64,000 nt of DNA from Petrosia ficiformis. Its lineage: Eukaryota > Porifera > Demospongiae > Haplosclerida > Petrosiidae. Below are positions 1-64,000 of the stretch, piece by piece. Location: assembly GCA_947044365.1 (NCBI GenBank), contig OX345636.1, positions 34,105,212 to 34,169,211 of the forward strand, in the 5' to 3' direction. Within the stretch, counting starts at the first letter, position 1; each line of letters begins with the position of its first letter. Below the pieces are notes generated by a model. The model ran no database searches. It saw nothing but the letters and a program-made list of their open reading frames with translations, and was not told the origin of the DNA. Both the position numbers and the translations under genes were made by a program.

Positions 1-130
1 CGGCTACAGAGAGTATGGGAAAGAGAACAGAGGCAAAATATATACAGAGCTATAGTCATCGGTTGTATGCAATCTTAGCTGTTCAATCAGACGTGGAATG
101 TACCTAGTTTTGTCTGTATGCACCTACCAG
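1..130 (+). pseudogene. Ty3/Gypsy 3' tail fragment
   Basis: The first ~130 bases resemble the sequence that follows the RNase H part of the decayed Gypsy element near 27840-28110: the same run of 'acagagagt.tgggaaagag' followed by a similar non-coding tail. No open frame of useful length remains. It reads as the 3' end of a second copy of that element, cut by the window edge. Family assignment rests only on this internal similarity. Confidence 0.5.
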
Positions 131-149
131 AGTAATGTAGTCAATACAA

Positions 150-405
150 ATGACAGAAGATGTAGCGATGTCAAAACCCAAAAAGCACACTTACAAGGCT
201 GGGGTAGTAATAACAAGGTAGGTTAACATAATAAGTACCTTACACTGCTATAAAGCAAAAGACAGACAATTGTACTTATGAAGGGTTATATGGAAGTAAT
301 TTTTTGGGATTTTGGGTCCCATGTTAACCTATTGTGTGACTACTATTCCGACCTTGTCTGCATGCTTTTTGGGTTTTGACATCCCTGCAACTTCTTTCAT
401 TTTTA
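150..405. repeat. Foldback repeat, copy 1
   Basis: The left arm (agatgtagcgatgtcaaaac and following bases) is answered by a right arm ending near 405 in inverse orientation (gttttgacatccctgcaact). The inner arms also pair (gttaacat near 223, atgttaac near 320). Related foldbacks lie at 28334-28638 and 33344-33530. The structure is that of a foldback/MITE-like element able to form a long imperfect hairpin. Confidence 0.65.
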
Positions 406-731
406 TTTTTATTATTTTTTTGTGAATGGTGGAAACTTTTTGCAGATTACAGAATTACTGGTGTAAGTTATCATCTAAATCATACAATCATAATTGCATT
501 AATGCTTCAATGTTTACAGCATAATTATATATGCACAATTACATTCATCAACGAAACTTAGTATTTGGTGTATATCAATTCTTTATGAGTTGATAATCAT
601 TCATTTAAAAATGATGACTATTATTTTCTATTTCACTTACAGCATTGTCTGCAGTCCGACAACAAGTAACACTGTGTCAACTACTCAGTATTCAATGCTT
701 ATAGTACAATGTGTATATTGATTATATATCA
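406..731. repeat. Dispersed repeat adjoining the foldback
   Basis: This block (marker strings 'tttacagcataattat', 'ttcacttacagcattgtctg', 'tattcaatgcttata') recurs beside the other foldback copies: 29150-29236 continued at 33125-33330, and again at 33530-33830. The DIRS-like element begins at its right edge, so this repeat was probably the insertion target. No coding capacity was seen. Confidence 0.6.
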
Positions 732-995
732 GAATGCTCAGTTTCAATATCAACTGTGTTTGGGTCAATTTTTCTAACACTGACAGCTATTTAGTAGTAA
801 TTTTCCATTATTTATGGTATTTTGACCTAGTGGATCACTTGTGACTCCACCACGTGCTGTATTGACCTTTAATTTCATTTGTCAATGTCACGTGACACTA
901 TCATGTGAAACACAAAGGTGTTGATTTAGGTGAAAAGGTCTGTGCCTATATCACCACATGGCTTCTCCACCTTAGTTGGGCTTTTTATTAGCTCG
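732..995 (+). repeat. DIRS left inverted terminal repeat
   Basis: Read forward, this segment matches the reverse complement of ~4595-4852. Shared anchors in order are the ends of 'atatcaactgtgtttgg', 'ttgacctttaatttcat', 'gacactatcatgtgaaacac' and 'gatttaggtgaaaaggtct'. Identity is high through the central 120 bases and weakens inward past 'cacatggctt'. Confidence 0.85.
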
Positions 996-1034
996 CAGAG
1001 AAGTCTATCTTCTGTTAGTCAAGCTCTACTAGCC

Positions 1035-1640
1035 ATGTCTTCAGAAAATCTGTTAGTGTCAGAGACAGTCACAGTACCAACTATGCCGTCAGGCAAAGCC
1101 CCAACAATGGTAGATGTTATGAGAGCGACTAGCCAGATGGGTAACCGTTTCTCTACAGCTATAGAAGCTATGTCCACTCGGATAGCACAAACGGAAGACT
1201 AGGAGAGCCTACCACCAACATCATCAAACCCCACCATAACTCAGAGAGGTGACAAGGGTGAGTCAGACAGACTCAACCTGTGGGTAGATCGCTCTATGTC
1301 AGAGACATTTGAAGAATATTCAATAATGGGTTGGGAACCCATCGATGACAAGTTGCAAGGGGAGACCTGTACAATCAACAAGGTGTTGGATAGCACGGAT
1401 CAGTTCCTAAAGGAAGCTTTCAACAAAACTCTCCCAAATATAGCAAGACTACAAACTAAAAAAGTATATGGATTCCTAAAGAATTAGGAATCCAGATGGC
1501 CAAAGTTGGACCCTTTAGTCAAGAGACAGATGTCTAAAAACAATAAAGCTCAGGACATTGAACTCTCAAAGACCCAGCTGTTAGGCATGGATGCTATTGG
1601 TCCACTTCCATTCCTCCCATAAGAAGCATCCAAGGAAGGA
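1035..1640 (+). pseudogene. DIRS gag-like region, broken
   Basis: Two short open pieces (about 1035-1202 and 1296-1487) lie between the left terminal repeat and the RT region, where DIRS elements place their ORF1. The first is Ser/Thr-rich (begins MSSENLLVSE); the second is acidic and contains EEYSIMGWEPIDD. The frames differ and a stop at 1201 separates them. The gag-like identity is inferred from position only, since ORF1 proteins are poorly conserved. Confidence 0.4.
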
Positions 1641-1892
1641 ACCACCTCAATACCTACACAAGTAGTAATTGAAGTTAGCAGGAAGGCTTTAAGACTGCTG
1701 GGTTTTGCCACAAGCCATATATCCACACTTCGGAGAAAAAAATCCTTAAGGATCTAATTCTTGACTTCACAAGACTGGAAAGAGAAGACGTAATCAAAAG
1801 CTCAGCACCTTTTTTTTTGGTGAGGGCTTAGAAGTCAAAGCGAAAGCTTACACTGAGGGACTGAGGTCCCTCTCTACTGGCTCTTCTTCCAA

Positions 1893-3390
1893 ATGGAAAG
1901 TGGATTTTCGGGAACACCGACCGTCGTACAGCGGTGGCCGCCAGAGACCAGTATTCAATCTAAAAAAGCAAAATACTTTTGTACACACCCCACACTTCAA
2001 AATGGAGGGAGTGCATATGTTGAAAGACAGTCACAAGCAAGGGGATTGGTTATCAAAAATAGATCTGAAAGATGCATTTTTCATGATCCCAGTTCATCAT
2101 CAGGACAGGAAGTTCCTGAGATTTCAAAATCAAGGGAGGACATATCAATTCAAGTGCCTACCACTCAGCCTATTCAGTGCACCCTGGGTCTTTACCAAGA
2201 CCCTATGTTCGATAGTGACCCTCCTAAAAGAATTGGGTCTTCAGATGGTTTTCTATATAGACGACACACAGGTGATGGCCGAATTAGAAGCACAATTAAA
2301 AAACCATGTTCAGTGTTTACTGTACCTACTCAAGAACCTGGGGTACATCATCAATAATTACAAAAATCAGTTTTGACACAAACAAAACAGTTGGAGATTC
2401 CAGGGTTCTTTCTGGACTTAGACTCAGCAGAGCTGAAACTTCCAACACACAAAGACAAAAAGATCAGGCAGGATGCCCAGAAATTACAAAAGCATTCGCC
2501 CACAACAGCAAGGGAACTACCTTGATTCAGCCACAAAGGCCATTTCTCCAGCACCCTTGTTTTACAGATGGTTGCAGAGGGACCTCATCAGAGCCATAGA
2601 TCAGAGAAATCAGGATTACGAAGTCCAGTGTCTACTGTCACTGCCAGCACAAATAGAACTGGAGTGGTGGATCACACATCTTTCCCTGTGGAATGGGAGA
2701 AGCACTATAAAACACAATGTCCGTGGAAAGAGATGTATCACTGAAGGGATGGGGGCAATTTGCAGAGGTGTTCAGACCGGAGGTACTTGGTCCATACAGG
2801 AACAATCCTGGCACATAAACTGCCTACAGTTGTGGGCAGCAATGCTAGTAATTCAGTGTTATGCCAGAGACAAAAAGAGTATAACCATTCTACTGCTGAT
2901 GGACAACACCAAGCAGTATCATATGTAAACAACATGGGAGGAACAATATCAGAGCAATCAGCCCAGTTGGCAAGAGACCTGTGGATGTGGTGTCTTCAGA
3001 GAAACTTCCATCTAGTAGCTCAAAATCTCCCAGGAAAACTGAATGTCGTAGCAGACATGGAGCCAAGGCCCTGTTTGATTGTACAGACTGGACGATCCAG
3101 CCATCAGTATTCAAAGTTCACTGGAAGTTGATATATTTGCATCCCGGTTGACTCATCAGGTTCCACAGTTTTTCAGTCGGAAACCAGATCCACTTGCTAT
3201 AGCAACCAATGCATTCCTACAGGACTGGGGTCCACTGAAGGGATATGCAAACCCTTCATGGGTGTTGATAGGCAGAGTCCTATCGCAAGCACAGGAACAA
3301 GCAGCAGATCTGGTACTAGTAGCACCAGTCTGGAAAGGTCAGATATGGTACGCAACACTGTTGGGTATGCTATTGATTACCCTCTCCTGA
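1893..3390 (+). pseudogene. DIRS reverse transcriptase and RNase H, broken
   Basis: The frame at 1900-2376 shows RT motifs in order: FVHTPHFKMEGV, GDWLSKIDLKDAFFMIPVHH (catalytic Asp in DLKDAF), KCLP, and the active-site YIDD at 2254-2265. It then shifts. Pieces at 2473-2928 and 2760-3131 carry the RNase H-like part (ELEWWITHLSLWNG, LLLMDNT, SYVNNMGG, LPGKLNVVADMEPR). The 3079-3390 piece (EVDIFASRLTHQVPQFFS) continues it. The match is to DIRS rather than Gypsy enzymes. At least three frame changes make it non-functional. Confidence 0.8.
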
Positions 3391-3534
3391 TCCCTCAAGA
3401 AGACAACCTGTGGTGTAGGTATATTATGGAGGGGGGCATGGACATAGCTCCTCAGTTAGCCATATGGCATATCTCAGGAGACGTTATGAAGTAAAAGCAC
3501 TTTCAAAAGAGGCTACAGACCGCTTGTTGTCATC

Positions 3535-4330
3535 TTGGAGGAAGAAATCCACCTCCACATACGATTCCCTGTTTGCAAAATGGGCAACCTGGTGTATGGA
3601 AAGGGATACAGTTTCTGTTTCGTGTCCTGTGACATAGTTAATGTCTTAGCCGAGTTATTCAGAAAGGGTATCAATATAGATCCCATAATTCATTTTGATC
3701 ATCCGTCTCATCAATGCATGAGAAAGTGGATGGCATGGAAATAGGACAACATGCATTGGTCTCACATCTACTGAAAGGGGCATTTAACTCTCAGCCCCCT
3801 CTACCGTGTTACGATGCTATGTGGGATGTGAAGACAGTGACCACTTATCTAAGTGGTATGCGGAAGAATGAGAGCCTGTCATTACAAGCATTCACACAAA
3901 AATTGGTGATGCTGTTTAGTTTAACCCGCCCATCATGGGTGGCAGACTTTGCACAATTAAATTTGCATATTGCAAATTCCTCCAGGAGGGGGTGTGTTTT
4001 ACAGCATCAGGACTGGCCAAGCAGTCCAGACCAGGAAAAGCTCTACAGGAGTTTTTGTTTTAAGCTTTCCCTCATGATTTAAACCTATATCCTGTACAGA
4101 CATTGAGAATATAATAGCAGAGACCTCATGCATTGAGATCAGGTGGTACATTATTGATTGGTACAGTAAAACTACATAAACCTGTGACATCATCTACAAT
4201 AGCTAGATGGTTATGTACTGTTTTTGAAAAGTCAGGTATTGACATTTCCATTTTTAAAGCTCATTCAACCTGCGGAGCAGCTGCTACAGCAGCCTCTATG
4301 AGAGGTATAACAACACGATATACTAAAAGC
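3535..4330 (+). pseudogene. DIRS tyrosine recombinase, broken
   Basis: The pieces at 3535-3744, 3714-4082 and 4133-4330 form a core-binding and catalytic region (MRKWMAWKIGQHALV-like start, then TRPSWVADFAQLNL, then SGIDISIFKAHSTCGAAATAAS). In DIRS recombinases the last motif normally carries the catalytic Arg of HxxR. Here the codon at 4271-4273 is TGC, so the Arg is replaced by Cys, a change expected from C-to-T decay of a CpG codon. With the frame breaks, this copy cannot recombine. Confidence 0.75.
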
Positions 4331-4439
4331 AGTGGATTGGATTTCAGAATCAGTATTCACAATGTTTTATTACTAACCAACAAGAAATGTATCCTTCTGA
4401 GAACTGGTAATCTCAACTTCAAATCAAGCTACAAATAAC

Positions 4440-4555
4440 ACAGTTGATATCTCAACTTCACATTCTGATTTATAATATAAGAATGGCTCAAACCACGTAG
4501 TGGTTGCAAGCTATTCTGTATTATATGAAAAATGTGAAGTTGAGATATCAACTGT
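4440..4555. repeat. DIRS internal complementary region
   Basis: The segment 4478-4555 (from taagaatggctcaaaccacg to gagatatcaactgt) is the near-exact reverse complement of the element's right extremity (~4828-4905). The first part (4440-4470, cacagttgatatctcaact) is a direct copy of the right-end sequence at ~4830-4860. The region is therefore itself a hairpin. DIRS elements use it to join the two ends during formation of a circular intermediate (known for the family). Confidence 0.8.
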
Positions 4556-4594
4556 CCCACCCACCACAACCCTGGCATGTGATATATAGTTGGC

Positions 4595-4905
4595 TCACTA
4601 GAACAAGGCCGACTAAGGAAGCCATGTGGTTATATAGGTGGAGACCTTTTCACCTAAATCAACACCTTTGTGTTTCACATGATAGTGTCATGTGACATTC
4701 AACAATGAAATTAAAGGTCAATACAGCGTGAGGCAGAGTCACAAGTAATCCACTACGTCAAAATAAACAAAGGAAAATTAGTACTACTAATAATTAGCTG
4801 TCAGAGTTAGAAATATTAGGCCAAACACAGTTGATATCTCAACTTCACATTCTTTGTATAATACAGAATAGCTTGCAACAACTACGTGGTCTGAGCCATT
4901 CTTAT
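4595..4905 (-). repeat. DIRS right inverted terminal repeat and extremity
   Basis: This is the reverse complement of the left terminal repeat up to ~4852, followed by ~50 bases (gcttgcaacaactacgtggt and neighbours) that pair with the internal complementary region and are not present at the left end. The asymmetric ends are normal for DIRS elements. Confidence 0.8.
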
Positions 4906-5439
4906 TATTAGTAATAACTATTATTGTATACACGTCTGAGAAGGCGTGGTTAGAGTTGCCAAATTTTTGACCCTAAGCAAAAATTAGTGTTTAACAGTTA
5001 AACAGTTTCATTAATTAAGAAAGTTAACATATATCAAGTCCATATGAGATGGAAGAGCAAGATGCAACAGGTCATGGGTTAGTTTTAGAGGTGTTGCCTG
5101 AAATGGTCCTAATGTATTAGCTTCTTCACAAGACAAGACAACCAAAGCACAACAGGAAATCATATATAATTATGTAGACTAGATTATTAGTACCATCAAT
5201 CAAATCTCTCCTCTCTAGTTTCTGTGCCTTGTTTAGCTCTGTCTCCCTCTCTTTTCTTTTCCTCGATCTCTTTATCTATCACGCAGTGACTTTAATTTTG
5301 AGAATGTATCAGGTATATGACGCTTAGACGAAGAGCAATTAGACCGTCGTTAACGTTTTTCGCCGGTATGGCGTGACGAAAAGTCAACGCGGTTTAATAG
5401 AACATACGGAATTAAGTATATACGTACAGCACTATCCTT
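4906..5439. other. Intergenic, nothing recognised
   Basis: No gene or repeat could be supported. A pyrimidine-rich run lies near 5212-5280. It is followed by a short, locally CpG-containing stretch (5330-5395) that stands out from the AT-rich surroundings but has no readable frame. Confidence 0.4.
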
Positions 5440-6109
5440 TATACAACTAGATATACAAAGAAGCAGAATAACATTTCAATTAAATCTTATTAGGTTTCCA
5501 AACCTTCTTTGTGCATCTAATAGGGTTATTAGATGTGATATAATTTGTATGAGCATGTTATTATTCAGTCATGATCATAAATTAACCAATATTTTAACAA
5601 TTTTATTTTTGCAGGGCATTATTTGGTCGTCATGTTCACTTAACTTTTGTCTATATTAAATGAAACCTGTTGCCATAGTATGTATGTGTTATAAGATATT
5701 CGATGCCAGAAGTACTCGATTCTTCAATCTGCTCCAACGTAATCAAATCAACTACCTATTCTGAAACCAAGACTGATTCCAAAAAACTGCCACACACACC
5801 ACTTCTGGCGAATTAAACCACACACATTTAGATGATAATTTTTATGAAATAGGCTGAGTTATACTTTTTTGTTATTACTATAGTACCCCCTGGAATATCA
5901 TAGACTAAGAGCAATAAACTCGCAATTAGCAAGAGAACTTGTTTGTGTGCACCAGTAGTTTAGAAGTAATAATTTAGTACTCATTGCCAACTTCAAATGA
6001 TTTTGTACTGAATTAGAGTATGACATTTTGGTATCGCCTATCATCATAATAATAACAATTACAGTAAATATAATACTTTTATATTAAACATGAAAGAACA
6101 TGTTGGGAT

Positions 6110-6295
6110 ATTCAAGCACACATACCAGATAGGATTGCACCTCAGCAGCAAAATTAAACAAACCACTTTACATAAGCATAGTTATATGTAATAATTATAT
6201 TTACTACAGCTAGCTACTTATTTAGGGTTATAAGGATGCTGAGGCACCACCCCAATCGTAGTTGTGTGCTTATTTAGTTTTGATATCCTCTATTA
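6110..6295. repeat. Foldback repeat inside copy A
   Basis: The left arm 'cagcagcaaaattaaacaaa' near 6142 and the subterminal 'caccccaatc..agttgtgtgctta' near 6248 correspond to the foldback at 36880-37030 in copy B, where the arms still pair well. The right arm is partly lost here. Confidence 0.5.
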
Positions 6296-6641
6296 ATTTT
6301 TCTATAATAGATGTTTTAATTATTTTGCTTATCTTCATTCTTTTATGGGACTTAGTAGCTAGTTTGAAATAAAAATTATGCAATTGGAGGGGGTAAGTTT
6401 GTTAACTTTTGTTCTTATTATGTATACCTTTGGATTACAATTTGGCAGAGATATTAGATTCGAAAATTGTGTAAGTTAGATAATTATAATATTCATACAA
6501 CCATAATTGAATTATTGCATCAATGTTTAGGCTTCTTCAGTATGAAAATACCCATGATAGTACAATTTATAAAAAATAATAAGAACTTTGTCATAAAAAA
6601 TGAAAGAACATGTATGGATATCTAAGCACATGAACATATTA

Positions 6642-6678
<37 letters not shown>

Positions 6679-6690
6679 TATATATATACT

Positions 6691-7111
6691 GCAAAAATAA
6701 AATTGTTAAATTAACAAACTTATTGGTTAGTACAGTTGCAAGGAATAGTGGAAGTTGTAATTTATTTGGTCGTGTAGATTGTTATGGATATACTTGTAAT
6801 TATAATCTAATAATAGTAATTTCATTATCCTTATGCCTTATGCTGTCTAATAGATGTACAAAGAATTAGAATAAGTATTTTAATTGAATCATTGTGAGTT
6901 TCAAAACCTTCTTTGTGCATCTAATATGAGATCTTAGGCATGATAATTGTTATAATTGACACATATATATATCTTTTACATATTTTAATATAATTAGTAC
7001 AAAGTAGCTATGATGTTAGATGTATTTATCCTCAACAACCAACTAATTGTTAAATCCTTGCAACTGCACTATCCAACTTATTAATTATTTTAACAATTCT
7101 ATTTTTTGCAG
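6691..7111. mobile_element. MITE with ~20-bp terminal inverted repeats
   Basis: The left end ctgcaaaaataaaattgtta is matched by the inverse of the right end (taacaattctattttttgca). The inner arms also pair (gttgcaagga and its inverse near 7055). The segment is absent from the corresponding place in copy B, consistent with insertion after the duplication. Single ends of the same family occur at ~5595-5625, 36475 and 39432. No coding sequence. Confidence 0.6.
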
Positions 7112-7169
7112 TGTATATAGAATTATTATAATATAGCTAGATGTATAATTATAATATCAATTTACTTAC

Positions 7170-7254
7170 CTTGAACAATCTCATCAAACATTTCGCCAAG
7201 TGTACTACTTCCCAGCAACAGTAATGATAATATTGCTAAAAGATGTAAGTCCAT
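7170..7254 (-). CDS. Orphan signal-peptide exon, copy A
   Basis: ATG at 7254-7252 starts an exon reading MDLHLLAILSLLLLGSS and on to an acidic mature start, ending with a phase-1 GTAAGT donor after 7170. The hydrophobic core and small residues before the predicted cleavage point mark a secretion signal. The copy-B twin (37487-37571) differs at a few residues only and is followed by Calx-beta exons. Here no downstream exon was found on the minus strand before the duplication edge at ~5440, so this is probably a duplicated first exon without a gene body. Confidence 0.6.
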
Positions 7255-8703
7255 TGTAACTAAGGTATAAAGAAGGGAAATTCCGTCAGAGGGTAATTCC
7301 GATTTCGCTGTGACAGTTACAGGATTTTATTGCCGCAGCGCAGAACAGCTAGTTTTTTTATAGGTTATGCGGGCATAATTCTGGAATTATCGGCATGTTT
7401 TACGGGAATATTACACGTGTTCGTTAATTAAAAAACCTTTGGACATGTGTCGACGTCTGCCTCTTGGGGATTGAGACTAAAAATAGTGAGAAATTCAGTG
7501 ATTCAACTTAGTAGTTATTCTTCTAAAGAAGTGGATGAGTGTTTTGTGTCACATGTTTCACTGCTAAGTAAGCTTCGAGCTCAGTCTGAATTTACAATTT
7601 TATTAATAATAAATGAAGAAAATGAACATAATCGGTATAGTTCATGAGCATAATTGTATAGTTTAGGAGTATAATGGGTCTGAAGTTTGGGAATTGCTGA
7701 AAAGCATATGTATTAAATAAAAATGAAAACATAATAGACTCATGCCTAAATCTTTAATAACTTGTAACTATCTTACTTCTTGCTTGTGATGAGTGAGAGA
7801 CTACACAGAAATATTGATATGATGGCATTATTGACCACACGTGACAATTAATCTCAGTTACAAGCCCTCCCCTTCCCCATGCCAAAACCTAAATAGTTTC
7901 CTATAGATGCCATTTGGTAACTAGTACCATGGGAAAAGTACTTTGCAAAATGTTTGATTCTTTTTTTGTGCTTAGAACTACATGTCAAATGGAACGTGTT
8001 TCCAGCAGTTTATGACACATAATTGTATTGCATATATACTGTATCTATACATAAAATACTACTTAATAATTATAATAATTATGATGTACATATTTAGCCA
8101 CACACCCCTCATTAAGCATTTTTTTGTTTCACTGGTTTTTCTCAGGGTAGCACCCTTTCCATTGCTCTGGATCTGTCCTAAGTTGAACAGCCATTTTGTG
8201 ATAATTTTATCAAGAACCCTCACACGAACTACATTCATGATTTTTGATAAAAATGATGATTTTGTCTTTATTATCATAGTCATAATAACAAAGACCACCA
8301 TGTGCAATTACATTGGAATCATGTGCAGAAACTTGTGAAGTGGGTGGAGCTAAAAAGTGAATGTCATGGTAGGAAGCTAAGAACCGTCGTTTGTACTGTT
8401 TGTTGTTTCTCTTCTCTAGTATATCATAGTTAAATAGCAAATGTATTGGTTAGTATAGATGCAAGGATACAACATTATAATTTAATTGGTCCATGCAGAT
8501 TGCATACTTTTACCAATTACACTCAATTATCATGTCCAATATCTCATATTAGATGCACAAAGAAGGTTTGGAAACCTAAAATGATTTAATTAAAATTTTA
8601 TTCTGCTTCTTTGTATATTTAATAGACAGTATAAGGATAATTGAAATTGCAATTATTGGATTATAATTACATATATGTCACCATACATGCATGCAGTCAT
8701 AAC

Positions 8704-8738
8704 TGTGCCGTGCCAGTTAGTGATGTGCTGGTTAGTGG
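8704..8738 (+). repeat. Left terminal inverted repeat
   Basis: Starts TGTGCCGTGCCAGTTAGTG and continues with a second related motif (tgctggttagtgg). It matches the inverse of 14428-14462 with about one indel. The inner motif and the outer motif are imperfect tandem copies of each other. Confidence 0.85.
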
Positions 8739-9010
8739 AGGGCGTATGCTAAAAAAAACGTTGTGCCCCTGCCCACAATAATTATTAGTCTATTATTAAA
8801 ATAACCATGCTGTAAAATGGCGACTTCCAGCGAAGATAGTACTGTGGTGACGAACTCTTGTAAGTTGTAACAGAAAAAGATATTGAGGTATGATCTTTTC
8901 TATCCTATCCCCTACCTGATATAGTAAAAACCTGAGTTGGCTACATGAATATGAACTCTTTTGTTATATTGTACCAGGTCTATATATATATATATATATA
9001 TATGTATATA
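8739..9010. other. Left subterminal region of the TIR element
   Basis: No clear gene. A short plus-strand start at 8817 (MATSSEDSTVVTN) is followed by a GTAAGT-like donor at about 8860, so a small divergent first exon is possible. No continuation was found and I do not call it a gene. Confidence 0.3.
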
Positions 9011-9180
9011 GGATAACAATAAACATTATTTTGCCACTACAATCTTCACACTATCCAAAAGAATTATGAAATAAATGCATTTATATATATATATATATAT
9101 ATATAGGATAACAATAAACATTATTTTGCCACTACAATCTTCACACTATCCAAAAGAATTATGAAATAAATGCATTATGA
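9011..9180. repeat. Tandem duplication with (AT)n spacer
   Basis: Two nearly identical ~75-base units (ggataacaataaacattatt onward) start at 9011 and 9106, a period of 95 bases. Each is preceded by an (AT)n microsatellite. The array lies just 3' of the protease stop codon (9195) on the minus strand, so it is probably in its 3' UTR or just beyond. Confidence 0.85.
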
Positions 9181-9194
9181 ATTATGAAGTAAAC

Positions 9195-12100
9195 TTAAAT
9201 ATCTTTGAAACCAATTGGAGCTAGGGAATGTTCAAGATAACACTGCAGTGATTGAACTGTTGAAATTGAAAAGGTTTCTTGAAGTATTTTTATCATTGCC
9301 TATAGTAAAAATATCAGGAGTGATAACAATAGCTATAATATGAAAATTACATAATACCTCTGGCCATAAAATCGATTTGACTAGCACTTTTGGAGGAATG
9401 TGTTTGTGTTTTTTTGATGTAGCCAACATCTCCAAGTAATAGAATACTTCATTCACCTATATAATTATATTATAATAATATACACAGGTTATTTAAATTA
9501 TATACATAGTGTGTGAAAAGCTGAATTACCACTACTGGATGAGACAATGGCCATGTTATTGCTGGCAGTGTATCTTTATCACGAACTCTCTTTGTCCGAA
9601 GAACCTCAAAGAAAACACTTCTTTGAGGTGATGCAGCAATTTTCTGTAGTTCAATCTTTAAAATGTTTAGAATTATAATTATTATAATTCTAACTGTGAT
9701 GATTGTTGTACCTCATTCTTTTTTAAAATATTAATCATCTTAACTCTCACAATGTGTCCATCCCTAATATGTTTTAGTTTCATAAATAAAAGTTACTTAT
9801 AATAATTATGTATTTACATTCACCTTTCTGGTGGTCTACTTTGGAGTACACTGGATTTGGCAATTGATCTCACATGATCTTTTGCAGTACTGAAAAACAA
9901 TACTTCCGATGATTCTTCTGGGGTGTTTTCTTCAGTCGTATCTGGCATCAGTATTGGAATATCATCTATGTCGGATTCTGTTGGACATGATGGATTGATA
10001 TCAGCATTACTGACGTTTAATAATTTTCCGTGTTCACCTTCACCAGCACTTGTGAACTCTGTGATAGTATCAGGGCTGGTACAGCTGTCATCTGTGTTAA
10101 AGCATGTTCACATATCACAACAAGTATAAGTGTACAGCTCTCACCATCATCATATTCTATAGTTGATCTTTTTCTTTCTTCCCAATGCAAAAACTTAAAT
10201 GATGGCATATATAATTATAATCAACAGTATATAATTCATACACTCACTTCATTCTGAGCTACATCAACATCAGCTTTAGTGCATTCGACAGAAAGTGAGG
10301 TCCAATTATTAATTGATGGAGTATCAACATAAATTGATGTGAAGCTGTTATAGTGTATTTATTATGGAATGTTGCCACACATACAAGCTATAGATTTCAC
10401 CTTGAAATTATTTCCTTTGTCAGCCACTTCCTAAGATTAGCCTACTCTGACTGAAATTATTATATGTTAATGTAAAATAGGCATTACAGTTCAGTTCTTT
10501 TTTTTGGAATTAGTTTCAACTATATGAATATATATATTATATATAATGTATATATTTTACTATTAGCCGATTCACCTCAAATTGTAAGCCTTTGTAATCA
10601 TTGTTGACTATCACAGCTGCATACTGAAATTTTAATAATAATAAATGATTATACTAAACAAATTTCCAAAATATCAATTATACCTTGCAAACAAAGACCC
10701 CACAATCATTTCCATTTGTTTGGTGTGATTTTTCCTGAATTAACAGGTAATTAACAGGTAATTATTTACAATTAATGTATGTACCGTTATCTTTTCAATG
10801 GACTGTTATCTTTTCAATGGATCAATAGCTCAAGAAGTTTGCTAAATTATTAGAGTATAGAGAAGAATTATCTATAAATTATTCATAGGATTTCAATTGC
10901 AATATTTATTTAGTATGAGAGAATCAAGTACCTGATAGAATAAATCATTGACTTCAAGTTAAATTTGATTGGTACATTTAAAGGATCATAGTACCGTATA
11001 ATTCTTTTACACAAATCTATTTCCTATAATAACAAATATTAGCATTATGAATTATTAATATATACTATATAAAGCTCAATGCATACCACAAGTATCCAAT
11101 GTTTTGCAGTATTAATAGGAATCAGCAGTCTTCTTAATTGACTAAGCTCTTCTAGTAGTTGATCTGTTGAACTTGTAGAGAGTCTACCATCAAGCAGTGA
11201 TCTAATCTTAGGGGTGAGGCACATTAATGAATCTCCATTAATCTCTACCACCTTATCTAAGACATGAAAAGCATAATCTCCTACTGTTGAACGCAGTGGT
11301 TGCACACTGTCTGTTATTTTTAAGCCAACGTCAGAAAACTGGCTTAACCACATCTCATCAGCAATGTCATCCAGTTGATCAGTACAAGAAATGGTTTTAC
11401 CATATAAATTATTCAAAGCACACAAACCACATAGATTTGACTGACCTTGAGATTGCATCCATATTGGTGAATGTAATATGTGGAGATGATTCTGAACATT
11501 TTTTGGTACTTGATGACCTATGACACATGCAGCATAGCGGATATTGGTTGAAAGATTGGTTTTCTCGGAGGAGCTTAATTGTGACCAAAGTTGAAGGCTT
11601 TCCCTTGCACATGTAACTATTTGTTCTGGAATGTTTTGCTGCGTTAGACCACATACAAGTGAGGCAAGACGCTGTGTGGACAAAACAGCAAGGTTTGAAG
11701 TAGGGGACATAAAGAATAATTGCTCAGGAAAAGTTGTAGTAGCTCTCAACATTATTGAACTTTTATGCTTTCCATTTTTTTTTGCTTTTGCTCCCAACAA
11801 CCTATGTGATGATTGTTTGCCGGGTGTCTTCATAGATAACATACAACTATGCTTTGATCTCTTTACTGGAGGTTCAAAACTACATTCTTCATCTTCCTTC
11901 TGTCTCTTGCTTGTATTTTCATTACGTAATATTTCACTCCCCATATCTTCGGTATTTGGAGGATTATCACCTTTTGTTGCAACGAAGAATCCACAGGATT
12001 TTCCGGCTCTTTCATACCACTCCTTGCAGCATATATGTTGGCTAGGTTTCAGGAGTTGAATGCAATGTACACATGAATGTGATACACCCAAAAAAGACGG

Positions 12101-12841
12101 CAATTCTTTCCTGTGGATACAGAATGAGAAGATTTGGGTGTTTTGAATCCGTGATTCTTCCCATATCTGTATTCCAGATAAATAATGCGAGAACTTTAAC
12201 TCATTTAAAGCACCAACAATCAAAGAATATCTAATGGAACAATCATCTCGGAATGCCTTGTAAGAACTACCACTGCAATAGTAACTCAAAAAGCCAACAT
12301 CACATGCCATTGAGAATATATCTATCAGAAAAGATGTATCGTTGACTCTACTGTTCTGACCTGAAATTTGATTCAATATGTTCTCAGGACTGGTGGGCGT
12401 AGAGTTTGGAATACTCTGGATTGAGCCAGAATGTACTTGCTCACGTAATCTCAAACTGTATTCTGTGATGCTATCGGAGGCACTAGCAGTGACTGGCATT
12501 GGTTCAATGCAACTGCTATTAGTCGATGTTCTGCTTATCATCATTCCTCCGTATTGAATACACGAGCATGGGTCTCCAGCGCTATTTTTGTAATCAATTG
12601 CATAATATTCACATGGAAGGCACTGTTTCACTACACCTACTACATTAGCAAAAGTCACCAGGCCATACTGATCAGGCTTCTTGAAGTAGACTTCATCGCC
12701 AACATTGTATTTCCTTCCATCATACTTTTTGACTTGAGCAAAGTATTTTTTATAGTAACGCCATTCAGAATGCTCAAGCACATTCATGCGTAACTCTGCT
12801 CTATTTCTATTCAATTGTGATAAGCTTGAGTTAACAGGCAT
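9195..12841 (-). CDS. Josephin-like/Ulp1-type cysteine protease, 12 exons
   Basis: Exons read on the minus strand: 12841-11087, 11023-10932, 10734-10684, 10623-10576, 10441-10401, 10344-10248, 10193-10145, 10091-9824, 9763-9712, 9655-9530, 9456-9358, 9299-9195 (stop TAA). Phases agree at every junction except between exons 2 and 3. Residues ~15-85 (KKYDGRKYNVGDEVYFKKPD) resemble the small domain after an integrase core. Cys471 lies in QSNLCGLCALNNLYG, a Josephin-like signature. The C48/Ulp1 order follows: His581 in KHWILV, Asp598 in RYYDPL, then Gln and Cys in QTNGNDCGVFVCK. Basic runs (KRSKH) suggest nuclear location. Ulp1 enzymes cut SUMO-like modifiers (family knowledge). I chose the ATG at 12841 because upstream sequence is minisatellite. 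The last ~250 residues are unrecognised. Confidence 0.75.
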
Positions 12842-14205
12842 GGCTATTATTACATGTTCAAGTGTTCTGGTTAGTGAGAAACTCAATTTCACTAACTGGC
12901 ATGGCTATTATCACATGTTCAAGTGTTCTGGTTAGTGAGAAACTGAATATCACTAACTGGCATGGCTATTATCACATGTTCAAGTGTTCTGGTTAGTGAG
13001 AAACTGAATATCACTAACTGGCATGGCTATTATTACATTTTCAAGTGTTCTGGTTAGTGAGAAACTCAATTTCACTAACTGGCACGGCTATTAACTAACT
13101 GGCATGGCTATTATCACATGTTCAAGTGTTCTGGTTAGTGAGAAACTGAATATCACTAACTGGCATGGCTATTATTACATGTTCAAGTGTTCTGGTTAGT
13201 GAGAAACTGAATATCACTAACTGGCATGGCTATTATCACATGTTCAAGTGTTCTGGTTAGTGAGAAACTGAATATCACTAACTGGCATGGCTATTATTAC
13301 ATTTTCAAGTGTTCTGGTTAGTGAGAAACTCAATTTCACTAACTGGCACGGCTATTAACTAACTGGCATGGCTATTATCACATGTTCAAGTGTTCTGGTT
13401 AGTGAGAAACTGAATATCACTAACTGGCATGGCTATTATTACATGTTCAAGTGTTCTGGTTAGTGAGAAACTGAATATCACTAACTGGCATGGCTATTAT
13501 CACATGTTCAAGTGTTCTGGTTAGTGAGAAACTCAATATCACTAACTGGCATGGCTATTATCACATGTTCAAGTGTTCTGGTTAGTGAGAAACTCAATAT
13601 CACTAACTGGCATGGCTATATATTATTACATTTTCAAGTGTTCTGGTTAGTGAGAAACTCAATTTCACTAACTGGCATGGCTATTAACTAACTGGCATGG
13701 CTATTATCACATGTTCAAGTGTTCTGGTTAGTGAGAAACTGAATATCACTAACTGGCATGGCTATTATCACATGTTCAAGTGTTCTGGTTAGTGAGAAAC
13801 TCAATATCACTAACTGGCATGGCTATTATCACATGTTCGAGTGTTCTGGTTAGTGAGAAACTCAATATCACTAACTGGCATGGCTATATATTATTACATT
13901 TTCAAGTGTTCTGGTTAGTGAGAAACTCAATTTCACTAACTGGCATGGCTATTAACTAACTGGCATGGCTATTATCACATGTTCAAGTGTTCTGGTTAAT
14001 GAGAAACTGAATATCACTAACTGGCATGGCTATTATTACATGTTCAAGTGTTCTGGTTAGTGAGAAACTGAATATCACTAACTGGCATGGCTATTATTAC
14101 ATGTTCAAGTGTTCTGGTTAGTGAGAAACTAACTGGCATGGCTATTGTTACATGTTCAAGTGTTCTGGTTAGTGAGAAATTGAATATCACTAACTGGCAT
14201 GGGTG
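12839..14205. repeat. 61-bp minisatellite built from TIR motifs
   Basis: About 20 units of ~61 bases (catggctattatcacatgtt, caagtgttctggttagtgag, aaactgaatatcactaactg g). Each unit contains 'cactaactggcatggc', close to the outer TIR motif, and 'tggttagtgaga', close to the inner motif inverted. A truncated ~20-base unit (cggctattaactaactggca) recurs near 13088, 13352, 13677 and 13948, giving a higher-order period of roughly 265-325 bases. The array abuts the protease start codon and so occupies its likely promoter. Confidence 0.9.
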
Positions 14206-14427
14206 TTTTATTTGAAATCTGTAGAAGTAAACTAAATCACTAACATGTTGCCAAATCCAGACTTAAAATGCTAACAAGGCTATACTTGTTCTTGTTAGCT
14301 ATCCTTTTATCTGCATCAGTTCAGGTCAAGCCGAGTCGATCGCTCTAGCTATATAGCTTGAATAATTAAGGGCGTGTCCGGCGTGACATTAGTTTCTATA
14401 AAAAGAGGCGTGTCAAAGTGTTTTATC
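14206..14427. other. Right subterminal region of the TIR element
   Basis: Unique sequence between the minisatellite and right TIR. It contains a short GC-richer stretch (gcgtgtccggcgtgacat near 14373). No gene was found. Confidence 0.4.
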
Positions 14428-14462
14428 CACTAACCAGCACGATCACTAACTGGCACGGCACA
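14428..14462 (-). repeat. Right terminal inverted repeat
   Basis: Ends with CACTAACTGGCACGGCACA, the exact inverse of the outer 19 bases at 8704, followed directly by the ATAAC target duplication. Confidence 0.85.
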
Positions 14463-14491
14463 ATAACAACCTACATGACCTTGTTCCTTGC

Positions 14492-15257
14492 CATAGGCGT
14501 ATCTGGACCCGGGCATACCCGGGCAATGCCCGGGTTGCTGCTCTCTGATCGACATTTTCTACTTGTTATTGTCATAAATTAATTTTGTTAAATTATTATT
14601 ACGTATAATATCACACCCACACAAGTGCTTAGTGTAATGTTATTCATTAACCATAAGAAGCCCCACGTGCATGTTGTCAGCTGTTCAGAAGTCCTAAAAA
14701 TGTAACAAAGGCTAGTGGGATTAGACTTGAAGATGAAGGTCAGTCAGGGATAAACATAGAAAATGATGTAACAATAGTTGAATTTTAGCTCCAACAACTG
14801 ATGATCATGACTCTGGTGATAATGATGGTGAAGTTCAGGAGGAGTCAGGTCATCAAGACAATAACAACAGTTCATCCAATCATGAGAATGCATCAGTTGC
14901 ATGTAGTTCTACATCTACTGGGTCAATCAACTTTGACCAGTGGCAGTGATAGCAATTCACACTAACAAGTAGTACTACTACTACTCGTTAGTGTGAATCG
15001 CGTATTTGTATAGTATTGCATACTCATTGTATCATGCTCATTTTCAAGCTTATGTGAGTAGCTAGTGACAGTAGAACTATTGTAGTTGCAATGCTGCTCT
15101 TTGTTGAGAACGAGGAGGAAATAGGTATAACTGTTCGAAGTTTGGGTGTGTCCGGAGTTACCCGCAATTACCTTACGTATTAATTATTATTAATTATTAA
15201 TAAACTCATGAATTTTTAATTTGCCCTGGTATCTTCTAAACAACAGATACGCCTATG
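14492..15257. mobile_element. hAT-type element, internally deleted
   Basis: Terminal repeats CATAGGCGTATCTG (14492) and its inverse CAGATACGCCTATG (ending 15257) are flanked by an 8-bp duplication with one mismatch (ttccttgc at 14484, tttcttgc at 15258), the hAT hallmark. The interior has a short acidic, Ser/Asn-rich frame (near 14800-14945, including SGHQDNNNSSSNHENAS) like the N-terminal leader of hAT transposases, ending at a stop. A ~24-base-arm palindrome at 14954-15002 lies just after it. It inserted into the right continuation of duplication copy A. Confidence 0.7.
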
Positions 15258-15420
15258 TTTCTTGCAACTGTTAGATAGAATGTATATGATGCAAAATCTT
15301 GTAGTTGTTGTGTACTATAATGCACACTGTTCACAGATATAATATCATAGACATTTTTAGAGGTAAATCCTCTCCAGAACAACTTATAGTAGCGGTAGAG
15401 TCTATGTGAGTATTCTTAGA
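15258..15420. repeat. Segmental duplication copy A, right end
   Basis: Matches 40203-40360 of copy B (cttgcaact.ttagatagaa, cagatataatatcatagaca, gaacaacttatagtagc). Similarity ends near 15420/40365, which defines the right border of the duplication. Confidence 0.75.
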
Positions 15421-18238
15421 TCTTTCCCTCTCCACCTGATGTTGTTTCCTTTCTCTTGTATTGTTCCACGGTCATGCATAATATGTTTTCCCTAGGATAT
15501 ATCAAGGGAGTCACATTTATCTACCACACCCACTAACCACACCTATTATTTACACCTTAATTATGTTAGGTGCACTTATATATATGTACGTCAAATTATT
15601 ACTCTACAGAAGTGATGTACTAGCAGATTATCTGATACAAACATCCTACTTTAAGCTATACATGCATTGTATGTAGTTCAACTATGACATTATAGATCTA
15701 TATGTAGTTCTACAATTAAACAGGTTCAAATTGCAAAAACACAGCCAATATATACAAACAACTAAAATTTCACCTATCAAATTCACAAATTTTGAAATCT
15801 ACAAACATTTCACCTACTTCATCTTCCCACAATAGCTACTCAACTTTATCTACATCTTTCTGAGGGCTTTGAGACGTTGGCACACTGGCCCAGAAACTCA
15901 TTGGATAAAGACAGCTAGCTCCTTTGCAGCTCTGGTGTCACAGCAAATCTGATCCCCTGAAAATTCGATGCTCCTGGGATACTTTATACAGCAATTTCGA
16001 TCCGCGTTAGCATTTTCAATATAGATACAGAAGTATTGGCTGAATACACCCAGTTGTTGGTACACCATAATGATTAGCAAAGCAGTATATATAGTACAGG
16101 TGAAATAATATTGAAGAATACATGAATTTGTTAGAACCTGAAACAAATATAGTAGATAATGCATACTGTATAATAATTATATATATAGACATGGAATATG
16201 ATAATGATGATAATGTGTGGTAGAGCTTATATAATTATAATTATACACACACGAAATATATATAATTATAAATTTATTTGTTTACATTAATATACTTTTA
16301 TAGTGTAATTATACTACTGCAAATTCAGCACTTCATTTGCTGTGTTTGTACTTTGTCAATATTCACACTAAAACTAATGTGAAAAGTGTTGTTTTAGTTT
16401 CATAGCTTGAAATGCTGCTTTAGCTACAGTTAACTAATGGTTTGTATAGTGTTTTTTAGTTAACTAAAACTATATAAATGCAAATACTAGATCTATTATG
16501 TTGGTTGAAATTTGAACTGCAGTACAAAGAAATTAAAACTGTACATTTATTTTCACAGCTTAGTGTATTACTAGTTAACTAAAAATTCATTGCAACTGAG
16601 CCAAGGCATCCATTACAAGTATACCTGTTATACTAAACAGCCATCAATAATATAATATTCTAGTTATAGATTAAAAATGAGAAAAAGTTCTCCTTACACA
16701 AGAATCTACGTGAAACCCTATTTGATCCTGCATGGTTTACAATAGACATGAATCTTTTCCTATATCCTTTCTCTTGTACTGTAGCCCATCTGGTTTTCAT
16801 GACTGAGAACATGATTATGAAGCCTTCTCGAAGTAGTTGAGCAGGTGTGCCCTCACAGCATTAAAGCAAAATGTCTTGACTGTTGATAATTGATAAGAGC
16901 TGTGGCATATGTAATGGTAAAAGGCCACAGTCATACCCTCCTGACTGTCTTTGAAACATCATTGTACTTTATATTTAGTGGAATGGCTGGTTTTTTGGTT
17001 GTGTGACGGGCTGGAGGATGACTTTGCTAAAAAAGGATAGAATATGCTATAGTCCATGTGATCTGGGGTGCTTCTAAACAGCTAAAAAATTTGTTCTTGG
17101 GAATTGAATCTGCTAGCATACGCAGCAAGGGTTAATAATTATAATGTATGTATAAGGTATAGCTATAACCTGTGGGGTATTATTACCTTTCCCATTCAGA
17201 TATCTAGGAAAACAACAGGTGTTACATACATCCTCATTACTACTAGTATGTAATTATGCATATACATGAATTTATACTTATAATAGTAAATAGCATCTGA
17301 TGTACTCTTCAAATATTTGAGACGTTATATACACTAGCATACATATGTACTTAATGTGTGGAGTATATTGTATTGTTTTCGAATGTATATACTAGTGAAA
17401 ACAAATTAAAATCAAATGAAATAAATTTCTGCTTATAAAAATTACCTGGTAAGAAAAGAAACCAGTATTGATTTACATAGTCTATCATTAATATTGGACT
17501 GAAACTCACTGACGATTAAAATAATCCACCAGTGTACTAATATAGCTAGCTATATGTGTAAGCTTTTTTTTTGTAAAAAGCAATAAGTTATTTTAACCCT
17601 AATTTGAAAATATACATGACTGTCAATACTACTAAATCAAACCTGATGTGTTTTCCTGTTAGGTAATATATGAAATACTGTTTCTTTTGATGTTAATATT
17701 GATCTATATAAAAACAAACTAAGCATGGTAAAAAAAAAGCAATACACTTATATTATTGTAATTTCTTTATTCATTATTAATTTTGTTGAGTATAATAGTA
17801 CAGATGTTGTTTGTACTAACCACTCTTGAATGTAGCTATATACTTAACTTAGTTTACGTCATATTTTATATAATAGCATACCACATGTACAAGCTGTACT
17901 TAAGCTAATTTTTACTTTCAATGCATTTGAAGTGCAATATATTGTTGTTGATATGTATACAATATATATTTTATGGAAGCTAAGGGACTTAACAGTTTTC
18001 AAGGCATATAACTCATCTATTGTTTGATTTGAGTGGTATAAACCATATGTATAATTTGTTGTTGGTGTGAGTTGGTACACCATCACTGCTAAATGTTGTA
18101 GTGTTTTCCAACTGTTTGACAAGTCAAGACACTGTGTTATGTCTATCTATATTGCTGCAATGAACACATGCAATTTTATATTACATAATGTGTAATGAAT
18201 GCAAAACTAAATTAATAGAAACTTTGCTAGCTGCCTAA
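15421..18238. other. Intergenic, no gene supported
   Basis: About 2.8 kb of AT-rich sequence. A locally GC-richer segment (~15840-16060) gives a minus-strand open frame of 88 codons, but it has no recognisable domain, and adjacent frames with coding-like composition contain stops. The rest consists of short microsatellite-like TA runs. Confidence 0.4.
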
Positions 18239-18790
18239 CAAGTGTATATAGAGAAAAAAACATCCCTATATTTGCTTTGTGATGACTATGTATTAAGCAT
18301 TGCTGATGGCACTAGTGTCTCTACCTTTCTGTGTACTCCTGGGGCCTGAAGACATAAGTGTAAGCCTAATTGCAGTCTAAATACCCAGATGTCTGATGAA
18401 CTGACTGAGGTACTCCTTCAAGGTTCTAAATGATGACTTCCTCGTGTCTGAAACTTAACAACTTATCATACTTACTTGTTAAAGATTCTTGGATAATATC
18501 TATACTGTTTCTCTGCTATATACAACAGTTATTAGCAGTTTTACATCCTTTCTGAATCTTCCTGGCTGGTCTGTAGCTCAAACGCGCGTTCTTTTACGCG
18601 CCACGCCCATTAATTGACCGAGCCCCCGGGAATGACGCAACTTTCTTAACTACGTATACAACGCATAGTCGCGCAAGTGACACAAGAATATTATATATAT
18701 ATATTATATATAAATATTATATATATATATAATTATATATACATTAAACCCCGTGGAAAGCAATTATAGGGATGGCCCTACGGGCCATAA
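18239..18790 (-). mobile_element. MITE family M, copy 1 (inverted)
   Basis: Inverted copy of the family also found at 28639, 46278 and 58541. It reads from caagtgtatatagagaaaaa at 18239 to the hairpin ggccctacgggcc and 'ataa' at 18790. Conserved markers include cgcgttcttttacgcgccac and ccattaattgaccgagcccc. The inner part (18300-18550) is more diverged than in the other copies. No coding sequence. It lies ~100 bases 3' of the adhesion GPCR stop codon. Confidence 0.8.
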
Positions 18791-18889
18791 AAATTTAAAT
18801 ACTTAACGTATAAAAGTAGTTTTATGTAGTAAACGAAATATTAATAAAGAACAAAGACACTGGGTTGTAAACAGCAAAATCAAAAGCAT

Positions 18890-21800
18890 TCATATTTTAG
18901 TTTTTGGATCTTTCTCTCCATCATGATCTGCACATTCCAATGTTACACCAAAAGAGTATTCGTCCAACTTTTCTTCTGCATTTGACAATTCATTCATTTC
19001 CTGTTTCTCATTTTCTTCACAATCAGTATCCAAAACTGTAGTAGTTTGATTGAAATTAGATTCCTCCATTCCTGCTTCTTCATTCAACATGCTATTGTCA
19101 ATTGTCATCACTTCTACTAGAGGAAGAGTGGATGTACTGGCTTTCTTTCTCGAAGTATCTTTATTTTCTGAGCTTCTGGCATGTGAGCGATACATTTGAA
19201 ATTTACCACTAAGCTTCCCATAAAACACTTGTTTCCAAACATTTTGAACATCTTTTGAACGAAGGCAGTGCATAATGAACAGAAATAATCCATGAAAAGC
19301 AGTGATAATCACAGACAGAGCAGCAAACATGTCACGAACCCATTCATTATCGTAAATATCTTGAGTAGCAATTAATCCAATGCCCCATCCTAAACCAAAC
19401 AAAATGGAAAGAACTGTAACAATGACAAGCTGTTGACGAACAAAAGAAATGTTTTCTTCTTTCTTCTTGGAATTCTTTGATGTCCAAGTTTTATGAAGTA
19501 GTGAGAAAATTATGATGAAAAATACCATCCAGTTGAAAATGTAAATAATCAAGAAAGGAACCACCATTCCAATATAGTGTGGTAGATTAAAAGCACGACA
19601 ACTATAGAATGGAATTTATAAATAAAGTTTATTATTATTCTTTGTAAATTATATAACATTAGAATTATAATAACAAAGACTGTTCTTGTATACAAAATAT
19701 AGACATGAGAGTACAAACACAAACCTCTATACTTCAGTACAAACAAAGTGTACAAATAAGACTGATAAAATATATTATATAGACTTAAACCTGGAATCAG
19801 ATAATTAATGTGAAATAAAATCATTAAAAGTAATTATAAAAAGAGGATATATAGGAATAAAAACAAAGAATAAAGAAATATAAAGATAGGAAGTGTAGAG
19901 CAAAAAAAATCCAAAGCTATATGTCCGTAGTTGTTCAAAATGGTTAAATGTTTGACATACTTTGACTAAGTTTAAGTTCATATTTATTGATTAAAAACTT
20001 ACAAATGATCGCTGACATAATTTTCATAATTTGGAGCAAAGCAGAAGAGGACAATAAATATTGGTGTCACTAAGGGACCATAAAGAATTGTGATTCACAC
20101 ATAACTGCTCTTACACATAATTATAAACATATACACCTATAACAATAATTAGCAATAATACTTACCCCAAGAAACAAGAGTAGCTTTCAAAACGAAGTGA
20201 GGTATATTTCTTCCTAGAACAACAACTAGCTTCATATAAAGGCTAATAGCCTCAGATGCCATAATCATAAAGCTCACAAGAAAAAAATACTGCAGAGCAG
20301 CAGCTACAAATGCACATAAACCAATTACTGGTGTGCTGTGAACAGCAAGTATGAAAGTTATATATAGACCAATTAAAGCTAAACATAAATTAATGAGTAG
20401 TTGACCATTTTCTGAGGTACGTAATTTCCTGAAGTAAAGAACAAATATCACACAGAAAAAAGTTACAAATAATTAACATACTTGCTACTTAGATATGATA
20501 TGATGGTAATAAGTAGACAGAAAATTGATATGATTATTCCAATGTATGTCACGGCATTCAGTGCAACAGCCAATGATATTTCTTCTGTTGGTTCAACAGG
20601 TGACATAGACTGTAATGTTATAAGCAAAAGACAAATCAATGTAGTGGATGTGTGTATTTGACCAACCAGGAGTATAGAAAAGCTAGTCAAATGATCACAG
20701 AAACATGTAACATAATCTTGAGTATCAATATAACTTTCATCAATTTTGCATCCATCAGATGACAATCTCCATATCCATCTATATTGAAATAATATACTAG
20801 TAGCAATTAATGCTACTTTGCACATATGTTTTTACCATCTAAAATGGGGTTCCAATAAGAGCAGAGAATACTTGAACCATTGATACTCTATATGAAAATA
20901 TCAGATTTACAACAAGAATTAAATCTATCATTGTTATATATACCGGGTTTTTGAGGAAGCTTATGGAGACAGGTGGATCTAGACCTTCAATTGAGTTATA
21001 TCCTACAACACTTGCTGAGATAATAATACCTCCAACCTCCAGGTCATTACTATCTCTCCTTAAGAATAAACTATCAGAAAGGAAGACTGCATGTGTGATT
21101 CTAGTATTATTAGTAACATTAGGAACTGCACTGAATAAGTTATTAGGAAGTCTAATGGAAGCAGTTGCCTGTGTGGTCATTCTCTTTTCAAATGACAGAT
21201 CACTAGAGTCAATAGTCTCATCCGTGTTTAGGTTTGAAAAATTTCCAAGATTAGCACTGAAGTTTTGACCTATCTCCATGAATTGATTAAGATCTACTTG
21301 CTGTGCTGAAACTGCAAATGTCCTTCGGGTAATAACCACAGGTTTTGAAATATTTCCAATCAGAATACCTCCAACTATAAATCCAATAGCTTCAAGTATC
21401 CTATTGCAAGATAAAAAATGCCAGTTACTTTCATGAAACATTCTCACTTGGCTGAGGTATTGGAAGATTCTTGACTCTCCTGTAATATATCCTCATCTAT
21501 ATTTATTATATTATCCACAACATTCAAAAAATCATTTGTCAGCTGTGAAAAGTAATTTTTGAAACCTAACATATTGCTGCATCGTAGAGCTCATAACTTA
21601 CAGATAAGTTTCCCGATACTTCATCTGTTGTTGTAAGCAGTACAGCAACTGAAAAAATAACATCTGTTGATCCCAAATCATTTCCAAAATCAGTGATATC
21701 TTGCAGTTGTTCTATCCTTTCATTTGTTGGTAACTACAGATTGACATTTTGTAAATGTGCATCTATAAAAATTGAAGTGTACACACATACATTCGCTAGT

Positions 21801-24242
21801 TGACATATTTCACGAGATACATCACTGAAGTTACAAGGTGTTATATCAGGATTTGTCCATCGACCTCCATTTGTGAAATCACCTCCACAGTATCTGGTAG
21901 CTAAAAGAAAACTCCCCCTTAATGTTACCTTACCACAAAGACACTGAACTTTAGCAAGTTCACCAATGTTAGTTTCTGGCCATGAAAGGGATATTGTTGA
22001 ATTTGCATTCCTAGATTGATAGGAAGGAATTTCAGTAATGTTAGAACGACAGCCATCTAAGAATAAAACAAACTGTTTAAATGTTATTTTATTTTATCCT
22101 ATATATTCTCTTACCAAATCGATCAACATCATGAATATTAATATTCAAAAGTATATTGAGCCTCTGCATTTCATCTTCAACATATTCTAACAACTCTTCA
22201 CTTTCCTCTTCCTCAGTTATCAAGGTTATTACAATTGGAATCTTTTCTAACGAATGTTCTAAACTAAAATAGTAGATGAAGTCAGTATGAGAAATATGCA
22301 AACAAAAGTGCACGAGAAGAGTCAAATAACAAAGGATGATGGTCCAGATACTAGGGTCTCTTAATGTAGACAATAAGTGTAACACATACTAAAAGTAGTA
22401 GATAACATGACATTCTGTTATTTCTTACATATATATTCAAGGGTATGTCCTCAATGTAATAATTAAAATGCTGATGGATGTATCAACTATCCTTTTACAG
22501 GCCATACATACATAATAGCATACATAGTGAATCTGCCATAATTCTAAACTGAAAAGGTAGATGGGATCAGTATGTGAAATAAGCAACAAAGGTGAATGAG
22601 AAGTGTCAGATTGTGATGCTGTTCTTAGATTCACACAGTAAGTAAAATGGATGATGATTCTTATTTTATGGTCTTTTGATGTAGACAGTAAGTATAAGTA
22701 CTAAATGTATTAGATAATTCTAAAAACTAAAAATTAGTGACACCCACTCAATATCTTCTTGATTTAGTATATCCACAAGGAAAAAGGACACATCATTTGT
22801 TGGATCATCACTACCTGAGAGATAATCAATTATCTGTTTACAATGATGATATAAAACTATATATAACAATTAGTTATGTGTTATTTATAGATACCTGATG
22901 GATGAGGTCAATGATTTGTTTACCCCGAAAGTGTGATTGTAATTCAATAATAGCTTTATACTGAACAACACCTGTCAAAGTATGAAACAGGTTTGCTGAT
23001 ATCTACAGTCTCATCAACAGACTAACCTTTGATATTGAGAACAATTATATCTGATTTATCTGATATATTCTTTCCATTTATAATACTCTTAGCTTCACAA
23101 TGATAAATCCTCTATCATTTAAGTTCAGCTCAGGGAATAATAACACAGAAGTGTTACTGTTAGTGTTTGGTATAGGCATATTGTCTTTGTACCATATGAT
23201 ATTAGGTATTGGGTTGCCACTTGCTGTACATGTGAGACTGACAGACTGATACAGTTCACCTATGGTGTCTACTGGATGGATTTCAATTTTGGGAGCTATA
23301 TAAACGTTTACCTCTGTTGAAATAAACAAACTATAAACATTAAACAATTTCTTAGCTTTTATCCACTCAACGTATTTCACATTTCTGCCCTGTATAATCT
23401 TCATCACAAATACACAAGTAGTTATCATTTAAATTCCAACATCTTCCATTCTGGCATGGTGAATTCGAACAGTAATCTATCTGAGGCAGGGCTATAGTAA
23501 CAAAAATGTGTAAGATTCATATGAATAAAATGTCTTCCTTACCAGATATAAGTAATACAAAGGGGGAACTCAATGACACTGGAGTCCTAGCTTCATTATC
23601 AGCAATACAAGAGTAATTACTGCTGTCACTCTCTTTCAAATCACTGATAATTAGTGAACTAGTGATCTGTTGAGCTTCTGGTATGGGACGAAATCCTTCT
23701 TTATTATTAAAAGATATTATTTTAAGTCTTGTAGTATTGAAAAGAAGTTGTTCATTTCTCCTCCAAATTATTTTGGGTGTGTTAATACCATCAGCAGTAC
23801 AATTAAAAGTAACATTTTCTTCAGTCTCTTTTGTGGTCACTATGCCATTCTTATTCAGCAATGCAGCTTCAACTACCTAATGATTGGAAACGAGGAATAA
23901 TATATATAATATATATATACATTATATAATTGCATTACACATTGAAGAACATACCATACACATTCAAAGTAATATTTATGGAACTTGATCCTACTGTAAT
24001 TTCATATATTCCAGCATCACTGTGTTGTACATCTGAGATAGTCAATGATTGTCTGCCACAACAAAAACTGTATTTGTTGGATTTATTGTGTTCTTCAATC
24101 AGCATGGAGTTAAAGTGCCACTGGATTGCAGATGGGTTTACTGGAGGTATAGCTGTTATATTAACTGAAATGTTAATGGAGTTGTTTCTTGTAACTCCTA
24201 GTGTAAACTTTCCATAAGCTGGAATAATAGAAGGAGGAAATT
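18890..24242 (-). CDS. Adhesion GPCR with Ig, EGF, HRM, GAIN/GPS, 7TM
   Basis: Seventeen exons (minus): 24242-23955 Ig; 23872-23543 Ig (YSC); 23491-23372 EGF; 23313-23027 Ig; 22971-22895, 22833-22748, 22263-22115 unrecognised; 22056-21934 and 21900-21791 hormone-receptor-like (WPETNIGE, GGRWTNPD); 21733-21602, 21542-21448, 21400-20944 GAIN; 20887-20836 and 20778-20482 GPS plus TM1 (CSYW, then CFCDHLTSF with the HL/T cleavage site); 20428-20166 TM2-4; 20069-20003; 19601-18890 TM5-7 and an acidic Ser/Thr-rich tail. This family self-cleaves at the GPS and signals from the plasma membrane (known). The 5' signal-peptide exon was not found. Two junctions break the frame by one base: exon 4 near 23105, and the GPS junction 20836/20778. 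These could be assembly errors or gene decay. Confidence 0.85.
22264..22747 (-). repeat. Partial tandem duplication in a receptor intron
   Basis: Sequence around 22255-22400, spanning the acceptor of the next exon (ttctaaactaaaatagtagatgaa) and its upstream intron, is repeated in diverged form at ~22540-22740 (ttctaaactgaaaaggtagatggg). The second copy retains an acceptor-like CTTTTCAG on the minus strand but no matching exon frame. Confidence 0.55.
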
Positions 24243-25249
24243 CTATAGGAAATGTAAGAAGAGATTATATAGAAGAGGTCATTTAAGAGACATACATTAT
24301 TATATACATAATAATTATATATAAATACATCTCATGATGAGAATTATAGCTGATACATTTTTAATTAAGCATGGAAGTTTATGTTCTACTGCATCCCTTC
24401 TGGTATTTTGACTATTTTCTAAAGAAATCCTGCATAAAGCCGTATTTATGATGTACAGACACGAGAGTCTGCTTTGTCAGTTTATTGGGTTACAATATAG
24501 TTCTTAGCACAATGTATATTCTACAATGCATAGTTGTTCATGCAATTTCATAATAAACATTTATCTTCCTTCTTTATACACAGCATTCTGAGTTGACTTG
24601 TCAGTATTTTCAAAAACATTTATTATGGAGAAACAAATAAAACTGCACATAATGTTTTGGCCATTTAGTTTATCTGATGTGCAGTTTGTCCATCTTGATG
24701 GGCTTTTTATACAGAAAACAAAAGTGTGAAATACAGTTTAAAGTATTATGTTATAGTATAAAGGTGTGCAGATAAAAATGAAAGGCATACTGTAAAATTA
24801 AAGGTTTATATAAAGAAAAATACAAGGTGTACTGTCAAAACTCCAAAGTTTTTTTAACAGCTGTCCTAGGAGTAGTTGCGAAAGCATGTGTGAATGAAGG
24901 GTCTGTGATGTCACAACCTGTCTCTTCGTTTCATTCATGAAGGTTGACAGATGTTTAGACTGGTGATTTACTTGCTCTCTTGGATTTCTTTAGAGGAGCA
25001 CCCTTTGCACAGCTGTTGAATCACAATGACCTGCATATCATCTATGGAATTGTAATGCACATATGCATAGTTGCATTATTAATTATGTTTGAAAAGAGAA
25101 GATGTGGTTACAAGGACACACAGTCTCCATGTTTTTCTTTTGAGTTGATTGTAGTGAGTGTTCTTAGAAATATTTGTTGATGAAAGAGAGAGAGTTGCTA
25201 TTGATATAGATACTTTAAAATAAGACGTTGACAGAAAATGGCGTTACAT
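24243..25249. other. Upstream of receptor, nothing recognised
   Basis: This should contain the 5' exon(s) of the adhesion GPCR on the minus strand, but no signal-peptide exon with a compatible phase-1 donor was identified. Towards 24840-25200 the composition changes to that of the following Gypsy remnant, so part may be its leader. Confidence 0.35.
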
Positions 25250-27900
25250 TTGGATGTCCCACTGAGACAAATAGAAGAGGATTGTAATGGATTCATGAGA
25301 CCACATATTGGATAACTGAAAATCAAGGATGTCGTATATATGCCAAGATGTAACTGAATGCATTGTTGGATGAAGTAAAAGTGAAAGTTGAAGTAGAGGA
25401 AGATAAGAATACACTAGAGAAATGTTTGAAAGTGTAAAGAGTGTGTTAAATAAAGCTTAAGAGGAGATCAAGACTCTGGAATTTAGGAGCATATATAGAT
25501 AATGAATCTGTCTTTGTGGAGCTGGAAGACAATCTATTTAGTACATAGGATAATCTGTTGAAGTTCGTTAATGTTGCTGCAAAGGATGAGTGGGAATGTT
25601 AAGAAACGAGGAGGGAACATGAAAGAGAATGTTTGAAAGTAATATACCAAGAGGTTCAAACTACACACAAAAAGGAATTAGATGAACTGATCTGTTTACA
25701 GAAGGAGAAGCTGAAGAGGGATAAAACTGATGTAAATGCTGATAATGTTCAGAGCTACTGAGTTCATTGAAGAAGCCAGTAACAAAGGAATTAGATGGCA
25801 TACGTTTTTCTGGGGTTGTGCAATTGCACTTGTGGTCAAAGTAATCCAGAGATAAAAACGACAATGATGCCTTTGTTCGTTGGATCAAGAAGTTGGGGAA
25901 ACATACAGAACTTCAGAAGTTGACCGAACAACAGAAACTGGTACACTTTAAGCGGTTATTGACTGCTAAGGCATTGTTATGTTATTGCTTCTGAAGCTTC
26001 ATCAACATTTAAATCCAATATGACAATTTCTGCCCAACTAATGCATCGATACTTACAAAAAACAGTTTTGAGAGTCTGTTTGAATCAAGTTATGAGAGAC
26101 ATACTGGAATGCATGATCGATCAAAGGAAGAGCTCAAGTGTGATCTTTTCACTCAAGTCTTGAAATTGATGTTGCAGGAAAAGTCTTGACTTCTACTAAG
26201 ATAATTATCGATACTCTACATTTAGCATGGGCTGCAGAAGAACAAACGAAGCAGCTGTCAGCACTTCTGGAGGTCATACTAGTAATTGTGAAGAATTACC
26301 TCCATTTCACCTGTCATAAAACAAGAACGAGCTAAAATGCCCAATAAAACAACCTTCAATCCCCGAGTGTTAAAATGTCATCGATGTAGGAGTTATTGCC
26401 ATTTGTGGAGAGACTATTCACAGCATCACTGACCTGACAAAACTTGTGGTCATGTTTCTACAAGACAGCTATCTATTACAAGTTTTTTTGTAACCCTTAG
26501 AGAGTGAAGTAAGTCATTGTGATTAGTGACATGAAGCATAGACTGAAGCAGAACACGAGCATTTCAGTCAGTTGTTTCAAATTACTGGATCTGTAGGACC
26601 ACTCATGTTAAAGTTTGTGGTCAACCTGTTGAGGTATTAGTCAATTCTGGATTATCAGCCACGATTTTGTCATTTCATCTCTTTAGGGTCATAGGAAAGA
26701 AAGTTGGTATGACAGCTGATGCATTGCTTGTAATCCTGAGAGATTATAACCAGCATCCTATTAGGGTGAGAGCTATGGTTGAAGTTGAAATTGGGTTCAA
26801 CAGGATGAGTGGTATTACTATGATATATCTGCACCCATATCGAACTCCAGGTCTCCTACCTTCTTATTAGGAACCTATGTGATCACACTCCTAGGGTAGT
26901 CACTGTGTCTGGTGGAGTAGAAAATCATGGAGGAATCAACAAGATTCCCGTAGAGGATTCTATTGATGTTGCTGTTGTACACTTGGTTTGTACTGAACAT
27001 GTTCTAGGACAGTGTGGTGTTGTGTTGAAAGGACTTGTTAAAGAAATGAAGGATGGAGAATCATTACATTTTCAGCCATCATGTAAGTGATTCAATAGAG
27101 TTGGAACTAATGATTTCATCAAAATAAATCAAGATGTTTCCCTTGGTAATGTGTGTTAGGTAGTTGAATGAGAGGAAAGGCAAATTCATTGTAAATTCAT
27201 ATTTTGACGAAGATGCTGAAGTGTCTCCAGGAGAGATTCACCAGGTGAAAAAGAAAAACTTGATTGAAGCATAGCGACAGCGTAAATTGAAATTTCTTTT
27301 GGTCACTGATCTGGACAGAAAACTGGAGAAGATGGTTGACTGTGCACTTGAGTATCATGATATGTTTTCAATGGAAAAAGATGATCGAAGAGAAGTTACA
27401 TGCGTTGGAGCATGTCATTCAAACATCTGTTCATCTTTCATTTCACAGGAAAGTCAGCATTCTTTACCTGGATGCCAAATGAGGTTATTGGCAAATTCCA
27501 GCCCACCCCTGACTACTGAAAGAAAACTGATTTTGTGATCATTATGGACTATAGGAATTTCATGTCATGCCTTTCGGGATATGTAATGCAATGACATCAT
27601 TTCAAAGACTGATGCAGTGAATGTTGTCAGGTTTAAGTAATAACAGGTGTAATGTCTATACCGATAAAATTTTAATTTTCTCCAGAGAAGCACTGTGATG
27701 ATTGAGCCAATGCTAGTGGTGAAGATATGGATGCAAATTACCAAGCTAGAAGCCTTGGGAGTAGTTTGGGCAATCAAGCACTACAGAACATACCTCTGGA
27801 GTCACCAATGTACTGTGCACACAGATCATGCGCCTGTTAGATCGATGGTTACAGAGAGTGTGGGAAAGAGAGCAAAGACAAGAGATATATAGTATAGAGC
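25250..27900 (+). pseudogene. Ty3/Gypsy gag-pol remnant, heavily broken
   Basis: Plus-strand traces appear in the Gypsy order. They are a Gag-like segment (FVRWIKKLGKHTELQKLTEQ near 25880), a zinc-knuckle-like Cys/His stretch near 26370-26440, and an aspartic protease trace (VLVNSGLSATILSF near 26635, with Asn where the catalytic Asp should be). RT fragments with YLDAKWGYWQIP (~27468) are followed by RNase H (EALGVVWAIKHYRTYLWS, then TVHTDHAPVRSM at ~27750-27840). Stops and shifts occur every 100-200 bases, so it is an old, inactive copy. No LTR pair was found. Confidence 0.7.
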
Positions 27901-28333
27901 CATAGTTATGCAAGGTGGGTATATAGCTGTACTACACAGTGTACAGACTCCTGATGCATAGCTGTTCTGCAGGATGTACAGACTCCTGATGCCTTGATGA
28001 GGCAATACTCATAGGTTGTATGTAATGTTAGCAGTTCAATTAGGCATAGAATATAGTTTGCTCTATCTGTACACACCTGCTGCTCTAACCTGGATAATAT
28101 AGTCACACACTCACTTTGCCTCCCCTTTCCTTTCCTGTGCTTTCTGTTTTCGCCATTGCACTCAGTGAAGTGTCTTTCAGAAGTGATGACAGGGAACCCA
28201 GAGATATTGGGATAGCCAATTAGGTCATACAAACATAGATTTAACAGCTGTGTTCTGCAAGTAATAGGGGCTTGCTAAGGCATTGGCTGAATTATAATAA
28301 CTACAAGAATAATAAAAAAACATTTTAAATCAA
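27901..28333. repeat. Tail shared with window start
   Basis: Non-coding sequence following the Gypsy RNase H. It resembles 45-130 (ggttgtatg.aat, gttcaat.agacat-like) and leads, as at the window start, into a foldback repeat. A short internal duplication of 'gtacagactcctgatgc' occurs at 27943 and 27974. Confidence 0.5.
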
Positions 28334-28638
28334 AATGACAGAAGATGTTTTGGGAAGTAAAAACTCAAACAGCATGCAGACAAGGTTGGGAAAGTAATAA
28401 CATAGGAGGTTAACGTAGCACTCAAAATCAACAAATCACTTCTATATAACACTACATAAGTATCTACAATGCTGTAAAGCAAAACCCAAAGTGGTATATG
28501 TATGTAGGGTTATATGGAAGTGGTTTGTTTAATTTTGGGTCCCATGTTAACCTCCTGTGTTATAACTTTCCTGAGCTTGTCTGCATGCTTTTTGGGTTAT
28601 GACATCCCTACATCTTTCATTTTTATTTAAAATGTTTT
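28334..28638. repeat. Foldback repeat, copy 2
   Basis: Same family as 150-405. The left arm agcatgcagacaaggttggg (28370) is answered by the inverse arm 'cttgtctgcatgctttttgg' at 28577, and inner arms pair as 'ggaggttaacgt' and 'gttaacctcc'. MITE family M copy 2 is inserted at its right edge. Confidence 0.65.
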
Positions 28639-29111
28639 TTATGGCCCGCAGGGCCATCCCTATGATTGCTTTCCCACGGGTTCGATGTATGTTTATATAT
28701 ATATATATATTTTTTCTTGTGTCCACTTACGCGAGTATGCGTTGTATACGTAGTTAAGGAAGTTACATCATTCCCGGGGGCTTGGTCAATTAATGGGCGT
28801 GGCGCGTAAAAGAACGCGCGATCATTGATCAAGCTCTACACAGCAGCAGAAAGAAATCCGTGTAGCTTATGTAGAAACTGGAACTAATAGCTAGCTATTC
28901 TGCCTGAAATATATTCCTAAAGTTCTACAAGGTCCTTTGAAAGGTCAGGAGAGTAGATAATCAAAATAATAAGCTGTTGTCTTTCATGCTTGATAAAGTC
29001 AGCCATGATTACCGAATGCTGGACACCACAAAGCAGTCATAGAGATATGTTTATCTTTACTTAAATTTGTAAAGCAATCATAGGGATGTTTTTTTTCTCT
29101 ATATACACTTG
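28639..29111 (+). mobile_element. MITE family M, copy 2
   Basis: Starts ttatggcccgcagggccatc and ends ctctatatacacttg. Subterminal inverted repeats 'catccctatgattgcttt' and 'aagcaatcatagggatg' lie near the two ends. The related repeat at 33535-33560 (aaaatgttttttattattct) lacks the insertion and gives an empty-site comparison. No open frame of note. Confidence 0.8.
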
Positions 29112-29236
29112 TTTATTATTCTTGTTTCCATTGTTTTTCTGAAAGTAGGAAAATGTTTTGCATAATTATCGGTGTACGTTTATATCATATATCATACAAT
29201 CATAATTGCTACTAACAATGTTTACAGCATAATTAT
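29112..29236. repeat. Dispersed repeat, split by Gypsy insertion
   Basis: Continuation of the repeat seen at 406-731 (attcttgtttccattg ... tttacagcataattat). The LTR element follows directly and the repeat resumes at 33125. Confidence 0.6.
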
Positions 29237-29389
29237 TGTGGCAACTATGACATCATAGGAAACCTTATAATATATATAAAGAGATATTTTATAGTTTTTA
29301 TTCTGTTATTAATAGGCCTCTGTCTTCCTATTGTTTTGTCATTAGTTTATGGTACGTGTGTTTACTTTGCCTATAATAAGGTTACAACA
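29237..29389 (+). repeat. 5' LTR
   Basis: 153 bases, TG...CA ends, paired with 32963-33119. It is short for a Gypsy LTR and contains a TATA-like 'tatatataaagag' near 29270. Confidence 0.9.
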
Positions 29390-30320
29390 TATAATTGACG
29401 ACAAGGTCAACCTTCTGACTATAGCGACACATGGAAAGATAGCTACTTTCAACTCAACCGTAGAGACATGGACGTCGTACTGTGAACATTTTCATTTCTA
29501 TTTTGATGCCAACAACATCGTCGATCCTGGCAAGAAACGTTTGATTTTACTTACCATCTGTGGTCCATCGACATACCAATTGTTGAAGAACTTAGTGCAA
29601 CCATGCACACAAATGGAGAAGACGTATGATGAGATAGTCGAAATGCTCAAGACCAACATTAACCCTAAACTATCCAGAGATTCAAGTTCCACACGAGAGA
29701 CCGTCGTGCTGGAGAATCACTGGCAAACTATGTTGCTGAACTTAGAGTGCTCAGAGAATACTGTGATTTCGGGACAACCATTGAGGATATGATCAGAGAT
29801 AGAGTAGTTCAAGAAAGTAACTTGACTTTCCAGAGTGCATACAACATAGCACATAGCACAAGCTATGGAAACCGCTTCGAAAAATATTCAAGACCTATGC
29901 AACATCGTTCCAGGCACTGCAAGGTTCGCCCTGTACATGTCACAGGTGTGGAGGAAACCACTAGTCGAACGTCTGTCGTTTTCGTTTTGTAAATTGTTGA
30001 GCATGTAGCAAGAAAGGCCATATTGCCAAAGTCTGTCGTAGCGGCAGACCTAAATTGGACTCCAGTAAACCCCTGAAGCATCCTCAATCACAAAGGAAAG
30101 GTCAAGGTCAAACATGCCCTACAATGCACTCTGTTGAAAGACAGCCTGCTTCCAACCTTTTCATTGTTACTAATGGAGCCAAACATTTGATGGTCAAAGT
30201 TCAAGTAAACAAACAGGAAATTCCCAAGGTGATTGACACTAGGGCTTCCCTATCAAATGTTAGTAAGGAAACACTTAATATTATTTCTAGTGGACTGGAC
30301 TTAAAGCCCAGCCACTAATG
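29390..30320 (+). pseudogene. Gypsy Gag and protease region, broken
   Basis: The frame at 29395-29690 is Gag-like (capsid region with WTSYCEHFHFYFDAN). It shifts near 29690 and continues to a zinc-knuckle segment (about 29930-30050) with the second knuckle CSKKGHIAKVC. The piece at 30055-30318 includes an aspartic protease motif that reads VIDTRAS where DTGAS is expected, so the flap-side Gly is replaced by Arg. A stop follows at 30316. Confidence 0.7.
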
Positions 30321-30459
30321 TGTCATTACGTATGTATACTGGTGAATCTCTCCCTGTTATTGGAATGTTAGATGTAGAAGTTACCTATGGACCTTAACAA
30401 GCAACCTTACCCTTGATAGTTGTACAGGGTAAAGGTCCCAGTCATTTTGGAAGGAACTA

Positions 30460-32660
30460 GATGGAAGTGATCAGACTAAATTGGTCAAATATTAATCATG
30501 TGACAACTAACCTCTCCCTCGACAGGATATTAAGCAAATATCCCGTGGTATTCAAGCTAGCATGCTCACAGGACGATGGAATGATATCTTCTGTTTGTTT
30601 CTCAGATTGGGCTGCCCCAATCCTTCCTGTTGTTAAAAACAAAAGGACTATTTGCATCTGTGGAGATTATAAAGTTACAGCAAATTTGGTAGCAAAACAA
30701 GACTCCTACCCATTGCCATATGTCAAAGATTTATTTGTTAAAGTATAAGGTGGATTTTCTCCAAATTGGATTTACGTCATGCCTACTTACAGATCAAACT
30801 TGATGAGGAATCGAAGAAATTTACTACAATTAATATTCATGATGGTCTTTTTCAATACAATAGAATTCCGTTTGGTATTACATCAGCTCCATCAATTTTC
30901 CAACGAGCTATGGATAGCCTTGTACAAGGACTGCCACGTGTATCACCTTATTTAGATGACATCCTAGTTTCTGGCGTTGATGAAGAAGATCATCTTAACA
31001 ATCTCTACAAAGTGTTACAGAGTCTCGATTCAGCTGGTCTGACATTCAAGAAGTCAAAGTGTGTATTTGGACTTGACTCAATCGAATACCTTGATCACAT
31101 AATAGACAAGAATGGACTTCACTTCACCTCTCTCCTGAGAAAGTCAAAGTCATTGCAGAAGCACCAACACCCATGCACAAATGTCACTGAACTGAAATCA
31201 TTTCTTGGACTGATGAACTATTACAACACATTTTTGTCTAATCTATCTATGTTTCTCTCTCCCCTTTACAGGTTACTCAAGAAAGGTACCTGATTGTATT
31301 GGTCATATGATCAAGAGAAGGCATTCCAACAAGCTAAACAAATCCTACAGTGATCATCACTTTTGGTCCATTTCGATCCCTAATTCTGTCGTGTGACGCT
31401 TCACCATAGGGTGTAGAAGGTGTTCTCAGTCATAAGATAGAGGACAATTTAGTATCTGTTCAGATCACCAATACCTATTAAATGAATCTAGACAAATTCC
31501 AGTGATGACATCCTCTCGGATCCAATGTTGGGCACTTACATTAGGTGCATACAAGTATGCCATTCAACACAAACCAGGAAATAAAATGGCTCAAGCTGAC
31601 GGCCTAAGTCGTTTACCACTCCCACACAAGCCTTGATCTGTACCTGTGCCAGGAGATCTGATTTTACTAACTAATCATCTCTCTGAATGTATCGTTACTG
31701 CTAACCACATAAAATTTAGCATGGAGAGATAAAGACCCTGTTTTATCTTGTGTTAGGAGATTAGTTCAAGTTTTGGTCAGATCCAGGCCCAGACTTCATT
31801 CCATCTTTTAATCGCTGTCGTGAACTCAGTGTTTTGGATGGATGTGTGTTGTGATTCCAGTCACTGGTCATGATATTATTCTAAACCAACTCTCACCCTG
31901 GAGTAAGCAGGATGAAACGCTTAGGCTGCTGTTTTGTATGGAGGCCTGGTTTAGACTCTGCTATCGAAAACAGAGTTCGTTCATGCGAAAAGTGTCAAAA
32001 AATTATCCATTACCCCCTAAAGCACCATTACACCAGTGGGAATACCCTAGTAGACCCTGGACACATCTACATATTGATCATGCTGGTCCATTACTAGGAC
32101 ACACTTTTCTCAATGTGGTGGATGCTCATTCTAAGTGGATCGAGCCACACATAGTAAACTCTACTTCATCAGAAGCAACAATCAAAGTTCTTCGTAATCT
32201 GTTTGCTACCTATGGCATTCCAGAACATGTAGTTTCAGACAATGGTTCAGGATTTACCAGCCAAGAATTTAAACAATTCATGGAACAGAATGGTATCAAA
32301 CATACAACAACATCACCATATCACCCCTCTTCAAACAAACTAGCTGAATGTGCAGTACAAACTGCTAAACATGGAGTCAGTCAGTAGAAGGTACTATTGA
32401 GTGTAGATTTGCTCGTTTTCTACCATGTAACTTCCCAATCAACTACAGAGTTATCACCTGCAGAACTCATGATGGGAAGGAGATTACGTACATGTTTGGA
32501 TTTAATAATTCATCCAGACACAACACAAAAAGTCATCAGGAAACAGGAAATGTTGAGAACTCTTCTATATACTCCCCGGCATTTTAACGTTGGAGACAAC
32601 TGTGTGCTAAAGATTTTAGTGGTAAAGGAAAATGTATTCCTGCCTCAGTTATTAAAGTAA
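30460..32660 (+). pseudogene. Gypsy RT, RNase H and integrase, broken
   Basis: RT: QDSYPLPYVKDLF, then a stop and shift, then MDLRHAYLQIKLDEE and the active-site YLDD near 30950, and the connection motif FLGLMNYYNTFL. The RNase H part (31295-31640) is full of stops. The integrase at 31842-32387 keeps the central Asp motifs (HIDHAGP, VSDNGSGF) and the distal Glu in the SSNKLAECAVQT segment; its zinc-binding part is in another frame (SCEKCQK near 31980). A stop at 32387 separates the tail. The copy is not functional. Confidence 0.8.
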
Positions 32661-32962
32661 CTGGTTTTATAATTTACAAGCTCAAGACACAGTCTGGACA
32701 TTTTATACATCGTCATTTAGATCACTTATGTGTTCGTTATCTTCCAGACGATAATGTCACTGATCTTTGATCCTTGAACTGATCATGATAACTGGTCAGT
32801 ATCAGGTACTTATACTAGCCCTACTACAGAAGGTCCTCTAAATGTTTCACATTCTACCTCATCTGATCCTCAAGAACTCACATAGCCGTCTGTTCATCAG
32901 TCCACCCGAATTCGCAACCCTGTGGATCGTTACACCCCAGTATCAACTTAAAAAGGGAGGAG

Positions 32963-33119
32963 TGTGGTAACTATGACACTATAGGAAACCTTATAATATG
33001 TGTATATAAAGCGATGTTTTATAGTTTTTATTCAGTTATTAATAGGCCTCTGTCTTCCTATTGTTTTGTCATTAGTTTATAGTACGTGTGTTTACTTTGC
33101 CTATAATAAGATTACAACA
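32963..33119 (+). repeat. 3' LTR
   Basis: 157 bases, paired with the 5' LTR. Preceded by the polypurine tract and followed by the ATTAT target duplication. Confidence 0.9.
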
Positions 33120-33343
33120 ATTATATAGGCACACTTACAAGGCTGGTTCATCAATGAAGCTTAGACTTGTGTATATTTATTTTTTATGAGTTGCTAATCA
33201 TTCACTTTCACTTACAGATGATTACTACTATTTCTATAAATATATTTCACTTACAGCATTGTCTGCAGTCTAACAAGAAGTAGTATCAGTCACTGTGTCA
33301 ACACTTAGTATTCCAATGCTTATAATACAAGAATAATAAAAAA
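33120..33343. repeat. Dispersed repeat, right part
   Basis: Resumes the repeat interrupted by the Gypsy insertion. It matches 512-715 (ttcacttacagcattgtctg, cagtattccaatgcttata). Confidence 0.6.
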
Positions 33344-33488
33344 CATGCAAATAAGGTTGGGAAGCACCCAAAATCACTTCCATATAACCCTACATAAGTA
33401 CTTACACTGCTATAAAACAAAATACAAAGAGTACTTATGTAGGGTTATATGGAAGTGATTTTGGGTGCTTCCCAACCTTGTTTGCATG
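33344..33488. repeat. Foldback repeat, copy 3, near-perfect hairpin
   Basis: Arms of ~59 bases (33344-33402 and 33430-33488) pair with only one or two mismatches: catgcaaataaggttgggaa at the left, inverse ttcccaaccttgtttgcatg at the right. The loop is ~27 bases. This is the best-preserved member of the family at 150, 28334 and 33344. Confidence 0.85.
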
Positions 33489-33840
33489 CTTTTTGGGTTT
33501 TGACATCCCTACATCTTCTTTCATTTTTATTGAAAATGTTTTTTATTATTCTTGTTTCCATTGTTTTTTTTTTCTGTGGTGTGAATATTTTTTGGTAGAT
33601 TGCAGAAATATTACATATCATTATAAAATCATACAATCATAAATGCATTAATTAAAATGTGTTCATCAATAAAAGTCAGTCTTTTGTATTTATGTATTGA
33701 TTATCATTCTCTTTCATTTACAGATGATGTATATTCTCTATTTCACTTACATCACTGTCTGCCATCAAGTAGTGTCCAGTCACTGCGTCAACCGTTCAGT
33801 ATTCCAATGCTTATCATAATATACAATATTATTATACAAT
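33489..33840. repeat. Dispersed repeat, third copy
   Basis: Follows the foldback exactly as at 406-731 (tttgacatccctacatcttc, gaaatattacatatcat, tcaccgttcagtattccaat-like). It keeps the uninterrupted version of the site occupied by MITE M at 28639. Confidence 0.6.
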
Positions 33841-34169
33841 GGCTTTAATATTCATTATTATAAAAATGTATTTGCTCACAAATGTTATCACTATGCTTAT
33901 GATTCCAATGCAGCAAGCACTTCCACTTCCATGTTCCGAGTACACGAATGCGCATGCGTAATTAAATTCCTCTTAGGAAGATGGCGTCCAATTCGAGATC
34001 AAATCTTTGTAGTCGTTGAGATTGTCTTCTTTCATAGTATCTGTAGATATCATCTCGATACTTGTAGACCACAATTTTACTATAAATGCGACTGGAATGG
34101 TGCTAGAATCATTGTGATAATTCAACAAACAAAAAAATGATCAGTCTGAAAAATAATAATAATAATAAT
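33841..34169. other. Intergenic, nothing recognised
   Basis: AT-rich sequence ending in an (AAT)n microsatellite (34157-34178). The 69-codon plus-strand frame at 33931 has no recognisable features. Confidence 0.4.
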
Positions 34170-34645
34170 AATAATAATTATGAAGATTTTGCCAGTTTTG
34201 CCACTCGCCGGTTCTCTACCATAACGACAGTCTTTGGCCATCTAGAAGATGTAGGTAGTCATACAAACACTAGATATGATCAGGTATGTGTGTATTAAAA
34301 CCTATCTGTATATATTACCAGAGATTTCAGGTCATCACTTGCAATTGAAATGTATGGGCGGCCATTTTTTTTTCCATGCCATCCCTACATAAAGAGTACT
34401 ACCGTACTCTCTGATTATGAATAAAGATTTTGCCAGTTTTGCTACTTGCCGGTTCTCTACCTTAAAAAAAGATGTCCAGCTATCTAGAAGATATTGTCAG
34501 TCATAAAAACACCAGAAATCAAAAGGTATGTGTGTATTAAAACTTATCTCTATGATTTTAGCATAGATTTCAGATCATCACTTGCAATTGGAATATATGT
34601 ATGGCCCTATGCCATCCCAACATAAAGAGTACTAACGTACTCTTT
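34170..34645. repeat. Two-unit tandem repeat, ~240-bp period
   Basis: Two diverged units begin gaagattttgccagttttgc (34182) and aaagattttgccagttttgc (34425). They share 'cggttctctacc', 'atctagaagat', 'ggtatgtgtgtattaaaac' and end 'cataaagagtacta.cgtactct'. The array lies where further 3' exons of the Calx-beta gene would be expected. Confidence 0.75.
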
Positions 34646-34686
34646 GATTATATTGTGTTCATGCATGTACTATTAGCTAATCTTAC

Positions 34687-37571
34687 TATTATCATCAATG
34701 ATAACAACATCAGCTTCAGTAATATTACCAGGATTTAAATCACTACCAGTAGTATTAATTGTCAACTTAATTGCTTCATCAAATTCATATTCTGTGTCAT
34801 CACGAAATGTGATATTGAAACATGACATCTGACTAGGAGGTACAAATGTTATGACAGTAAGCAGACCAGAATAATCATCATCTAAGTGGTATAATAATAT
34901 ATTTTCAATAATTTAGAAAGGTTATTCAGATTTGTGCTAATGAATCTTACTTTCTGCATCATCATATCCTATAACAGAATTACTGATTATCAATGTAACA
35001 AAGGTTTCCATATCAAGCTGATTGCTTAGCACAAGGCATACTCGAACTTCCCTTCCTTCTTCACCAGAGTAAACTTGTTGAGTGAAAGAAACACTTGAAC
35101 CTAATTAATTAGAAAGACAACAAATATAAACGTTTAGTAATAAAGTGAAAAAACCTACTGCAATGTATTGGTTTTTATTATGATGACAATATTATTCTTA
35201 CTAGTGTTTAATTATAGTTATACACAATTACACCATAATATAATTATAGAACAAATATAAAAACTTGAATATTCATCAATATTTGTTGCCACACATGTTG
35301 CTATGCTTGCATTCCTATCTTGATTAATCATAAAAAACCTAAACAACTGTTACCCAAAGATTTCTCTTCTTCTCCTCTTGCTGTTTGAGTTGCTCTCAAC
35401 TATTTTATACACTGCAATGTTCCTTCTCTTTCTCTCTGGCTTGAACAACGCAGAATTTATACAAAATGTTTCAAGTATGACCAAGAATTCAAAGACATTG
35501 TAAAATCCCTTAGAGCATTGATGTCACATATATGTGACATTTGACCCCTACACTTTTGGAATGTGTTGCTAGAGTTGCGAAGCACTCCGAATGTTTATAA
35601 TTGGTGTCAGGGAAAGTCCATGAATATGCCTAAAAAGGTTGATGGTTTTTCGACTGCACTATGCCCTAAATAACGAGTACTAGGGAAATGTTAAAGGAAG
35701 TTCGAAGGGAGTGCAGGCCCCTTGCCAATCATGCAATTTAGCGATTCACTAGGTCCGCCCATGCAATCTGGTGAGTAGCTGGGACATTTGTTGTAAAATC
35801 CGAAATCACTTAGTGAGGGTTCTGCACTGCAAGTGCATTCATTTCTCATGCATTCCTCCTTCCTTTTTTACTCCCGACCCTCACCTTTACCTCTGTCGCC
35901 ATCACTCTAAACCACTTTTTATACCTTTTGACTTTAGCAAGCAAGATTCCCAATTTGGAATTCTTTACCCCAGGAAATAGTGAATTGTTCGTCATCTGAA
36001 TCATTTAAGCGTCATGTCACTGTATCTAGTCTCTTTTTTATTTGTACATTTGTTTCATTAGTACCTGTGTCTGGAATGAGTTTCATTGTTAGCTTTGAGC
36101 TATCTGTCTGACCAGTATGCATACTGCATTGAAGTTTCATTAAAAAATTTAAATTTAAATAAAAAAAAAGGAAATCCAATAATTTCAATTATCCTTATAG
36201 TAGATATACAAAGAAGCAGAATAATATTTTAATTAAATCAATTTAGGTTTACAAACCTTCTTTGTGAATCTAATATGAGTTATTAGACATGATTTAATTG
36301 GTACAAGTATGTACTCATTCAGTCAAAACAACCTGTATGACCAATTAAATTGTAATTTGAATCAAATACTTCTGGTATCGAAACTAATATTATAATGCAT
36401 GCTTACCATAGCAACTGGCTAGGTCTATTCATTCAGTTTACAGTTAAGTGAGCATGATGACTAAAATAATGTTCTGCAAAAATAAAATTGTTAAAATAAC
36501 AAATGTATTGGTTAGTACATTTCCAAGGATTCTTCAATCTGCTGCAACGTACTCAAATCAACTACCTATTCTGAAACCAAGACTGATTCAAAAATTGCCA
36601 CACACACACCACTTCTGGTGAATTCAACCGCACACATGTAGATGATAATTTTGAGTTATACATTTTAAACTTATTGCAGTAAGCTTGTTGTTATTACTAG
36701 TACCTATCGAATATCATAGAGCAAGATCAATAACTCACAATTAACAAGAGAACTTGTTTGTGTACACGAGTAGTTCAGAAGTAATCATTTAGTACTCAAT
36801 TGCCAACTTTAAATGATTTAGTATTGGATTAGAGTATAATATTTTTGTATAGTTATAGTAAAATACTTTTATAATATATATCCAAACACACAGCAGCAAA
36901 ATTAAACAAACCACCCTACATAAGCATAGCTATATAGCTATAGATACTGTAGGATTATATGGAAGTGGTTTGTTTAATTTAGCTGCTGAGGCACCACCCC
37001 AATCTTATTTGTGTGCTTATTTGGTTTTGACATCTTTTTCTTATTCAGATGTTTTAATTGTTTTTGCTTATATATATCTTCATTCTTTGATGGACTTGCT
37101 AGCTAGTTTATAAAAACTATTATGCAATGGGGTAGTTTGTTTACTTTTGTTCTTATTATGTAGCTACCTTTCAAGATTACAATTTGGGAAGAATATTAGA
37201 TTCAAAAATTGTATAAGTTATAGACAGTGACAATGTTCATACAACCATAATTGAATTATTGCTTTAGGCTCCTCCAGTGTGAAAATTCCCATGATAGTAC
37301 AATTTATAAAAAATAAACATTTTCAAAACAATGAAAGAACATGTAGGGATATCTAAACTGAAAAGCACATGAACATTTTAATTATGTATACATATAGCTA
37401 TATAATATGTACCTAGATGTATAGATACGTATATACTTCATAAAAGTATTAGCAATCAGTATATAGTCCATCATCAATTTAATTACCTTGAACATTCCCA
37501 TCAGACATTTCCCCAAGTCCATTACTTCCCAGCGAGAGTAATGATAATATTGCTAAAAGATGTAAGTCCAT
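34687..37571 (-). CDS. Secreted Calx-beta domain protein, 5' exons
   Basis: Three exons with consistent phase-1 junctions: 37571-37487 (signal peptide MDLHLLAILSLLSLGSNG), 35100-34951 and 34882-34687. Exons 2 and 3 together encode one Calx-beta domain: SFTQQVYSGEEGREVRVC, a central strand ending in IGYDDAE, then DDYSGLLTVITFVPPSQM, FNITFRDDTEYE and a final ADVVIIDDNS with the usual calcium-binding acidic end. Calx-beta domains occur in cell-surface adhesion proteins (known). The last exon ends in a good GTAAGA donor, but no further exon was found; tandem repeats and TE sequence follow, so the gene may be truncated or have a distant 3' part. Its first exon lies in duplication copy B, and intron 1 holds a LINE tail. 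Confidence 0.7.
35101..35559. other. Intron 1 of Calx-beta gene, no repeat recognised
   Basis: AT-rich sequence between Calx-beta exon 2 and the LINE remnant. Nothing supported. Confidence 0.4.
35560..36172 (+). pseudogene. LINE 3' end remnant
   Basis: One frame near 35930-36010 reads FPIWNSLPQEIVNCSSSESF. This is the terminal motif of many jockey/CR1-like reverse transcriptases (WNSLP followed by an aligned SF). The piece is followed by an untranslated stretch and an A-rich tail (36139-36172). Upstream the frame is broken. A 5'-truncated non-LTR element fits best; the clade is uncertain. Confidence 0.55.
36880..37035. repeat. Foldback repeat inside copy B
   Basis: The arm cagcagcaaaattaaacaaa (36893) is answered by the inverse 'tttgtttaatttagctgctg' (36970). 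Counterpart of 6110-6295. Confidence 0.6.
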
Positions 37572-38522
37572 TGCAACTAAGGTAATGGAGGGCAATTCCA
37601 ATCTCACTGAATAATCAAATAGCGAGCATAACTCTACAATGATCGGCCGTTTTACGGGAATATACACCTGTTCGTTAACAATGAAAATCAGGACATGTGA
37701 CTGTGGTGGGATTGAGACTAAAAATAGTGAGATTTCAGTGATTCAACTTAGTACTGCAGAGGTGGATTATGATGTTTTGTGGCACATGTTTACTCTGCCA
37801 AGTAAGTCCAAGATTTTCTGAATTTACAATTTTTATCGATAATAAAATTTAATTAAGAAAACGTTTAGCATAATGAGCATAATCGGCATAGTTCACGACT
37901 ATAATGGGTCTGAAGTTTGGGAATTGTTGATAATAGCTAAAAATGAAAACATAATAGACTCATGCCTATATAGTCTTTTATAACTTGTAAGTATCTTACT
38001 TCTTCCTAGTGATTCGTGAGATACTTCAGAGAACAATTTATTTGCAATGTTAACAGTATGACGGTATTTTTGACCACACTTCACAATTAATCTCAATTAT
38101 AAGCCCTCCCCCTTCCCCATGACCAAACCTAATTTTTTTTCTACACATTTGGCAGTACCACAGGGAAACTTTGTGATTTTACTTACTGCTATTATAAAAG
38201 AAAAGCATTGTAATATTTATGCTGCTGGCGTTTCATATTGAAATGTCAGGGATGGCTGCCCTCCCCCTCAAATATTTTTGCACCCCTGTAGTCCCCATTC
38301 CCACTGACGCCTATGGTACTGCTGTGGTGCTTATATTGCTCTGCATTAAATTACAATGGAATAACCCCACACAAGAAACGGAAATTGGAATGGTCATCCA
38401 ATGACATTATTATATCTTGTTATAATCTAAACCAATTATATGTTTCTTTTACATTAATTATTACACTTTATTAATTGTCATTTGAAGTCGAGAGATGGAT
38501 CTAAGAGGTTGCCAGGCACCAC

Positions 38523-39013
38523 TAGGCCTGCGGAAAATATGCTTAGCATAATTTAAGAATAATTGGGAAGATAAAATTTACGGGAATATTCCGAGCATAA
38601 TTGGAGTGAGCACGTGTTAAATGGCTGAAGCTAGAGTGAGGCAACAGAACTAGAAATAGTCTTGTGAGCCAGACTATACTAGAAGGTGACAACGAACTGC
38701 TAACAAGTGACACAGAACTTGAAGCTGAATTAAGCTCTTCTAGCAGTACTGTATCTTTACTTGATAAACTGAAACCACCACGACTGTCGGACCTCTCAAG
38801 GAAGAGTGACAAAAAAAAATCCTCCACACGATTTGAAAAGGTTAAAGGGTCCAAACTCTCGAAACAATCCGAAGACCATGTGATGTTTTTTTGTCCTTTT
38901 TCTAGCATAATCTTAGAATAATAAGTGAGTTTTTGAAAGAATAATTGGAATTTTTAAAAGCGCAGAAGAATAGAATAATTTCTAATTTTTTGGGCATAAT
39001 TTCCTCAGGCCTA
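38523..39013. mobile_element. hAT-type element with perfect 8-bp duplication
   Basis: Terminal repeats TAGGCCTGCGGAAA at 38523 and the inverse TTTCCTCAGGCCTA ending 39013 are flanked by an exact 8-bp duplication GGCACCAC (38515-38522, 39014-39021). Both subterminal regions contain several 'gcataat' and 'agaataatt' motifs, typical of transposase-binding repeats. Inside, a plus-strand frame (38664-38921) is Ser-rich then Lys-rich (ELSSSSSTVSLLDKL, RKSDKKKSSTRF) and may be a leftover of a transposase leader. Too small to be autonomous. Confidence 0.8.
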
Positions 39014-39741
39014 GGCACCACCCTTTGAGTTCATTAATGAGATTCATAGCTGCTACTTTATCACTTTGCAAAGCATTTTTTTGGTTCCTACTGTATGCCT
39101 TTTCTATGGGTAGCACCCTTTCCATGGCTCTGGATCTGCCCTCGAGTTGAACTGCTATTTCACTGAGAACCCTCACAAAAACTATATACAATCACAGTTT
39201 TTGATTACTGACAATGATTTCATCTTTTTATTTTAGTTGTGCAAAAAATTGAATAAGAACAAAGACAATCATGTGCAATTACTCTTGAATCAAGTGCAGA
39301 AACTTGTAAAGTGGTGTAGCTAGAAAGTGACTGTTATGGTAGAAAGCTAAGAAGCATCATTCCGTGTTGTCTGTTATTTCTCTTTACTCGTATATATCAT
39401 TTCTGCATGCACAGTGCATACATGGAACTGAAAAAAACAGAATTGTTAAAATGTATTGATTAGTAAACAGTTGCAATGATGCAATTATAATTTAATTGGT
39501 CCATACAGCTTGTATCATTTGTATGGCTGCCTGATAAAAGATACTTGTACCAATTATAATCAATTATCATGTCCAATATTTCATATTAAGTGCACAAAGA
39601 AGGTTTGGAAACCTTAAATGGTTCAATTAAAATTTTATTCTTCTTTGTATATCTAATAGACAGTATAAGGATAATTGAAATTGCAATTATTGGATTATAG
39701 TTACATGTATGTCACTGTGCAGTCATAACAACCTACATGAC

Positions 39742-40168
39742 CAGGCCCACTGAGAGAGAGGGGTGAAGGGGGTAAATTTCCCAGGGCCCCTACCTTTTGA
39801 GGAGCTTCGAGGGGCCCCACAGCTTTTCCCAAATTATTATTATTGATGTTATTATTGTTCAATCATATAACTGTTACCCATTAAGAAAGGTGTCTTTCTA
39901 GTTTTTGCATTAGGCAAAAGTATCTATAACATGATCAAAATTCAGTGCTTAAGTTTATAGCTATACAGTAGTTGAAACCTTACCAGAAGCATGAAGTGAA
40001 AGCAAGCCCAGTTGTCTTAAAATAACACATGGCACGGAAAAAACAGTATAGGAGTGTGGACAATGTTAATTGTCTGCCACACCCCTATGAATAATTAATT
40101 AACCCAAAGTGCATCAACAGCCCTCTCCCTTCCTTCCTCGGGCCCTTTTCAATGTCTCAGTGGCCCTG
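39742..40168. mobile_element. hAT-type MITE
   Basis: Ends CAGGCCCACTGAGA (39742) and the inverse TCTCAGTGGCCCTG (ending 40168), differing at one position. Flanked by tacatgac (39734-39741) and taaatgac (40169-40176), an 8-bp duplication with one mismatch. The interior is GC-richer with 'cagggcccc' and has no gene. It starts 12 bases after the empty target site of the protease element. Confidence 0.75.
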
Positions 40169-40360
40169 TAAATGACCAATTAAATTACAGTTTCCATTAT
40201 TCCTTGCAACTATTAGATAGAATGTATATGTTGCATAATCTTGAATTTTGTGTACTATAATGCCCACATTTCACAGATATAATATCATAGACATTTCTGG
40301 AGGTAAATTCTCTCTAGAACAACTTATAGTAGCAGTACAGTCTATGTGAGCATTCTTAGA

Positions 40361-40849
40361 CCCTTCCTGCTGATATAATATGAAGAAGACTTGTTGGTCA
40401 TTGGTGTTAACTACCAGGATTGTTTATCAAAAAAGCAAAGTAGAACTTATTTCCAACATGACCATCAACTCTAGTGACACCTGTGTAATGAACTGAACTG
40501 AACTGAACTGAATATGTTAATGAATAGAGTTTTAATTGAATATTTGTCTATTAAGTTCATGTCTGACATAATATTATATATATATAACCATGTGTTTTGG
40601 GTATTATAAGATCAGTTATTGCAGGAGCTTATGAGCGGCGATCATAAGCTCCTGGTTATTGAGAAATGGAGATTTGATACATTCGGTGGCTTGTCTAAAA
40701 ATAAAAATTAAAGTTTTCAAGGTAAGAAGAGATGAAGACATGTCCATAGAAATGCAAATCAATAACTTACAATGGCAGGTGAATTGCCTTGATGTTGACA
40801 ACTGAAAGCTGAGGTCTAGTGACAAAGAGACAACCAGAGATGGGTTGAC
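40361..40849. other. Spacer with short (AACTG)n run
   Basis: Between duplication copy B and the Gypsy fragment. A short pentamer array (aactgaactgaactgaactg) lies at 40488-40509. Nothing else recognised. Confidence 0.4.
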
Positions 40850-42496
40850 CCAGAATCAGACCTCAAGCAGACGAATGATGACATTGTGACGCTGACAGAA
40901 CAGTTGGGAAGCCTTTGGAAATGCCAGGGAGGTCTGTATCTGTAAGAAGTAAGGCTGTCCTCCCTAAATCTTTACATCTTTGCTACCACCTATTCCTCGA
41001 TTCTCAGGAGAAAAGCAACTGGATGGGGAGACCTTCCAGCAATGGCTGGAGCAATTTCAGTTGGTAGCAACTCTTGATGGATGGGAAGAGCATACAAAGC
41101 TTGTGAATCTGAACCCAACTTCGAGGTCCAGCTGTTTCATTTTATTGATCCTGTACTTGAGGACAACGAACTGAACGAAGTATAATTATAGTCTTCTGGT
41201 TGACTAACTGATGAAACAATATACCCTGTTACAGCTAGATCCAAGCTATCCCAAGTCAACTTGCAATTGTGGGTGAAAGCATATACCCATATCTTCCAAG
41301 GGGAGGACCAGAAGCATAAGCTATGGGCCAGTCAGTGCTTGTGAATCAGTACTTAAATAATGAATTATCATCATTCAAATCAATTCATAGATAATCAATT
41401 AAGCTCCTGTCACCCATATATATATACATATATATATCATAATTTCTTGTTGCCTTTTCTTTAAATGTCGAAACATTTCACTTTGAAGAATTTCTGATCA
41501 GAGAGTAACCAAACTTTATAAATTCATGATAACTATATTATCATGAAGATCGTAATGTAAACACAATTGCATTAGTGCATAAGAATGCGCCAAATGAACT
41601 TTTCATTGGGACTGATACCCAACCATCACTGGCTTATAGTAAGGACGGCTGGATTGATGGTGGATCTGCTGAATGGAGGAAGGACTATCCTCATAGAGGA
41701 GTCAAAAGAAAATTCAAACCGTAGAGTTATAAGGACTTGTTTCTCTTCACTCCTTGTATGGCTGAGTCTAAGTTGGTATTGGCTGACACCACTGTCAGTT
41801 AATCAAGAGTGTTGCTTGACACTTGTTAAAATTCCAAGTGATTTGTCAATTCGACTTGAGGAAGGTGACACCCTCGGGAAGCTAGAACCTGTTGATTATG
41901 TGGGATTACAGTACAAAACTAGGAGATGTATTGTAGAATGTGCCACTGTTTTGGCACAGGAAGAAAGGAAGTTGAGATTACTGAGAACTTTTTGGACATA
42001 CATTTGGACCATCTGTCAGGTGAAAAGAAACACCAGTTGAGGAATTTCTGACTACAAATTGTGATGAGTTTGTATTGGACTCATACAAATAAGTGTCAAA
42101 CAGCACTCTTGATTAACTTGGACAGTGGCATCAACCTGCCAGAAGAATGCCATTTGCTCAGTGTGAAAAGGTGTCCAATATGGTTAAAGAATGAATAATC
42201 AAGATGTCATTCAGCCACCAAAGATCCCCTTGGGCGAGTCCAATTGTGTTAGTTCACAAGAAAAATGAGTGGATGCATACTATCGTAAATTAAACCATTT
42301 AAGAAAGCTGGAAGTATTTCTACTCCCCATATCAATGACATTTTTGATCAGTTATTTGGATCCAAGTTCTCTCAATCTTGCCTCTAGATATTGGCAGGTA
42401 TGTATAAATCCAATCTCACAAGAGAAGACTCCCTTTATCACCTATTCAGGTCTCTATATGACTTTAACAAGATACTGTTTTGGATTAGTTAAATAA
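40850..42496 (+). pseudogene. Ty3/Gypsy gag to RT fragment, broken
   Basis: A Gag-like segment near 40980 (LPPIPRFSGEKQLDGETFQQ, WLEQFQLVATLDGW) is followed by a degraded protease region (41585-41720). A linker precedes the RT (VSNMVKE-like, ~42175). The RT core at ~42235-42496 has traces of YRKLNHLRKLEVF, LASRYWQVCINPISQEK and PFITYSGLY. The copy stops before the YxDD motif. Stops are frequent. The RT sequence differs from those at 25250 and 29237, so this is another Gypsy lineage. Confidence 0.7.
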
Positions 42497-43746
42497 TTGA
42501 TGAACACACAACAAAAGTTGATTTAATTTTGGCTAGCTTTCATGCTATATTAGTGTTGGTGCGCATATAACACCCATGGTAGATGGCATAGCCCAAGACA
42601 GTTACTAGGGCAAATTTGAGAAGTCATATCAGTAACTTCAGTGAGTGTTTTCTGCTTCTTATTCATGATTTTGTATGCTGCTATTTGTTATAGAGATTGA
42701 GAACAAAGTGTTTGATGGTGGGTTTAGAAACATTGACCGGAATAAACTTTGTCATAATATTGATGATGATTTCTTCAAGGGTCTATAAGAGATTGACTTA
42801 GATAAGAACAGGAGTGAAATCAATGAAATTTGTGAATCACTCCAGACGTCTGGAACTATAATAGATATCACTGATGCAAGTTCCACTTAAGACCAATCCT
42901 AGCAAAAAAAGCTTTTGAGTTTGCATGCTTTTTATAGTAAGCATAAGAAAACAAATCACAGGGAAGTAAAATTAGTAGGCAATTAACTTGGAATGCTTAC
43001 AGTTTTGAGCAATATATATAGATACATGCCTTTCTAATTTATTCTAATCTTTACAATGACTATATAATACTAAAATAATATTATAATACGCTAAAAATGA
43101 TATCTATGCATACTTGAACCTGATTGTGTCTTAAAGTTGTCACACGGTCTGTCCATCTACCGCTGCAGCTGACATATCACAAAAGGAAAGTAATTAACTT
43201 TATTGTAACTGTATTTCCTGCAGAGATATCAATTTACTAGAATGTAATTATTATAATTATATACAAGACTGGTACAACATAATTATAGCGAAAACACTGG
43301 AACGAATTCAATTCAAACATAAACTACCCCCCACACAAGTGATGCTTTAGAGTATCATTGGTCGCATAAAATTTGGGTAATAATTCATTACAGTCTTGCA
43401 GTGTAAAAAATTAGTTTGCATTGTCATGTTTCAAATTGAGTTAGCAATTTCTGTAGTACATAATTATATAAATTACTGATTTACAAAACAATCAAAAAAC
43501 AATTTGCATGTATGCATGATCATCTCTAATAGACAATAATTATGTTTTTCAATTATTTATTCCCGACAATGATTGAGTTACAAATTTTTTTCCAAATGTA
43601 ATTAAAAATAAAATATATAACTATTATATGTTTATCATTTGCTGTCATACATACACACATGACAGCAAATGATCAACATGCAATAGTGATAATTATATTT
43701 ATTTATCATTATCATTATTGAACTGAAAAGATTTCTTTTACAAGTT
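42497..43746. other. Intergenic, DDX42 3' flank
   Basis: No gene supported. A broken plus-strand frame near 42680-42890 (KVFDGGFRNIDRNKLC) may extend the Gypsy copy but is not recognisable. On the minus strand an AATAAA signal (43703-43698) lies ~45 bases past the DDX42 stop. A 15-base-arm hairpin (43634-43648 with 43659-43673) follows. Confidence 0.5.
43698..43703 (-). promoter_or_regulatory. Candidate DDX42 poly(A) signal
   Basis: AATAAA on the minus strand 44 bases downstream of the stop codon. The position and exact hexamer fit a cleavage signal. The site is inferred and was not tested. Confidence 0.5.
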
Positions 43747-46330
43747 TCAATTCCATCGACTCTTTCTTGGCTTCTTTTCAGTGGATGTGGAGGAGTGGGA
43801 AGTAGAAGAAGTGCCAGAGAAAGCAGATGGAGGAACAAAAGAAGGAGGTGGCATTCCTCGTGACTCAGAAAGAGAAGAAGTGGATGAGAATTTACCACCG
43901 GAAGCCGCTTGAAATCTCATTTTGTATTGTGCCTATAAAGAAAAAAAAAAGTAATCTATGATCATATTTTTGAAAATGAACTTTTTTAAGGGGAAAAGCA
44001 AAATTTAATACTAAATTGCTAATCAGCTGTTTTGTACAAGTCACTGAAATCTGGTATCCAGTAAGATCCCTTTTAAGTTACTACATTTCATTGGCTTCGT
44101 GTACAATAAAGCTAAGAGTTACTTTTTAATTAAACAAATAATAAAGATTGAGAACAAAATGTGAGATTACTTTGTGGAGTCATTGTTATTATACATGTTC
44201 TGATCACAGATTATATAATTATTTTATAATTGATAGATTAGCCACTGTCATAGGGATGGCCTGGATTAAAGCACCTACTAGGACAGCTTCTTCATAAACA
44301 TGTATCTATCCTATAATGCTTAATTATGACAAAATGATCAAAGATCAGACCAACATTTGTAATCAGAAAAAACTATATTATTTTGCTAAATTCAAAATTT
44401 AGAAGTACACATGTACCTGCATTGTTTCTTTAAGAGATGATAGTCTATCTCCACTCGGACCAGTAGTACTAACATGAGGAATAATTGAAGGTGAAGACGA
44501 AGAAGAAGATAACATCTTAAATGAAATAATAAATAATAATTATTATTAGTCACGATGCCATTATTATATAAAATTATGAAAAAAATAATGTTTTAATTGG
44601 ATTTGACATTCGATTTTTTTATGACTCAAAGGCATTGTATTCAATGGAGTTAACGATTAATGTAAATATATTTATTATACTGTATATGCCAGACTGCATG
44701 TTGCTAAAGATGTGACAAAAAAAAAACAACTCTCAGACTGCAAACAACAGTTTGCTAGTTTCAAAAGAAAGTTGACACATTAAAAAAAACAAAAAACAAG
44801 TTGTTAAATTTGCAAAAGATCACTTACAAAACAATACTTTTTTCTCCATAAATCTTGTTCACTACCAAATTTTAAAAACATTTTAAACATGTTATTTTGA
44901 GTTTTAGTTCCTTTTTCTATTTTATCATTTGACAAGGCAAGCAAGAGAAGACCACTAATCAAGCTGGGAAGGTTTAGATCCTATCCAAAATGAGTCAACT
45001 GAGTATGGTGAAACATGGTCTATGGACTCACTTCAAACGCACGCGAAATTATTAAATGTCAATTATCAGCCACGTATAGGACTAACAGATGACTAAACAT
45101 TACTCACAAGGAATGCAAAGGAAACTGCCAATGAACAAAAACACAGACTGTCTTTTTTTTTACAGCAATTTTGATTATAGATGCTTGGTTTCTATCATGG
45201 AAACCAAGCAACTATAATCAAATTCCATGCATTAAACGAGTTACACGATTACTCCATGTATCTACAAACTATGCTATAACATACAGACCTTCAATAACAT
45301 AGTGATACAGTGATTTGTTTCTCGTAATTATTATTCAATAATGAATTTAGATAACTACCAATAACCAATACCAGTCTGATATTACATTTACATACACATT
45401 CAATGAAAATGTATTAGTTTTCAGTCAATAATTATGGGTATCAAAAAGCTCTTTACTCATTTCTTGTGATTATAATACCACTAAAACATGACATTATTAG
45501 AACAGGTATTAGAATATTGGTTAAATTACTCAATACTGATACAAAGTTGCAAACTGTTACTGATAACTGATCTGATCATCAGTTCATTACTACAAAAAAT
45601 GTACATGTACATACCGCACTTGTGGCTCCTAAACCTGGTCTCTCTTTTCTACGACCTCGCCCTCCCCCTCCTCCTCCTCCCCCTCCTCCTCCACCTCCAC
45701 CTCCACCTCCACCTCCCTTTACAGCTTTGCGATTATGTCTTTGTCGAGATTTTCGAAAGCGAGCATTCTACATCAAGATATGAATACATGTATATTATAA
45801 TCTTAGTGCGGCTAAGTCACATCTGAAATGTATACCTGCATTGCAAGTTGTATAAGATCATCAGGAACATTCTGATCAGCTGCTTCCTATAGTAAAGTAA
45901 TTTAAAAAATATCTGTAATAACAAACATTTATATACAATCATTTTATTATTAGTCTCATCTTCAAATACAGTCTGGTTGAGAGATGCACAATTTCTGTCG
46001 CAGTAGGAGTGTCTAATCATCAGTAATCAATTGACAATGACATTCAAAAAATGCCTAAATGATTACACAGAATCCAAAAAGGAAAATAAGAAGAATCAAA
46101 TACCCTATATGCACTGTCTGTGATGTATGTTTACCACCCAGACAGCAACGATCTCTTAATTCGAATGCTTCTACCACCAACAAAAAGGTTTGGGGGTTTT
46201 CTGTGTTCTTGGTGTTTGAAATTGCCATTGATTTAGATAAACAGTATAGCTAACTTCATGCCTTAATTCGTAACTTATTATGGCCCGTAGGGCCATCCCT
46301 ATGATTGCTTTCCCACGGGTTCGAACTATA

Positions 46331-46364
<34 letters not shown>

Positions 46365-49300
46365 CTTGTGTCCACTTGTGCGAGTATGCGTTGTATACGT
46401 AGTTAAGGAAGTTGCGTCATTCTCGGGGGCTCAGTCAATTAATGGGTGTGGCACGTAAAAGAAAGCGCGCTCGAGCTCTACACGAGTCTACAGACCAGCA
46501 GAAAGAAAACTGCCTGTAGCTAAGTAGCTTAAAGAAACTGGAACTAGTAGCTAGCTATTCTGCCTGAAATATATTCCTAAAGTTCTACAAGGTCCTTTGA
46601 AAGGTCAGGAGAGTAGATAATCAAAATAATAACTATAATAAGCTGATGTGTTTTAGGCATGATAGTTCAGCCATGATTACTGAATGCTGGACACCACAAA
46701 GCAGTCATAGGGATACTTTTGTCTTCACTTAAATTTGTAAAGCAATCATAGGGATGTTTTTTTCTCTCTATATACACTTGTTTCTAAGTTAAAGAACAGA
46801 AAAGGAACTTCCAGTTAATTCGCTGTTTCAAGTTCCATGATTGATTGCATACCTGATGTAAATGCTTCTATGTGATTTGATTGGAGATCACAAATTCAAG
46901 AATAAAAATGTGTTACTGACAAGAATTGAGCATTTGGCAACTTTGCTCATTAGAGGGTGTGAAGGTTTGGGAAGAGATTATTTACTTACATGTATTTATC
47001 CCAAAACGATCGACGTTCAATAACATTAATTGTGATTATCCATGTAGTAAATTAGCAATAGTATATTGTTTGCAATATTGTGATATTCTAAATAAGGTGG
47101 CACTACAATTAATAGCAACATAAATAATTATGGTATGGCAATATAATTAAAAAATCTCAACCCTAGCACTGGGTTGTACCTATTCACATGTACAGTCACA
47201 TTTTATACTAATGTTACAAACTTACCAAGTTACGAACAAGATCTCCAGCAAAATTGACATCCTTTGGGGTGATAAGTGTGTGTGCCATACCCTTTTCTCC
47301 TGCCCTACCTGTCCTACCAATCCGATGTACATGAGTGTCAATATCACGAGCAACATCATAATTAACAACAGTTCTTATTGAAGGGATGTCTAGACCTCGA
47401 GCTAGAGAATGAAGAGAAGAAATATGAAGAGCAGGAATAATTTAGCAGGTTAGAAAGGAAGAGGCAAAAGGGACATAAAGGAGAAGGAAGAAGTAAAAGA
47501 AATGAAGGAAAAGGAAGAATAGAAAGGTACATAAATGTACAGAAGAAAAGGTAAAAGAAAAATTGAAGAAAACAGAATGAGAAGAACATTTTGGTACTTA
47601 AGTGCTGAATGGCGGAGGGGAGGGTTACTGTAATCAGGTTTTCTGTCAGTTTGTTTGTCGGTCTGTCTGTGTGTATTCCCAAACATACATTGTATCTGGA
47701 CAACTAATAACTAGTGATGCACCAAGAAGCAGTGGCATGGAAACAGACAGTCGTACACGACATTGTCCGAAAAATCTCGTGAATGTCTGTTGAATTGAAA
47801 CTGAACTGTATACAAAGTATATGGGGGGGGGAGCAGGACAAGAGTGATGAAAATAGGTCAAAATGTCCAGTAATTGGCTCAATGTTTCCACACCCCTGCC
47901 GATAAGTGATTTTACCGATATTCTGATAAACCAATAATTGCTTTAGATATGTACCGATAACTGATACCGATCCGATATTATATCTATACCTTCTTACTTC
48001 TGATTCTTTCAATAAAAATGAGCATTTTCTCAATAATTATGAGTATCATAAAAGCAATTAATGATGCTATAAACACAAGAAATGACATTATTGATGCACT
48101 TTTTACAACATCGGTTGCATCTGCCAGAAATAACTAATACCAAAAATAATGTCTGATAATGACCAATGCTGATTACCGATCTGATTATTGGTGCATCCCT
48201 ACTAACAACATTGGAACTTTGACCGAGCTACCTACCTACATGTACTAACAGGCTTGAAGGATAAAAATTAAAGACAATTCAGTAGTTGCTGCTATAAAAT
48301 AGAGCTGATTCTAAGATTTCTGCCATAACGATAACTTTCTACCTGCACCCATTTCATTTCATGCCCGTGATTGAAGCCACAAAACACTACATATTAACAA
48401 TGTGCTTTTACTTATACCAAGAATTATATATTAAGGTGTTGCTGGTTTCAACATCTCTCCAAGGTAATCTCTTAAACTACTTGTCAAGACGTTGAGGTAT
48501 ACGAACAGTAGAGGTAAGTATAGAACGAGTAGTAAAAATTACCGACAAAGGAGTAGAAATAGAATTGGAAGGGAGAAGATATAGAAGTAGGGATTGGAGA
48601 AGAAGTGGAAGTATAGGAGTGAAAAAGGATATTAGTATGAACAGGATATGTAGCAGTAGGCATTAAAATAGAAGTAGAATAGGTAATGGTGTAAACATAA
48701 GAATAGAGAGAAAAGTATTAATAGCAATTTTAGGAGTAAGAAGTGGAGAAAAATTAGGAGCGGAGAAGATAGCAAAAAGAGTAATGCAGGATAAGAGATA
48801 GTGAAGTAGTAATAGAAGTATAATGATGGTCCCAATTATTGTTCTGATACAATACATTGGGAATAAAAGGTTACTTTCAAAAAATATCACTTAAACCCTA
48901 ACAGCAATCCCAAATTCATTTCAGAGAAGTGAAATCTCTAACAAGAGTACTCCTCAGTGATTTTTATCCTGCTGACTTCATCTCCTTCAAAACAGCAAGA
49001 TCTAGAAGTTGAGTGCAATGAGATCAGAATTGAGCGAGGAGATGGATCATATTGTTCCTTGCTAGTGGACATATCTAAAAGTATGACGAAGGACTATCAA
49101 TAAAAGTTGGTCTTTGGTTCGGAAAGATATGTAGAAACTGGAAAGTCATCTACCCATTGAAACTTACCACATGTCTTGTGTCAACTGGCCCACCTTGCTG
49201 AAATAATATTTCTTCTCCGTGATTGCAATTGCTTTGAACAAGCACTGATACAGTACCTCAGTCCTCCCAATTCCATGCCACATTACATTATAGCTTCGGT

Positions 49301-52300
49301 AATTTCTTCCTGTTGAGCTAATTACATTATTGGAGTAATTCATCTGCTTTCGTTCTAGTGGGAACACCAATGTGCAAGAAATGCCAAGGGTAGATTTTAT
49401 ATTTAAATTGAGAAGTGAAACATATAGCCTATTAGTACAGTATACCAAAGCAATATAAAAGGAAGAGACAAGAAACATACATAGCACGTGATATAAAGAA
49501 TGCACTGAAATGTGTTTAAGATAGTGCAGTGACAAAGATATGTTATTGCACAACTTCATGGAGAAACATTTTGAAGATATTTAAACAGTTATTCTGACAC
49601 CAAGCTGAAGAATGGTATAGATATACATTAGGGTTGCATACAGCGAGAGGGAGTGTTGGGATATCCCCACCAAACCAGATTTGTTAAGTTAATGAATCAA
49701 TTTCGTAGGATCTAAAATGGTGTTTGTTTTTGGGAAAGCATTCCCTAGCTGCTATACTATTCCCAGTAAAAACTATTTTTTCATTAACAAAAAACTGATG
49801 ACCCTTCCATCCTCCAGAATACTTATGAATTCTACACTACAGAAATACATATAATTATAGCTAAGCATCAATCTATATGCATCTATAAGTTTACTGACCA
49901 GCTACATCGGTGGCTACTAGTATTGGAAACACCTGCTTTTTAAAACTCGTGATAACTTCATCTCTGTCTCCTTGACCCATATCCCCATGAAGAAGACCAG
50001 CTGTATAAAATAAAATAGTTATTATACATTTATTATTATAATCATATAACATGTACATCGATTTAAGAGAAAAACAAAGGTAGTTACTAATCACTGGATT
50101 GGTCTACTGGACTGATAAAAACCGCACAGCTTTTGACTCAGTTAGACTCGTAGATACACTTTTAAGTGCGAGTTTTACTGTGCATTGCATGTTGCGACTG
50201 TTTTTGAGTGTTCTATTAAAATATGGATAGTGACAGGGTGTTTTACGTGTAATTGAAAGTAGTAATTCAGATCTCAACAACAGTGATGATGACCATCAAT
50301 CACAAACAAAACAGTTTGATGCTCAGGATCATGATGAAAACATTATCATAATTAGTGACTCAGAACCAGAAATGATTGAAGCCTTTCAATTTGACGATGA
50401 GGACAATGTCATTGTATGCCAGTTAGTGTTCCAGGTTCACCACTCAAAATTTTGACCTATAAATGTGATGAATTCTTAAATTAATTTATTTTGTAATGGT
50501 AGATTTCAAAAGTTAGCTATCAACAATCAAACTCATAAATTTTAGAAATGTTATTCAATAGCTCTTTCTGTGAAAAAGGAAGCCATTCCCTCAGCAAGGA
50601 AATAACTAAAACAAAGGTTAGTCAAATCGCTAGCCTGCATTGTTGTGCAGTCAAATGAGAATGCTGAATAGAAAACTGATAGTAATGCAGTATAGTTTAT
50701 CACAATGAATACATTGCATGTGAATTCTGATAGCAGAGGAACAGCATTTAAAAAGGTTTATTAATGCTTCAATCATGGATACATGTATGTTTTATGGTCA
50801 ATATAGCCCTGTATCTAATATCAATATTGTTTGTGACAAACCATGTTTGTCTGTACCAGTAGAGGAGTTGTCAAGTACCTAAACCCTGTCATGAAGGAAT
50901 CTGGTGTAGAGCAGCAAATCTCCAGTGCATGTAGCAAATAGCCAGATCAACGGTTATCAGCTGGTTCAGACAGTCCTCAAAGTAGATTTGGCAATGTGTA
51001 TTATCACTTCAACTATCAGTGTGTTTAATTACAGTGCAACTGGTTTCAATCGCCTTTACTTGAAGTATCAATATTGAAATACGTCCAGAGCTTAATGACA
51101 CACATAAAGATCATCTATAGAGACTCTTTCAAATACACATTTCATGTCATACTTACTTATAACATAAATCCCATATTTTGATATCATTTATTATTAAAAA
51201 CATACATAATAATTAAAAGTGTTACAGAACTACATCAAAATTTAAATCAGTTGGCTATTCTTCCTGAAGTAAATATTGGCATCAGGTTGACCACAATGCC
51301 ATGTGCTGATCTAAGTATAATGAAGAGTGTTTATTCCTGTTTAGTTTGATCTCAACACGATCTTTGTCCTCTGATGAGCTTGTATTATGTAATTACTCAT
51401 GTGCATTTTGCTTTAAATAAATTTACATGGTTTATCGTTATTAATATCAAAAAATGTGGAACGCATGTGCAGATAGCTGAAGGATGACCAAGGCTGAATT
51501 AATAACGAGAAGCAAGGTGTAAGTAGCCTTTCTGTGGCAAATTGCATTTTAGTTATTATTACTTGGTTTTAAATTATTGGCGCAGTTGTATAGTCCAAAA
51601 TATTCACTATTACTCAGTAATTACAAAATAGTCATTATGAGAAATTCGCAATATGCATGGTTAACCACACAGAGTTGGAGGTGAGAATTTTCACACAGTA
51701 GTACCTTGACTATTTACTCTCCTCCTCTCGCTCCTCCAATCTATCCTCTACCAACACAATACCACTGAGTCTACCAACAACTCAGATGTTTCACTGTCCC
51801 CCTACAATTGAAATGTGTAAGATTAGCCTTATAATTTTGAAATTGTTTAATAGGATGCTGGCTTAATTCCAGTATGAAAGTTTGGGTATCCAATTACTCT
51901 CCTTAAAGAGTGCTAAAAGCTCAAGTTGGTGCCACTGATCCATCCAAGTTCTTCAGTGAAAATGATCTTGCATCAAATAATCATACACTGTCAAAAAACC
52001 ATGGCTTACTTTACCCAGACATTCTACAAGAAATGAGTCACATATATGTCTGAGCTAACACTGGTAACATGGGGGTTCTAGTGGCTGCTGGTTAAAGTGC
52101 TGGCCTGCAATCGAAAGGTTGCAGGTTCAAGCCCCCCCCCCTAGGGTCAGGCTTTTCTCGCCTATGAGTGTACTGAGCTCTACCCTTAAAAATGAGGCGG
52201 TATTTATCGGGGATGTAAAGCAGTCGGTCCCGGGGAGCTGGTTAACATTAGCAACTTGTGCTATTCTAGTTTCCTCGTTAAGCCACATTTGGTCAAAACA

Positions 52301-55300
52301 CTTGTAAAAAAATCACTATACTTTTCTTTCCTAGTGCACATTCACTACAGGTCAAAAGTGGAAAAGCCTCTTGACTGGCACAATGAATTCCAAGTGCTGT
52401 ACTGTGAGAACAAAGCTCTTGAAGCAAAAGATATATTAAATTATTTTCTCATCCCAAAAAATTCAAAATGAGTAATAATAAAATAATTATTATAATCATA
52501 ATTATAATAGTAAACAAAAAGAAACCTATAAAAATGTAGTGATTTGTATGTTATTACAAATAATTGCATCTTCTGTGAGTGAGTCAATGATGACAGTGAT
52601 GAATATTGAGAGAGAAGGAATGGAGACAGAGATGCCCCTCGTCGATAACCAAGCATTCAATACAGAATCCACAGAACACATTGAACCTCGGAGGTTAGGT
52701 GATGAATATGTTGACCCATGCCCACTTCCCACCTGCTCACTACCAGACTTTCAGTGGGGGTCCCTAGATGGTAAATCCATCTCTACTGCAATAAATGAGG
52801 CCTACAATGATGTCATTCACTGGAAGTGCAATATCTTCCTTTTACCATCTAGTGCTGCTGGAAAGTCATTCATCCAGGAGATAACCCTTCTACTTGAAGC
52901 CTTCGCAAACGCCTCAGCGTTGGAGAGTATCGCACTCAAGGCAAGCTTTGTGATGCAAATTCTACTCTTTCAGAAACTAAGCCAAAAAAGTAAGAGCAGA
53001 GATCATGTAATTCACCTGAATAGACAATTGGAGCTGTGGAGATAAGGGAACATTTCCTCACTCATCCAAGAAGGAAAATGCATTGAACGTTATCTCGTCC
53101 ACCGGTCAAGACTACCCGATGACAATGTCATAGCCAAAAACTTTAGGAAAGTTATGGAGCAAAGAAATGTGAGACGTGCACTTCAATATCTGTCATGCAA
53201 CACAAAACTTTATTTGATAGTTATGAACATTTCTCTGAGGAACTACACTTTCTAAGTAGGAAAAAAGAAAAAAAAAAGTGTTCCCATACCGGGAGTTGAA
53301 CTGTTTAAAACCACTATATATAATAATCCAATTATATTACTGCATAGAGGATTTATAGTTAAATAAAATGTTGTAAAATAATAATTCTATTTTCAGAAGT
53401 ACGGATTGAATGGAATGGGCCGTATACATTTTAAAAAGATTATAAACATAAAACTTTTTCTAAGTATAACACATCCACCATACAATCATTACTAGGTGAG
53501 TTTCCAGGTGTCCACAGAGGACAACGTTATACACTGAAATAAAGTAAGAAAAAATTCATTTACATTACACAATTACACAAGTTTTTTTATTAAGATACAT
53601 ATCTCCTGAACAAAGAGTGTATGGATCGAGTCTATATCGAGAACTTAGAAGTATATTCAGTCAATTGACCAACAAAGAATTGTCTACTTACACTGAAGAT
53701 GTAAGACTGAAATACATGATGTGTTGCTTCTCTTGCTTCTATTTTGGTAGTAGTAAAATCATGGATAGGAGCATTATATTTCCTGAGGGGGGGCATATAG
53801 TGACAATTTGTGTGCTTATATGCTAGTTGATTTGATCACCAACTTAGCTGTGTGTTTCAGAAAGCCTGTCATGTATTCTGATGCTTGTATAGTTTCAAGT
53901 CTGTTGGTAGCTTAATGAAAGTGCCAATGATGTTGCTTGTTGTCCAGAAAGTTGGAAGATGGACAGACAGACGGGCAATATGATTAGCAAAGAATACACA
54001 GAAACAGAGAACGTAAATGTCTTGGAACTTTGGACAAATCAGTGTGGTTATATATAATTAATTAAGTCAAAACCCCACACTTCTAATTTATTAGATTTAG
54101 CTTGACAATGTAAGTCCCTGGATTAAAATTTTAACTCAATGTGTCGCTATTCTAGTAGTATACATACCATCCTTAATTTTAGGGTCCAAAAAGATTTGGT
54201 CCAAACATCAACAATTCAACTTCAACATGGCTGGTTCTCTTGTTGCTGTACAATACACTGCTGGGCATTTTACATTATGACTGCAGTCATTTGAAATATA
54301 GCAGTCATTTGAAATATAGCTCTCAGTATATTGTTTGCATGCTGTCTTTTTTTTTTTTTTTTGCTCGTACTTTTCTTAATTATTTTGTCTGTGGCTACTA
54401 CATAGGAGCTTACATTGAAATTATTTTTCCTAATAGGAAATGTATGAAATACTGATAAAAATGGAGGAACAGTCTCGTCCAGCACCAAGTACCATATCGT
54501 CTGATGATGATGATAATGATGGCAACCCACCACCTTCCAAAACTGTGAGAAGAGAGGCAAGTAGTTGTTAAAATATAATTAAAGTATATACTCAAAGTAC
54601 TTGTTAGTGTGTACGTGTTTATCAAGAGATAGGTATGGTCAGTGATCTCCATTTCCTTTCCCAATTCCAGAAAGTTTTTACAGAAGAACAGGCAGCTATA
54701 AGAAATAGATGTTTGTTTGACTATGTTACTCAATATGAGCTCCTCAAAAACAACAATTATTCCAATAATACAGTGAAATTTTTTTATAAAGGCAGTTTGC
54801 GAAATCGCCATAATTGATATGCCAAGTCTGTCTGTGTGAGTAACCTTGTGTGTTGTTTATGATGGTGTACTGATAGTTGACTTTCGTATTTTAGAGATAT
54901 ATCGACAGCAAACCACTGCAATCAAATTTTATATTTGAAAATAAATTCTAAATTTAAAGAAGGAAGACTATGAAAAGATACAATAATTCATGTGAGTATA
55001 TATAATATACACAATTATAGCACTATCAAATAATTTGTAAAATTATTTTCAAGGGAGTAACTTACGTTGCCATAACGAATGTTAAAAATAAAAAGATAAA
55101 ATTTTTGATTGGAGAAGTAAGTACTACGTGTGTGTGGCTGTGCAGATGGTTCAAGTTTCATTCTTTTGTCTTGTAGGGAAAATCAACGGATGATCCAGGG
55201 TCAGGGTATGAGAAGGGGTTTGGCCAGTTAATACTGTTTCACTTCTTGAGAATAACAACCCAACTTTAGGCTTCTTGTTAACTCCAGAGAAGGTAAAAAT

Positions 55301-58300
55301 AATTTGTAATTAGTAGTGATAGCGATACGCATCGATATATCAAAATATTGATATTTTTGTTGAATATTGTGATACAATATTAGCTTTTGGGTGTATCCAA
55401 TACACAGGAATGGACAGTTTAGTAAACATGGCTATATATAATTGAAATCCCACATTTCTAATAATTAGATTTAGCTTGACAGAGGACAGCGTCACACGAA
55501 AATAAAGTAAGAAAAAAATCATTTACATTACACAATTACACTTTTTTTTTTTATTAAGATATATATCTCCTAGACAAAGAATATACGGATCACTACTCTC
55601 GAAAGAATTAAGAAGCATTTTTAATAAATTAAAAGACAAAGAATTGTCTCTTTATACTACACATGTAAGACACATGTAAGACTGAAATACATGATGTGTT
55701 GCTTCTCTTGCTCCTATTTACTTTTAGTTATGTCATATAATTTTAACATGTGCATATGCAGGAAAATATTAAAAAAAACATGTACCACAGCTGGGTAAGT
55801 AATGATACTGTTTGTACTTAAATTTTACCTATCACACACACAAAAGAAAAAATGCATTGTAGAATTCTGCAAAAAAAAGACAAGAACTCTTTGTTCTAAT
55901 CATTACGGTGTATTTTTTTTAGTAAAATCAAGTAGTTCAAAACCCCACACTTCTAATTTATTAGATTTAGATTTAGCTTGACAATTTAAGTCCCTGGATT
56001 AAAATTTTAACCCAATGTGTCGCTATTCTAGTAGTATACCATCCTTAATTTTAGGGTCCTAAAAGATTTGGTCCAAACATCTACATGGCTGGTTCTCTTG
56101 TTGCTATACAATACACTGCTGGGAGTTTTACATCGTGGCTGCGTTCATTTGAAATATAGCTCTCAGTGCATGCTGTTTTTTTTTCCTCCTACTTTTCTCA
56201 ATTATTTTGTCTGTGGTTGCAACATGGGAGCTTACAAATTCATATTGACATTATTTTTCCTAATAGGAAATCTATGAAATATTGGTGAAAATGGAAAGAC
56301 AATCATATCCACCACCACCTACCGTATCATCAGATGATGAAGATAATGATAGTAACACACCACCTCCAAAAACAGTGAGAAGAGAGGCAAGTTATTAAAA
56401 TAATAAAGTATATACTCAAAATACTTGTTAGTGTGTTTATCAAGAGATAGATGTGGTCAATGATGAGTCAGTCAATGCACTTCTGAAAGTAAAGCTCAAG
56501 CACTTCGAATTGCTTTTATTTGTTCAAAAATGCAAGAGTTTTGGAAAGAGGAAAGAGAAGAAATAGAATAAGCATTCATTGATTGTGGAAAATACAAATT
56601 ATGAGAACAGTATCATTTCATGTCAGTCCCCCAGGACTGATGGGATCGAATGACTCAAGAAGTTCGTACAATTCATTTAAAGAAGATTCATCATATGTCT
56701 ATATCTGTACTAGAGAGTATTTCACAAGTTAGTTTAGATCACCATGCCATTAGCTGCCCTGAGTTGTCGAAAAAGTCTGAAAATGTGAAATGAGTCCCAG
56801 TTTACGCTAAGTCCTTCAGAACGAACGGAAATCTTTCAGCACTTTCTGGAAGAATCACTTGAAGATGATTTAGATGCATTATTTTAGGATGGAGTATAAC
56901 AAAGTCGAGGATTCTTTGAGTATTATTTGGACTCATTCATTCTTGGATGAAAAGATTTCTCAAAAACATTTAGAATTTTTATACAGAGCTGTGAACCCCA
57001 TACTTAGCGAGATCACCATGACAAATGCCATTGTGCAGGAGATGAACACCTCGTAATAACACAATCTTTGTTAATTACAATTTTGATCCAAGGATTTTTG
57101 TGGCAAGATTTTTTGCTTGTTACGTAATAACTAGTTAACAATTTTGATCCTAAAATTTTGACAAACAAACTTCTTGCCACAAAAAAAATCAAAATTTTAG
57201 GATCAAAATTGTTAACTAGTTATTACATAACAAGCAAAAAATCTTGCCACAAAAATCCTTGGATCAAAATGCATAGATCATAGATAGGCAAAGAGAGAGG
57301 CCGGAAAATATGGAGCTGTTATATATCCCTTCGAGTGTGAGCATGGCTAGCCAGACCACATACACATAGGTATACAAACACATGGCTGTAGCGAATTGTA
57401 AATAACAATAATTATAATTTGTAATTTTTAATGTCTAACATTTTCTCATTTATTAGATGAGGATGTGAATCTGCTAAAACTTATATCAGATAAAATCGCC
57501 AAACCAAGCTTTACTTGGTATTTATCCAGGAACGTTGAAAAGAAACATGTCAAGATTGTGGTCTCACCAATTATAAAAGAGCTGTTTGAAAAAGTTACAA
57601 AAGCAACATATAAAGAAAAAACAGGTTACCTCATAATGGGTCCATATGGTATCGGAAAAACTACAACACTCTTCTGGCTATATCACAATTTTAAGAATAA
57701 TGGTGAGTATGAAGTTTATTCCATCCCATTAAAATTACAAAGTATCACAAACATTTATGAGAAATTGACCAGTGAATCTACAACAAAGAAAATATTATTA
57801 CTAGCAGATTTAAATGAATGTACTCCAGAGATACTGGCGGTTTGACCGAACCGCAATTATTCGTACATGACGAATTTTAAGGATTTGTTATTATGCCTGC
57901 ATCATCATCATTTTTGGCAACACTATATACTAGACAAAAAAAATCAGAAGCAAGGTTCATACCCTATTTGACTCTCTGTCACAAATAGAATCTGTGCCAT
58001 GTTTTGATGTCGCAAAATCATTGGATCGCATATTCTTTCCCAGTATTTTTGATGAGACTGCAAAGGGACTTGCTAACACCACAGGAAATAATCCTATATT
58101 AATAACCAGTATTAGATCTAGAAGGCGTTTAGGCATTGTTTTACCGCCTACTTTTCAATATTGACGCCTACTTTGCACATTAAAGCGTCTATGCAATGAA
58201 AAATGCCAAAACGCTAAATTAGAAACGAACTATTATGGTATTATTATACACACTAGTGATGGGCGATACCACAATTTTGATTTCGATACGATTCCGATTA

Positions 58301-61300
58301 CTTTTCTTCCCAGTATCGATGGTATCGAGTACGATACCGAGTTATAAAGAGTGCGCATGCGCACGTAGTAATAATTTGGGGCGTGGCAAGCCAAGGCCTT
58401 TGCAATTTGATTGTGTGCCACCATGACGGTGTTTTAATTATTACTGCAATCTTCATAACCTGTTTTAATTTTAAAATTTTAATTTTTTTAAATTTTAAGT
58501 CATTTTTAATTAACGCAGTGCGCTTTTAGAATAATAATTATTATGGCCCGTAGGGCCATCCCTATGATTGCTTTCCCACGGGTTCGATGTATGTTTATAT
58601 ATATATATGTTTGTGTCACCTACGCGAGTATGCGTTGTATACGTAGTTAAGGAAGTTACATCTTCCCGGGGGGCTCGGTCAATTAATGGGCGTGGCGCGT
58701 AAAAGAACGCGCGATCAAGCTCTACACATCAGCAGAAAGAAAGCTGTGTAGCTTACGTAGACACTGGAACTAATAGCTAGCTATTCTACCTGAAATGTAT
58801 TCTTAAAGTTCTACAAGGTTCTATAAAAGGTAAACAGAGTATATAATCAAAATAATAACTATAATAGGCTGTTGTGTTTCAGGCATGATAAAGTCAGCCA
58901 TGATTACTGAATGCTGGACACCACAAAGCAGTCATAGGGATACTTTTATCTTCACTTAAACTTGTAAAGCAATCATAGGGATGTTTTTTTTCTCTATATA
59001 CACTTGTTGAGTAATATTAACGTTAAGTGGGTGTGGTCTTTGGTATCGACTGTGTTCGGTTCTGATTCCTGTACTCGGTGCCATTACATCTGCGCCTGGA
59101 ATCGAAGTATCGAGTACTTGAGTATCGGTATCGCCCATCACTAATACACACGTGATTATGGCAAGTTTGGACAGTTGGCTGCTCCACATAGAGGAAACTA
59201 ACAACACAGGTGATGAAACTGAATCAGATTAATGAGAGCCACAACCCAGACAAGCAAAAAGTAGGAGAGTTGATTATGTTATGTTATGTTACTATTTCAT
59301 TAATTTACAAAGAGAAGCCCACTATTAAATCTCTAGATCTAACACTGTTAATAACACATTATGAAATCAATTTATCCAGCCAAACATACGAAGATATAAT
59401 CCATGATAGTTTACATCCTTGGTGGTGTGAAATACATGATCATTAATGTCAGGTGATCCACATCTTGGTAGTACAAGATTGCTATTTTTAACACTTTATT
59501 TCCAACAATCAATTATGGAGTTTAATCTGATTCGTGATGTTGCAACGCAACCTGTTGCTAGTCTTATGCAAGATAATATACCTTGACAGCACAAACACAC
59601 CACAATTACATTTAAAAATCCATTCTCACATTATTAAACAAACTATTTCATCGTTGTCTGCAAAAAGTGACGAGCCTGCTGCCATTGGTTTTTCATATGA
59701 ACTTTCGGTGTTACCTTTTATGTCTGAAACAGCTCTTGATACTCTCACTTCAAGCAGTTCATCAGTAGAAACCTTCGATCTTCCAAAGCTGGCAGTGGCA
59801 CCAAAGAAATTTACTCAGCAAGGCAGCATTTCTTGATCCTCGGTTCAAATCCCTCATATTCCTGATAACGTCTGAAAAACAGCGAATTACAGAAGAACTC
59901 CAGGAAGAAGCAGCAATTCTCCCAGACACAGAGGACCAGGATGAACCAACTCCCCCCCCACCTAAAGTATCTCGTGGTGAAAAGAAATTGCTCCACTTGC
60001 TGGAAGATATTATTCAACCATTTTCTGGTGAAATATCTGCACCAGAAATGTCAGCCAGTGAGAAAGTGAAGAGAGAGATAGCCAGATGTGTTGCTGATAA
60101 AGAAGTAGTTGACTGGGAAGACTGCAGTCTTTTGGAATGGTGGGAGAGATCTAAACATAGGTATCCTCATCTGGCAAAACTGGCCATGAAGTACCTTTCT
60201 ATACAAGCTACCTCTGTGCCCTCTGAACGTGCTTTCAGTACAGCTGGACACATAGTTAACAAGAATCGGGCATGCCTCCTTCCAGAGAATGTTAGCATGT
60301 TGGTCTTTTTGGCATCGAATTTACAATCGAGTCAACAACAATTTAAAAACTCATCTATTATACAGTATTACACATTTTCTACATAAGTTATATATAAACT
60401 TAGTTAGTGATAGAGTTTTTCATTATACAATACACATGTATCATTGAGTTCATTGTTTATTTTGTATTGTTAATCATATTTTACCAGTTATAAAAATATA
60501 AAGTTAATATTATATTTGCCTTTTGTATACGTAGCTATCGTGATAGTATTCACTATTGTGAATAATCAATCCTATACTATCGTGATAGTAAATTTTTCAC
60601 TATCGCCCAAGCCTAATCAGGATCAAACAAAAGTGAAATTTTGAAACTATTATAACATTCAAACTTTTCATTGAAGAAATTACTTACATGTACATTTGTT
60701 TCATTTAATACACTAGCCCTCAAAATACAGTTCCTGTAACATAAATGTAGTACACGTACATGAACTACATTACCTACCATACTATGCATGTGTTATGCAT
60801 AGATTTATGCAAGATAGCGAATTTCTGCGTGCAAAAGCTCACCTTGTTACTTTCCGGCAACATACGAAGGATTATTTTTGTATCTATGGCTACCTTAGAA
60901 GGTCTTCTATCCTACAAAGTAAGTTAGAAGTCTGAGTCATTTGAGATGCAAGTTATACCGGTAAAAGTCGTTTACCAAAAAATTTGGGCATTGCTAAGAG
61001 ATTACTAAACTTTTAGACACTCGTCTTGTTTTCCTGCAGAGTAATTTTTACATCAGTGGCTTTATTAACAGGTCATCTTCCCAGTAAAGTAAGTTAGAAC
61101 TGTGTAAACTTCGAGAATTATAAAGCTGACAGAAAGAAAATTCTTGTGAATGCCAAACCCGCAAAGCTAAACATATTTGAGGGTGACGAATTCGTTAATT
61201 TATACGTTTTTTATCGTACTAAGTAAAAGTAAAAGTTCCCATAGCATTATTGTAATATGCGAGTACGTAGGTGTAATACAACAATGCTTTTTAATGAGGG

Positions 61301-62355
61301 CTGCTGTACTTCATTTCAACCATATTGGTGCTTCAATCAGATTGCTAGTTCTGCTGCAACTCTTTACTAGCATACTTACTAACTGCACACACAAAACAGA
61401 ACGGAATGAAACAGATCAGAGCAGATCAGAATGACATACAAATTCACAAACACAATCTGTTACCTTTAAAACCTTCTTGTCTCAAACTTGTTGCAACTTC
61501 TTCACTTGTGACTTTACGAGTAGCAAATATCAGTACACTCCCAGCTAAATAAAACAGGATAATTATATATCCTAAATTATAATCCTAGATGGGTTTTTAG
61601 CACAGTGTTTTAATATATTCCAGCATGACTGAAGTGCATGATAAAACTTCGAACACCGACTTCGAGCTTTGTCTGTTTTCACGTATTATTAGCAATGTTG
61701 TATGCTTTAAGTCTTGCTTTGATTGCAAATAAAAATTTTCTAAACTGATTTGGCTTATCATAACGAGTACTATTCTAGTTCCTGCTGTTGTTTCTCAGTG
61801 GACTCCAGAAAGGAGTGAATTTGGAGCCCAAGAACACGCCCAACAATAATTAAAAACATGTGAGGTATGAATATACACAAGAGTTTGGATTAGGTGAGGT
61901 AGCAAGATTTCAAACAAAGTTTAGCTAACAAACAACTTTAAACGATTGAAATATTTCTCCAATATAACCTTAAAATGGAGAGTAACCTAGTATATAATTT
62001 GGCAGTATCGCTCACTATCAAACCAGTATTAACAGATAATGTGATAATAACACGGTTAATAATTATTACTCTGTGTGAATGGTCAAGGGTTTAAATAATT
62101 GGTTCCCTGCACATACATGTACATTACTTTTTAAAACTTATAGATGAATTCTGATATCCATACCTGATATAAATTCCACAAGGTGTTGTAATAGCCACAC
62201 CCACTTATCTTTGGGTTCCTGCTTGACATGTACAAATTGTGTGATATCAGTATTGGCCTCTCCCACATCTCCAATGACTATCCGTACAGGATCTGTCAAG
62301 ACATCACGACATAGACGTTCTATCTTCTTACGAAACGTAGCACTGAACAACATAG
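43747..62355 (-). CDS. DDX42: DEAD-box RNA helicase DDX42, 3' exons (partial)
   Basis: Eight exons on the minus strand with agreeing phases: 62355-62164 (motif [16 protein letters not shown]), 61544-61464 (VLIFATRK), 50000-49899 ([19 protein letters not shown]), 47401-47226 (motif V ARGLDIPS and motif [15 protein letters not shown]), 45886-45836, 45767-45615, 44515-44417 and 43932-43747 (stop TGA). The FAGDLVRNL and [16 protein letters not shown] stretches are characteristic of DDX42, a nuclear RNA helicase associated with the SF3b part of the spliceosome (known). Exon 45767-45615 encodes a run of about 16 Gly. The tail is Ser-rich and ends KKPRKSRWN. Motifs I and II lie in 5' exons outside the window. 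The introns are packed with mobile DNA; the largest, 50001-61463, is ~11.5 kb. Confidence 0.93.
45168..45223. repeat. Short hairpin in DDX42 intron
   Basis: Arms attttgattatagatgcttg/gtttc and gaaac/caagcaactataatcaaatt pair over ~24 bases with one internal mismatch and a ~7-base loop. Isolated, with no other copy in the window. Confidence 0.7.
46278..46780 (+). mobile_element. MITE family M, copy 3
   Basis: Begins ttatggcccgtagggccatc and ends tctctatatacacttg. Contains 'agctagctattctgcctgaa', 'ctggacaccacaaagcagtc' and the terminal 'aagcaatcatagggatg', all shared with copies 2 and 4. It has a longer (T)n run after the (TA)n tract. It lies in the DDX42 intron between exons 47401-47226 and 45886-45836. 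Confidence 0.85.
47402..47711. other. Purine-rich DDX42 intron segment
   Basis: The plus strand is strongly A/G-biased (gaagagaagaaatatgaaga and following, to ~47600). The minus-strand frames here are pyrimidine-translation artefacts (Phe/Leu/Ser-rich). No repeat partner was found, though a similar bias recurs at 48490-48800. Confidence 0.4.
47712..48201. mobile_element. hAT-type MITE
   Basis: Ends TAGTGATGCACCAA (47712) and the inverse TTGGTGCATCCCTA (ending 48201), a widespread hAT terminal motif. Flanked by ctaataac (47704-47711) and ctaacaac (48202-48209), an 8-bp duplication with one mismatch. The interior is rich in 'gataccgat' and 'ccgata' subterminal motifs and lacks a gene. Confidence 0.8.
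48210..49898. other. DDX42 intron, no feature supported
   Basis: Contains a second purine-rich tract (48490-48800) and a minus-strand open frame at 49164-49559 with no recognisable domain. No repeat was identified. Confidence 0.4.
50001..52069. other. DDX42 large intron, right part; acidic ORF trace
   Basis: Mostly unrecognised. Near 50222-50450 a plus-strand frame (one stop near its start) reads an acidic stretch: [18 protein letters not shown], then [18 protein letters not shown] hydrophobic run followed by acidic residues is the pattern of a SUMO-interacting motif, but there is no downstream domain. It may be the leader of a lost transposon gene. Confidence 0.3.
52070..52300 (+). mobile_element. 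tRNA-derived SINE
   Basis: A tRNA-like head with an A box around tggttaaagtgctgg (52089) and a B box ggttcaagccc (52124-52134). The intervening 'cctgcaatcgaaaggttgc' could fold as an anticodon arm. It is followed by a ~150-base non-tRNA body (cggtatttatcggggatgta, cggtcccggggagctggtta). The head does not close as a full cloverleaf and is followed by a C run, so it is a SINE rather than a tRNA gene. The end is approximate. Confidence 0.7.
52539..53200 (+). pseudogene. LINE ORF 5' fragment
   Basis: The frame 52560-53045 ([60 protein letters not shown]) resembles, from memory, the segment preceding the reverse transcriptase in invertebrate non-LTR elements. After a stop at 53045 the frame continues with similar content ([32 protein letters not shown]). 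The RT itself is missing. The family name is uncertain; no search was possible. Confidence 0.5.
53505..54640 (+). repeat. Duplicated exon cluster, copy 1
   Basis: Matches 55480-56470 in order: a leader 'catttacattacacaattac', an exon reading [16 protein letters not shown] (~53615-53700, GTAAGA donor), an exon with PKRFGPN (~54183), and an exon [19 protein letters not shown] (54436-54556). The last is acidic and Pro-rich, ending TVRREA with an AG/GCAAGT donor. The middle exon has a ~14-base insertion relative to copy 2 that breaks the shared MAGSLVA frame. The protein is not recognised. It may continue into [19 protein letters not shown] (54670) and [15 protein letters not shown] (55105-55215). 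Confidence 0.6.
54670..55300 (+). pseudogene. Unrecognised exons, possible nuclease-like segment
   Basis: Candidate exons, each with an AG acceptor: 54671-~54800 ([20 protein letters not shown]), ~54897-54950 ([18 protein letters not shown]), ~55055-55115 ([18 protein letters not shown]) and ~55178-55240 ([18 protein letters not shown]). The joined IGEGKS could be the E-x-K part of a PD-(D/E)xK nuclease core, but this is a guess from a short motif. Together with the P-loop segment at 57465 it could belong to one multi-exon gene disrupted by duplication and insertions. Confidence 0.3.
55480..56470 (+). repeat. Duplicated exon cluster, copy 2
   Basis: Counterpart of 53505-54640. It has a first exon [16 protein letters not shown] (~55585), a middle exon [18 protein letters not shown] (~56055) in an uninterrupted frame, and a third exon [18 protein letters not shown] (56269-56386) again ending TVRREA with an AG/GCAAGT donor. 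Conservation of the acidic exon in both copies, with mainly third-position and similar-residue changes, suggests it was coding at the time of duplication. Confidence 0.6.
56471..57079. other. Broken frames after the exon cluster
   Basis: Plus-strand fragments with coding-like composition but frequent stops ([20 protein letters not shown] at 56889-57056; [18 protein letters not shown] near 56812). Not recognised. Probably remnants of further exons or of a mobile element. Confidence 0.3.
57080..57270. repeat. Near-perfect 82-bp palindrome
   Basis: Arms 57080-57161 and 57189-57270 are inverse copies with a single mismatch (ttgttacgtaataa against ttattacataacaa). The ~27-base loop contains a further partial copy (cttgccacaaaaa). 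Within each arm, 'attttgatcc' occurs twice. Typical of a young foldback element or MITE; the flanking bases show no obvious target duplication. Confidence 0.9.
57465..58130 (+). pseudogene. P-loop NTPase fragment
   Basis: After an AG acceptor the frame runs to a TGA at 57843. It has a Walker A motif GPYGIGKT (~57640), a following helix [10 protein letters not shown] and a Walker B-like [10 protein letters not shown]. Past the stop, other frames continue in the same style ([18 protein letters not shown] near 58020, then a TGNNPIL segment), as in the C-terminal half of STAND/AAA-like NTPases. So the stop or a nearby shift is probably a lesion. Architectures with such an NTPase next to a nuclease occur in Crinkler-type proteins, but I cannot confirm that here. 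Confidence 0.55.
58254..59143. mobile_element. hAT-type MITE, split by a nested MITE
   Basis: Ends TAGTGATGGGCGATACC (58254) and the inverse GGTATCGCCCATCACTA (ending 59143). A perfect 8-bp duplication ATACACAC flanks it (58246-58253, 59144-59151). The interior is full of 'atcgagtacgatacc' motifs near both ends. MITE M copy 4 (58541-59006) is nested inside, leaving ~420 bases of the host element. Confidence 0.88.
58541..59006 (+). mobile_element. MITE family M, copy 4 (nested)
   Basis: From ttatggcccgtagggccatc to ctatatacacttg, closely matching copies 2 and 3 including 'cgcgtaaaagaacgcgcgat' and the terminal 'aagcaatcatagggatg'. Its insertion into a hAT MITE dates it as younger than that element. 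Confidence 0.85.
59210..59533 (+). other. Short open frame, unrecognised
   Basis: A 78-codon frame (59213-59446) includes [20 protein letters not shown] and ends [14 protein letters not shown]. Content continues after a stop ([18 protein letters not shown]). It could be the C-terminal continuation of the NTPase protein at 57465 or the N-terminal part of the hAT remnant. Unresolved. Confidence 0.3.
59534..60616 (+). pseudogene. hAT transposase remnant, 3' part
   Basis: The frame at 59590-59836 shifts near 59830 and resumes at ~59830-60386. The last part contains the hAT dimerisation domain: [20 protein letters not shown], then [15 protein letters not shown] and a final hydrophobic [13 protein letters not shown], ending at a stop at 60386. 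The sequence ends in a hAT-like terminal motif, cactatcgcccaagccta (inverse TAGGCTTGGGCGATAG), at ~60616. The matching left end was not found, so the 5' part, including the zinc finger and first catalytic residues, is missing or diverged. Confidence 0.75.
60617..61463. other. DDX42 intron, nothing recognised
   Basis: A mixed sequence. The plus-strand frame at 61177-61434 has no recognisable domain. Confidence 0.4.
61545..62163. other. DDX42 intron, nothing recognised
   Basis: Between exons 62355-62164 and 61544-61464. No repeat or gene supported. Confidence 0.4.
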
Positions 62356-63611
62356 CTATGGTTAAGAATTAAAGATATATGTATTTATATGTATGTAAAT
62401 TCATGTAAACACAAATTCATTCCCTATTAAAGGTCATTCATATTCACTATGTCCTCAGAAAAATGTTCATAACTTTAGTTTTGCAAAGACCAAAAAACTA
62501 TTTACATGTACATTTTCATAATTATTTTTCCCATCATTTTTTGTGTGTCAAATTTCAATCCATCGCTTCATTATCGCGTTACAGTATAATCATGTACATG
62601 TACATGTACATGTATTAACCTTATGACATTGTGAATGTGAACAGACTTTAGTTGGCTGATACAATACCCCGTGTACACAATATCAGTTTATTCTATTGTT
62701 GTCTCATACCCATTTACTAGTTGGGGAGTGGGCGATATTTATATGTATTATTGTGATATTTTAAAACACTTTTTTTATATTGTTGTCATTTCGGTTGAAC
62801 AATAAAACTGATTGGCGATTAATATGGTGTGTATTGCACAAATGCGAATCATACGACTAATGAAAGCCATGTAGGTGATATTGGATTTCAAGAAGTAAAC
62901 AAAGTGTAATAGACTTTTTCAAAAGCCAAAAAATATAAAGTTACCATTTAGAAATACTTTGGCTTTTTTTTTTTGATAGTATAGCAGTCTGGGTCAGGTA
63001 CATGTACAACTCTACCAATAAATGACGGAGTGAAGAATGAACTTGAATTATATATTCACCATGAACAAGTAGTGGTGAAAACCAGGTTTCTTGAGTGGTC
63101 AGCAAGTACTTCTGTATTTGAGCTACTAGTGTTAGTTCTGAATGAATTTTCAGCACTACAGGTAACATCTTTACAGATAGCCAAATGTGTTTGAAACCTC
63201 TTTTCCTTGCCAAGAACGAGTAGGACAGTAGTCATGTATCATCACTATATGTATGTAGGTCTTCTTCAGTAGGAAGTTTATCATAACTTCATTGTTGGTT
63301 TGGCAATCCCTTTGTTAAGAGGTATGAGAAAGATTGCGGCAACAATTTTAAAAAGTGATTAATTGTGAAAAAATATCTGATGCAGTGTTCTCGCCAAGAT
63401 TTTCATATTTCATATCACGCTTTTAATTAAATAATGAATATGATCAGTGTTTGAGCTACAAAGTGTTTTTTGCGTCAAATAACGCATTTATTATTTTAAA
63501 AACGCAATATCAAAAAGTTACTGCATACATAATTAATTTTATAATAATTATTATTAATTAATTTTATAATTGTGTGGGTGGAGTCTTACGAAGAACACAC
63601 GTGACAAAAAA
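62356..63611. other. DDX42 5' intron and possible hAT left end
   Basis: No upstream DDX42 exon (DEAD motif) could be found here. A (ACATGT)n run lies at 62592-62614. At ~62735, gggagtgggcgatatttata resembles a hAT left end, and may be the 5' end of the element whose transposase starts at 63612; the right end is outside the window. Confidence 0.35.
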
Positions 63612-63980
63612 ATGTCGATCGTTAGATGGTTAGAGAAATCAGCTCCCAAGCGTTTACGAAGCGAAGTATCAAGTGATGAATCAGAAGCAGATGATGAGTT
63701 ACAACTGGAGTCAGAAACAGAGATCAATAGTGAACAGCCCCAGGTGACTAGCAGTACAAGTGCAGGCAGTACATCATCAGGTACTACAAGTAAAAAGCGT
63801 TATGTTAAGTCATGGGAAAGGATATTTCATTGGGTGTATTATGATCCAGGTAAAAAGGCAATGCTGTGTCGTAGTTGTGTAAAACACAAGATGAACAACA
63901 CATTCACCAACTCAGGATATTTTAACTTTAGGAAAACCACACTTGATCGGCACACAAAATCAATGGACTCATGTTTTTGA
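63612..63980 (+). CDS. hAT-like transposase, N-terminal zinc-finger part
   Basis: ATG at 63612 (MSIVRWLEKSAPKRLRSE) opens a frame with an acidic/Ser-rich leader (DESEADDELQLESETE, then a Ser/Thr/Gly run). A TTF/BED-like zinc-finger segment follows: SWERIFHWVYYDPGKKAMLC, RSCVKHK, then LDRHTKSMDSC, giving C-x2-C and H-x5-C ligands. Proteins of this layout are hAT-family transposases and their domesticated relatives. A TGA at 63978-63980 ends the frame where the family normally continues, so it is either shifted or spliced near the window edge. The plus orientation is opposite to DDX42. Confidence 0.55.
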   Translation: MSIVRWLEKSAPKRLRSEVSSDESEADDELQLESETEINSEQPQVTSSTSAGSTSSGTTSKKRYVKSWERIFHWVYYDPGKKAMLCRSCVKHKMNNTFTNSGYFNFRKTTLDRHTKSMDSCF

Positions 63981-64000
63981 AAGTCTAGCTCAAACACTGA

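Follow-up and report, generated by a model that had tools for sequence, protein, structure and literature searches.

A 5,759-bp segment in the genome of the sponge Petrosia ficiformis has the ends of a cut-and-paste transposon and carries a protease gene without a recognisable transposase core, which raises the question of what moved it and to which group of elements it belongs. The segment (8704–14462, minus strand) lies within a 64,000-nucleotide stretch of contig OX345636.1 (assembly GCA_947044365.1, positions 34,105,212 to 34,169,211), the whole of which is referred to here as the window; its gene is also on the minus strand. We conclude with high confidence that the segment belongs to a low-copy cut-and-paste family which combines an integrase with Josephin-type and Ulp1-type proteases and moves by the mechanism proposed below, and that this copy, having undergone internal deletion, is non-autonomous.

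The segment is bounded by terminal inverted repeats (TIRs) of 35 bp on the left (8704–8738, plus strand, TG end) and 36 bp on the right (14427–14462, minus strand, CA end), the difference being one C that the left repeat lacks relative to the family TIR, and by direct copies of ATAAC at 8699–8703 and 14463–14467. The terminus reads TGTGC. Inspection of the sequence bears out the ATAAC duplication, the TG...CA ends and the boundaries at 8704 and 14462 given in an earlier note on this DNA; the TIRs of about 35 bp that it described are also real, with the correction that their identical outermost run spans 21 bases, not 19. A subterminal tandem array with a unit of ~61 bp (12832–14202) repeats the TIR motif CYRGTTAGTG in both orientations, and this motif is matched 44 times in the element (TIR copies counted) versus once in the 58 kb outside it.

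The insertion can be compared with sites that lack it. The window contains an old collinear duplication, the two copies of which, A and B, extend over 5718–8703 and 36528–39729 in pieces that are 71–75% identical. Copy B, which aligns to the joined flanks of the insertion on both sides, has a single ATAAC at 39725–39729 (plus strand), so that, as previously claimed, the segment is absent at the homologous point and the break falls on the TIR boundary. The homology is long on the left (8114–8703 versus 39071–39729, 71%) and on the right runs on for only ~13 bases beyond the duplication (AACCTACATGACC); copies A and B diverge from there on, with similarity returning at 15258–15427 versus 40200–40367 (88%). 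In a third paralogous stretch, on the reverse strand at ~6767–6958, CATAAC runs into AAYCTACAYGACC without an insert; the 18 bases immediately left of the site are missing from this stretch. Loss of the segment from copy B by deletion was rejected, since the third stretch likewise runs across the site and the break coincides exactly with the TIR. Stronger empty sites than those of the window insertion were obtained for another copy, L023, the joined flanks of which matched 38 other places in the genome, all across the junction and with 76–93% identity (40 of 61 candidates were scored, two of the 40 being L023's own flanks); the two of these sites that were aligned are both gap-free at the junction. 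Searches with the joined flanks of two further copies, L015 and L011, did not find a full empty site.

Several other frames in the window were read by eye: 1765–2376 resembles a fragment of a DIRS-like reverse transcriptase, 18890–19615 looks like the membrane segments of an adhesion-type receptor, and 59769–60386 resembles the C-terminus of a hAT transposase. A scan of the window for Rfam families (at the gathering threshold) and for tRNAs found none.

Across the whole genome, a 26-base TIR end pattern matched 39 places with up to 3 mismatches (16 on the plus and 23 on the minus strand), and its reversed control matched 0; the TGTGC end occurs in 36 of the 39, although the pattern itself demands it. 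The genome thus contains further copies that have these TIRs and 5-bp target-site duplications (TSDs), as expected if the window segment belongs to a transposon family. Twelve copies could be read at both ends: L009, L010, L011, two in L012, L014, L015, L016 (the window copy), L017, L023, L027 and L029/L020, the last counted as one pair. A direct TSD flanks eight of them, four being of 5 bp (ATAAC in the window, CTGGG, AAGGT and CCTGG) and four read as 6 bp (ACCATC, CTAGTG, CTAAGT and GAGGAG, the last of uncertain length as it sits in a GAG repeat). In a chance control of 20,000 randomly drawn pairs of window positions, the rate at which a 5- or 6-mer matched in this way was 0.0017. No TSD was seen in the remaining four, L014, L017 and both L012 copies. 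The two L012 copies (226–9837) lie in opposite orientation, and their flanking 5-mers (GCCTC/GAGGC and CATAT/ATATG) are swapped between them in reverse-complement form, as an inversion between copies would produce.

Some further arrangements were noted among the copies. L013 has a 6-mer pair exchanged in the same manner as the L012 flanks. The copies in L028 (at 2432) and L031, which are inverted relative to one another and separated by 131 kb on C1, share an insertion end and identical flanks, and so do the directly oriented copies in L032 and L033, separated by 65 kb on C5; both pairs are either segmental duplications or features of the assembly. The L010 copy (170–289 and 6189–6310) is inserted in a tandem repeat of the GGGTCCTAATGGACTCCTAATG type.

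The longer copies of the family, up to 9,052 bp, carry the integrase core that is missing from the window copy, together with an SH3-like tail, a Cys-rich motif, a Josephin-type domain and predicted Ulp1/SENP exons. L014 (9,052 bp) holds every family part, but with a frame break between the tail and the Josephin domain. Its 707-aa frame matches the rve profile (PF00665, 53.1 bits, E = 4e-14) with a D192-D258-E294 triad at spacings of 65 and 35 (DD35E), in agreement with the DDE integrase of Ginger-like type that had been deduced from the ends. In an alignment of 13 rows, D258, E294, H121, C128, C160 and C164 are invariant and D192 is nearly so; the zinc motif N-terminal to the core is H-C-C-C, not H-H-C-C. 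Inspection of another alignment by eye revealed an aromatic-P-aromatic-Y pattern upstream of this motif and no GPY/GPF motif in the integrase tail. A profile of 14 relatives matched the prototype foamy virus (PFV) integrase in the PDB (E = 1e-29), which is also the best fold match (E = 9.9e-19) of a structure model for the related protein P0002 (mean pLDDT 62.8), and the SH3-like tail after the core comprises five strands in the structure model of a relative.

The Josephin-type domain is found in L014 in a 452-aa frame that overlaps the 707-aa frame. Scores for PF02099 straddle the curated cut-off of 26 bits when whole frames are scanned (26.4 for L009 and 25.5 for L014) and exceed it in all three isolated domains (34.2 for L011, 43.8 for P0023 and 30.1 for P0003). 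The Gln, Cys, His and Asp residues are invariant in four aligned sequences (Cys15, His132 and Asp147), and the presumed catalytic Cys is surrounded by LCxxxxLNN. With PF02099 above its cut-off and both Cys and His present, the domain falls within peptidase family C86 as a predicted enzyme. In the PDB, ataxin-3 was a weak sequence match (E = 0.1), two other PDB sequence searches with the domain matched nothing, and the predicted structure (pLDDT 40) was too poor for use; the putative Josephin fold rests on the profile scores, the conserved residues and the weak ataxin-3 matches. Four of the five Josephin matches in the genome lie in the transposon family, and the only one outside it (G000:C7:3704862-3704969) is partial, covering profile positions 118–153.

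Downstream of the Josephin domain, L014 contains seven predicted exons, each preceded by AG and followed by GT, that read on without a stop. A six-exon model with an earlier end to the third exon was rejected as it breaks the frame, which the next GT site and one additional exon preserve. The joined exons match PF02902 (Peptidase_C48; 64.4 bits, E = 1.7e-17) and align with human SENP1 (3e-13) over the His, Asp, Gln and Cys, so that, on the predicted joins, the product belongs to peptidase family C48. Each exon recurs in several other sampled copies with 92.7–100% identity, and no OTU domain was matched in the family. The exon joins of the transposase gene are predicted, as is a single transcript spanning all domains, the link from Josephin to Ulp1 being read purely from splice sites. 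In the window, the predicted exons bearing the catalytic His (KHWILV), the catalytic Asp (RYYD) and the catalytic Gln and Cys (QTNGNDCGVF) lie at 11087–11152, 10932–11023 and 10684–10734, respectively, all on the minus strand. A 95-aa acidic open stretch beyond them (9820–10107, minus strand) may be a C-terminal exon; it is present in nine of 11 other sampled copies and uninterrupted in four of those nine, and within it DIDDIPILMPD resembles a SUMO-interacting motif.

Among the genome copies examined, none was seen that is intact end to end or has all parts intact. L015 is without Josephin and most of Ulp1, and other genome places that match the integrase frame are partial or stop-bearing (63 scored of 475 candidates). 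Pairwise dN/dS values between copies range from 0.38 to 1.07; purifying selection between copies is therefore weak or absent.

How the window copy came to have protease parts and no core becomes clear from its alignment with the other copies, which carry two additional stretches. At the first junction (12832–12834, from comparison with L014), the window copy lacks everything between the tandem array and gene-strand position 3966 of L014, and with it the catalytic part of the integrase. The earlier note was right that no transposase core is present: the window copy matches only residues 433–689 of the 707-aa L014 frame, and the first domain of its protein is, as suggested, a post-integrase domain by alignment with relatives. 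At the second junction (11151–11152, with a 2-bp overlap), 1,014 bp are missing relative to L014 (5651–6664), a stretch that in L014 contains the latter half of Josephin and Ulp1 exons 1–3. The break falls at the start of a predicted exon and leaves the reading frame intact, producing a Josephin–Ulp1 chimera. An origin by splicing or as a retro-copy was rejected, as no GT is visible by eye on the donor side and the ends overlap by 2 bp; we take the junction to be an ordinary deletion. A further small rearrangement is present in the window exon between the Asp and Cys exons.

The resulting frame is open from stop to stop for 619 aa (11045–12904, minus strand) and contains, in order, the SH3-like post-integrase tail (approximately 12563–12748 from alignment), the family's Cys-rich CxxC...CxHxCC motif (approximately 12026–12073), in which the third Cys is a Ser in this copy, the N-terminal part of Josephin (11216–11443; 15.3 bits, alone below the cut-off) and the Ulp1 His exon, all on the minus strand. 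The presumed catalytic Cys of Josephin is kept and the His/Asp part is deleted. The multi-exon Ulp1 gene that had been recognised here is real in that the Ulp1 exons are present, whereas the 619-aa frame itself is a deletion chimera that includes a second, previously unnoticed protease type. As the deletions left the tail and protease parts behind, they explain why a protease gene was seen without a transposase core. The copy is non-autonomous, as had been proposed, having lost its integrase core to internal deletion, and an enzyme-shedding lineage, the other possibility raised, is not needed since further members of the family do have the core. It could instead be argued that the 619-aa frame is a new functional protein, domesticated or acting in trans, in view of its open length and of a second deletion that keeps the frame and joins at an exon start; however, the DDE core and the Josephin His and Asp are missing from it, a downstream predicted Ulp1 exon is rearranged, and dN/dS between the window copy and three others is 0.57–0.78, making this explanation very improbable and debris of internal deletion the preferred reading.

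A mechanism can be outlined around the ends, TSDs, empty sites, domains, presumed catalytic residues and deletion junctions that the sequences of the family display. The transposase would comprise, from its N-terminus, the H-C-C-C zinc motif, DD35E core, SH3-like tail, Cys-rich motif, Josephin domain and spliced Ulp1 domain. The integrase would bind CYRGTTAGTG in the TIRs and the subterminal array and join the ends to two target bonds separated by 5 or 6 bp; internal deletions would arise by interrupted gap repair after excision, and the deleted copies could then be mobilised in trans. The two proteases, the enzyme activities of which we infer, might act on the transposase itself, or on repair or chromatin proteins at the site of excision or insertion, by stripping them of ubiquitin and SUMO. 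The presence of Josephin-type and Ulp1-type domains in one transposase gene makes a protease role in transposition testable domain by domain, and the occurrence of 5- or 6-bp duplications in one family bears on how integrases space their two strand-transfer sites.

Relatives of the family were identified with both the integrase and the Josephin domain. The integrase retrieved 21 proteins, to which a profile search added proteins from Clytia hemisphaerica, and the Josephin domain retrieved P0022 (92%) and P0023 (32%). A Pfam scan of 13 relatives detected Josephin only in P0003 and P0023 and Ulp1 in none; in two C. hemisphaerica proteins it detected the integrase and neither protease. P0003 (1,201 aa) carries integrase and Josephin in one frame, and the fusion is therefore not a local accident; the window frame likewise joins the integrase tail to the Josephin half. 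A tree built from 41 integrase cores groups 19 members, including a hydrozoan and unnamed ones, in one clade (98/94). This clade, which extends the known integrase transposons by members from a sponge, joins a SCAND3/KRBA2-like group (99/98), apart from Gypsy integrases. P0024, P0026, P0027, L038 and L039 were omitted as near-duplicates and P0037, P0042 and P0044 as too short, and L040, P0022 and P0023 are not among the rows. The labels of the groups are our own: the SCAND3/KRBA2 names are borne only by P0013 (from a zinc-finger profile) and P0014 (from its source name), and P0033 and P0034 were assigned to that group before the tree was built. Several outgroup rows are long-branched, and the Gypsy rows are not recovered as a single group.

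The clade may deserve the rank of a superfamily of its own among integrase transposons, as sister to the SCAND3/KRBA2-like group and with the CxHxCC motif and TSDs varying between 5 and 6 bp as its marks; on this we stop a little short of an even judgement. Its position in the tree speaks for it, as do profile scores of 285–442 bits within the clade versus at most 143 outside (profile built from 13 members) and the CxHxCC motif common to the sponge copies, P0003, P0012 and one Clytia protein; against it, the outgroup branches are long, the TSDs and TIRs are seen in Petrosia only, and the tree rows do not include curated Ginger1, Ginger2, Polinton or GingerRoot sequences. Given that composition of the tree, superfamily rank is not claimed. 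The fuller proposal, of a new animal superfamily with TG...CA ends, 5/6-bp TSDs and a transposase that uses Josephin and Ulp1 to edit both tag systems, is offered tentatively, as possible rather than probable. If true, the transposase would, while transposing, edit the ubiquitin and SUMO tags that it bears itself or those of the repair machinery.

Three known types of element were set aside. In L014, the longest copy, the four frames of at least 110 aa are the integrase, the Josephin frame and two opposite-strand frames overlapping them. A Polinton is rejected as no DNA polymerase B and no other replication or capsid gene is among these long frames (spliced genes could escape this reading), an LTR retrotransposon as the ends are TIRs, not LTRs, and no reverse transcriptase is among the long frames, and a Mutator element as the DDE core is of retroviral type. 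The sister SCAND3/KRBA2-like integrases differ in that no protease domain is present in P0013 (Pfam) or P0014 (precomputed domain list). With ataxin-3/Josephin deubiquitinases, the Petrosia domain shares the Josephin profile match and LCxxxxLNN around the Cys; unlike in those enzymes, it is fused to an integrase in a transposon, and its presumed third triad residue is Asp. Among the literature matches listed for Josephin with transposon, integrase or Ginger, neither a Josephin-bearing transposase nor the pairing of Josephin with Ulp1 on one integrase is described in a title or in the opening of an abstract.

Comparison with other integrase transposons draws on parts of two published accounts. 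In the part used of one (PMC10045372), GingerRoot/IS3EU elements share 6-bp TSDs with the Petrosia family, and some GingerRoots have TG...CA ends, but they have no HHCC upstream of the core and mostly TA...TA ends, whereas the Petrosia family has H-C-C-C in 13 of 13 rows and TG...CA. According to the sections consulted of the other (PMC2836005), Ginger2/TDD elements share an integrase transposase without GPY/F, and TDD-4/5 make 5-bp TSDs; Ginger2 of animals has 4-bp TSDs at AT-rich sites and, in those sections, no protease domain is described. Relative to the RTATAY target of Ginger2/TDD, four of the eight Petrosia TSDs are of 6 bp and the targets include CTGGG, CCTGG and CTAGTG.

The closest likeness is to Ginger1, which, from the same sections of PMC2836005, shares a Gypsy-like integrase, TG...CA ends, a C-terminal cysteine protease (Ulp1 in several), introns and low copy number. 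Its marks there are a 4-bp CCGG or CCGT TSD, a TGTNR terminus, GPY/F, YPYY and an H2C2 zinc finger; its transposases carry Ulp1 or OTU, not both, several have introns, and the ends are of Gypsy-LTR type. The words Josephin and sponge do not occur in that paper, the authors of which suggest that Ulp1 and OTU, which recur in unrelated transposons, have a role in transposition, and that repair factors may be the proteins on which these proteases act while the element transposes. These likenesses would fit another Ginger1 family with integrase and Ulp1, in which the Josephin-like stretch would be diverged spacer sequence with no enzymatic role. We consider this unlikely: none of the eight direct TSDs among 12 copies is CCGG or CCGT, all being 5–6 bp, the TGTGC end does not fit TGTNR, no GPY/F is seen by inspection of the tail, and the stretch exceeds the Josephin cut-off in three of three isolated domains, with Gln, Cys, His and Asp invariant in four rows. 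The Petrosia core matches rve (53.1 bits) with an H-C-C-C zinc motif in place of H2C2, and the added Josephin combines two protease types. The Petrosia family works like a Ginger transposon, but with TSDs and a terminus that are not those of Ginger1.
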